DNA from: Sphagnum magellanicum
Taxonomy: Eukaryota; Streptophyta; Sphagnopsida; Sphagnales; Sphagnaceae
Direction: 5' to 3'
DNA length: 64,000 nt
NCBI GenBank assembly: GCA_021904315.1
Contig: CM038923.1
Coordinates: forward strand, 18,606,038-18,670,037
Below the pieces are notes generated by a model. The model saw nothing but the letters and a program-made list of their open reading frames with translations, was not told the origin of the DNA and searched no databases. The translations under genes and the position numbers were made by a program. Each line of letters begins with the position of its first letter. Within the stretch, counting starts at the first letter, position 1. Below are positions 1 through 64,000 of this stretch, piece by piece.

Positions 1-716
1 ATGTTTTTTTAGTGATGTAGTTGTGAATATATATATATATATAAACATTAACATAATAGTATTAACAAAACTTTGATTTTTTAAAAAAATTTAAAAATGA
101 TAAATTGAAAAGATTTAAAAAATATTCTTTAAAAAACACATTGAAAAAACACAAGTCTAAAAGGATAGGTGTGACTCCTATTAGAATGGTTGGACCCATA
201 TTTTCTCAAAACACCTTCAATTTTTATTTTTAGAAAAAATTACAAAAGGCTAATAAAAATAAATTAAAAATATAAATCAATTTGATTATATTTTAAAATT
301 TTTAATATAGGATTTTTGGTGTTTATCTTCGCAATGCAAATTGCATACTTGTCTTTCTTCACCTTCACATGTGCCATACTCATGTAAATGTTTTCACCCT
401 ACATTTACCTTTAGAATTTTGCAATGCCGTTATATCTTTACATTACTTGATTTGAAATTTTTAAAAGTGTATTTACAACACTTTTACATTTACCTTTACT
501 ACTTGGCTGATTTAATTTTTGAAATTTTCATATGTCCTTATTTTGGTGATATATTAAAATGAATTTACTCACTCAACATTGGTATTGGTTTTTGTCAACA
601 TGTTATAATAAATATATTTATTTCACATCTTTTTTACAGTACTTATGTAAGTAGAAAGGAAGAGAGTTAATTTGTACATGGGTTGGAAGTAGGGAAATAT
701 GACCAATATTTCAATA

Positions 717-900
717 CACCTACCTCTATCTACCTACCTATTATCAACCCCAACTTACATATCACCACCAGTCAACAAACCCATTACCAAACCTAAACCT
801 TTGTATCACCTACTTACCTACCTACCAACCTATAACTCACCTATGTACTTATTAACCTATTTACAACCCACTTACTTATAACATACTTACCTACCTATGC
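717..900. repeat. CCTA-rich degenerate simple repeat
   Basis: Loose repeats of CCTA, TACC and ACCTA motifs run through this stretch. They give an artificial open frame rich in Thr, Tyr, Leu and Pro. The paralogous tract is at 47046-47235. The complementary TAGG motif dominates 38860-39720. Confidence 0.75.
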
Positions 901-1249
901 AACTAAAAGATATTCTATGGATTGCTTTTGCATTTAAAAATCCAAATAGACCCATACCCTCCTTTCTTTCTTGCCTGGTTGCAAAATTCGCCCAAAACAA
1001 ACACTGAGAATCTCTCTCATATAAAATTTTGGTTAATGTGAATCACCAGTGGAGACACAGGTTACTCTCAGAAGTGTACTTGGTAGACCCACTGCCATCT
1101 TATCGAACCCTGCTTGCCGTAACTTGAGCATTAGGTTCATAGATGGAACGGGCCCTACTTGGTCTCTTACAAAGCACTTTTGGTAAAATTGTTTGCAAAC
1201 TTTGCCACTCCAGGCTAATGGTCGTGTCAATAGTCAATGTGTTCTTTAA

Positions 1250-1610
1250 ACACTCAACCTCATTCCCATCCCCCCATTCTAGGATGATTTTTGTTGACAA
1301 ATTGTACCACAGCCTTTTTTCTATGAAGATTTACCGACCAACTTTCTTCCCATTACCTGTTATTATTATTATTTGGGATAAGTTATTGGTGGACATTTCC
1401 TCCACTCCCTTTCTTGGGAACTTTGTTGATAGGAACTCTTTCCCCATTTCCACCATTTTATTTGTTAATTGGACCTTGTTGGTGAAGTCCACCCTCAACC
1501 GGGCTTCTTTTGGGGGAGGATCATTTGTCCATTCATGCCCCTCACCCCATTCCACCAATATGTGGGGATACTTTGTTGAAAAATTCTCTCCCAACCTTTT
1601 TTTCTGGACA
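1250..1610. repeat. Dispersed, internally repetitive element (copy A)
   Basis: This stretch repeats variants of a module containing ccattccaccaat, tggggatactttgttgacaa and a pyrimidine-rich tttttctgg end. The same module appears in the paralogous block (about 47590-47960), as a clean tandem pair at 40854-41108, and more degenerately near 41500-41640. It has no coding potential I trust. The family is unrecognised and may be an old satellite or the terminal part of a transposable element. Confidence 0.55.
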
Positions 1611-3341
1611 GATTCGATTGCAACTTTAATGCATGTGAATTATTTTTGAGGTTCATCCATTGTTGAACTTTGCCCCTTCCCCTTTTTTATTATGGAATGG
1701 GTCTCGTAGAGCCAATTAGGAACAGTATATTTATTCACATCTGAAGTGTGTTCTCCAACATCAATTCACATAATAAGTGAATACAATAACCTAACAGATT
1801 ACATGGGGGAGAATTTGCCAAGGACATTTTCCCATTTCTCATTTAGTTATTCATTGGACAATTCATTGGTGAACTCTTAGGGTCAGGTCCAATGTAAGCT
1901 GCTCAACCACCATATCCAAGTAGTTTAGTAATCAAATTAGTGCAGGGTGTGCCACAAACTATTTGGCCACAGTCCCATGCCCCTACCGCACACAAACCGT
2001 AAAGAGCCGCTAATAGACCAATTGATAAAACTTGTAACAAATAAGCTAACTGGCAATAGCCAGTTTCATGGCTGCCACCTGTGAGTGAATGTGCCAAAAG
2101 TTGAAATGCTTGGATCTATGGAATCTCTCAAGTTGGTAGTCGAGCCCAGTAGTCATTGTTATCTCACATGCTAAACCATTTTCCATCACTAGATTCCAAA
2201 AAATAGTGATCCATCAGCTTACATGTGACCTCACCCTTTGCCCCACCTACATTTTGTGGGATCATTTGTCAACAAGTGACCTTTATTTGTTTGCATTCTA
2301 TACCTATTTGATTTAGGTTGTTTGAAACTATGGTGAAACCTCCAATTGTAAATATGGGGATCATTCATGGTGAATTTTGATCCACCATTCCCATTTTCTT
2401 TCTTTTGGACAATATGCTAACTTATTTACTTTTCGTGATTTTCATGTTGAACCAAGACAAGTTCCAATACTCAACTAAGCGTCTACTCTGTATGACAAAT
2501 GTAAACCAATATGTAGTAGGATGGACATAAACTAATTCTACCTCATGTCCACTCCATGACTTTTGAATGAATGTGTATAGTCACACGGAAACAAATAATT
2601 GCCACTCTATCATCTATGAATAAATATCATCATTGGATGATCCCCATGTAGCCATCATAATGCATATAACTTTGATATTGTAATGGATTGGATTATTATG
2701 TCCTACATGGAACTTGCTGAATCCAGCATTTTTCGAAACATTAGTGCTTTTGTTCACTATGACAACATAATCCAAAGAACATTACTTAAAATACACTTGG
2801 TGATAATGTTTACATTTGCCAAAGGAGTAATTTATCATATGCTCAAAATATAAAGTGCTTGAAGACTGCATTTAGAAGCCACTTTCCTTTCCATTCCAAA
2901 TCCAGATGAAAGAATTGGAGTGATAAAAACTCTTATTTTTGTGCATATGTATGAATGTTTACATTTGTCTTTCTTCCATGCAACTTGTGTAGAGTCTTAT
3001 GCCTGGTACAGCAATTAGATATGTATGAATATGATTTCTATATGTACTTGACATGTGGCAATGTCATGCAAGTGACCTTATGGATCTGGAGTTACTGGAA
3101 GGGGCTTCCATGCTCTTCCCACCCCAACAGAACCTACATTTGAGTTAATAATTCACCTTCTGAATGACAAACCATCCCACTTAGAGAAGAGGCTTTCATG
3201 AACTTTATGTTTGGATGATAATAAGGTACTAAAGATATAAATTAAAACAGGCCAATGATAATCATGACAAAGCAATATAACACATAACATTTTATATGTA
3301 CCTGAAGTGGCTAGAAATATGATGTCAACAAATGGATGACA

Positions 3342-6246
3342 TCATATTTCTATTTCTACTTCTTCCGTTCTTATTATTGGAAGCTTCATCCAATCTCTAT
3401 ATTTGATGAGAGCCAAAACAATAGAACCAATAGCCATGGCAGTGCCAACGAATGCCATTGATGCATAATTGGCGACCAATATGGCAAAACAGCTCACCAC
3501 AAAATTAACAAAGAAGATCAACCCTGTTGGAGGTGGCCTTCTGGCATTGGAATGTTCACTTCCTGGGCTAGCTGTTGGTTTGGGGAATGTGTTATCCCCA
3601 GTTGTTTCCTTGTCAATGTTACTGCCAAGTTCGAAGATGGGATGAACTGGATGATCAAGAAAACTTTTCCCTACTGGGCCATCAAGAAGTAGTCTCCCAG
3701 CAGAATACTCTCCAATGAGTTGTAACCTACACACAGCTCTCTTGTATCCCTCCTCGTCCTCTGGAATACTATCTGGAGTACCTGAGAAATGCTTCAACAT
3801 GAACTTTATGGTTTCCAGGAGAGGGGTCCCCCGAGGATCCTTCGCATGATGTTCCAATTTGATTTTCAAATTGATTCTAGCACCAATGTACCCCTCCTCT
3901 GCCCAACGAACATTTGGAATCTGTGAAAGGCAGTGCAACATTTCTGATATGCACGGCAAAAGATTTTCAAGCTTGTTTTGTTTTTCTACAGCAACATGGA
4001 ACATCTTATTTGCTTTCTCATCATTCTGAGGAACACCATGTCCAAGAGCATAACAGCATCCAAGCCCCACATATTCACAAGTAGCATCTTCCAATTTAAT
4101 GGCTGCCTGATAACAATGGGCTGCCTCCTCATGATTTTGCTCTGTACCAAGTCCAAGCTCAAAACACAGTCCAAGTCTGAACAGTGTCTCTGGGTTATCA
4201 TGTTCTGCTGCACTCCTGAACAATTCAAATGCCTGTTCAAAGTCAGCCTGGTCATCAATCCAATTGCCAATATGCTTTCCCACTTTCAACTGCAGTTTGA
4301 TCCAATCTGCACATCCTATGTACTGCTCCACAACGTCCAAGTTTTGCTTGTGGAATGCCTCCAGTACTATGAGACTGTACACTTGTATCGGAAGATTCTC
4401 CTTCAAACTCTCCTCGAGACACTTCTGTAAACCCAGGGCACATGATAACTTATGGGTGTCATGCTCATTGATGCATTTTAGAGGCGAGGGATGCACATGC
4501 CTCAATAGTGCACCCTTGCAATGCACCAACATTTGGCAGATTTCAGGAAATTTGGGACGGTCTTCAGCCCTTGTGGCCCAACACCTGTCTATGAATGCTG
4601 ACAAGTATGATGGGAAATCAGCCTTGGAAGGTAAAATAGGCCTCTCACCTATTTTAATTTTTTGATAGCTGTCAGTCGGCTGTATGTCAGCAAATGGTAT
4701 CTCCCCAGTGAGTACCTCAAAGAAAACCATTGCAAAACTATACACATCAGCTGAGTTTGTGTATGCCATGTTGTCCACCCCAAACAACTCAGGAGCCATC
4801 CATGGAGTTGAACCCACATGCAGTGTGGTAAACCTGTCCTGCAACTTTGAAAGGCCAAAGTCTGTGACCTTAACATGCAAGGATGAGCGAGCTAGGACAA
4901 GATTTTTGTTGCTGACGATGTCAATGAGAACATTCTGTGACTTCAGATCATGGTGCATCATCTTTTTCTGATGTAGGTAAGCCATGGCTCTCCCTATTTG
5001 TAGCATTATATCAATGGCTACAAGGAGTGAAAGCGGGGATCCTCTACTCACTCCTTGTTCCTTCAAGTACTTGAACAAGTCCATGCTCATGAGTTCAGAA
5101 ACAAGAATATGTTGAGTACCCTTGATTGCATACCCTATGAACCGAACCACATTTGGGTGTTGCAAACTTGCAAATATTTTTGCTTCTGCTTCCACTGCCT
5201 TGACCAATTGTGTGTGAGTGCCATCGAAAACCTTAGCAGCAGCTGGTACACCAAGGAATTTGCATTTGAACACTGTTCCAGATGATCCACCTCCAAGAAA
5301 TTTGTTAAGATTAATTTCCACATCACTGTGCATTAGTGGTGGTAGATGGCCAACAGCATCCTTGTCTGTGGATCTTCGTGTGTTCAGCAAATGACTTGCA
5401 AGGCCCTCCATGTGATGCCGAGCTTTCACAAATTTGGAAAAAAAGGAAGGTTTGTGTGCCTTTACATGGCGTATCAGGCATTCATTATCCTCTTCGAACT
5501 CTTCCTCAACATCTGTCTCTGACAATTCCAAATGCGGTATCATTCCTAGATTCTGCAATTGCAATCTTCAACACCTTGATGCAGTCCAGAAACTCATTCA
5601 AGTGGAGGACAATCTTACGTTGAACTGATGCACAATCAGATGAACTGATCACATGAATCCACCATTCCTCCTCACTCCAATCGGTCACCAACATCTCACC
5701 ACAACTCATGACAAGCCTTAGTTCTTCCAAAGCTACAGGGCACAATCCCAGAATTTTTGCATGAATCTTACCCAAACCCTTTCGTATGTATGTGTCCAAT
5801 TCAATCAGGGAGTCCCTGTATTTCCGGGTCAGTAGTGTGCTTAGATGTTGGTGAAACTTGACCTTCTTACATTGTCGCTGCATGGTGCTCTTAACATCCT
5901 GGCATTGGCTATATAGTCTTGTTATGCCAGAATGTGAACCCTATCAAGAGAAGGAAACATAATGTAGTTTGAGAAGATCATTGAACACATAGTTGATAAA
6001 TTCCATTATACCTTCCAAAACGTTACACACTCATGTAAAACTCAAGTTATATAGATCAACACTATTTCTCAACAAATGGTCCCTAGAGAAGATCAACCCT
6101 CAAGTGATTCAGTCATTACTGTGTAAACAAAATGATGGAGCACCTTCTACCTCTCTTCAAATCTATCAAGCACACATATGTGTAGATTAGACTGAAACAA
6201 TTATGGGATCTTTTTTGTATGGAAAGAAGAGGTTTACCTCAGCCAT
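3342..6246 (-). CDS. TKL-type protein kinase with Sel1 repeats and C-terminal membrane hairpin (copy A, damaged)
   Basis: Probable membrane-anchored Ser/Thr kinase; substrate unknown. Proposed exon 1 is Met-Ala-Glu (6246-6238) followed by a GTAAAC donor. Exon 2 starts at 5940 after a gatag acceptor and encodes an N-terminal helical domain. The main 740-residue frame starts at 5564. In it I see the glycine loop LGGGSSGTVF (about 90-99), ATP lysine AAAK (111), catalytic loop HHDLKSQN (204-211), DFG (235-237) and APE (257-259). Sel1-type repeats lie at about 441-525, and two hydrophobic segments at about 682-720. The catalytic motif is HHD instead of HRD, which copy B retains (cac-cgt-gat there, cac-cat-gat here). 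Between the N-terminal domain and the kinase the frame changes, and a 22-nt GT...AG stretch (5553-5574) would restore it. It lacks 24 nt (eight codons) present in copy B. Activity is doubtful. Confidence 0.8.
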
Positions 6247-6444
6247 GATGAATTCTGGTGATGTGCTTCAATTAAATGAGTGTTCGCAGTGTCATGTGCT
6301 GCTGAATAGCAACCTTCATTCTAAATTGGGAAGGAACCACAATGGCTGAAAAAATCACACATTTCAGCTTTCCTTCATTTTCAGGTGGAAACAGACAAAA
6401 ATCTCATTCAAAGATCTCATGTGATCACTTTACCCATGTATTAT

Positions 6445-6452
6445 CCTTTATA
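6445..6452 (-). promoter_or_regulatory. TATA-like box upstream of kinase copy A
   Basis: TATAAAGG on the minus strand, about 200 bp upstream of the proposed start codon at 6246. It lies immediately outside the duplicated block, so copy B has different sequence here and no such motif. This rests on motif and position only. Confidence 0.3.
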
Positions 6453-9400
6453 GTCCATTTCACATTGAAATATTCAAAATTTCACATCAATTTGTGAACC
6501 AATCATATATTTAATATATTTTAAAGGTGGTTTACTAATAATTTTGATTAAAAAATAAAGAATAATTATTTTAATTACAAGAATTTTAGTTAATGTAAAA
6601 TGTAGAGCTTCAAAATATCAAAAATGAATCACCTAACCATGTTTTTATTTTATAGTTAATTGTTAGGCAAGGAAAATAGGGCCATCATATTTTTATCTTG
6701 TTTATGATGATGGTTATCTCCAAAATGGTTAGCATCGTATTTTTGATGGCACAAAGCTTGGATAATGATGATGTTTTTTGTTTGTCATGACCTTCTAGTC
6801 TTGTTTTGTCCTTTTACAACCTTGTGGTCATTTTGAAAGTGGGGTCACATCGGGGGCAATGCTTGTAGCATCAAACATTTGTTACCCATTATTGTCGAAG
6901 TTGTTAGAATTACCAAAATTAATTTTTTGTGTTAATGGTGGGCATGTTTTCTTCACTTCTTCTCACAAGTCTACTACTGAAATATGTTTTTTAACACATG
7001 TTTAATGTTAATGAAGGTGAATGCATTATGCTTTGGGTGATTTGGTTTGTACAAATTTAGAGCTTTTAAAATGCATCTTTAGTCTTTGCCCTTTATTCAC
7101 AAAGAAAAATACAATAGGGTAGTTTCCTTTGAATTTGGTAACATCTTGTTCAATGACACCTCATTTTGTTTCCAAAGACCTTCCAAATCTTGGAGCATAA
7201 TCAATAAGACAAGATAATCACGTTGCAAAATGTTGTAAACTTTTGCTTGTTCCCTATCACCAAGTTGTGCAATACATTGAGAAAGAAGCAATATGTTTGA
7301 TGTTCTTTTTCCACAACAAATTCTTACCATTTTTTGCTTTTAATTGCCACTACACAAAGTCACTAAATCTTTGTAAATGCTTCGACAATGTTCAATGACA
7401 TCATTTTGCACATGATGATGTCATACATGCAAGGTAACATGACCCTTTGATCCATCACAGATGATGAGGTCAGACTCTTAATTTTTATTGGAGACTTGAT
7501 CATTTTGAGTTTGAAAATGCAATGGTGGGGGTGTGATCTGGAGCATTTTTTTTTGCTTGTTGCTAGGGTTGTTAATGTACCCCAATGGAGATGCTTTTAC
7601 CTCTCTGACCTATAGCCAAATTTGGCTAAGATCTCTTGTGGATGGTGGCCAACCCACCTAGCTCACAAAACTGGAAAGAATTCCTAATCCCATCTTGTTA
7701 TGAAAGAATTCAAAGGCTGATCATTGATAGGTATGTTACTTGCAGACATGGTACCATACATATTCCCAAAATTTCATATGATGGTATCACTGGTACTAGG
7801 CAAGGAGGACCTGGGTGTCACCCCAATCCTTACGAAAAGTCCTAAACACAGACCTATCAACTATCTATCTATCAAGGAAAGTAGTTTGTTTTGTTTTGTT
7901 TTGTAGCTATGAGATCCACGGAACTGGGATGCTTTAGATTGTGTTTTTGGTGTCTTTGGAAAGCTATCAATGAGGAGGGGTGCATGGGCTTTAGTTCCAT
8001 GAAGTTTGGACTTGTGGTGCAAAAGTTCTTGAATATTGAATGATTTTTTCATTGTAAATTTAATCAAATTGTAGCTGAAAATTTCAGAGGAATTGGAATG
8101 TGCATTTGGTGTTGTTGGAAAGATCTTGATGAACAGGATTTAATGGAATTTATTTGGTAGGATTTGGATTTAGAATGTGGGAGATATTAATTTTTAAGTG
8201 ATTTTTACCGCTGAAAATTCAAATAAATTTCAAAAAACCAGGTTTTGAAAGGAAAAATCAGTTGAGGATGTGGTAACACTTGGGCCAACTGCACATGCCA
8301 TGCTAGTAAGTTAAGGTCGTGTCATGTGACAGCTATGAATTACAGGTGTAACCCTAAATGGATGTCAAGTAAATGAAAGTGCAATCAAGGATGTAAGTGG
8401 AGAAAGGAAGATGGAATGGTGGTTTTATGTGCAATCATGAGTCCTCTGGCAAGCATTGTGTTTTTTGTGTTTTTTTTGGTTTTGCAGGTGATTTTGAGAA
8501 GGTGCCGATGGAGGAGGATGCTGGACATGGTGGCATGATTATCAAGTGTTGATGCTACTTTGAATTGGATTGTTGTTTGTGTGTTTTTAGCAAGTTGGTT
8601 GGCAGGAAGTTCTGAAGGTTTTGGTTATGGTGTGGGTGAATAAAATGGGTTGCAGAAGATGGACTGGAGCAGAATGCACAGGGGAGTGTTGGTTTTCTTT
8701 TGAGAAGTTTTTTTTTTTGCTTTGTAGATGCACGTTTTCCTTGTTGTCTTTTTTGAATTGCAGTGTTCAAGATGTTCATTGGACACAAAATTTATTGTTT
8801 CCAATGTGCTCCTATATAAATTAGGTCAAGAACTTGTGCTGTTGCATGAAATAAAGTGGGCACTGAAGTGGAGGTGATGATTTGTGGAGAGAGAAAAAAT
8901 AGCAATGTTCGTGGGAAATGGTCTGGATTCTCAATTTATGATACAAGCAAAGGTGGGAGAAAGATAACGTTATAATTGGACTGAATAAGAGAAGACACTG
9001 ATAGAGTTCTCTTGAGGAAAAAGTGGAAATGTACACCAGTTTCATTTGTGAGTTGAGAGTTTTTTTGGCATGTGACATGAAGGGTTGGGTGACAGGAATA
9101 TAGATATTGCTGCTTGATTATGGAATTTTTTTCATAGGTGGATTTATGGAAGATAGCTGAGTGAGATTGTCAAGTGCAGTGGTCTCTGGAGTAGGGTAAA
9201 GAATGGAAACAAGGAGATGACCTGTTGATGTGAGCAAATGAAGAATAAATGTCTGATTCAGAAGTAGTGACACAATTTGATGAATTTAGAATAATCTGCT
9301 ATGAAGCTGGGAACTATTCAAGAGATTTGAGCATGAATCCATGTTGGATTCTGCAGAATATGAAATGCCACAATAGTTTCATAATCTATTAGGGGTCTTG

Positions 9401-11000
9401 TGTTAAATCATGTGTATGCTGTATTTATTTGCGGCAAATGACATGCCAATTCAGTAGTAATGTTGATTGTGTTGGAAATGTGAAATCACCAAAGTCATCA
9501 AATAGAGAATCACATTTTGTCATAGGCAAGTTTGTCAATAAAATATGAATTAGATTGACAGATTTTACTCCCCTCTTCTTTTCGCTTACATGGGGTCTTC
9601 CCATTTATGCTTCATTGTTTTTGTGTGTTGAGCAAACATGCAACTTGAAAATTGACTAGTACAAGCAATTGAAAACTGGATTTTAAAAGGGACTAATTTT
9701 CAATGTTGCAAAGCTAACAATCATCCAAATCAACACCTTGGATTAAAAGCTTGGAGGGACTAATTTGTAGAGACAAGGTGACAACCAAAGCCCCATCATG
9801 GCAGCCTTTGCTTTTTGAAGGTATGTACAAAGACCCGAAGAAGCTACCTTTTACATGGTTGCAGTTCCATGATTCTAAATTCCAAATGGAAATCCAACAG
9901 AAATGACAGATTAACATGAAAGTTTGATTTGTTTTACAGACTAGTGTGCTTCAAATATGTCATATATCCCAAATCTGAACATGCATAGTTGCCAGATATG
10001 GATGAGACCATAATCATAACATTTGTGATTCTCATATAGTGTATGTAACCACTAGAGGGCATCACAGCCACTTAACTGGTATGTGTGCATATCCTTTTCA
10101 GAAGCAGGAGTGTATCGTTCAGATGTGCTCCTAAGTCATATACAAAAACAATGTAGATTTTGTTGGTTTAATGAAGGTATCCAATTACCAATGCTAGTTA
10201 ATGATGCTTGAAATGAGACCAAATGCAGGATCCTGCAACCATCAGCAATTGGTCATGGGTGGTAGGATCCTTTGCACTTTTCAGTGAGCACATGCCTGAA
10301 GGCACTTCTGTTGAGGACTCAATAGTAAACTTGTCCACACACAACAACTGTTGCAGTTTGCTTGACATTCCAGAAGTGATTTTCTGTGAGAGGAAGTGAA
10401 GTCATTAGCAGAGACATCCCTCAATGCAAGAAGTGAAGGCGGAGCCAATACAGGATACTGATGTGCAGAGAGAGGTGATGAATGTGCAAACTGATGAAAG
10501 AAATCTTGAGAAATTAGGCCCTACCTATCTTCAAGAGACTAGACAATACATGGAGTCAACTCAGCACATGAACGAAGATTGGTTCTCAACTTCAAACTTC
10601 CAAGATGCCATGAAAACATCACCAGAAAGCCTTTGATAAGATCTTATTGTGCACTTACTCTGATTGACTGGAGAAACAATGACCATGATAATTACCCACA
10701 TAGTTATGAAGAGTATGGCAGTATGGATAGGCACCTGAAACAAGTTTAGAACAGCAACATGGTCATTTAGAATGTATCTGCAGAGAACAATTTTCTTACA
10801 GCTCATTAAGCACCCTGAAAACAGAAGAGTGAAAAATGATGCTCTTGCTTCATAAGTATTGAGAAATTCAGATGTCAAATCAGATGAGTGGTTGTGGTTC
10901 ATCAAATTACCAATTGAGAATTCATCTTACATTTCTCTCACAAAGTAAAAAAGATATTGGTTGCTTACATACTGCAGAGGTGAACCATTGAAGGCAAAGT
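6453..11000. other. Intergenic region with no convincing gene
   Basis: AT-rich sequence with short, compositionally random open frames. Part of it (about 6836-7260) is related to 44664-44836 plus 45661-45935, so the third block copy extends further in this direction than copy B. A 70-residue polar frame at 10424-10636, plus strand, has no recognisable motif. Confidence 0.5.
7097..7330 (-). pseudogene. Unrecognised coding remnant, paralogous to 45642-45908
   Basis: A minus-strand frame contains LIMLQDLEGLWKQNEV, and a nearly identical peptide occurs at 45642-45908, although the surrounding frames have drifted apart by indels. Conservation of the peptide despite indels hints at an old coding sequence, perhaps from a transposable element. 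The family is not recognised. Confidence 0.3.
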
Positions 11001-13936
11001 AATCCCAATGCCAAGTATTAAACACACACCATCAAGCCCATCTCATGCAATGACCATACACAAACATATGAAGGCATGGGCCAACTGCTGGATGCATTGA
11101 TCTGTTCCTTGTCGCCTCCTTGCATCATCTCTTTGCTTCAAAACACCTTCATGCACCTCATGTAAGACTAGCTGATTCAAGTGTCTAGAGGTTAGTCTTG
11201 CACCAGGTGTCATTAAGATTAGGTTGTTAAGTCAACACTCAAAATTTTGTAGGGGGAGCATAATGTAGATTCACAGTTAACTACCTCTCTGGTTACAACT
11301 CACAATTGTGTTGTGTACAATGTACATCAATTGAATGAAACAACAATTTTCTGACAGCATGTGAAAACTTCATGAAGACAGCTCACATTTACTGAATTTC
11401 TCCCATGGAGGGCTTGAAATGCATTAGAAATTGGTCTTGAGAGATAGGATGACAAACCTCTACATTTTCTGCCCATGTGCATTTTGATTGTAAAGAAATA
11501 GACAGTCAAAATAACAGTAGCTGCACAAGAGGGTGCTCTATCACTGATTCCCTCCATTCAACCAACAACAAGTTGGCCAGAGCTCCACTGCTTTGGGCAA
11601 TGATCACTATGTCCAGTAGCATCATCCTTGAAGGATCTCATCAAACCATTTATGTCCACATCACATGTGCAGATATTGTAGCACATGAGAATGTCCAGCA
11701 ATTATACTTTCAAAACACTAAATATTGTTGTACTAGAGCTGCTTTCAAGACTACACACAAAGAGCATCTAGAAGATTGTAAGATTTCACAACTAGTAATG
11801 ATATAGATTGCGAATCTTTTGCAGTTGCATGCAACATTCTTGTGATGCAATCTTCTTGTTGACAAGTTGTTGCTTGACAAGTTGTCAACAGTGCTATTAG
11901 TTTTTGCATTTCACTACACACAAGAAACTACATTCTGCCAACACGATCTCCAACACGAAAGTCTCAATACAGAAATAATCAATATCTCAGCGATGGTAGC
12001 AGAACATTGCCTAGTTGTGAAAAAACAAGATTCGTTTCCTGCAATCATCAAAGTCCTTAACGGAGATGACCCCTTAGATCCGAAATAAAGCAAGATTATG
12101 CCTAATCGAGGATTGTCCCATAGCATGCTACACATTCCTTGGCACAAGAAAGAAAATAGTTAGAAATGGACACTGAAAGACCATCTAGAGGTAGGTTCTC
12201 ACCATGCTATGTACAGTCAGTTTTCTCTAAATAGCTGCTGCTTTCTGGATCAGAAACGAGATTGCATGATTTTGGTTCATGAATTATCTCAAACTAAAAA
12301 TTGTGATCATAATAGAGGGATACCACAAGAGAGCTTGTTTTCTACCACCTTGATAAAATTCTTTGCTGGTGGAATCAAGAGAACGGTATGCAAAAACAAC
12401 TCATGTTTATTAGAAAGGAGATTTTGCAAGCAACTTCAGGAACCATCTGGTTGCATTGGAAGATATTTTGATACAAATGTTACGATTACTTAGTAGTTAA
12501 GTTGTTCTTATCTACATTGCTTTCTCTTGTAGACATTGGTGCAGTGTTTTGTGCTGAAATCTCACGATCATGAATAATGAAGCTTTTCCTCAAGATTTGA
12601 AGGCTTGCATGTGCTTTTCACTTGACTTGTCTCCCCATTACAGAGTTATTGCTTGCCTTGGCAGGTGACTGTTTCAACACTATATTTGGTTGTAGCCTAA
12701 CAATAGTGATCTAGTATCATGTGGAACATCCACCAAGAGAAAATCTTTTTCAATTTCAACATTCAGTCTGTAGTGGACACCAAACAAGACCAGATCATGA
12801 AAAAAGGAGATCAGAACTTTGTGTCCTGCTGTACACGAAGAGGGATCCTTGCTTTTGGTTAATCACATTCTTTAAACTTCTGTGTCTTGGCTACAAGATG
12901 GATGGTTCACAACCAGAAAAAACTGTGCCGTGTGTCCATGTGCATATCCTGGCAACAATGGTGGTGAATGATGAAATCAATGTTAAGGTACTATTCTCTT
13001 TGCTGTGAACATACTGCTGGTTCTTTAGTGATGTTTGAGAATCTTAGCAGCTATCCACTCATCTCATTTGCTTCCGCATTTGTGTTACCTCTTATAAATG
13101 GTTGAAAGAATGAAACACATTGACATTGTTTGTATTGGCTACATTGATGACAAGGAGAAGGAGCTGGTAGAAAAAATTGAACTGGAACATAAGAATTACT
13201 GCCCCTTCAAAGAAATGACACAAGAAGCTACCAAGGTTCTTGAAGAACTGTCTTTTGGGATCCATTCACTCCCTTTGATGTGTGTCCTCAAATTTTGCTT
13301 CTTTGTAACCAGATTTCACTCTTTCTCATGGATCAAAGTCGAAGACTTGGGCAAATCCCATCACACAAAGGGGAAATTTTGTCAAAAATTGAAGCCCAAA
13401 TGGTCTTAAATTTTCAAATTTTCTTCCATGGCTTGAACCATAAGGCAGCAAAAGATTTCTATACCTAAGAGTTGAATCTGATAAGGAATAAAAATTGTCA
13501 GGAATATACTATGTAATTTTTAATTTTCTACAAAAATTCTTTTGTGCTTGACCCAATTCAATGTGAACAAAGCTAGAACTAGCTTTCTCATTTTAAAGAT
13601 TATTGTTCCCTAGCTCATCTATTTGGAGTTCCATCTTGGAGATTCCATTGCACATTGAGGAAAAACTGGTGAAGGCAATGTTTTCTTTTGGTTGCAAAAT
13701 TTTGTCACAATGAGAAAATTAAAATAAAAGGGAATATTTTGTTGCTGTACTCCCATTTTTCCTTAAAAAAAAGTTAAATTTCAGGCTTTTAAAATAAATA
13801 AAAAATTGGCCACATTTGGCATCTAATTTTAGTTTAGTAGCATTTGAAAAAACTCGTTCAAAAACTATTAAGACATGTTCTGAATTTTTTTAATTGAATG
13901 CTAAATCCCTCTTGGAATGCTAACCAATTTGACATA

Positions 13937-14132
13937 ACATAAAAAAATTGAAAAAAATGTCATTGGCTGGAGGTAATGCCAATGCTTTGCTAATCAAAGA
14001 AGAATTTGGAATTTATTTTCCAATGTGTCACAAAACATAAAAAAATTGAAAAAAATGTCATTGGCTGGAGGTAATGCCAATGCTTTGCCAATCAAAAAAG
14101 AATTTTGAATTTCTTTTCCAATGTGTGACAAA
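13937..14132. repeat. Two 98-bp direct repeats inside the tandem unit
   Basis: Two adjacent units start acataaaaaaattg and continue through tcattggctggaggtaatgc. The second starts at 14035. The pair recurs at 17786-17981 in the second large unit. Confidence 0.85.
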
Positions 14133-14262
14133 CTTGGGGGAGGAATGCAGTGCAATTCCTGATCTAGCTCCAGCTTGGAACAAGGATTTTGTGTGTAAGC
14201 ACCCAAGGTTAAGGGCATAAGGCAATCTGCAACATCAAGTCATGCCTTGGTTGTTATGCACT

Positions 14263-14312
14263 ACTATCAGTGCCTTCCACCCCATGAACCAAGTGCGGAA
14301 GCCACTGATAGT
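14263..14312. repeat. Inverted repeat / potential hairpin (unit 1)
   Basis: The left arm actatcagtgccttcc (14263-14278) pairs with the right arm ggaagccactgatagt (14297-14312). One nucleotide is bulged and the loop is 18 nt. An identical hairpin lies at 18112-18161. It could be a remnant of a small inverted-repeat element or a structured RNA. Confidence 0.6.
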
Positions 14313-14529
14313 GGCGCCTTCCCCTATACAAACCTGGGTGTGTTAAAATTGCAGAATTGGGACCTCACCTGTCTTTCTGTAAAGCAATCCTCTGTGGAAT
14401 TTCCTCATAAGGCAAGTTCACAGGCTCTTTCTCTTCTCGAATGACCAACTGTATGTCATAAGACCTATTGATGTGCAAAGGAAAGATAGAAACCCCTGAA
14501 ACAAAATCCCATTTCTTTATGCAGGGTAA

Positions 14530-14849
14530 GAGCATCTTCACCGGTGCTCGATATGTGACTCCAAACAATAAAATATATTGTTAAAAAGTCAAAATGTGCT
14601 GGTTTAGCTTAGGAAATTGGTTTTTCAGAACCAGATTCGTGCAGCTTGCTGCGGTTGGTGAATGGCGCACAATTGTGCACCTCCAAAAAAGAGTGTGATA
14701 AATTGGACCTGACTGCGGCTCAGTACTTTTGATTGGTTGATCATAACGATTGTTCCAGGTGGTTTGCTATTAGTAGTCCCTATGTATATGCAGTTCCGGT
14801 TACAGTTTTATTGATGGGGTTGCAAAAAAAAAGTTAAACGTAGACATTT
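14530..14849. mobile_element. Truncated MITE-like element
   Basis: It begins with the same terminal sequence gagcatcttcaccggtgc as the full element at 18379-18744. Its right terminal repeat is missing because the tandem-duplication junction falls inside it. Confidence 0.6.
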
Positions 14850-17800
14850 AATCCCAATGCCAAGTATTAAACACACACCATCAAGCCCATCTCATGCAAT
14901 GACCATACACAAACATATGAAGGCATGGGCCAACTGCTGGATGCATTGATCTGTTCCTTGTCGCCTCCTTGCATCATCTCTTTGCTTCAAAACACCTTCA
15001 TGCACCTCATGTAAGACTAGCTGATTCAAGTGTCTAGAGGTTAGTCTTGCACCAGGTGTCATTAAGATTAGGTTGTTAAGTCAACACTCAAAATTTTGTA
15101 GGGGGAGCATAATGTAGATTCACAGTTAACTACCTCTCTGGTTACAACTCACAATTGTGTTGTGTACAATGTACATCAATTGAATGAAACAACAATTTTC
15201 TGACAGCATGTGAAAACTTCATGAAGACAGCTCACATTTACTGAATTTCTCCCATGGAGGGCTTGAAATGCATTAGAAATTGGTCTTGAGAGATAGGATG
15301 ACAAACCTCTACATTTTCTGCCCATGTGCATTTTGATTGTAAAGAAATAGACAGTCAAAATAACAGTAGCTGCACAAGAGGGTGCTCTATCACTGATTCC
15401 CTCCATTCAACCAACAACAAGTTGGCCAGAGCTCCACTGCTTTGGGCAATGATCACTATGTCCAGTAGCATCATCCTTGAAGGATCTCATCAAACCATTT
15501 ATGTCCACATCACATGTGCAGATATTGTAGCACATGAGAATGTCCAGCAATTATACTTTCAAAACACTAAATATTGTTGTACTAGAGCTGCTTTCAAGAC
15601 TACACACAAAGAGCATCTAGAAGATTGTAAGATTTCACAACTAGTAATGATATAGATTGCGAATCTTTTGCAGTTGCATGCAACATTCTTGTGATGCAAT
15701 CTTCTTGTTGACAAGTTGTTGCTTGACAAGTTGTCAACAGTGCTATTAGTTTTTGCATTTCACTACACACAAGAAACTACATTCTGCCAACACGATCTCC
15801 AACACGAAAGTCTCAATACAGAAATAATCAATATCTCAGCGATGGTAGCAGAACATTGCCTAGTTGTGAAAAAACAAGATTCGTTTCCTGCAATCATCAA
15901 AGTCCTTAACGGAGATGACCCCTTAGATCCGAAATAAAGCAAGATTATGCCTAATCGAGGATTGTCCCATAGCATGCTACACATTCCTTGGCACAAGAAA
16001 GAAAATAGTTAGAAATGGACACTGAAAGACCATCTAGAGGTAGGTTCTCACCATGCTATGTACAGTCAGTTTTCTCTAAATAGCTGCTGCTTTCTGGATC
16101 AGAAACGAGATTGCATGATTTTGGTTCATGAATTATCTCAAACTAAAAATTGTGATCATAATAGAGGGATACCACAAGAGAGCTTGTTTTCTACCACCTT
16201 GATAAAATTCTTTGCTGGTGGAATCAAGAGAACGGTATGCAAAAACAACTCATGTTTATTAGAAAGGAGATTTTGCAAGCAACTTCAGGAACCATCTGGT
16301 TGCATTGGAAGATATTTTGATACAAATGTTACGATTACTTAGTAGTTAAGTTGTTCTTATCTACATTGCTTTCTCTTGTAGACATTGGTGCAGTGTTTTG
16401 TGCTGAAATCTCACGATCATGAATAATGAAGCTTTTCCTCAAGATTTGAAGGCTTGCATGTGCTTTTCACTTGACTTGTCTCCCCATTACAGAGTTATTG
16501 CTTGCCTTGGCAGGTGACTGTTTCAACACTATATTTGGTTGTAGCCTAACAATAGTGATCTAGTATCATGTGGAACATCCACCAAGAGAAAATCTTTTTC
16601 AATTTCAACATTCAGTCTGTAGTGGACACCAAACAAGACCAGATCATGAAAAAAGGAGATCAGAACTTTGTGTCCTGCTGTACACGAAGAGGGATCCTTG
16701 CTTTTGGTTAATCACATTCTTTAAACTTCTGTGTCTTGGCTACAAGATGGATGGTTCACAACCAGAAAAAACTGTGCCGTGTGTCCATGTGCATATCCTG
16801 GCAACAATGGTGGTGAATGATGAAATCAATGTTAAGGTACTATTCTCTTTGCTGTGAACATACTGCTGGTTCTTTAGTGATGTTTGAGAATCTTAGCAGC
16901 TATCCACTCATCTCATTTGCTTCCGCATTTGTGTTACCTCTTATAAATGGTTGAAAGAATGAAACACATTGACATTGTTTGTATTGGCTACATTGATGAC
17001 AAGGAGAAGGAGCTGGTAGAAAAAATTGAACTGGAACATAAGAATTACTGCACCTTCAAAGAAATGACACAAGAAGCTACCAAGGTTCTTGAAGAACTGT
17101 CTTTTGGGATCCATTCACTCCCTTTGATGTGTGTCCTCAAATTTTGCTTCTTTGTAACCAGATTTCACTCTTTCTCATGGATCAAAGTCGAAGACTTGGG
17201 CAAATCCCATCACACAAAGGGGAAATTTTATCAAAAATTGAAGCCCAAATGGTCTTAAATTTTCAAATTTTCTTCCATGGCTTGAACCATAAGGCAGCAA
17301 AAGATTTCTATACCTAAGAGTTGAATCTGATAAGGAATAAAAATTGTCAGGAATATACTATGTAATTTTTAATTTTCTACAAGAATTCTTTTGTGCTTGA
17401 CACAATTCAATGTGAACAAAGCTAGAACTAGCTTTCTCATTTTAAAGATTATTGTTCCCTAGCTCATCTATTTGGAGTTCCATCTTGGAGATTTCATTGC
17501 ACATTGAGGAAAAAGTGGTGAAGGCAATGTTTTCTTTTGGTTGCAAACTTTTGTCACAATGAGAAAATTAAAATAAAAGGGAATATTTTGTTGCTGTACT
17601 CCCATTTTTCCTTAAAAAAAAAGTTAAATTTCGGGCTTTTTAAAAAAAAAAAAATTAGCCACATTTGGCATCTAATTTTAGTTTAGTAGCATTTGAAAAA
17701 ACTCGTTCAAAAACTATTAAGACATGTTCTGAATTTTTTTAATTGAATGCTAAATCCCTCTTGGAATGCTAACCAATTTGACATAACATAAAAAAATTGA

Positions 17801-18698
17801 AAAAAATGTCATTGGCTGGAGGTAATGCCAATGCTTTGCTAATCAAAGAAGAATTTGGAATTTATTTTCCAATGTGTCACAAAACATAAAAAAATTGAAA
17901 AAAATGTCATTGGCTGGAGGTAATGCCAATGCTTTGCCAATCAAAAAAGAATTTTGAATTTCTTTTCCAATGTGTGACAAACTTGGGGGAGGAATGCAGT
18001 GCAATTCCTGATCTAGCTCCAGCTTGGAACAAGGATTTTGTGTGTAAGCACCCAAGGTTAAGGGCATAAGGCAATCTGCAACATCAAGTCATGCCTTGGT
18101 TGTTATGCACTACTATCAGTGCCTTCCACCCCATGAACCAAGTGCGGAAGCCACTGATAGTGGCGCCTTCCCCTATACAAACCTGGGTGTGTTAAAATTG
18201 CAGAATTGGGACCTCACCTGTCTTTCTGTAAAGCAATCCTCTGTGGAATTTCCTCATAAGGCAAGTTCACAGGCTCTTTCTCTTCTCGAATGACCAACTG
18301 TATGTCATAAGACCTATTGATGTGCAAAGGAAAGATAGAAACCCCTGAAACAAAATCCCATTTCTTTATGCAGGGTAAGAGCATCTTCACCGGTGCACGA
18401 TATGTGACTCCAAACAATAAAATATATTGTTAAAAAGTCAAAATGTGCTGGTTTAGCTTAGGAAATTGGTTTTTCAGAACCAGATTCGTGCAGCTTGCTG
18501 CGGCTGGTGAATGGCGCACAATTGTGCACCTCCAAAAAAGAGTGTGATAAATTGGACCTGACTGCGGCTCAGTACTTTTGATTGGTTGATCATAACGATT
18601 GTTCCAGGTGGTTTGCTATTAGTAGTCCCCATGTATATGCAGTTCCGGTTACAGTTTTATTGATGGGGTTGCAAAAAAAAAGTTAAACGTAGACATTT
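14850..18698. repeat. Tandem duplication, unit 2 (3849 bp)
   Basis: Near-identical, same-orientation copy of 11001-14849 that begins with aatcccaatgcc. The left outer flank, the central junction and the right outer flank share TAAT at the breakpoints, a 4-bp microhomology. Divergence is very low even in AT-rich non-coding parts, so the event looks recent, or the copies are being homogenised. Confidence 0.97.
18112..18161. repeat. Inverted repeat / potential hairpin (unit 2)
   Basis: Second copy of the 14263-14312 hairpin, unchanged as far as I can see. Confidence 0.6.
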
Positions 18699-18744
18699 AA
18701 TTTTACTATCCAGTGTGACATACTGAGCATCGGTGGAGATGCTC
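18379..18744. mobile_element. MITE-like element with 30-bp terminal inverted repeats
   Basis: The left end gagcatcttcaccggtgc... (18379-18408) and the reverse complement of the right end gagcatctccaccgatgc... (18715-18744) agree at 24 of 30 positions. The element is 366 bp with no coding capacity. I could not find a convincing target-site duplication, so the superfamily is unresolved. Confidence 0.65.
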
Positions 18745-21700
18745 TCAGTCCCTCACTTGGGGACTTACTCAGGCTAATGCCCTTGGGTTCATTGCCTCTG
18801 CAGAAGTCCTCAGGTAAAAGGACTTTCCCTATACTTTTCCACACTTATCTTGTTTTCTAGCCTTGGATTCTTACATTAAGAATGAGTTTCAAGTTATGAT
18901 TTATCTGTAATATCTTTTTATGTGTGGTTTTTTTCCTTTCAATAATGTTCTCAATGCCAATTTAGTAAGACAATACCAATAATCTTTTTCTAGTGTACAT
19001 GGAGTCTCAGTTAATTTTTGCTTCAACAAATGATGGCACCTTACACAGAAGGTTTCTCAATTTTGAGGGACCTACAAGTAAGGTGCTCTCTCTTCTTTCA
19101 AATGGATCACAGCCATCCATTTACAAAAGAAAAGTTCTACCAATCCTTCAGGCTCTGTAATGACCTTGAATGGATCTATTTTGGGAATTTGGGTCTTGCC
19201 TCTTTTGAGGCCCTCGTTCCCAGAACAGCCTCATTCTGGCTCCTTACCATACACATAAATTCGTACACCATATTCATAGAAACTAGAAACTCCAAACCTT
19301 AAGATTTAAAAAATATGAATGATTGTTAAACCATGTCTCCCAAGAGTTGGGGTGGAGACAAGGCTTGGAGAGTGCGTGGTCATGTAAAATTTGATTGAAA
19401 AGTATGGGAAAAGTATGCTCATGTGTGTTGCAAGGTATTTCTGCAAGTTAATTCTAGGAAAGATTTATATGTGAGAATCTAGAATTACCAAATTTTTGTT
19501 TAATCAATAATGGTGTATAGTTTGATTTAAACGTCTAAGTAACAACCCAGGCATTCAACATTAATATATGTTTTGACATTGTCCCAATGAAATGGGAATC
19601 TAGTGAAATAAAACATGAAAACATCTATTAACCATGGTTAGAGGAGAAACACAAATTTGGAAAAGCATGCAAGAGTCATTTCATTTGAATGATATTAAAG
19701 GGCATTCTTTATAACTAACAAGGAGGATTTCATGACTTTTGCAACTAGTAAGTTTGCAGGGTTATGCATGATTGAAAAGGTGAAAAATGTAGAATTGGTG
19801 TAGAGATTAGAAATAAGAGTTGCCCAAGTGACAAAGCTATTTTAAGCAATGCATAAGGAGTAGTAAAAGGAAAATGCCAACAAAAAGGGTGGGTTTGTGT
19901 TATGAAACTTGGTAAAGGATTTTATCAAAATCATCTTGTGATTCATCCATGTGTATAATTTCATCCAGATCATCAATGTTTTTCATTATTTTAATATTGA
20001 TTATGGTCCCATTTCATCCATGTGTCCCACCTTCATGCATTTTGTGAGTTCAATTTATATGATTTATTTTTTAATGTCATCAATGCAAATTCATCTGTGT
20101 GGTCAATTTCATTAACTTATACAAGCATTTGTCAAATATGACTTATGTCATGCAAAATGTCAAAATTTTAAAATTTAGATTTAGTAGAATTGTAGAGGAC
20201 TTTAAGTTGAATGTTTAAAAAAAAGAAAATTGGTTGAAAAATGAAAAGTTGCCACCATTAAAAAGTTTATATATTTTAGTTTTGCACAATTTTCCAAATT
20301 GCAAGTTTTTGGATATTTGGGGATCAAGCTGTGCTCCAATTATAATAAAAAATTGGTAGTGGATAGAAGGAATGCAAATGAATCATATGGAAAACAAGTG
20401 TCCAAAAAGGAGTTAAACTGAATTCATAATGCATGATCAAAGTTAATCATTCCAGAGAAGTCTAGAAAAAACCATGGATTTCTTTTTTTTGGGCAAACAA
20501 ATATCATGGATAATTCAGGAGTATTAGGAATGGCACTTGATCATTTTAGTCGACTCTTGTTTATTGGGTAACAACAACTACTATAATTTCTTTCACAAGG
20601 TAATGCTGAGATTCAGCATTTTGTACTGAGTTTCAGCCATTCATACTGAAATTTTTAAAAAATTCCTTACTTTATGGATATCACTAAAAGAGGGGTGAAA
20701 AGAGGCCCAAAGACAGGGTGAAGACAGGGTGAATTTGTGGATATCTCTATTATGTCATGACTCATATATGATATCAAGCAAGTATTGTTTCAGACCAACA
20801 CATGAGGAGGAATAAGCAATTTTTCATATTGAACAAGGTTATTTTATTGCAGATTAAAACTTGAAGATGATTGACATGTGTCAATTATTTGTGAATTCAA
20901 TTGAAATGTAAGTTAATCAAAACTAGTCATTGACAGACTTTATCACAAATGTAAGGACCATGTTTAATTAGGTAACTTAATAGGTATAACAACCTACAAA
21001 GTCTAGATCACGTCATAATCACAATTTAAACATCAGTGGGGGGTGTGGGCCATTATGCTTTATGCATTTGACACATAGAAATACAAATCTAAAAGTCATA
21101 TATAATAGGGACCAAATTAAGGATGTAACTAATATTTTACTATTGCATTATAATTTGAATAGACATTTCTGATTTCCAGTGAATATATATGTTCATTGGA
21201 AGGAATAGAAATTATATAGTACGAACATACATTGGTATTATTTGTGTTTTATCAGGTGCTGAGGTGTAGGGACCTTTGGAAATTTTGGGATTTTCATTGC
21301 TAATTAATGGGAAGATTTTAGAGAACTTGGAACTTCATTAATATTATATTGATCTGTTTCCCTGGATTTGCTTAATTTGACAATAGTTCAAAATTAAAAT
21401 TACAACCAGTGTAATTTGAATATTTTTTCAAATTATTGAGCAGAAAATTCAGTTAAATAAATCATTAAAAGTAGAAAATTTATCTTAAATTGAAACTTTC
21501 ATATTCAAACATTTAACGTCCATACAATTTGTCATTTATCCAAGTATTATAAATAAGATTATTAAATAAACACTAAAGACATATTGATGTATTATTGATC
21601 TTCTTTGTCAAATATACAACTTGATATTCTAGTCATATGTACAATAGTTTTCAGATTTGCAAAACAATGTCCACCTGCACATGAGTTATGATACATGGAT

Positions 21701-21913
21701 TATTTTTTGACCAATTTATGGAAGGTTTCCATGTGGTTCTCTTTCAAACATCACACAAATGTTTTATTTTCATGTATAAAGAAAAACCACAAAACAAAAA
21801 ACTTAATTTCTATGTAAAAAAATAGATACAATTGTATTAAGTGAAATGATCGAGCATGTCATTGATTAACAATGGTTGAACTCATTTCAAAATTCAACCA
21901 AAATGCTCATAAT
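18745..21913. other. Intergenic region with no convincing gene
   Basis: AT-rich sequence downstream of the receptor kinase. I see a short perfect palindrome (aatgctga-gat-tcagcatt, 20602-20620) and a small direct repeat of gacagggtgaa near 20714-20732. No conserved coding signal was seen on either strand. Confidence 0.5.
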
Positions 21914-32428
<10,515 letters not shown>

Positions 32429-33570
32429 TTGTTTTTCCACGGATGCAGACCACAATTAACAGATGATCTTAACCTGGTCACTCCACGCTTCACCTGTTAA
32501 TGCGAACCCTGCTTGCCAAAGACTCAAAATTGTGAGCTCAGCTTGTATCCCTCTCAAGAATTAGAGCAGCGCACCTCCCAGACCCAATCTGTAAAGTAAC
32601 AACCAGGGCTTTCGTTTCTTTGTGCTACCACCTGCAAGTATCGGTAAAACTGGATGCCTAGTTCCGCACCAAGCCGATGGGATCGGGTAAGCGGTAGCTG
32701 CATACAGCTGTACCTCGAGTTGAAAAGGCGATATTATTCCAAAGTAACGTACTAAGGTTGCAAACCTTAAAGGTCCTTCGAGATCGAGCAGTTTACAGGC
32801 CACCTACAGCAGCTAACGTCAAATTGACATGCATGTGCAGTAGCCTCTAGATATCTAGATTCTTAGGAAAGAAATGCGTTAAATCCAGATCATCAACAAA
32901 AATCTGTCCACCAGATTTACTATTAGGGCCACCAGTCCAAAGTATGGTTGATTTGCTTTGATGATTCCACTTAACCCTGATTAATGCGCCTGGTTAGACA
33001 ATAAGATGAGATATAACCAAGGGTGCTAGTATGAATAGGCCGCCTTCTGCTACTGCCACTTATCTCCAACTTATCTGCATAATTAGTACTGAATTTAGTT
33101 CCGTTCAAACTTCACTTTCATATCTCAACTTCTTCTCTGTGGTGGAAATGGTCTAGAAGTATCTGTACTATCTTGGTAAAAAATACAAAAGCTTCAGTAC
33201 CTTCATGTAGGTAACCATGATCAAAGAGGGGGCAAGTAGTCTAGCCAAGAATGGGTGTCAGACACAGGTAGGAAATTATAAATTCTACTCTGCCAATGAG
33301 GTGATACAGGGTGCAACCCAAGAGGTCCCTTTTTATCATCAAACACCTGTAATGCTTTATTATGAAACACACCATACATGAGGGAAACGTACAAAGGAGT
33401 AAAATGAAGGAAAAGGGAGAAGTGATAGGACATCAAGGTGGTTCAAAGTAGCTATGAAAAGCTCTCCATGTCCATAAGCGACCACCTGTGGTAGGTAGGT
33501 CAGCCGTATTTATATGTCAAAAATTGATGGCTTGCAATAGATTGGCCGTGGTGATGGGAGGCGTGTCATG
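32429..33570. other. Upstream flank of the receptor kinase
   Basis: This contains the presumed promoter and 5' UTR of the minus-strand receptor kinase. I could not identify a convincing TATA box. No gene is visible here on either strand. Confidence 0.4.
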
Positions 33571-33579
33571 AAGGGATGA

Positions 33580-36500
33580 AAGTCAGGAAGTAGCTAAACC
33601 TATGGCTATTGCCCAACTTAAGATGAAAGACGCTTGCATCCTTTGTAATGTGATCAAAAGAACTTTACAAAGAAAAGTGACCAAGGTAGAAAGATAAAGG
33701 CCCTCTATCCACTTCAAGTTCCAAATGGCATTGACACAGTCGTGTAAAAACACATTGGCATGTTTGTCTAAGCAACCAAATACCACAATTGCTAAGGGGA
33801 AAAATTGATCATTGAGGTGTCGGTTGTAATAGCTCCTTTCCTTGGCTTGAGTTGCATTGAACGTAGCAAATCTTTAAGTTGCGCCACATCAAGGAAATAA
33901 ATCTCGTCACATTGGGTCGACAATGGCAACATTTGCTAAGGGGTGAACACCATTTTTGGTAAGCACAATGTCGACTTGTCAATGACAGGAGTTCAATGTG
34001 GTTGAAAGAAGTGTATGTAATTGTTCTTGTTGCACGTGAAAATCGACATCTCGCACAATGGCAGCAAAGGTGTCGACTGCAAATTACATCATGGATTCCT
34101 TTGTGTTCGTTGTTATGAACATAACATAAAAGGTGGATACCCATAGGGTCGATGGGATGTGTGCACACACATCTTGAGATGCTTACAATTGTCAAGTCAT
34201 GTACAAAATGTTGTGAAAGAAACTGGGGAAGATAATCAAAAGGCCACGAAAATTGGTCGAATTGTAAACTAAATGCCTGCCCTTGGGCCAGAACATATTG
34301 AAATTCGGGCATGATGGACCTTAAATGTCCCATTAAAGAGCATGATACAAAGGGTATGATGGTGAAGACGTTCCGAAATGGAATCTTGAAGTTGAACCAT
34401 TTGTTGCCCAATGAATTGTTCAAATGGAGGAAGACATGCATAAGCTACGAGTGGTAAAAGGTCATGTGTCGCCTCCAAGTGTTGTTGGAAAGGAAATGTG
34501 TTGTTGTCGATTTGTGTTAAAGCTTCAAAAAGGAAAGGAGATTGATCAACCATAAACCTAACGGTGATGATTGAAACGACAAGGGCCCAACTTTCTAAAT
34601 AGGCTATTAGGGCGATGGTGGATGTCAATATGAGGTCGCCGCCACCAAAAATTATTGGGAGGGAGGCTTATTTATGAGCTAAAGGCCCTTTTAGGCTATC
34701 AAAGGATCTTGGACCCAATAAGCATCCAAACACTTGAAGGAGGGAGAAATCAAAAGAAAAAAAAGACTCTATGAATGTGGAAGATGGAGGTGTGCATCAT
34801 AAAATATACAATGGGCATTGCACAAAACAACGAGTTATAATTCCAAAGGCCATCTAAACATCACCCATTTTAAGGAGAACATTCACATGTCGAACATCTT
34901 CTAACAAAACATCTTTGATGAAGGATGATGTGAAAGTTAAAATGCCTAATGGAACCCCCAAGAATCTAATTTGTTTGGATGGGGTGGTAAACTGAGATGG
35001 GGTGTTAAAATCTAATGGTAGGCCAAAGGGTGACCATGCAATGCATTTCTGAGGTGGGATAGAAAAATGTATCACACAAATTCAGTCTAAAAATGTTCAT
35101 ATGCAGGTAATACAATTCAAAGGGGACCTCTGATGTGAATGTCATTTACAATGGATGGAAATAGACAAAAAGGGTAAGGATTAACTATAAAACGTAAAGC
35201 CTTAAAATGGGCTAAAGCAAGTAGTGCCCCCCCACAAAAGATCACTTTGACGAGTCCCCATGGCAAATGGGATGATTGTGACATCACCTTCATGATTATG
35301 ATGACTATAAAATAAAGGATACTTGAATGCATAGAATGCACAAATAAAGGGGATGAATTGTATGGTGTCCCCACATGTTGCATAAAGTTCTTGAAATATG
35401 ACCCCTCTTGACATTGAATTGAAGGTGTTTGTCATGTCCAACTAAAGAACAACGCAATTCGAGTGAAGGTCTAAGGTGCACCTGATGCCGTGGATTATTG
35501 CTTCACAACCACCCTTAGTTGTAACTCCAAATTAGTGTGGGGAAAAATGTGTTGCAAAAGTTTCATGGAATTGAAGACATAAAATGTGGTTTGTGAGTTG
35601 ATGTAATGGTTCCCCCATTACAATGGAATGGACTCCACCTGAAGGCTTGGTCATGGCTAAGAGGCGGGCCGCCCCAAGGACATGTGAAATTTGCGGTGGA
35701 ATGTGACCTTATGCAATATGAAAACAAAGTTGGAACAATTGAAGGAATCCACTTGCTGAATCTTCAAAATGAATACAATTTCGAAAATGTTCAAAAACCA
35801 TCCCAAAAATACCACTTGTTGATAAATGCGACATGTCTTGGAATGTTAATTCGAAGGAATCAGAAGAAAGCTGGAGGTCTTGGGTTGGTTTGTATTCTTC
35901 AAGAAAAAATAAAAAATAGCCATTTGATTTCGGGTGTAATGTAATGGGAACTGAAATGGTGTTGGAAGAAATGGGTGTGGGAGAAAATGGTGCTAAAGTG
36001 TGAACTGTTCAAAAGTATTCCCATACATGGCCAAAGGTTAAATTATAGAATAGGCGTTTATGAGTTAGAGGATCATGTTTGGGAAAAAGGATTGAGTTCA
36101 AACTAACTGACAAAGCTTAGGTCGACAAAAAGAACTCTTCTTGCAAGTTTTCCTAGTCGTTACTAAAAAGCATTTGAGTCAAACTTGTGTTTCCCTATGC
36201 CCTATCACCCCACCACGAAGGGGCAAAGTGAAATACCATTGGGTAATAAAAGGAGTAAGTGCCAAACTACCACATTATACATGTCCTATGCTAATTTATC
36301 TAATGGAAAACGAAATGCCACTTGTACATCATGTCGTAGAACGATGGGGATGTGATTATACAAATAAGGACAACAAAGGCCTAAGTGAAAGGACCCGAGA
36401 TTATCCAATGTTAAAACCCAAGTCCAAACTAATGTAGGTGGAGTGGGAATTAGGGAAGGTATTGAATTAAGATGATCACAAAGGTTTGGATTGGATGAAT

Positions 36501-36950
36501 TAAATGTCTAACAAGAATGTTGATGACAAGTTAACCCTAAACTAGAAATTGGTGCCCATAGGTGGGGCACAAGACTTTAGGTGGAGGTTAAGGGCGTGTT
36601 GAAAAAATGCGGGTAGGTTGGGGGGTATGATCATGGCCAACTATAGGGACCAATAAAGTGGAAGGGGAAAAATGTCTTAGTTGTGCATGATTGAAGGGGT
36701 TTGGGAAAATGTAAAATTGGGACCCCACATTCACATGAAGGGTTGGGGGCTGGTAAAGGGCACTAATAGGGTGGTGTATGTTTTGTTAAAATTGGAGGGG
36801 TAATGAATGAGTGGTTTATGGTTTGCATGGGGGATGAGGTGGAAAATAGGTCATTGGTGGTGCATGATGAGGCGAATGGGCGATGGGAACTACAAAGTTC
36901 GATGAAACATGATAAATTGGGGAACATGGGACATTTGGTGCTCATGAAGT
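33580..36950 (-). pseudogene. Decayed reverse transcriptase of a retroelement
   Basis: Fragments in the right order along the minus strand: a leader with KPSGGVHSIVMGE-like sequence, RT core LDMTNTFNSMSRG (about 35400-35441) and GTRQSDLLW (about 35230-35250) where the family has GTRQGDPLGG. Then SIVNDIHIRGP at the catalytic SIADD position, a thumb-like region CIAWSPFG...FLGVPLG (34854-35075), and a C-terminal part (34269-34628). Several stops and frameshifts interrupt it, one being TAG just before LDMTN. The catalytic Asp pair reads Asn-Asp. The family assignment rests on remembered similarity to RT-like proteins common in plant genomes. No terminal repeats were found. Confidence 0.65.
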
Positions 36951-38859
36951 AGGAGGTCTACTATGAACACGGGTTCCACTTTCTAAAAACTGTCTACCAT
37001 TATAAGGTAATTCTAAATCTACAAAATTAATCACAAAATATTAAAGGAAATGAAAGAAAAAAGATAAGAAATTTTCCAAGGAATCCTATGCTAAGGCATT
37101 ATGCCAAGGCCAAACCCTAACTTTGTTATAGGCCTATGTGTCACGATCACTAAGTTATTGGATTCAATAAAACTTAAACGCTTCAATACCAAAATATTAT
37201 ATTAAGACCTATTTGCGCAATTATAGATAAGTCCCATGTTTTGAAGATTGCCTATTTCAACATAGTAATTTTAAACCTATAAAGCCAACCACATAAGACT
37301 AGATAGATCAAATGAAAAAAAATAATGAATTGTTGCAAATAAGCAAATCTTATTTCAAAAAATAGTTGAATTTTAATTTTGCCATAACCTTCGACATCAT
37401 CATCCTTACTTTACTGAATTTGACACAACCTATATACTTTCAAAAGGACTATTGTGCAAGGATTAGGGGCCCAAACACTTCTAATCTTTTATTCTTTGGA
37501 CTAGCCAACTAATGTAACACCCGATTTCAATAATAAAAAAACACCTTAGATTTAATCTTTTACTTTTAAAGAAAACATCTTAGAAGACATATTATTGGTG
37601 AATGACTAACCATTAGGTATTGACAAATTCACATTTACAACGCATTTATATATTTATATATATATTTTTTTCCTTTGTTATTTTTCTAAAACTGTGACAA
37701 AAACAAAAAAAAACCAAAATTGTGAAGTTTTTTTCTTTGTAATAGAAATTTTTTATTGTGCTTAATTTGTATATAATGATTAGATTCTTGGTGATAAAAA
37801 TAACTTTTTAAGCTAGATGAAAACATTAAAAAAAAACCCACCTTTTTTTATACTTTAGGAAGGACAAGGAGGGGGGTGGGATGTGTCGTAATTGAAAATT
37901 AATTGCATATGACAATTACAAAATAAGATTTTTTTTTCTAGTGTCTACCTCATCAGCCATAGGCTATTCCTTAATCATCTGTACTTACACCAAGGGCCTA
38001 TCCATCCCATAAGCATTGTTTGTGTGTTCCTTGTCATGGTTATGGTTATTTATACGTAACAAGAACATGATTAACAGGTCATTAGGCATTATGCATTGCA
38101 CACAAGTAGTCATCAACTTTTGAAGTGTTGATGCACTACTATAAATCATGACTTTTTTTATTGGAAATTTTGACCAAAAATACCCCTATCAGACACTAGG
38201 AAAAAAAACCACTTAGTCATTTGGGTCAAGTCGTTTTTGACATGATCGATTTGATTGGTGGTTTTTTTTATTAATCAACTGGTGGACTATTCGATTGGTC
38301 AAATCAGCCAACAAAAATCTTGGGTAGCAATTGTTTTGTGTCAATTTTTTAATGTTTATAATGTGTACCCAAACTTTTTAATTAAATTTAAGTAGGTGGG
38401 TCATAAAATGAGTTCATAGGTAGATGTTGGCTATCCACCTAGGTTGTTGTGGGTAGTTGTACATTCCATAGCCTAGGTTGTACACCATCTTCACATATTC
38501 CCATAGGCATGTAAAGAATGGGAGTTGAACCCTCAACCTTTTTACCCACATGTACTTACCAAGTCCTTAACCAATTCACCACACCTTTATGTTGTGATAA
38601 AATTCATGAAACTTTGTTATTAACATGTTCCATTTCAAAACAATTCCAACATTCAAACTTTGAAATCCATTTTCTTCTTCATGTTTTACTCATATAAAAC
38701 AAATGAATATTTTTTTTCAAGAGCTTTCAAAGATCTATTGATATGCACAATAATGTATAAAAATTTAAATGATTTGTAAAAACCACTTTCTTGAAATTGA
38801 ATTATGTTCACAAATTCAACTTATATTTTTTTGTCAAGATTAGAAGTTGTGTGTAAATG
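36951..38859. other. AT-rich intergenic DNA
   Basis: Long A/T homopolymer-rich sequence without coding signal or recognisable element ends. Confidence 0.5.
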
Positions 38860-39720
38860 TAAACTTAGTAAGTGCTATTGAGTAGGAACTAATAACTATT
38901 AGGTAGTACAATCAATATGTAATAGTTAAGAATTAGATAATAGCTAGGTAATATATGCTGCCTAATTAATAAACCTGCCTAATTACCTAGGTAATAATTA
39001 GTAACTAACTAATAAACCTAAATATAATTCTAGCTACCTAATAAACTAGTAGGTAGTTAAGGAGGTAGGTATAGGTAAGTACGTATAAGTTGGTACATAA
39101 ATAGACCTAGGGTAAGTAAATAGGTTTAGATGGGTCGGTATGAAGGTAAATTGTTAGGTTATGTACTTAGGTATGTAAGTAGGTTATTAGGGTATGTAGG
39201 AAGATTTTAAGGCGACTAAATAGGTAGGTAGGTAGGCTGGTTGATTAACTAATTGTTTAAGGTAGATATGTAAATAAGGTAAATGTCCATGGTTTTAATT
39301 AAGTAGGGTATGGTGAGTGGGTAGGTAAGTAAGTAGGGCAAGTAAATAGGTATAGGTGGGTAAGTAGGTAGGTAAATAGATTGGCTAGTTGTTAAGGTAC
39401 ATAGGTATGTAAACCAAGTAAAGATGTATGTTTTAAATAAGTAGGGTAGGGTGAATGGGTAGGTAGGTAGGTAGGTAGGTAGGTAGGTAGGTAGGTTGAT
39501 AGGGTAGGTATATTTGACCTATTTAACTAACCTAGAACTAGGCCTTTTCACAATTATATGTACATTGTTAAGCTTAGCTTAGTTACCTAGTAATTGAAAT
39601 TATTAAGTTAGGTAAGTAACCTAGGGCTAATTAATAAGCTAGTAGGCTAATTATAATAGGTTCATTAATTATGTTTGTTAAGTATGTAGGTAGTTTTGAC
39701 CTAAGCCTATTTAATTAATG
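38860..39720. repeat. TAGG-rich tract with a pure (TAGG)n core
   Basis: Degenerate TAGG/GTAA motifs fill the region. The core at about 39459-39496 is an uninterrupted run of nine to ten TAGG units. This is complementary to the CCTA-rich tracts at 717-900 and 47046-47235. Confidence 0.85.
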
Positions 39721-40853
39721 TCAAATCAATATGTTCAATTTGATTAAAGCATGGTCATTTTGACTAACCTTTTTCTTTTGTATGTCCCTTTTGACTAGAT
39801 GACCGAGTGACACCTAGTCAAAAATGTCACTTTAGTCAAATGTATTAATCAAGATGGACATCATTCTAGTCAAAACAAACACTTTGGTCAAGTTGAACCT
39901 TCTAAAAGGTCATAATTTGTAATAATGATGCCTTCAACATTACCGTCTTCTCCTCCTTCAACTTAGACATGGATAACATCATTAAATATGATCAATGTTT
40001 TCCATCTTGGTTTACCACGCCCTTGTTCATACCATCATATTCCATATGTTCTTTGTGTTGAGGTTCAATGTGCTTTGCACATCCCTTTAGCTTAGTTGGT
40101 TGTCAATCCATCTAGCATAGCAACTTAGCATGCATTTTTGCTCTTCCATTCCTAGTGTTTGTTTTTTTTGCCACAAGGTGGTGAAAAAGGACACCAAGAA
40201 ACTCGTGTTTGTTTGCATTTCTACATGGTAGGGGACTAGGAGACATTACAAGAAAAGCATATGATTTAAACACATGCATTAGTTTTCCAAAGATCTTTAA
40301 AAATGACACCAAATCTTATTCCACATCCATTAGCATGATTACATCACACACGAACATTTGCTCATGCAAGGGAATATGCTCAAGCAATGCATGCATTGAG
40401 TTTATCAAACACACCTTTCTCTTACATCATTCCAAATGGAACAAAACATATTCACAAAAAAACTAGTAATGTTATATAACACATTCAATACTCATGAAAA
40501 TGCAACCTTACCTTTGCTTATTCCAAAATATATGTTTTTTGTTTGAGGAAGTTTTTCAAATTATGTAGTTTTAATGATAAAAAACACATTTAGACACTTA
40601 AAAAGGACTATCGTATAATTAAAATAAAACATATGGGTCCATTCACAATTGGGGTATCAAAAAGGAAAAAACTTAAGGACTTTTTAGAGCTATTTTTTAC
40701 GAATAATATTTACATGAAACAAACTTAATTATGGATGGGGGCCTGTATGTGATTTTGATATACAGGATTTTTCTTCTTTTTGGTGACACAGGAATTCTTT
40801 CCCCATTTTCATCATTTACTATTTTTTGAATTTTATTGGTGAAATCCCCAACT
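39721..40853. other. AT-rich intergenic DNA
   Basis: Short open frames only. Several gtcaaa/ttgacta motifs recur at 39730-39900. No gene or element was recognised. Confidence 0.4.
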
Positions 40854-41115
40854 CTTTTTCTGGGGTGAGGATTGGTTCCCACTCTGCCCACAAATAGGAG
40901 GAAAGTGTGTCCATTCAGGCCCCTCATCCCCATTCCACCAATTTATGGGGATACTTGGTTGACAAGTTCTACCCAAAACTTTTTTTCTGGGGTGAGGATT
41001 GGTTCTGAAACTCTGCCCCACAAATAGGCGGAAAGTGTGTCCATTCAGGCCCCTCATCCCCATTCCACCAATTTATGGGGATACTTGGTTGACAAATTAT
41101 AACCAAAACTTTTTT
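40854..41115. repeat. Two tandem 130-bp units of the dispersed repeat
   Basis: Both units run from tttttctggggtgaggattg through ccattcaggcccctcatccc and tatggggatacttggttgac. The motif ccattcaggc occurs at 40911 and 41041, giving the 130-bp period. The units are related to 1250-1610 and 47590-47960. Confidence 0.85.
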
Positions 41116-41569
41116 TCTGGACTGATTCCATAGTTAATATTTTTCTATCTGCAGATATTTTGTTTCTGGGGATAATACATCGTTGAACTTTGCCTGCATT
41201 CCTTTTTGTTCTACAAAATGGGTCCATTAGGGTCAGTTCCAACTAGGGACAAGGCAAGCTTGGTAGGGCCAGCTGCCATTTAGTCAGGTGATAACTGATT
41301 CTACCAGGGAAAATTAAAAAGTAGTTTTCCCCACTGTTTATTCACATCTCAAGCATGTTCTAGAACATCGATTCACCTTACAAGTGAAACTCACCACACT
41401 AAAAGTCAAACCATCAGAGATGGCCACCTGCCCCCACACAAAAACCCTGGAAATCTGTCTGAATAGGATACCCAAATGGGTTACATGGGGGAATTTGCCA
41501 ATGAGCATTTTCCCCATTTCCCCATTTTGTCATTCATTGGACAATTCGTTGGTGAACTCTTAACCTGCC

Positions 41570-41601
41570 CACTTTTTTTTTTTGGGGGGGGGGGGGGGGG
41601 G
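41570..41601. repeat. Poly-T followed by poly-G run
   Basis: About 14 T residues followed by 18 G residues. The exact lengths are prone to sequencing error. Confidence 0.9.
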
Positions 41602-42177
41602 AGCATTTGTCAACAACCTACATTCGTCCCTTTAGGTTCTATATTTAATTTACCATCATTCAGACCTGACATTAGGGCTTACATAGTGATTTTATTTGGG
41701 AAACAAATTGTCAAAATGTGACACCCTTTTCTGAAAAAGGGAATAATCTGTCACAAATTCCCTTTACTTTCATGAAATGTTTTGCCAAATAGTGATAAAA
41801 ATTTAGATTTTTTTAGGAGGGTGCTGTCGCATTTATTTGTATTGGCATTTATGAGTTTTCTGGAAATTACAGACAATTCAAATCGTCCAAAGGGAAAGTG
41901 AACAATGAACATTGACTCTTCACACCAAACACAAGTTGAAACAACCAGCCCAACCCAAAGAGAATAGGAGGCTCCTACAATCCATGAGGAAACTTCTCAT
42001 TGGTTGCATGAAAAATTTATTCTTATAAAATTCGCTGCCACTATTTTTGGTCTCGACTAATAGCTCTTCATAAGAACACCCTACCTATTGAGTTAAAAAT
42101 TAAAACACAACCTTGTGAGATTACCCAAACCTCATTTGGGTTCCTATTTTGGTAAACTGGGTAACCTGAGGGGCTTT

Positions 42178-42921
42178 ACTGACACGTCTTTCTAATACTG
42201 GCACGATTTTCCCAAGTGTCTTGGCCTGCCTTGCTCGCAAGGCTTTAGGATTCTCAACCCCATCTAGCGTGGGCTGGGCCTATCCGCCAGTTGTGGACTT
42301 TTGGGACTTGTTGGAATAAACTGTGTTGGTAGTTTATATTGTTTTCATAGCAAAGGACTTAAACATAACAACTCTACCTCATGTAGGCCCTTCTTCCTGT
42401 AAAGCCCTTGGCATCAGGATTTACTGGCCAGGTCTTTCTAATATTGGCAAAAGATTCCCCCCCTTGTCTTTGTGTGCCTTATTTCAAGCCTTTTGTATTC
42501 TCACCCTCATATCTACCTTGGGCTCATGGGGGTATCCCGCAGATGTAGACTTTTGGGACTTGTTGGCAAAAATTTCCCCCCTTGTCTCTGCCTGCCTTAT
42601 TTCAAGGCTTTTGGATTCTCACCCTCATATCTACCTTGGGCCATGGCGCTATCCCCCAGTTGTAGACTTTTGGGACTTGTTGGAAAAAATGTGTATTTTC
42701 TTCGCCGTGAGCTTTACCCCAATAGCTGCACCCCGTGCAGGCCTTTATTCTGAGCCCTTATTCCTGGAAAGCCTATGGCATCAGGCTTAACTTACCAGGT
42801 CTTTGTAATATTGGCAAGATTTTCCACCGCTTGCCATGGCCAGCCTTCATTTTGGGATTCTCAGCCTTATTTACACTGGGCTTAGTCTGTCCCCACTTGT
42901 GGACATTTATGACATGTGGGA
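42178..42921. repeat. Four-unit long tandem repeat
   Basis: Units share ccaggtctttctaatattgg, ttttggattctcaccc and gacttttgggacttgttgg. Approximate units are 42178-42314, 42422-42563, 42564-42683 and 42789-42921. Spacers between some units are also repeated (cctggaaagcc...ggcatcagg). Open frames across this region are by-products of the repeat. Confidence 0.8.
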
Positions 42922-44089
42922 ATACAACTTGTGGGGCTTTTGTTTTTCCCCCATACAAAGTCATGCATTGCATGATTCTTGTCTGGAAGACTGACATGAT
43001 GGGGCTGATGTTAGCCTTTCAATTCACAATAATATTAAGGGTTAAAGTCAGCATCACTCAAGGCAAAAAAAAATCCTCATTTTCCATTCAATTTGGCCCA
43101 ACACCTCTTTTCCATCCACCAAAATCAATATCCTGCCCTATCACCATACATTGTAGAACAATAAAAAAATTGATGCCACATGGTGCCCTGAAAATTTAGA
43201 TTGTGTTTTGAGGCCTCAGGCCTACCTCCACTAAAGAGTCAAGTTTAATTGAAGTCTACCTAATGATGTGCCTTCCTTTTGCAACACTAGGGAATTGAAA
43301 AAAGAAAACATTGGGTCTATATTGTTAGGCAGCTAACATTTAGATATCATCATAAAGAAAAAAATGTTTATGTTTTATGTTCAAGCTAGCACTAACTTAA
43401 AATGTTAATTAACAATTTTGTTGTGCATTCACACCTAGCTTAATAATAAGCTAAATTAGGGTATCAAGTAATTTATGGTTATCAAGATGGATTCACGTCA
43501 TCAAGATGAATGTTAGGGATTAGTGGCCACAATGAAAATTGATTATTCCAATCAAAATATTACAAATAATGTTAAATGTAATAAATATTGAGCTAGACGT
43601 CACAATCAAGATTGTGTAATGTAATATTGAGTTAAATGCTCATTTTTGGCGCTTTACATAACATTGAGTTAAAACCTCCAAACCTAAGTTTTAGGCTACG
43701 TTTGTTCATTAACTATCACAAATGCTATCGCCAAGTTAACACCATTTGCCAACAAGGATGCCACATCATTGACAATCCTACCTAACACTAGACATATGTG
43801 AATGCACTAAAAAATCAAGAACCATAGATGGTGGGTGAAAAGAAACTTGAACTCTGAGAGGCTGGGAGCAAAGAAGAAACCAGTATGTATTGATGTTTTA
43901 CAACCATATAGACTCTTAGAGACAATGAAAAACTAGTTGTAGGATCAGGGGGATTGTAGGTGGTCACAAATTTCTCCAGAAAGCAAACATTGGATTCCTC
44001 AAGAATTTAGCCTTCTTGCATGCTAGAATGCAGATTTGAAGAATACTTGGACCTTGAATACAATTATGAAAATGAAAAGCCAACTCTAC
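42922..44089. other. Intergenic DNA without recognised features
   Basis: AT-rich sequence; no gene or element ends seen. Confidence 0.4.
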
Positions 44090-44436
44090 CTTCCATCACT
44101 TTTGAATGAATGTGAATAGTCATGAAGAGACAAAGAATCACTATTCTTTCATCTATAAATAAATATCACCATTGGATGATTCCCAAGTAGCCTTCATGAT
44201 GCAAATACTTGATATATGATAGATGTGACAGAATTTGGATTTGGTGCTTTTATTGACTATAACAACATAATCCAAAGAATATCATTTTAAATACACTTGG
44301 TGATGGTGGTTGCATTTGCCAAAGGAGTAATTTATCATATGCTCAAAATATAAACTGCTCGAAGATTGCATCTAGAAGCCATTTTCCAGATGAAGAATTG
44401 GAGTGATAAAAACTCTTATTTTTGTGCATATGTATG

Positions 44437-44663
44437 AATGGGATGGAACTGGATCACCGAGAAATTTGACAATGGGATGAACTGGATCACAAAGTAATAT
44501 TGGGCCATCAAGAAGTAGTCTCCCACTAGAATGTTCTCCAATGAGTTGCAACCTACACACAGCTCTCTTCTATCCCCCCTTGTCGTCTGGAATACTATCT
44601 GGAGTACTTGAGAAATGCTTCAACATGAATTTTATGGTTTCCAAGAGAGGGGTCCCCCGAGGT
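44437..44663 (-). pseudogene. Kinase/Sel1 gene fragment (third copy)
   Basis: Minus-strand fragments correspond to the segment of copy B just before the C-terminal membrane hairpin: RGTPLLETIKFMLKHF, then CRLQLIGEHSSGRLLLDG and DPVHPIVKFLGDP, with a frame change between them. The kinase domain, Sel1 repeats and membrane segments are absent, so it cannot make the family protein. Confidence 0.85.
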
Positions 44664-44836
44664 GGGGTCAAGTTGGGGGCAATGCTTGTAGCATTGAACA
44701 TTTGTGACCCATTGTTGTCAAAGTTGTTAGAATCACCAAAATTAATTTTTTGTTTTATTAATGGCAACATCTTCTTCATTTCTTCTCACAAGTCTACCCA
44801 CTGAGATATGTTTTTTAACACATGTTCAATGTTAAT

Positions 44837-45660
44837 TGACGTGCCCCCAAGTTCCTTGTTAGACCCAAAAGGGTCCAACTATGTCAAAGAGCGGAAGTAA
44901 TTGGAACTTGGTGTTGCTCCCAACTTTGAGCACTAAAGGGGGTAAGAGGGGCATGCTGAAAGTTCTGGGATTAGACTAGGAAGAGAGACAAGCTATTTAG
45001 TTACTCGGTCCTGCATTCAAAACCAACCAACAAGTTGGTTAGTTCACATTCGAAACACTCTTGGTGTTGGAACAAACCATGAGCAACCCTGGATTCACTT
45101 GACTCATCACCATGGCTCGGACTCGGGGGAAGCCACCACCTTGCCCCATATAGTATTCTCTATATCTCTCCGCCGCACTTACATCCGAATGGCACTTTTT
45201 CCCGGGACTCCCAAAGTGGAGTCCCGAAATTGTCCTGGTTTGGACTCCCAAGACTTTGGGCATTCCTAACTTCTCGTTCTGACCTCCGATTAGAACGAAA
45301 TCTGAAGCAAACTTGTAGCTCCCCTTGAGAACTTTCCAATGGTGTGTCGCACTCCACCTGCACACACCGGGATCGGGTCAATTCCCGACTTTTAGTGGTC
45401 GAGAGTCAAACTAGCAGTTTAACTCCTAGCCCTTCTTTCGGCCATAATTTATGCTACAAATGTTCAAATGGCTCATGCGAGGTCATTTTAGACATTTACA
45501 TTTCAAGACCTTTCCAACAATATGAAGAACACTTCGATGCGAGGTGTTTTGACCCTTGCAATTGCGCTCTGAGTTTTCGGGAGTCCTAAAGGCCTCCCAA
45601 GTCCCATTTTCGAGAGTGTGAGTGGCAACCTCACATTTCCCTCAAAGTGGGGTTACGACA
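44837..45660. mobile_element. Solo LTR (824 bp) with 5-bp target duplication
   Basis: The insert begins TGACGTGCC and ends TTACGACA, so it has TG...CA ends. It is flanked on both sides by TTAAT (44832-44836 and 45661-45665). The paralogous site in copy A has a single TTAAT (7008-7012) and no insert. It is GC-richer than its surroundings, with no internal retroelement genes and no second LTR in the window. LTR orientation was not determined. Confidence 0.8.
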
Positions 45661-45908
45661 TTAATGAAGGTGAATGCACTACATTTTGGGTGTTTTGGTT
45701 TGAGCTTTTGAAATGCATCTTTAGTCCATGTCTTTAATTCACAAAGAAAAAACACAATAGGGTTGTTTCCTTTGAACTTGGTAACATCTTGTTCTGACAC
45801 CTCATTTTGTTTCCAAAGACCTTCCGAATCTTGGAGCATAATCAATAGGACAAGTTTCATTGAAATGATGTTGCATTGTGTCACAAAATGTTGTAAACTT
45901 TTGCTCAT
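45642..45908 (-). pseudogene. Unrecognised coding remnant, paralogous to 7097-7330
   Basis: Contains LIMLQDSEGLWKQNEV and a longer downstream Lys-rich frame. One end of this frame runs into the solo LTR. Unknown family. Confidence 0.3.
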
Positions 45909-47045
45909 TCCCTATTCAATATTTCACAAAATTTGTATGAGGAAAACAAAAAGAAATCCAAAGTTTTCCCCATCTTTGTCAAAATGAAAAACATTGGTGC
46001 TTATAATGAATTTGTTCAAATTATGGTGACTAACTATTGAATTTTTTTTTGAAATTTTATCTTTATTCATTATACTAATTACCTTGAAAATAAATCTTAT
46101 CATATGGATGTAGTCACACTAACATGTATCGTCAATAGTCATAATCACTATTTCATTTTGTGTATCTCAAATTGTAAAAAAATAAAAACCGGACTTATTT
46201 TTATGCAATGTTATTTTCAATATATTAGTATACATATCCAAAAAAATAAAAATAAATCTAATGAATAAAAAATTATTCAAATTTTTTTTGTATGTTATGT
46301 AACCAATGCTTTTAAACAATAATTAAACATTAAAAACACACAAAACACAATTTCATGTTTTTTTAGTGATGTAGTTGTGAATATATATATAAACATTAAC
46401 ATAATAGTATTAACAAAACTTTGATTTTTTTTTAAAAAATCTAAAAATGATGCATTGAAAAAATTTCAAAAATATTCTTTAAAAAACACATTGAAAAAAC
46501 ACAAGTCTCAAAGGATAGGTGTGACTCCTATTAGAATGGTTGGACCCATATTTTCTCAAAACACCTTCAATTTTTTATTTTTTTTAAAATTACAAAAGGC
46601 TAATAAAAATAAATTAAGCTATTGATCGATTTGATTATATTTTTAAATCTTTCATATAGGATTTTTGGTCTTTCTCTTCGCAATGCCAATTGCATACTTG
46701 TCTTTCTTCACCTTCACATGTGCCATACTCATGTAAATGTTTTCACCCTACATTTACCTTTATAATTTTGCAATGCCACTATATCTTTACATTACTTGAT
46801 TCGGAATTTTTAAAAGTACTTTTACATTTACCTTTACTACTTGGCTGATTTATTTTTTGAAATTTTCATATGTCCTTATTTTGGTGATATATTAAAATGA
46901 ATTTACTCACTCAACATTGGTATTAGTTTTTGTCAACATGTTATAATGAATATATTTATTTCACATCTTTTTACACTACTTATGTAAGTAGAAAGGAAGA
47001 GAGTTAATTTGTACATGGGTTGTAAGTAGGGAAATGTGTCCAATA

Positions 47046-47235
47046 TTTCAATACACCTACCTCTATCTACCTACCTATTATCAACCCCAACTTACATATC
47101 ACCACCAGTCAACAAACCCATTACCAAACCTAAAACTTTGTATCACCTACATACTTACCTATCAACCTATAACTTACCTATGTACCTATTAACCTATTTA
47201 CAACCTACTTACTTATAACATACTTACCTACCTAT
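47046..47235. repeat. CCTA-rich degenerate simple repeat (copy B)
   Basis: Paralogue of 717-900 with small differences in repeat number. Confidence 0.75.
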
Positions 47236-47697
47236 CCAACTAAAAGATATTCTATGAATTGCTTTTGCATTTTAAAATCCAAATAGACCCATACCCTCCT
47301 TTTTTTCTTGCCTGGTTGGAAAAATTCGCCCAAAACAAACACTCAGAATCTCTCACATATAAAATTTTGGTTAATGTGAATCACCAGTGGAGACACAGGT
47401 TACTCTCGGGAAGTGTACTTGGTAGACCCACTGCCATCTTATGGAACCCTGCTTGCAGTAACTTGAGCATTAGGTTCATAGATGGAAGGGGCCCTACTTG
47501 GTGTCTTACAAAGCACTTTTGGTAAAATTGTTTGCAAACTCTGCCACTCTAGGCTAATGGTGTTGTCGATAGTCAATGTGTTCTTGAAACACTCAACCTC
47601 ATTCCTATCCCCCCATTCTAGGATATTTTTGTTGACAAATTGTACCACAGCCTTTTTTCTATGAAGATTTACTGACCAACTTTCTTCTCATTCCCTG

Positions 47698-47723
47698 TTA
47701 TTATTATTATTATTATTATTATT
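47698..47723. repeat. (TTA)n microsatellite
   Basis: About nine TTA units, against about three at the paralogous site near 1360-1370 in copy A, so the array length has changed since duplication. Confidence 0.85.
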
Positions 47724-48043
47724 CGGGATAAGTCATTGGTGGACATTTCCTCCACTCCCTTTCTTGGGGACTTTGTTGATAGGAACTCTTTCCCCGTTTC
47801 CACCATTTTATTTGTTAATTGGACCTTGTTGGTGAAGTCCACCCTCAACCGGGCTTCTTTTGGGGGAGGATCATTTGTCCATTCATGCCCCTCACCCCAT
47901 TCCACCAATATGTGGGGATACTTTGTTGAAAAATTCTCTCCCAACCTTTTTTTCTGGACAGATTCAATTGTGACTTTTTAAAAGTTTTATGAAGTTTCAT
48001 GGCTGCCACCTGTGAGTGAATGTGCGAAACATTGAAATGCTCA

Positions 48044-48157
48044 GATCTAGTGGGCGGGAGCGCAGGGAAGATGATCCACTGAAAAACTATGGAAACTCTC
48101 AAGTGGATCTAGTGGGTGGGGGTGCGAGGAAGATGATCCACTGAAAAACTATGGAAT
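48044..48157. repeat. Tandem duplication of about 60 bp in copy B
   Basis: Two adjacent units run from gatctagtgggcgggagcgc (second: gatctagtgggtgggggtgc) through gatgatccactgaaaaacta. Copy A has no equivalent. Confidence 0.8.
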
Positions 48158-50171
48158 CTCTCAAGTTGGTAGTCCATCCCAGTAGTCATTGTTATCTCAC
48201 ATGCTAAACCATTCTCCATCACTAGATTCCAAAAAATAGTGCTTGATCAGCTTACATGTGACCTGGCCCTTTACCCCACCTACATTTTGTGGGAGCATTT
48301 GTCAACAATCTACCTTTATTTGTTTGGATTCTATACCTATTTGATTTAGGTTGTTTGAATTGGGGTGAAACCTCCAATTGTAAATATGAGGATCATTCAT
48401 GGTGAACTTTGATCCACCATTCCCATTTTCTTTCTTTTGCACAATATGCTAACTTATTTACTTTTTGTGATTTTCATGTTGAACCAAGACAAGTTCCAAT
48501 ACTCAACTAAGCGTCTACTTTGTATGACAAATATAAACCAATATGTAGTAGGATGGACATAAACTAATTCTACCTCATGTCCACTCCATGACTTTTGAAT
48601 GAATGTGTATATAGTCACACGGAAACAAATAATTGCTACTCTATCATCTATGAATATATATCAGCATTGGATGATCCCCATGTAGCCATCATAATGCATA
48701 TAACTTTGATATTGTAATGGAATTTGGATTATTATGTCCAACATGAAACTTGTTGAATCCAGCATTTTTGGAAACATTAGTGCTTTTGTTCACTATGACA
48801 ACATAATCCAAAGAACATTACTTAAAATGCACTTGGTGATAATGTTTACATTTGCCAAAAGGAGTGATTTATCATATGCTCAAAATATAAAGCGCTTGAA
48901 GACTGCGTTTAGAAGCCACTTTCCTTTCCATTCCAAATCCAGATGAAGAATTGGAGTGATAAAAACTCTTATTTTTGTGCATATGTATGAATGTTTACAT
49001 TTGTCTTTCTTCCATGCAACTTGTGTAGAGTCTATGCCTGGAACAGCAATTAGATATGTATGAATATGATTTCTATATGTACTTGACATGTGGCAATGTC
49101 ATGGGAGTGACCATGCCTAGTAAATTTCTTTCCAAAGTCAGTTACCTTATGGATCTGGAGTTACTGGAAGGGGCTTCCATGCTCTCCCCACCCCAACAGA
49201 ACCTACATTTGAGTTAATAATTTACCCACTGAATTACAAACCATCGCACTTAGGGAAGAGGCTTTCATGTACCACTTTACTAGTGTGTGCCCTGTGTCTA
49301 AGGCACAGGTGTGTGTGTGTCAGGGAGGATAAGCAAATTTTCTTTTGATTTTCCCACCTTCCTTCTTTTCCCTCTTCCTTTATGTTTTTCCTCTCCACCT
49401 TCCTTGGTATGTTTTATGTTCCCTTATTTTCCCAAATAATTCCCAATAGCACCATTTTTTGACAAAAAATATCATAAATGATTTTTTTAAATGTTTTACC
49501 TTGTCAAATAAATATTTCAAGGGAGAGGATATACCAATGCCCACTACTACTTTTTACAACCGTCGAATATATGACACTGACATGGGAGATTAATCCTCTT
49601 AGGAAAAATTAGAATACACCAAGATAAGTGAGATTTCCTGGGTCCTGGCGGCCTGATTTCGTATGGCCTCCTTTGCTGTTGGATTTACCGCCTAGATCTA
49701 ACGTCTCTGCTGACACGTCTACATGAACAGGTACGTAGTAGCAAGCTAACTAGCTTAGCTGTAACGTCCTCCCCGTCTTTCCCATAAATCCTGTCTTTCC
49801 TATAATCATCATTTCCCCTTTCCTCACCGGCTTCACAGATTCGTGCCTCACCTCCCTAATTGGCATGCTTCTAGTTTTAAATAGACGGATGATGAGATGG
49901 ATGAAATGTCCGTCCGACTGGATGACGGGATGGATGGACGCACCTTGCCCTTTCTAAAGGCAACTGTCCGTCCGCGGCTTCAGGGGCGGCTTCATTGTCG
50001 GTACAATTGTTCCTTTATTATAAGTAATAACCAGCATTGGGTGGTTACCTAGTGTGAACCCCGTGCATAATGCATAGGTGTGTTATTTCAACAATGTTTG
50101 ATTGATGTTTTTGATTTTTTAAAAAAACTTTTCTTTTCAAACAACCGTTGGTCCCCCCCCTCGTCGCCCCA

Positions 50172-50573
50172 GTCCTTCACATTTCCCATTCCGGTTCTTT
50201 ACCTTGTCGAGCCCCCTCGGCCGATCCTTCGCATTTCTCACTCCGGTTCTTTAACTTGTTGAGCCCTCTCGGCCAGTCCTTTGCAATTCCCACTCCGGTT
50301 CTTTAACCCGTCGATCCCCCTCGGCCGATCCTTCACATTTCCCATTCCAATTCTTTAACCCGTCGAGCTCCCCCGACTGGTCCTTCACATTTCCCACTCC
50401 GATTCTTTAACCCGTCAATCCCCCCAGCCGGTTCTTCGCATTTCCCACCCCGATTCTTTAACCCGTCAATCCCCCCTCCGGTCGTTCACATTTCCCACTC
50501 TAATTTTTTAACCTGTCAATCCCCCCCTCGCCTGGTCCTTCACATTTCCCACTCTGATTCTTTAACCCGTCGA
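50172..50573. repeat. C-rich minisatellite, eight units of about 50 bp, inside the Helitron-like element
   Basis: Units follow the pattern tccttcacatttcccactcc, gattctttaacccgtcgat, then a C-run with variable tcggccg. Eight units are recognisable with substitutions. Confidence 0.85.
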
Positions 50574-50595
50574 CCCCCCCCCCCCCCCCCCCCCC
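50574..50595. repeat. Poly-C run
   Basis: About 22 consecutive C residues at the end of the minisatellite; length uncertain. Confidence 0.85.
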
Positions 50596-50610
50596 AAAAG
50601 ATATATACTT

Positions 50611-50825
50611 GTCTTTACGTCAGTCATATCCTTTGTCCAAAGGTTTTTTTTTCTTCTTCTTCCTGGTTTATTTCCTTACCATTCCGTAGTCTTTACGTCG
50701 GTCATATCCTTTGTCCAAAGGTTTTTTTTTTCTTCTTCTTCCTGGTTTATTTCCTTCACATTCCGTAACCACTGTCCTTTTTTTCTTCTTCTTCCTGGTT
50801 TATTTCCTTCCCATTCCATAACCAC
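50611..50825. repeat. Pyrimidine-rich tandem repeat, about 2.5 units
   Basis: Two units of tcatatcctttgtccaaagg plus ttcttcttcttcctggttta, about 78 bp each, followed by a partial third unit. Confidence 0.8.
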
Positions 50826-51126
50826 TGTCCGTGCCGAGCGGAGTTAGGGGAAGCTTCATCCTTCCTTTACTTGTGTGTGAGCGCAAGATCTCTAGAGTCC
50901 CAAAGTACATTACTATGTGAATAAAATAGTAAGAAAGTATAGACTGTCCGTCCGGCTTCACGGGCGGCTTCATTGTCGGTACCATCCTTCCTTTACAATA
51001 TGACCGACCATCCTTCCTTTACAATATGTAACTAGTGTGAGCCCCGTGCACAATGCACGAGTGTGTTATTTCAACAATGTTTGGTTGATGTTTTTGATTT
51101 TTTAAAAAAACTTTTGTTTTCAAACA

Positions 51127-51305
51127 ACTGTCGATCCCCACTCCGTCGGTCCTTCCCATTTCCCGCTCCAGTTTTTTAACTCGTCAATCCTTTCTCGTCG
51201 CTTCGATCCTTCACATTTCTCACTTCAGTTCTTTACCCTGTCGACCCCTCTCGCGCGCTCGATCCTTCACATTTCCCACTCCGATTCTTTAACCCGTCGA
51301 TCCCG
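51127..51305. repeat. Second array of the Helitron minisatellite, three units
   Basis: Same catttcccactccgattctt / taacccgtcgat unit as 50172-50573. This supports homology between the internal units of the composite element. Confidence 0.8.
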
Positions 51306-52065
51306 TCAAATAGTAGTAGCAATGGTTGACGATACATATTACAAAATTACAATTACAAACTACATTTCCAAAACCTCTCTATATACCACATTGCTAGGTT
51401 CTTTTTGGGGGAATTTATTTTCATTGTTTCAACCTGAAATCTATTTTTTCTACACATTCTAACATTTTCTGTGAAAAGGAATGGCCCTAATCGTCAAATT
51501 TTGACATTCCATATATTGGAACTATGGGAACAATGTAAGGTAGTCTACATATGACAAAGGATATGGCACTCCCGCCCCAAAATAGAAGCACAGAGGTGCT
51601 TCCCTTTGGCCCCCTTTATAATTTATATATATAAGTCTTTTTGAGGGCACATCAAAGAGCCCGATGAACAGGCACCCACACTGGTAAAAACCCTGACATT
51701 TTTTAGGATGCTTCTAACCCTGGTAAATATGGCATCCCTAATACTAAATAAGTACCCCCAGTTTATATGGTGACGAACAGTTTTGGAAATAGAAATTTCA
51801 TGCAGCCAATGGGAAGGCTCAACATGCATGTTCTGTTTGGATGGACAGAGGACGGATGGACAAAGGACGGATGACGAGATGAGTTGAGGGGAAGCCGACC
51901 AAACGCACGGATTTAAGGGAGGCTTCATTTGGTCGGGACCATCGTTCGTTTACTATATAGGATGTTTGGATGATAATAAGGTACTAAAGACATAAATTAA
52001 AACAGGCCAATGATAATCATGACAAAGCAATATAACACATAACGTTTTATATGTACCCGAAGTGG

Positions 52066-55044
52066 CTAGAAATATGATGTCAACAAATCGCTGACATCAT
52101 ATTCTATTTCTACTTCTTCCGTTCTTATTATTGGAAGCTTCATCCAATCTCTATATTTGATGAGAGCCAAAACAATAGAACCAATAGCCATGGCAGTGCC
52201 AAGGAATGCTATTGGTGCATAATTGGCAACCAATATGGCAAAACAACTCACCACCAAAGAAACAAAGAAGATCAACTCTGTTGGGGGTGGCCTTCTGGCA
52301 TTGGAATGTTCATGTCCAGGGCTAGCTGCTGGTTTGGGGAATGTGTTATCCCCAGTTGTTTCCTTCTCAATGTTACTGCCAAGTTTGACAATAGGACGAA
52401 CTGGATCACCAAGAAATTCGACAATGGGATGAACTGGATCACGAAGCAATACTGGGCCATCAAGAAGTAGTCTCCCACTAGAATGCTCTCCAATGAGTTG
52501 TAACCTACACACAGCTCTCTTGTATCCCTCCTCCTCTGGAATACTATCTGGAGTACCGGAGAAATGCTTCAACATGTACTGTATGGATTCCAGGAGAGGG
52601 GTCCCCCGAGGATCCTTTGCATGATGCTTCAATTTGATTTTCAAATTGATTCTAGCACCAATGTATCCCTCCTCTGCCCAACAAACATTTGGAATCTGTG
52701 AAAGGCAGTGCAACATTTCTGATATGCACGGCAAAAGATTTTCAAGCTTGTTTTGTTTTTCTACAGCAAACTGGAACATCTCATTTGCTTCCTTATCATT
52801 CTGAGGAACACCGTGCCCAAGAGCATAACAGCATCCAAGCCCCACATATGCACAAGTAGCATCTTCCAATTTAATGGCTGCCTGATAACATCGGATTGCC
52901 TCCTCATGATTTTGCTCTGTACCAAGTCCAAGCTCAAAACATAGTCCAAGTCTGAACAGTGCCTCTGGGTTATCATGTTCTGCTGCACTACTGAACAATT
53001 CAAATGCCTGTTTAAAGTCAGCCTGGTCATCAATCCAATTGCCAATATGCTTTCCCACTTTCAACTGCAGTTTGATCCAATCTGCACATCCTATGTACTG
53101 CTCCACAACGTCCAAGTTTTGCTTGTGGAATGCATCCAGTACTATGAGACTGTACACTTGTATTGGAAGATTCTCCTTCAAACTCTCCTCAAGACACTTC
53201 TGTAAACCCAGGGCACATGATAACTTATGGGCATCATGCTCATTGATGCATTTTAGAGGCGATGGATGCACATGCCTCAAAAGTGCACCCTTGCAATGCA
53301 CCAACATTTGGCAGATTTCAGGAAATTTGGGACGGTCTTCAGCCCTTGTGGCCCAACAACTCTCTATGAATGCTGACAAGTATGATGGGAAATCAGCCTT
53401 GGAAGGTAAAATAGGCCTCACACCTATTTTAATGTTTTGATAGATGTCAGTCCGCTGTACCTCAGCAAATGGTATCTCCCCAGTGAGGACCTCAAAGAAA
53501 ACCATTGCAAAACTATACACATCAGCTGAGTTTGTGTATGCAATGTTGTCCACCCCAAACACCTCAGGAGCCATCCATGGAGTTGAACCAACATGCAGTG
53601 TGGTAAACCTGTCCTGCAACTTTGAAAGGCCAAAGTCTGTGACCTTAACATGCAAGGATGAACGACCTAGGGCAAGATTTTTGTTGGTGACAACGTCGAT
53701 GAGAACATTCTTTGACTTCAGATCACGGTGCATCACCTTTTTCTGATGTAGGTAATCCATGGCTCTCGCTATTTGTAGCATTATATCAATGGCTACAAGG
53801 AGGGAAAGCGGGGATCCTCTACTCACTCCTTGTTCCTTCAAGTACTTGAACAAGTCCATGCTCATGAGTTCAGAAACAAGAATTGTTGAGTACCCTTGAT
53901 TGCATACCCTATGAACCGAACCACATTTGGGTGTTGCAAACTTGCAAATATTTTTGCTTCTGCTTCCACTGCCTTGACCAATTGTGTGTCAGTGCCATCG
54001 AAAACCTTAGCAGCAGTTGGTACACCAAGGAATTTGCATTTGAACACTGTTCCAGATGATCCACCTCCAAGATATTTGGTAAGATCAATTTCCACATCAC
54101 TGTGCATTAGTGACGGTAGATGGCCAATGGCATCCTTGTCTGTGGATCTTCGTGTGTTCAGCAAATGACTTGCAAGGCCCTCCATGTGACGCCGAGATTT
54201 CACAAATTTGGAAAAAAAGGAAGGTTTGTGTGCCTTTACATGGCGTATCAGGCATTCACTATCCTCTTTGAACTCTTCCTCAACATCTGTCTCTGACAAT
54301 TCCAAATGCTCAATTGTTGAGAGAACGAATGTGGGTATCATTCCTAGCTTCTGCAATTGCAATCTTCAACACCTTGATGCAGTCCAGAAACTCATTCAAG
54401 TGGAGGACAATCTTGCGTCGAACTGATGAACAATCAGATGAACTGATCACATGAATCCACCATTCCTCCTCACTCCAATTGGTCACCAACATCTCACCAC
54501 AACTCATGACAAGCCTTAATTCTTCCAAAGCTACATGGCACAATCCCAGAATTTTTGCATGAATCTCACCCGAACCCTTTCGTATGTATGTGTCCAATTC
54601 AATCAGGGAGTCCTTGTAATTCCGGGTCAGTAGTGTGCTTAGATGTTGGTTAAACTTGACCTTCTTACATTGTCGCTCCATGGTGCTCTTAACATCCTGG
54701 CATTGGCTATATAGTCTTGTTATGCCAGAATGTGACCCCTATCAAGAGAAGGAAACATAATGTAGTTTGAGAAGATCATTGAACACATAGTTGATAAATT
54801 CCATTATACCTTCCAAAAAGTTACACACTCATGTAAAACTCAAGTTATATAGATCAACACTATTTCGCAACAAATGGTCCCTAGAGAAGATCAACCCTCA
54901 AGTGATTCAGTCATTACTCTGTAAACAAAATGATGGAGCACCTTCTACCTCTCTTCAAATCTATCAAGCACACATATGTGTAGATTAGACTGAAGCAATT
55001 ATGGGATATTTGTTGGATGAAAACAAGGGGTTTACCTCAGCCAT
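52066..55044 (-). pseudogene. TKL-type kinase with Sel1 repeats and membrane hairpin (copy B, frameshifted)
   Basis: Same architecture as copy A. Met-Ala-Glu exon at 55044-55036, exon 2 from 54738, N-terminal helical domain, glycine loop LGGGSSGTVF (54362-53862 frame), then the rest of the kinase, Sel1 repeats and two C-terminal hydrophobic segments (53865-52066 frame). Unlike copy A it keeps an intact HRDLKSKN catalytic motif. One base is missing at about 53882-53884 (caagaattgttgag against caagaatatgttgag in copy A), which breaks the frame inside the kinase N-lobe. The C-terminus is extended by about 11 residues because one A is lost near the stop. The 22-nt frame discontinuity upstream (54351-54372) is shared with copy A. 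If the missing base were a sequencing error, this would be the better preserved paralogue. Confidence 0.8.
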
Positions 55045-55240
55045 GATGAATTCTGGTGATGTGCTTCAATTAAATGAGTGTTCACAGTGTCATGTGGTGC
55101 TGAATAGCAACCTTCATTCTAACTTGAGAAGGAACCATAATGGCCGAAAAATTCACACATTTCAGCTTTCCTTCATTTTCCGGTGGAAACAGACAACAAT
55201 CTCATTCAAAGATCTCATGTGATCACTTTACCCATGTATT

Positions 55241-57515
55241 TCAATTTGTTGGAGAGAAAGCTCTTAATCAAGCACTTCACCTAGTCCTCTGCATTAACAA
55301 GAAGTGTTCATTAGAGAAGTCAGACCACCAGCTTTTGGAAGATATTCCTAAAGTTACACAAAGTACTTCAAATCTTCAACAAGGTAATCTATTGTCTCTA
55401 AAAAATTTCAATGTGATTTGCATTTGAACAAGATGATGTATGATATCTTTGGAATTCAAGTAAGTGGATGGGTGTTTGAAACATCTCAAGATAGTGGGAA
55501 TAGTACTGGCATGTTTTTCTTCCCTACATTGTCTCATCTCCTTTCCTGTTGTGGCTGTATAGAGTAACAAATAGACCAACACAAATGAAGTTCTTAATGG
55601 TGCAATGATGAACGTACTTACTCTATTCTGCAATCTTATTAGCAAACATGGATGCACCAGAAACCTTGTGAAGTTCTAAGCACAATTGGTTGAAATAATC
55701 TTGGGATGGGTGACCTCCCAAGATAAGGATGCCCCAAGGCTTTACACACCCACGAAAGGAGGAAGTGCCTGCAACTTCGGGAAGAGGCTCTCACTTTCCA
55801 TCAAAGTCATATTTGGAAACTGTGGGGCAATATCTCTCAATGCAATTGTATCTGCATCACCCCATCATATCATCAATGTCTGTCTGTAGGGCAAACAATC
55901 ACTGTGGTTTCATCATGCACATGTCATTTGGGGTACATCTATAAGGTTTTGAAAGTAGCAGCACATGCAGACCATGTGTATTATGCAAGTTAGCCTCACT
56001 AAAATTATGCATTGTAAAATGAGGCCTCCAAAAGGACAGTAACTTCACTGTGTACAATTACTGTTAGTTCCTCAATCTTGATGCAAGTGATTCAACTCTA
56101 GTAGACATGTTCAATCATGTCTACTATTGTGAACAAGATTGTTGCTTATGTGCTACATGCCTCTGACATCAATCTCAGGCCACAGAGTACAATGATGCTG
56201 AGAATAATACTTTGACCAACCCCTGGATATTCTTATCAGAAATTTCATGCAAGTTTTGGTTGACATGCCTGCAAACCAAGATAATTTTCTTAATATTCCC
56301 CGCTTGAGACTTCAACTCTGTAATTTGCTGATGTATAACCACATGAGTATCAGTTACATTCATTAGCAATGAAACTTACATCTCACATGGTTCATCATCT
56401 AAAACTGCTGCAGATTGAAAGTATTGTGGTCAAATTTCTGAACATGTCTTCCCATATGGAACCGAGTTCAGGGTTTGATCTATTTGCATCTTTCTTGCTC
56501 TCAATGCTTTTGTCTGTCAAGCAACTGATCCTCTTAAGAATAGGTAAAATGCTTTGACTTTTGTTGCAGCTTGGATTTAACAGAAAAACGAAGTTTTCAA
56601 GGTTTTTATTCTGATATCTTTGATAAGCATTCTCAACCAGAGTACAAAGGTGTTGATATGATTAGTGCCACTATATATTTGGGGTGCACAATCAGGGTGC
56701 ACCAGGGATGGACATGTATTTGGGGGTGCCTGCCCCTGGAATCCTTATTTGGGAGTTTTTCTTTTAGTGGAATGAGTTTTTCACCTGACCCTGGTTTTCT
56801 TAATTATGAATGTGGAGATTTCTCCATAGTCACAAGAGTTATCTGATTTTAGTACATAGAACTAGTAAGGTGAACTGTAGATCCAAGGATCTTAGAAAAT
56901 TCTCTGAAAGAAACTAGCTAGTTGTCAATTAGTTACATCAATTACACCAGGTCATGTTTTTTTTCTTCCATGAACTCTTTTGAGAAGAGATAAATCTATC
57001 CATTTTGGGTACATCCCCCTTAAATCCTTCCAAGGACGACACTATATGAAGATCTTTATGCTCCAACTCTATCTTTTTCTGCCTCTCTCCATCCTGACTA
57101 TTTTATTTTGTCTTGTTAGCACCCTTCAGCTGGGTGGTGCAACAAGCGAGCTTGAGCCACCCTCACCATTGTTCTTAGTCATGGTTAAGAGTGTGAAACA
57201 ACTGCTAGGAGGCACATCCTCGTCACTTGCAACAAGCTCTCAAAAGCACTGAGCGCTGATTTGGTGACGAATGATCTTGCGAGACTGGACGCGTCAAACG
57301 ACCGGATGGTTCACCCGGAACATAATTTCAAATTCCCACTCTAAATAAAGTGGAAGAAAAGGCTCACCAGTTCGGTTTGAGCTGTAAGATGTGTTGTTAG
57401 CAGCTGAGTGACAGAGTTGTAAGCTCCAACATGAATAGCTCAACAGAATGAAGCTCGCTGTATTCTGGGGTATAGTCAAACGAAAGCCTAAAGATTTGCT
57501 ACTATACGAGTTGTT
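55241..57515. other. Region with no clear gene
   Basis: Contains plus-strand open frames of up to about 95 codons, none with a recognisable domain or consistent splice-site chain. It may hold weakly conserved exons or decayed sequence. Confidence 0.35.
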
Positions 57516-57524
57516 TTCTCTGAA

Positions 57525-57740
57525 ATCTTTTCGGTTAGGAAATCGAGGGAAGACACAAGTAGAGAAAAATAGACCTTTCCAAAACCCTGACTACAACTAT
57601 AATAGCTCACTAGAGCCGATATCAGTTCTTTTCCTTAAAATGTTCAGTTAGGAAATCGAGGGAAGATACAAGTGGAGAAAAATAGACCTTTCCAAAACCC
57701 TGACTACAACATATCATATCTCACTGAAGCCGATTCTTCT
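57525..57740. repeat. Two tandem units of about 113 bp
   Basis: Both contain ggttaggaaatcgagggaag (cagttaggaaatcgaggga in the second), gagaaaaatagacctttcc and aaaaccctgactacaac, followed by a related ctcact(a/g)-gccgat segment. Confidence 0.85.
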
Positions 57741-58290
57741 GCTTGAAACCTCCTCAGATTTGCAGATACTCGGTAATCTATCCTGATAATCACCAAAGAA
57801 AATCAGCAGAAGTCCAGATACGGTCACAATATTCACGATCAATGCACCCATTCAACCCCCCTACTAGAAGCTAAGAATCATACATGACTACTGTGATAAC
57901 ATCCCCATAGCTGAAAAATCATTGCTCAATTATCACGTGACTTGAAACCTTCATCAAAGTACTAGTAGGCTAGATGGGCTTCACAACACTCAAAACATAC
58001 ACGATCTCTCCAACAAACTGATGTAGGATTGAAAATGTGAGAGGGGGAAAAAATCGGTAGAAGAACTCTGTACTGCAAAATTCATTATTGTGTGATCATT
58101 ACTCAAGTTGGATAATTGGGCTAACAACCGTTAGCTGTAGAGGGATTCATACCACGCAAACCCATTTCCAGGAAAATTGCACAAACTGCATAAAATTGAT
58201 GTTTAACCTTCTCTTCAATCACATTATGATTCGTGTGGTGTGTGGGAGTCATGGTGGAGCTTCTGCAGCTGACGAAGCGATTGAACTACG
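57741..58290. other. Region with no clear gene
   Basis: Only short plus-strand frames are seen; no recognised signal. Confidence 0.35.
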
Positions 58291-58293
58291 CCG

Positions 58294-58690
58294 TCAAGCA
58301 GACGCGGCAACAGAGGTCGAAAATAGCCAATTGCCAACCTGGGAGCGTAGCAACAGAAGCTCCTGCGCAACTTCAATGAACCTGCTTTCCTCAATTCCAC
58401 GCCCCTCGTGAGCAAGCACCGAAGCCACCGCCTCATCGCTCTTGAGAACTGGATACCTGGCTACCAGTCTCTCGAGAGACCGCCTGCCATTAAACCCTCC
58501 TCTTCCTTCTTGCATCTCGAACTTCTTCTTGCCAATTCGTCCGCAGTAATCACAACAACCCAAAACTTCTGAAGACGTTCCCCACAAACACAATTTCCTA
58601 AACAACAACTTCTCCTTCTTCTTCCTCGGCAAGGACGAGGACGACGACGCGAAGCCAGTCAGCAAAACCTCACAAGAAACAACCAGCGAC
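58294..58690 (-). CDS. Possible 5' exon of an unknown gene
   Basis: A minus-strand frame, open over about 130 codons, has gene-like composition. It starts with a Ser/Lys/Arg-rich stretch (SSSSSLPRKKKEK) and continues with GRRSLERLVARYPVLKSDEA. Upstream on the same strand are two AAACCCTAA-type telo-box motifs, common in plant 5' leaders. No ATG lies near the start of the frame; the first in-frame ATG is near 58515. A candidate donor CAG|GTTGGC follows LLLRSQ. The Ser/basic start could be a transit peptide. The family is not recognised; it may be a pseudogene. Confidence 0.4.
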
Positions 58691-58870
58691 AGGTTTGCGT
58701 TGATTAGGGTTTAAGCAATTTAGGGCTTCAAGACTTCGGGGTTTCAAGATTTTAGGGTTTCATACATCTGAGAGTTCCAAGATTTAAGGATTTCAAGATT
58801 TGTAATGTTTTGTTGAAGATTTTAAGGTTTTGTAATTCTGACGGTTTCAAGATTTTGAGCGTTTAGGGAT
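58691..58870. repeat. Degenerate gggtttcaagatttt repeats with TTTAGGG motifs
   Basis: Short imperfect direct repeats of tttagggtttcaagat. They resemble plant telomere units in part, but they are too degenerate and short to be an interstitial telomere array. Confidence 0.55.
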
Positions 58871-58993
58871 CTTATGGCGGAAGGCCCTTCTCCTATATTG
58901 ATTTTATTTTTTTATTTTTTTGGGCTAAAACTCATGTGTTTTTTGACTTCTCAAAAACATTGATTTAGGGTTTAAGATTTGAAGAACTCCACG

Positions 58994-59850
58994 ATGGCGC
59001 TCAATGCCACATCGCTGTTGTGTCCTTTTACTATAGCATCAGACATTTTCACGTTGAAAAAGGACACTGCCAAGACGTACTATAGCAACGTTGGGTTCAA
59101 CGTCCCAGACAATGCACCCCTGGTGGTCTACCAGGTAGCCCTAGTTGGGCACTAGCTAATCATGGGCCTCAAGACTGATAGCTCACCTATTGACATGTAG
59201 TTGTCCAAGATGGAAGCAACCATCGAAAACATTATGTCTTTCATGGCCGCTAGTAACCTTGCGGATACCCAACTGATAAAATGCGAGGCAATTGCGATTG
59301 TCACAACCAAGGCTACGTTTGCAAAGGAGCCTAAGTGGACCATGGTGATGCCCAAGAACGTGCATCAGGTGGTTAGCCGAGCTGTGGAGACCATGGTTAA
59401 CGCGCCCAAACAGAAGGAGCGCAAGCTCAACCTACGCCTCACAGGCTTTGAAGCTAAAGAGGGCGAGATCAAAAATGAGTTGGTGTAACGACTCAACACA
59501 AAGTTGTTGTAGGGTCAAATGAGTCTGCACGTCAAGGTCGTTGTTACCACGCAACAACGGCCTGCAATTTCGCGGGCCTCCACCTCGACGGCAATCGTGT
59601 GCCCCGACACGGTGCTACTCAAATTTATAACGAACAAGGACCGTCAGGCTGCGCTGCGAAGGCGCAAGGGCCTAGCAAGGATGAAGTTGGGCCTGGATGA
59701 AGACCTCATGCCCACATAACAAGCGTGTAAGTCAGAGCTATGGTCGTTGTTCAAAGAGGCCAAAGCGGTAGGCAAACGCGCATTCTGGCGCACAGTCGAG
59801 CTTTTTTTCAATGGCACTCAGATTTGCCCGCCCTCCTCTATCTAAGGGCG
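58994..59850 (+). pseudogene. LINE ORF1-like region
   Basis: One frame runs from ATG 58994 with internal stops at about 59152, 59197, 59486, 59510 and 59717. It is Lys/Arg-rich, with RKLNLRLTGFEAKEGEI followed by VLLKF...DRQAALRRRKG. This would fit an RRM-like RNA-binding ORF1 protein, as inference from composition and position. The same frame continues into the endonuclease, so this part and ORF2 may have been one polyprotein. Confidence 0.6.
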
Positions 59851-59869
59851 CAGGGACTAAAGAGACCTA

Positions 59870-60706
59870 TGCATGGTATTATGGAACATGCACGGGGGTG
59901 GTGTAAATAAATTGGAAACATGGGTGCAAATACTAAAGTTGTTTCAAGGTGCTAACCTCGTCTTATTAACCGAAACTTAGCATTTCCCAGGCCAACATTT
60001 GTCACATGTTGAAGGGTTTGATTCACTTGCGATAGCACGCACTATGTAGCTAGGAAATACAAAAGTGATAAAACATAACGGGGGGGTCGTTGCTTATTTT
60101 CATAGCCACCTTAGGCCAAACCTATCACAATGGAAGGAAGGAAGCCACGATTCTTATCTATGGCTACTGGTCAGTAAGGGTGTTGCCCCTGACTTGTTTG
60201 TCTGCATGGTGTACGCTACCTCTATTGGCTCCAAACACGAGAACAAATCCCTGTTCCAAAACCTAGTAGTAAATATTGCTGAAGTTCAAACTCTAGGGGG
60301 CATAGTACTATTGGGAGGGGATTTTAATGCGCATACTACAGCACTACCAAATACCATTGACATTAGCGACCTTTGTGAACTGTTATAAGTGCCTGAGCTC
60401 GCTGAGTCTGAGCAACCAAACGTTATGGCTATGCGACAAAACCGTGACGCTAGTGTTGGCGGCTGGGGCCGCGAGCTTTTGGACCTATGTTGTGACGCTA
60501 GGTTGTTCATCCTTAATGGCCGGACACCTAGCGACGAATCAAGGGAGTTCACTTGTTTGACAAATGGAGGGCGCAACACTATCGATTATATTGTTGGCTC
60601 ACCTACAGTTTGGCAAGCTGCTACGTCACACCTCAAGGTGATAATAGATGACACCCGCTACCACGCGATGAGGGGAGACTCTAACCATAGGCCGTTGCGC
60701 CTATAG
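59870..60706 (+). pseudogene. LINE apurinic-type endonuclease domain
   Basis: Contains WNMHGGG, VVAYFH, GGDFNAH (catalytic Asp/Asn motif) and TNGGRNTIDYIVG, in the order expected for an exonuclease-endonuclease-phosphatase domain. Stops at LTET*HFPG, TM*LG, LL*VPEL and RL*LN interrupt it. Confidence 0.8.
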
Positions 60707-61298
60707 TTGAACATCGATTGCAGCTTTGTTGAACCACAACATACGATGGTAACAAAAAAAATCTTACCTAGGTTCAACTATGATAAATCAAAAGTTGAAA
60801 AGTATTAACTTGCCCTAACAACAAGTCTTGGAAACTTGAAGGTTGTTAACTCGATTGGGCATCTGGGGGCATATGAATTAGCTGACCTATTGTAACAATG
60901 CGTGGGTGCTACAACAAAGTTTACTTTTAGCAACAAGCCTTCGAGAGGGAGCTGTAGAAAGAGACATTATCATAAACCCTGATTTAACATTAACTGCCAT
61001 ATAACAAAACGTGAATTAAGGCTCTGGTTCAAAGCCAATCTCGACTCACACACCGCTAAACATCAGGAAAGTAAACTCAAAAATTTATTCAAAAGGAAAA
61101 GATTTTTTTAGGAAACTGCAAGAGCTCAACATATGTGTGCACTTACTAAGGTGGATGCGCTTTCATTCTAGAAAAAGGTACCAACCAAGGGCACCCGTTG
61201 TGAACAAGATCAATGCAACTACGCTTTTGGAAGGCTTCAGTGCGCTAGTTGGCCAGTCTCCGCCACCCATATGGCTGTGAACTGATCATTCAGCTTAG

Positions 61299-62742
61299 GT
61301 GACCGAACCTCCACCTAGCCACACCCTGAACACAAATATCACACTTGCTGAGCTACTTCAGGGGTTGAAAAAGTTACAAAGGAACAAGGCTACCGATTTG
61401 GATGGTATGAAAGCTAAGTTCATTTTGGATGTGGGAGAGTTGCTACACATGCCACTATTGACAGCGTTCAATTGCTTTCTGGCAGAAGGCTTTCCAGAAG
61501 CCCTTTCCACTAGGGTGGTCCATGCGCTCTTTAACAAGGGCGATGCCTCCAAATTTTGACAACTATAGGGGGATAACGGTTGGGCTTATCCTAGCAAAGT
61601 TGTTCGTTATGATCCTTGACAAAAGGTTGAGCGAGTGGGCCGAACAACATGGGTTGTGTGCCAAAGGTCAAGCTGGGTTCGCAAAGATTACCACACTATT
61701 GACCAACTCTTCATATTGCAAACTCTGATAGAACAAAGCAAGGCAAAAAAGAAGCCACTCTATTGCTACTTTGTGGACTTAAAAAATGCGTTCGATACTA
61801 TGTCGCGTGAAGTGTCGTGGCAGGTGTTGGCTGGCCTTGGGGTGGAGGGACGCTTCTTGCGATGCTTACAGGCGATGTATGCCAAGGATACCGTACGCAT
61901 CAACCACCCAAGCGGATGTCACCTCCAGCTTCAAGTGCTAGCAAGGTGTGAACAAGGTTGTCCTCTCAGCCCCCTATTATTTGGGCTATATTTGGATGCC
62001 CTAGAGGGGCACTTAGATGGCAGAAAAATGCGATGCACCGACCCTATCAGATGTGCACGTATGGTTGATGTTTTTTGCAGATGACCTTGTTCTAACATCG
62101 GAATTAAAGGTGGGACTACAACAACAATTAGACGCACTCCAGCAGTTATGTGTTGAACGTGGACTTACAGTGAACGTGAAAAAAACAAAAGTCATGGTGT
62201 TCAATTTTGTTGACCCATGCCAAGAGTTTGTGTTTGAAGGTGACATTATTGAACGTGTGCAGACCTTCAAATACTTGGGGATCTTGTTCGAGACCACCCC
62301 GAACCTGGATAATGCAATGGAACATCTACCAGCTGCTAGTAGGCGCTCGCTATTTGCATTGAACCACCACTGTGCGGAACTACGTATTATGGATGTTAAG
62401 TTACACTATGACCTCTTCAACACATTGGTGCGTTCCACAGCAAGTTACGCCTGTGAGGTTTGGGTGGACTCTCAGAAAATAGAGGTTATTAAAGTAGTGT
62501 ATCGAGGGTTCCTCAAGTCCCTACTCGGGGTGCAAAAAACAACCAACATGTCCATCGTGTTGGCAGAATTTTGTAAATTACCTTTTGAACACTTTGCATG
62601 GGGACAAGCACTATTGTACTATAACCGTGTGAGCACGATCACTAAATACCACATCTTAGGAAAGGCACGGGAAGCCCAGCTTGTTATGCTTGTTGCAGGC
62701 AAGAAATGTTGGGCTAGATCCATGAAAAAATGGCTATTCTAG
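61299..62742 (+). pseudogene. LINE reverse transcriptase
   Basis: Fingers and palm are visible: NFDNYRGITVG, GQAGF, FVDLKNAFDTMSRE (first catalytic Asp), EQGCPLSPLLFGLYLD, MFFADDLVL (catalytic FADD) and VNVKKTKVMVF, then a thumb/connection region with FKYLGILF. All catalytic Asp residues remain, but frameshifts near 61550, 61690 and 62030 break the frame. Confidence 0.9.
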
Positions 62743-63530
62743 AATTAGCCCCAAGAGGTGGCACGTTTTCTACCTCCAGCTCAATCACCATTGGAAACGA
62801 CACTTCAACTTGCAACGACCCGTGCGCTCCAAGCGAGGACTATTCAATTGCAGCTGGGAATAGTTCCTGGGTCAACGCACATACATCCGACCCATCTAGC
62901 AAGGGTAAGAGGTTAGGCGGAGAACGAAGTACTTTGTTACAACAGGCACAACATACGAATGGAAGCTCAAATGGCTAAGTTGGCCATGCTACAACTAGTG
63001 CAGCCGGTTGGTGGTAGATCTATGATGAGAGGCCCGATCAACTAGGAAGTTGGGGCCCCACCCCCTCCAAGTTTTCCCCACACAATGTTGAATGTAAAAA
63101 GGGTGAAGGATAATATGTGATTAACTTTCATTAAAAAGCTTTTTACCAACCGTGAGATTGGGACCAACATGCAAATAAGATACTTGTGCTTCAAAGGTAT
63201 GTCGTACGAAAGTGAAAGCTACTTATGTGACATCAATTGTGTTCAGCTGCGAAAAGCTCTAGCCCGATTTTGGTGTGACAACACGCAGCTTGAAGCAATG
63301 CTAGGTGCGTGGAAGGGCGTGCCATACACAGAGAGGCTTTGTCGAGGCTACGACTTGGGGAAGGTTGAGGATGAAGAGCACTTGCTCCTTATCTGTCCAA
63401 ATACATAGAAAGTTAGGGAACACTTTTGTTCGACCCTACCCCTTCACCCACATGAGCATTCTTGCTGAACTCATGCAGGCTACAAACATGGTCGCCCTAG
63501 CCAAATTTGTGGCATGCTGCCAATACAGAA
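62743..63530 (+). pseudogene. LINE C-terminal region with Cys/His motif
   Basis: Continues the RT frame after stops at LF*N*PQEV. It ends with LCRGYDLGKVEDEEHLLLIC, similar to the Cys/His-rich end of many LINE ORF2 proteins. Stops at RG*AEN, IN*EV, NM*LT and NT*KV interrupt it. Confidence 0.65.
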
Positions 63531-63620
63531 GATAATCTGTCCTCCATGATCTAGCTTTCGTCTAATGGACTTTCTAATTCCAAACGGACGTAAAATTGTA
63601 AACAATAAACAATAAACAAA

Positions 63621-64000
63621 TTCCAATCCAAGATTATTTTAATATTGCATATTGTCAATGTGCAAACAAGAATATTTTTTTTTCCTACCCTTCACAAGCT
63701 ACTTCAAGAGTGCTTTACCAAAACCATGAAAAATAGCACATAATTTCTAAAGCATACATAATACACACTCATATCATGGTTTTTATTTTTAATTTTGTGC
63801 AAAAATTTGGTGAATTTTTTCGAAAAACAGAAATTGAATTTACAATAAACAAACGCAAAACATTCCCAATTTTTTGGTCCAAAAAGTGACAATAAATTGT
63901 GGGAAAAAAATTAGTTACTTTCTTTCGTTTTTTGTAGTGATGTAAACTTAGTACTGGAATGTTAACCCAAGGAGAAACTAAAGGGGAAATTGCGAAGTGA
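63621..64000. other. AT-rich DNA downstream of the LINE
   Basis: No gene or element was recognised up to the window edge. Confidence 0.4.

Follow-up and report, generated by a model that had tools for sequence, protein, structure and literature searches.

In this study we analysed a 64,000-nucleotide stretch of contig CM038923.1 of Sphagnum magellanicum (the window) and found that an array of three Helitron-like units within it is, in all probability, a pile of separate Helitron insertions, each made at the 5' edge of its predecessor. The array occupies 49280..51962 on the minus strand, its units standing head to tail and differing from one another in sequence. It most likely grew at its 5' edge because, among copies of the same host site, the 3' base of the array is constant and the added units begin at one shared host position. 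The site exists in one empty and four differently filled copies, natural intermediates from which the order of insertion can be read directly. The preliminary description of this DNA had offered two origins, successive insertion or a concatemer mobilised whole; the sister loci and a second same-site pair on another contig (C3) favour the former, at the 5' edge, over the latter.

On the minus strand, the insert extends from 51962 (TCC...) to 49280 (...CTAG), with a host A on the 51963 side and a host T on the 49279 side, and its termini are A-TCCTATATAG...GGGCACACACTAG-T (a hyphen marks a join here and below). The 5' TC and 3' CTAG that had been described are thus both present, on a strand that the description had not stated. 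When the two flanks (49140-49279 and 51963-52085) were joined and aligned with 3071-3330, in copy A of the same host gene, they gave a clean match, apart from scattered substitutions and a single 3-base gap a short way ahead of the junction. This alignment confirms to the base both the limits of the insert and the empty A^T site in copy A (3207..3208), proposed earlier as an internal control, between whose two bases the insert of copy B would fall. Target duplications, which had been named as a sign against Helitron transposition, were looked for in the alignment of the joined flanks with copy A, and none was seen; the insertion lies between host A and T without duplication, as expected of a Helitron.

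Two CTAG ends inside the insert, at 51032 and 50049, split it, on the minus strand, into units of 931, 983 and 769 bp, and both of these ends are formed by CACACTAG (51032-51039 and 50049-50056). Unit 1 (51032..51962, minus strand, A-TCCTATATAG to GGGGCTCACACTAG) is the 5'-most and, if the units were stacked as we propose, the youngest of the three; unit 2 (50049..51031, minus strand, TTACATATTG to GGGGTTCACACTAG) contains a 52-bp minisatellite at 50172-50579; and unit 3 (49280..50048, minus strand) opens with GTAACCACCC, continues to TTATTAC and ends in GGGCACACACTAG beside the host T. At its minus-strand start (50031-50048), unit 3 carries 18 bases, GTAACCACCCAATGCTGG, ahead of the usual TTATTAC 5' start. 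The 5' dinucleotide is TC in unit 1, and hence in the whole insert, TT in unit 2 and GT in unit 3. A 5' motif resembling TATA.TAAA.GAA follows the internal end at 51032 directly and that at 50049 after 26 bases. All three units end in CTAG, and the hairpin upstream of it exceeds shuffled sequence in unit 1 (51043..51061, minus strand, z -2.14) and unit 3 (49291..49309, minus strand, z -1.78), while that of unit 2 (50058..50079, minus strand, z -0.84) is no better than shuffles. Of the two internal hairpin-plus-CTAG ends beside 5'-like motifs that had been noted, the CTAG and the motifs stand, as does the unit 1 hairpin; the Helitron-like ends, the three units and the A^T site are otherwise borne out by the alignment, the internal ends and the sister loci. 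A stretch spanning the junction of units 3 and 2 is 79% alike, over 371 bp, to one spanning the junction of units 2 and 1, so the units are related at their 5' starts and in their 3' parts, with middles that differ.

A search of the genome (439 Mb, 31 contigs) with the whole 2.7-kb insert, proposed earlier as a check, found the full-length piece at its own place only among the 40 of 2548 candidates that were scored. The next three best matches are on the same contig (C17), at distances of 62-181 kb, and the flanks of these three sister loci belong to the same host gene at the same insertion site. In P2 (L036), the host A is followed by unit 2, starting with TTACATATTG in direct contact with that A, then by unit 3 and host sequence; in copy B of the window, the host A is followed by units 1, 2 and 3 and the host. 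In P3 (L037 and L056), the host A is followed by a 6.9-kb autonomous element, by unit 2', which is unit 2 without its first ~45 bp, and by unit 3, and in P1 (L035 and L055) by a 2.4-kb element X, the 6.9-kb element, the same unit 2' as in P3, and unit 3. The four occupied loci share their 3' units, with unit 3 as the base common to all, and differ in their 5' units, the 5'-most of which begins in each case after the same host A.

This pattern is repeated by a pair of arrays 38.5 kb apart on C3, which share both host flanks (96-98%) and a 3' unit c. One holds units a-b-c and the other d-c, both starting beside the same host A; once more the 3' unit is constant and the 5' side different. These same-site sets bear on the idea that new units were added at the 3' end, into the G-T step formed by CTAG and the host T. 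Such addition would yield the same CTAG-T junctions and is one of two options named for a maize pair in the excerpted text of PMC2267711, yet the 3'-most unit is constant in both sets, with the differences on its 5' side, and G-T differs from the A^T target of host insertions. We give 3' addition hardly any credence and reject it for the two same-site sets on C17 and C3.

Alternatively, a longer ancestral array might have come first, the paralogues then losing units by recombination between alike ends or by precise excision. The ends of the units are similar enough for recombination, gene conversion is evident at the locus, P1 and P3 have a small deletion at the junction of the autonomous element and unit 2 in common, and the difference between them could be explained by one crossover in the shared TCTCTTATATTAAAAGAA. 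It is above all between P1 and P3 that loss from a longer ancestor may apply. Copy B and P2, however, would be related by the exact removal of unit 1 between the unlike 5' ends TCCTATATAG and TTACATATTG; the ~45 bp missing at the junction of the autonomous element and unit 2 in P1 and P3, which include the start of unit 2, are retained as that start in P2; and the C3 pair needs additional exact losses. We therefore regard loss as an improbable account of these arrays and prefer stepwise growth at the 5' edge.

Later unit loss and gene conversion are nevertheless the main doubts on the stacking order. The 200 bp of P1 beside the array are 99.5% alike to copy A versus 97.5% to copy B, evident gene conversion, to judge from the sequence, that would blur the history of the locus, and the node supports among the four occupied copies are 54-87. 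Among the five copies, the four occupied ones are 98.7-99.8% alike, and copy A stands farthest off, at 91.8-95.3% to them, so the empty state is probably the older, in a comparison that covers copy A and the four occupied copies; the genome may hold more copies of the site, filled or empty. Likeness among the paralogues is about 99% for the host flanks but 94.8-97.8% for unit 3 and 85-94% for unit 2. Transitions and transversions stand at 43:11 in unit 3 (window, L035, L036 and L037) and at 12:10 and 18:19 in the flanks, so the excess differences of unit 3 are mostly transitions, as expected for methylated DNA; transversions too are somewhat denser in unit 3 than in the flanks. The first stacking step was not clean, because the junction of units 2 and 3 has G where T is expected: it reads CTAG-G or CTAA-G, never CTAG-T, in all four copies, and a T-to-G change would have to be assumed there. 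P2 has A instead of T as the host base that follows unit 3.

Movement of the whole array as one concatemer formed in rolling-circle transposition is very unlikely. In excerpts of PMC5876387, head-to-tail Helitron junctions are cited in support of rolling-circle replication, and arrays in support of rolling-circle transposition, and units 2 and 3, which always occur together at this site, might have arrived jointly. Among the fetched arrays compared, L040 (3009-5508) is where alike units were seen, three Helitron units in tandem at 97.5-99.4%, in contrast to the mixed arrays, and this locus fits tandem duplication or rolling-circle multimers better than stacking. The units of a concatemer would be alike, though, and those of the window are unlike one another over most of their length; the same site holds two, three or more units; no second whole copy appeared among the 40 of 2548 candidates scored; and relatives of units 1 and 2, and of the last 527 bp of unit 3, are also found beside other partners. 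The 5' end of unit 1 adjoins a host A, with matches to unit 1, at L038, L039, L041 and L054 as well, and L052, on C2, has a near full-length relative of unit 2, its pieces rearranged, without unit 3 after it. Other genomic copies ending at different positions had been named as a sign against the proposed termini; the relatives of unit 1 have the same start as in the window, and those of unit 3 the same end. For the whole block of units 1, 2 and 3, one-piece arrival is rejected at this site by the sister states, P2 in particular.

Smaller blocks are another matter, since the autonomous element with unit 2 on C2 and four recurring junction pairs suggest that some may travel together. The pair of autonomous element and unit 2 on C17 recurs at L052, 93.5% alike across the junction to P1 and 89.4% to P3. 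In the comparison of L052 (minus strand, 1-3426) with P1 and P3, one junction reads CTAG-TATTG and the other has a small deletion. Thirty-seven junctions were read in the fetched arrays, with T next in 33 and G in four, the four being one junction common to the C17 paralogues. Their partners vary: comparing these junctions with one another, in 666 pairs, shows likeness on both sides in 11, on the left alone in 81 and on the right alone in 21. Junction pairs alike on both sides at different host sites are L044-L046, L044-L047, L046-L047 and L045-L051. Block mobility of array pairs is mostly not seen, and two-unit blocks may have moved.

An autonomous partner with Rep, a PIF1-type helicase and related ends lies within the sister arrays themselves. 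The 6.9-kb element is present in P3 and P1 at the same site; in P3, where its domains were tested, it begins TCTCTTATATTAAAAG and encodes Helitron_like_N (E 1.1e-56), PIF1 (E 7.2e-84) and Pif1 2B (E 2.2e-21) domains, with stops breaking the frames. Its last bases were lost at the junction in both P1 and P3, and its relative at L052 ends in CTAG. The array had been called helicase-free, which is true of the window copy and not of the two sister arrays that hold this element. Genome-wide, at least 150 matches to PF14214 were found with 150 of 576 candidates scored, and at least nine of them have a copy of the unit 3 end, in matching orientation, no more than about 4 kb away (for example C9:8180259 and C9:8184475), for which reason unit 3 probably has its 3' end in common with autonomous elements. 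The linked Rep/PIF1 element is the likely, predicted source of the enzyme.

Junctions of this kind are widespread. The 3'-end pattern GCACGGGGNNCACACTAG occurs more often than chance would allow, with 365 exact matches in the genome (none for the reversed-pattern control), and exact head-to-tail junctions of the form CTAG-T...TATA.TAAA number 103 (four for the reversed-pattern control). Head-to-head junctions numbered zero genome-wide under a stricter pattern than the head-to-tail one, with both 5' motifs exact, each longer by GAA and 4-10 bases apart, which misses the longest termini. In the window and 23 loci (L035-L057) chosen by similarity to this insert, there are 32 head-to-tail, no head-to-head and no tail-to-tail junctions. 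A 5'-end pattern in which the first T was required and a T before it disallowed matched 214 ends, and among the 100 listed the preceding base is A in 81, G in 18 and C in one; the second base is T in 71 and C in 29. Seventeen of the 18 listed ends after G coincide with listed head-to-tail junctions, and three listed ends after A lie inside junctions with longer termini (C2:28840605, C4:3354420 and C6:8212487). Where fetched CTAG ends have no 5' motif after them (n=20), T is the next base in 16.

Among 100 listed of the 365 3' ends, all on C1-C4, 23 run straight into another 5' end. Neighbouring ends within 1.5 kb on these contigs form 15 same-strand pairs and no opposite pair, and within 10 kb 22 same-strand pairs and one opposite, with 0.38 same-strand pairs expected from random placing. 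If 10,000 insertions, an assumed figure, fell at random on A^T, the chance of three at four given sites would be about 1.6e-10; by this estimate and the same-strand excess, a chance origin of the pile is rejected.

The order of families within arrays offers support for stacking, not proof, because neither the pairs of one array nor the two C3 paralogues count as independent. Families were sorted by the two letters before CACACTAG, the TT type comprising units that end GGGGTTCACACTAG. On C1-C4, TT-type units lie 3' of other types in nine of ten mixed pairs, in a test of few arrays, two of them mutual paralogues. The fetched arrays, P1, P3, L057 and incomplete chains excluded, show the same arrangement in 15 of 17 mixed pairs; it is broken in the window and in P2, whose TT-type unit 2 is located 5' of unit 3. 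A further unit follows 4 of 54 TT ends versus 19 of 46 other ends (Fisher p 8e-5).

How could one site take several elements? These elements start with T, and insertion of one beside the host A would remake A^T from that A and the first T of the resident; the site would in this way be reusable, each round leaving a CTAG-T junction and shifting the older units 3'-ward. Random A^T insertion would produce far fewer piles than there are, and all those found are head-to-tail, from which we infer that the transposase may target resident 5' ends, a proposal with roughly even odds. As A^T is identical on both strands, its availability alone would give both orientations, and one is seen; this is the main reason for suggesting 5'-end targeting beyond a reusable dinucleotide. 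Helitron Rep recognises and nicks its own 5' end between A and T. By the simplest route, Rep would cut the resident element at its 5' A^T, the incoming 5' end would be joined to the host A, and the incoming CTAG end would be joined to the resident's T. It is a coin-toss in our estimation whether these Helitrons home, in a single orientation, to the 5' ends of residents from related Helitron families, making arrays akin to geological layers, older 3' and younger 5'. If so, resident ends would be landing pads that spare host genes; a preference for them would amount to transposon-directed target choice by Helitrons, and array order would serve as a relative clock for Helitron families.

The elements resemble canonical plant Helitrons (Rep/PIF1) in A^T insertion without duplication, in the 3' CTAG, accompanied by a hairpin in units 1 and 3, and in the presence of Rep and PIF1 in a linked element alongside many units without them, and differ in that the second 5' base is T more often than C among the listed ends. 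We would class them as Helitrons with a relaxed 5' start (T, then T or C), and think it very probable, as to the order of events, that they were inserted serially at the 5' edge.

Tandem Helitrons are already known, and have so far been read, in the text available to us, both in support of rolling-circle concatemers and as repeated insertion. As excerpted, Du et al. 2008 (PMC2267711) describe two unlike maize Helitrons head to tail, judged to be consecutive insertions, and leave open whether the second entered at the 3' G-T or at the 5' A^T of host A and resident T. That pair, too, has unlike units joined CTAG-TC at one site; maize lines with only the left element favoured 3' addition or later clean excision there, whereas the four occupied states and the empty one at the present site indicate 5' addition. 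In excerpts of PMC5148889, three Helitron copies stand in tandem in Metarhizium acridum, with insertion into the 5' end twice as one possibility, left open against rolling-circle replication. Helraiser/Helibat (PMC4778049 and PMC5876387, as excerpted) shows similarly precise CTAG-TC junctions and A^T targets, but joins the two ends of one element in a circle, in contrast to the genome-fixed junctions between different families here, and PMC3288121, in the part available, regards the nesting of Helitrons as one way in which multiple termini arise. The direction of growth is not settled in the excerpts of PMC2267711, PMC3288121, PMC5876387, PMC13286980, PMC13253262, PMC4778049, PMC5148889, PMC6213432, PMC4683698 and PMC3060143.

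The insert lies ~100 bp past the end of the open frame of host gene copy B (52066..54365, minus strand), a gene for a protein kinase with Sel1 repeats, domains that were tested on copy A (3345-5567). Copy A is one frame of 741 aa (3342-5567), and copy B consists of two overlapping open frames. Short fragments between the copies, at 44241-45854, match the kinase region of both at 83-92%. Elsewhere in the window, a 3.85-kb direct tandem duplication (11000-14852 and 14849-18701) is 99.6% alike, pieces at 21914-23502 have a kinase-like appearance by eye, and a Malectin-like domain lies at 31135-31839, inside 21914-31839. A reverse transcriptase domain (RVT_1) at 61620-62742 is split across two frames, and our guess is that this element is of LINE type.
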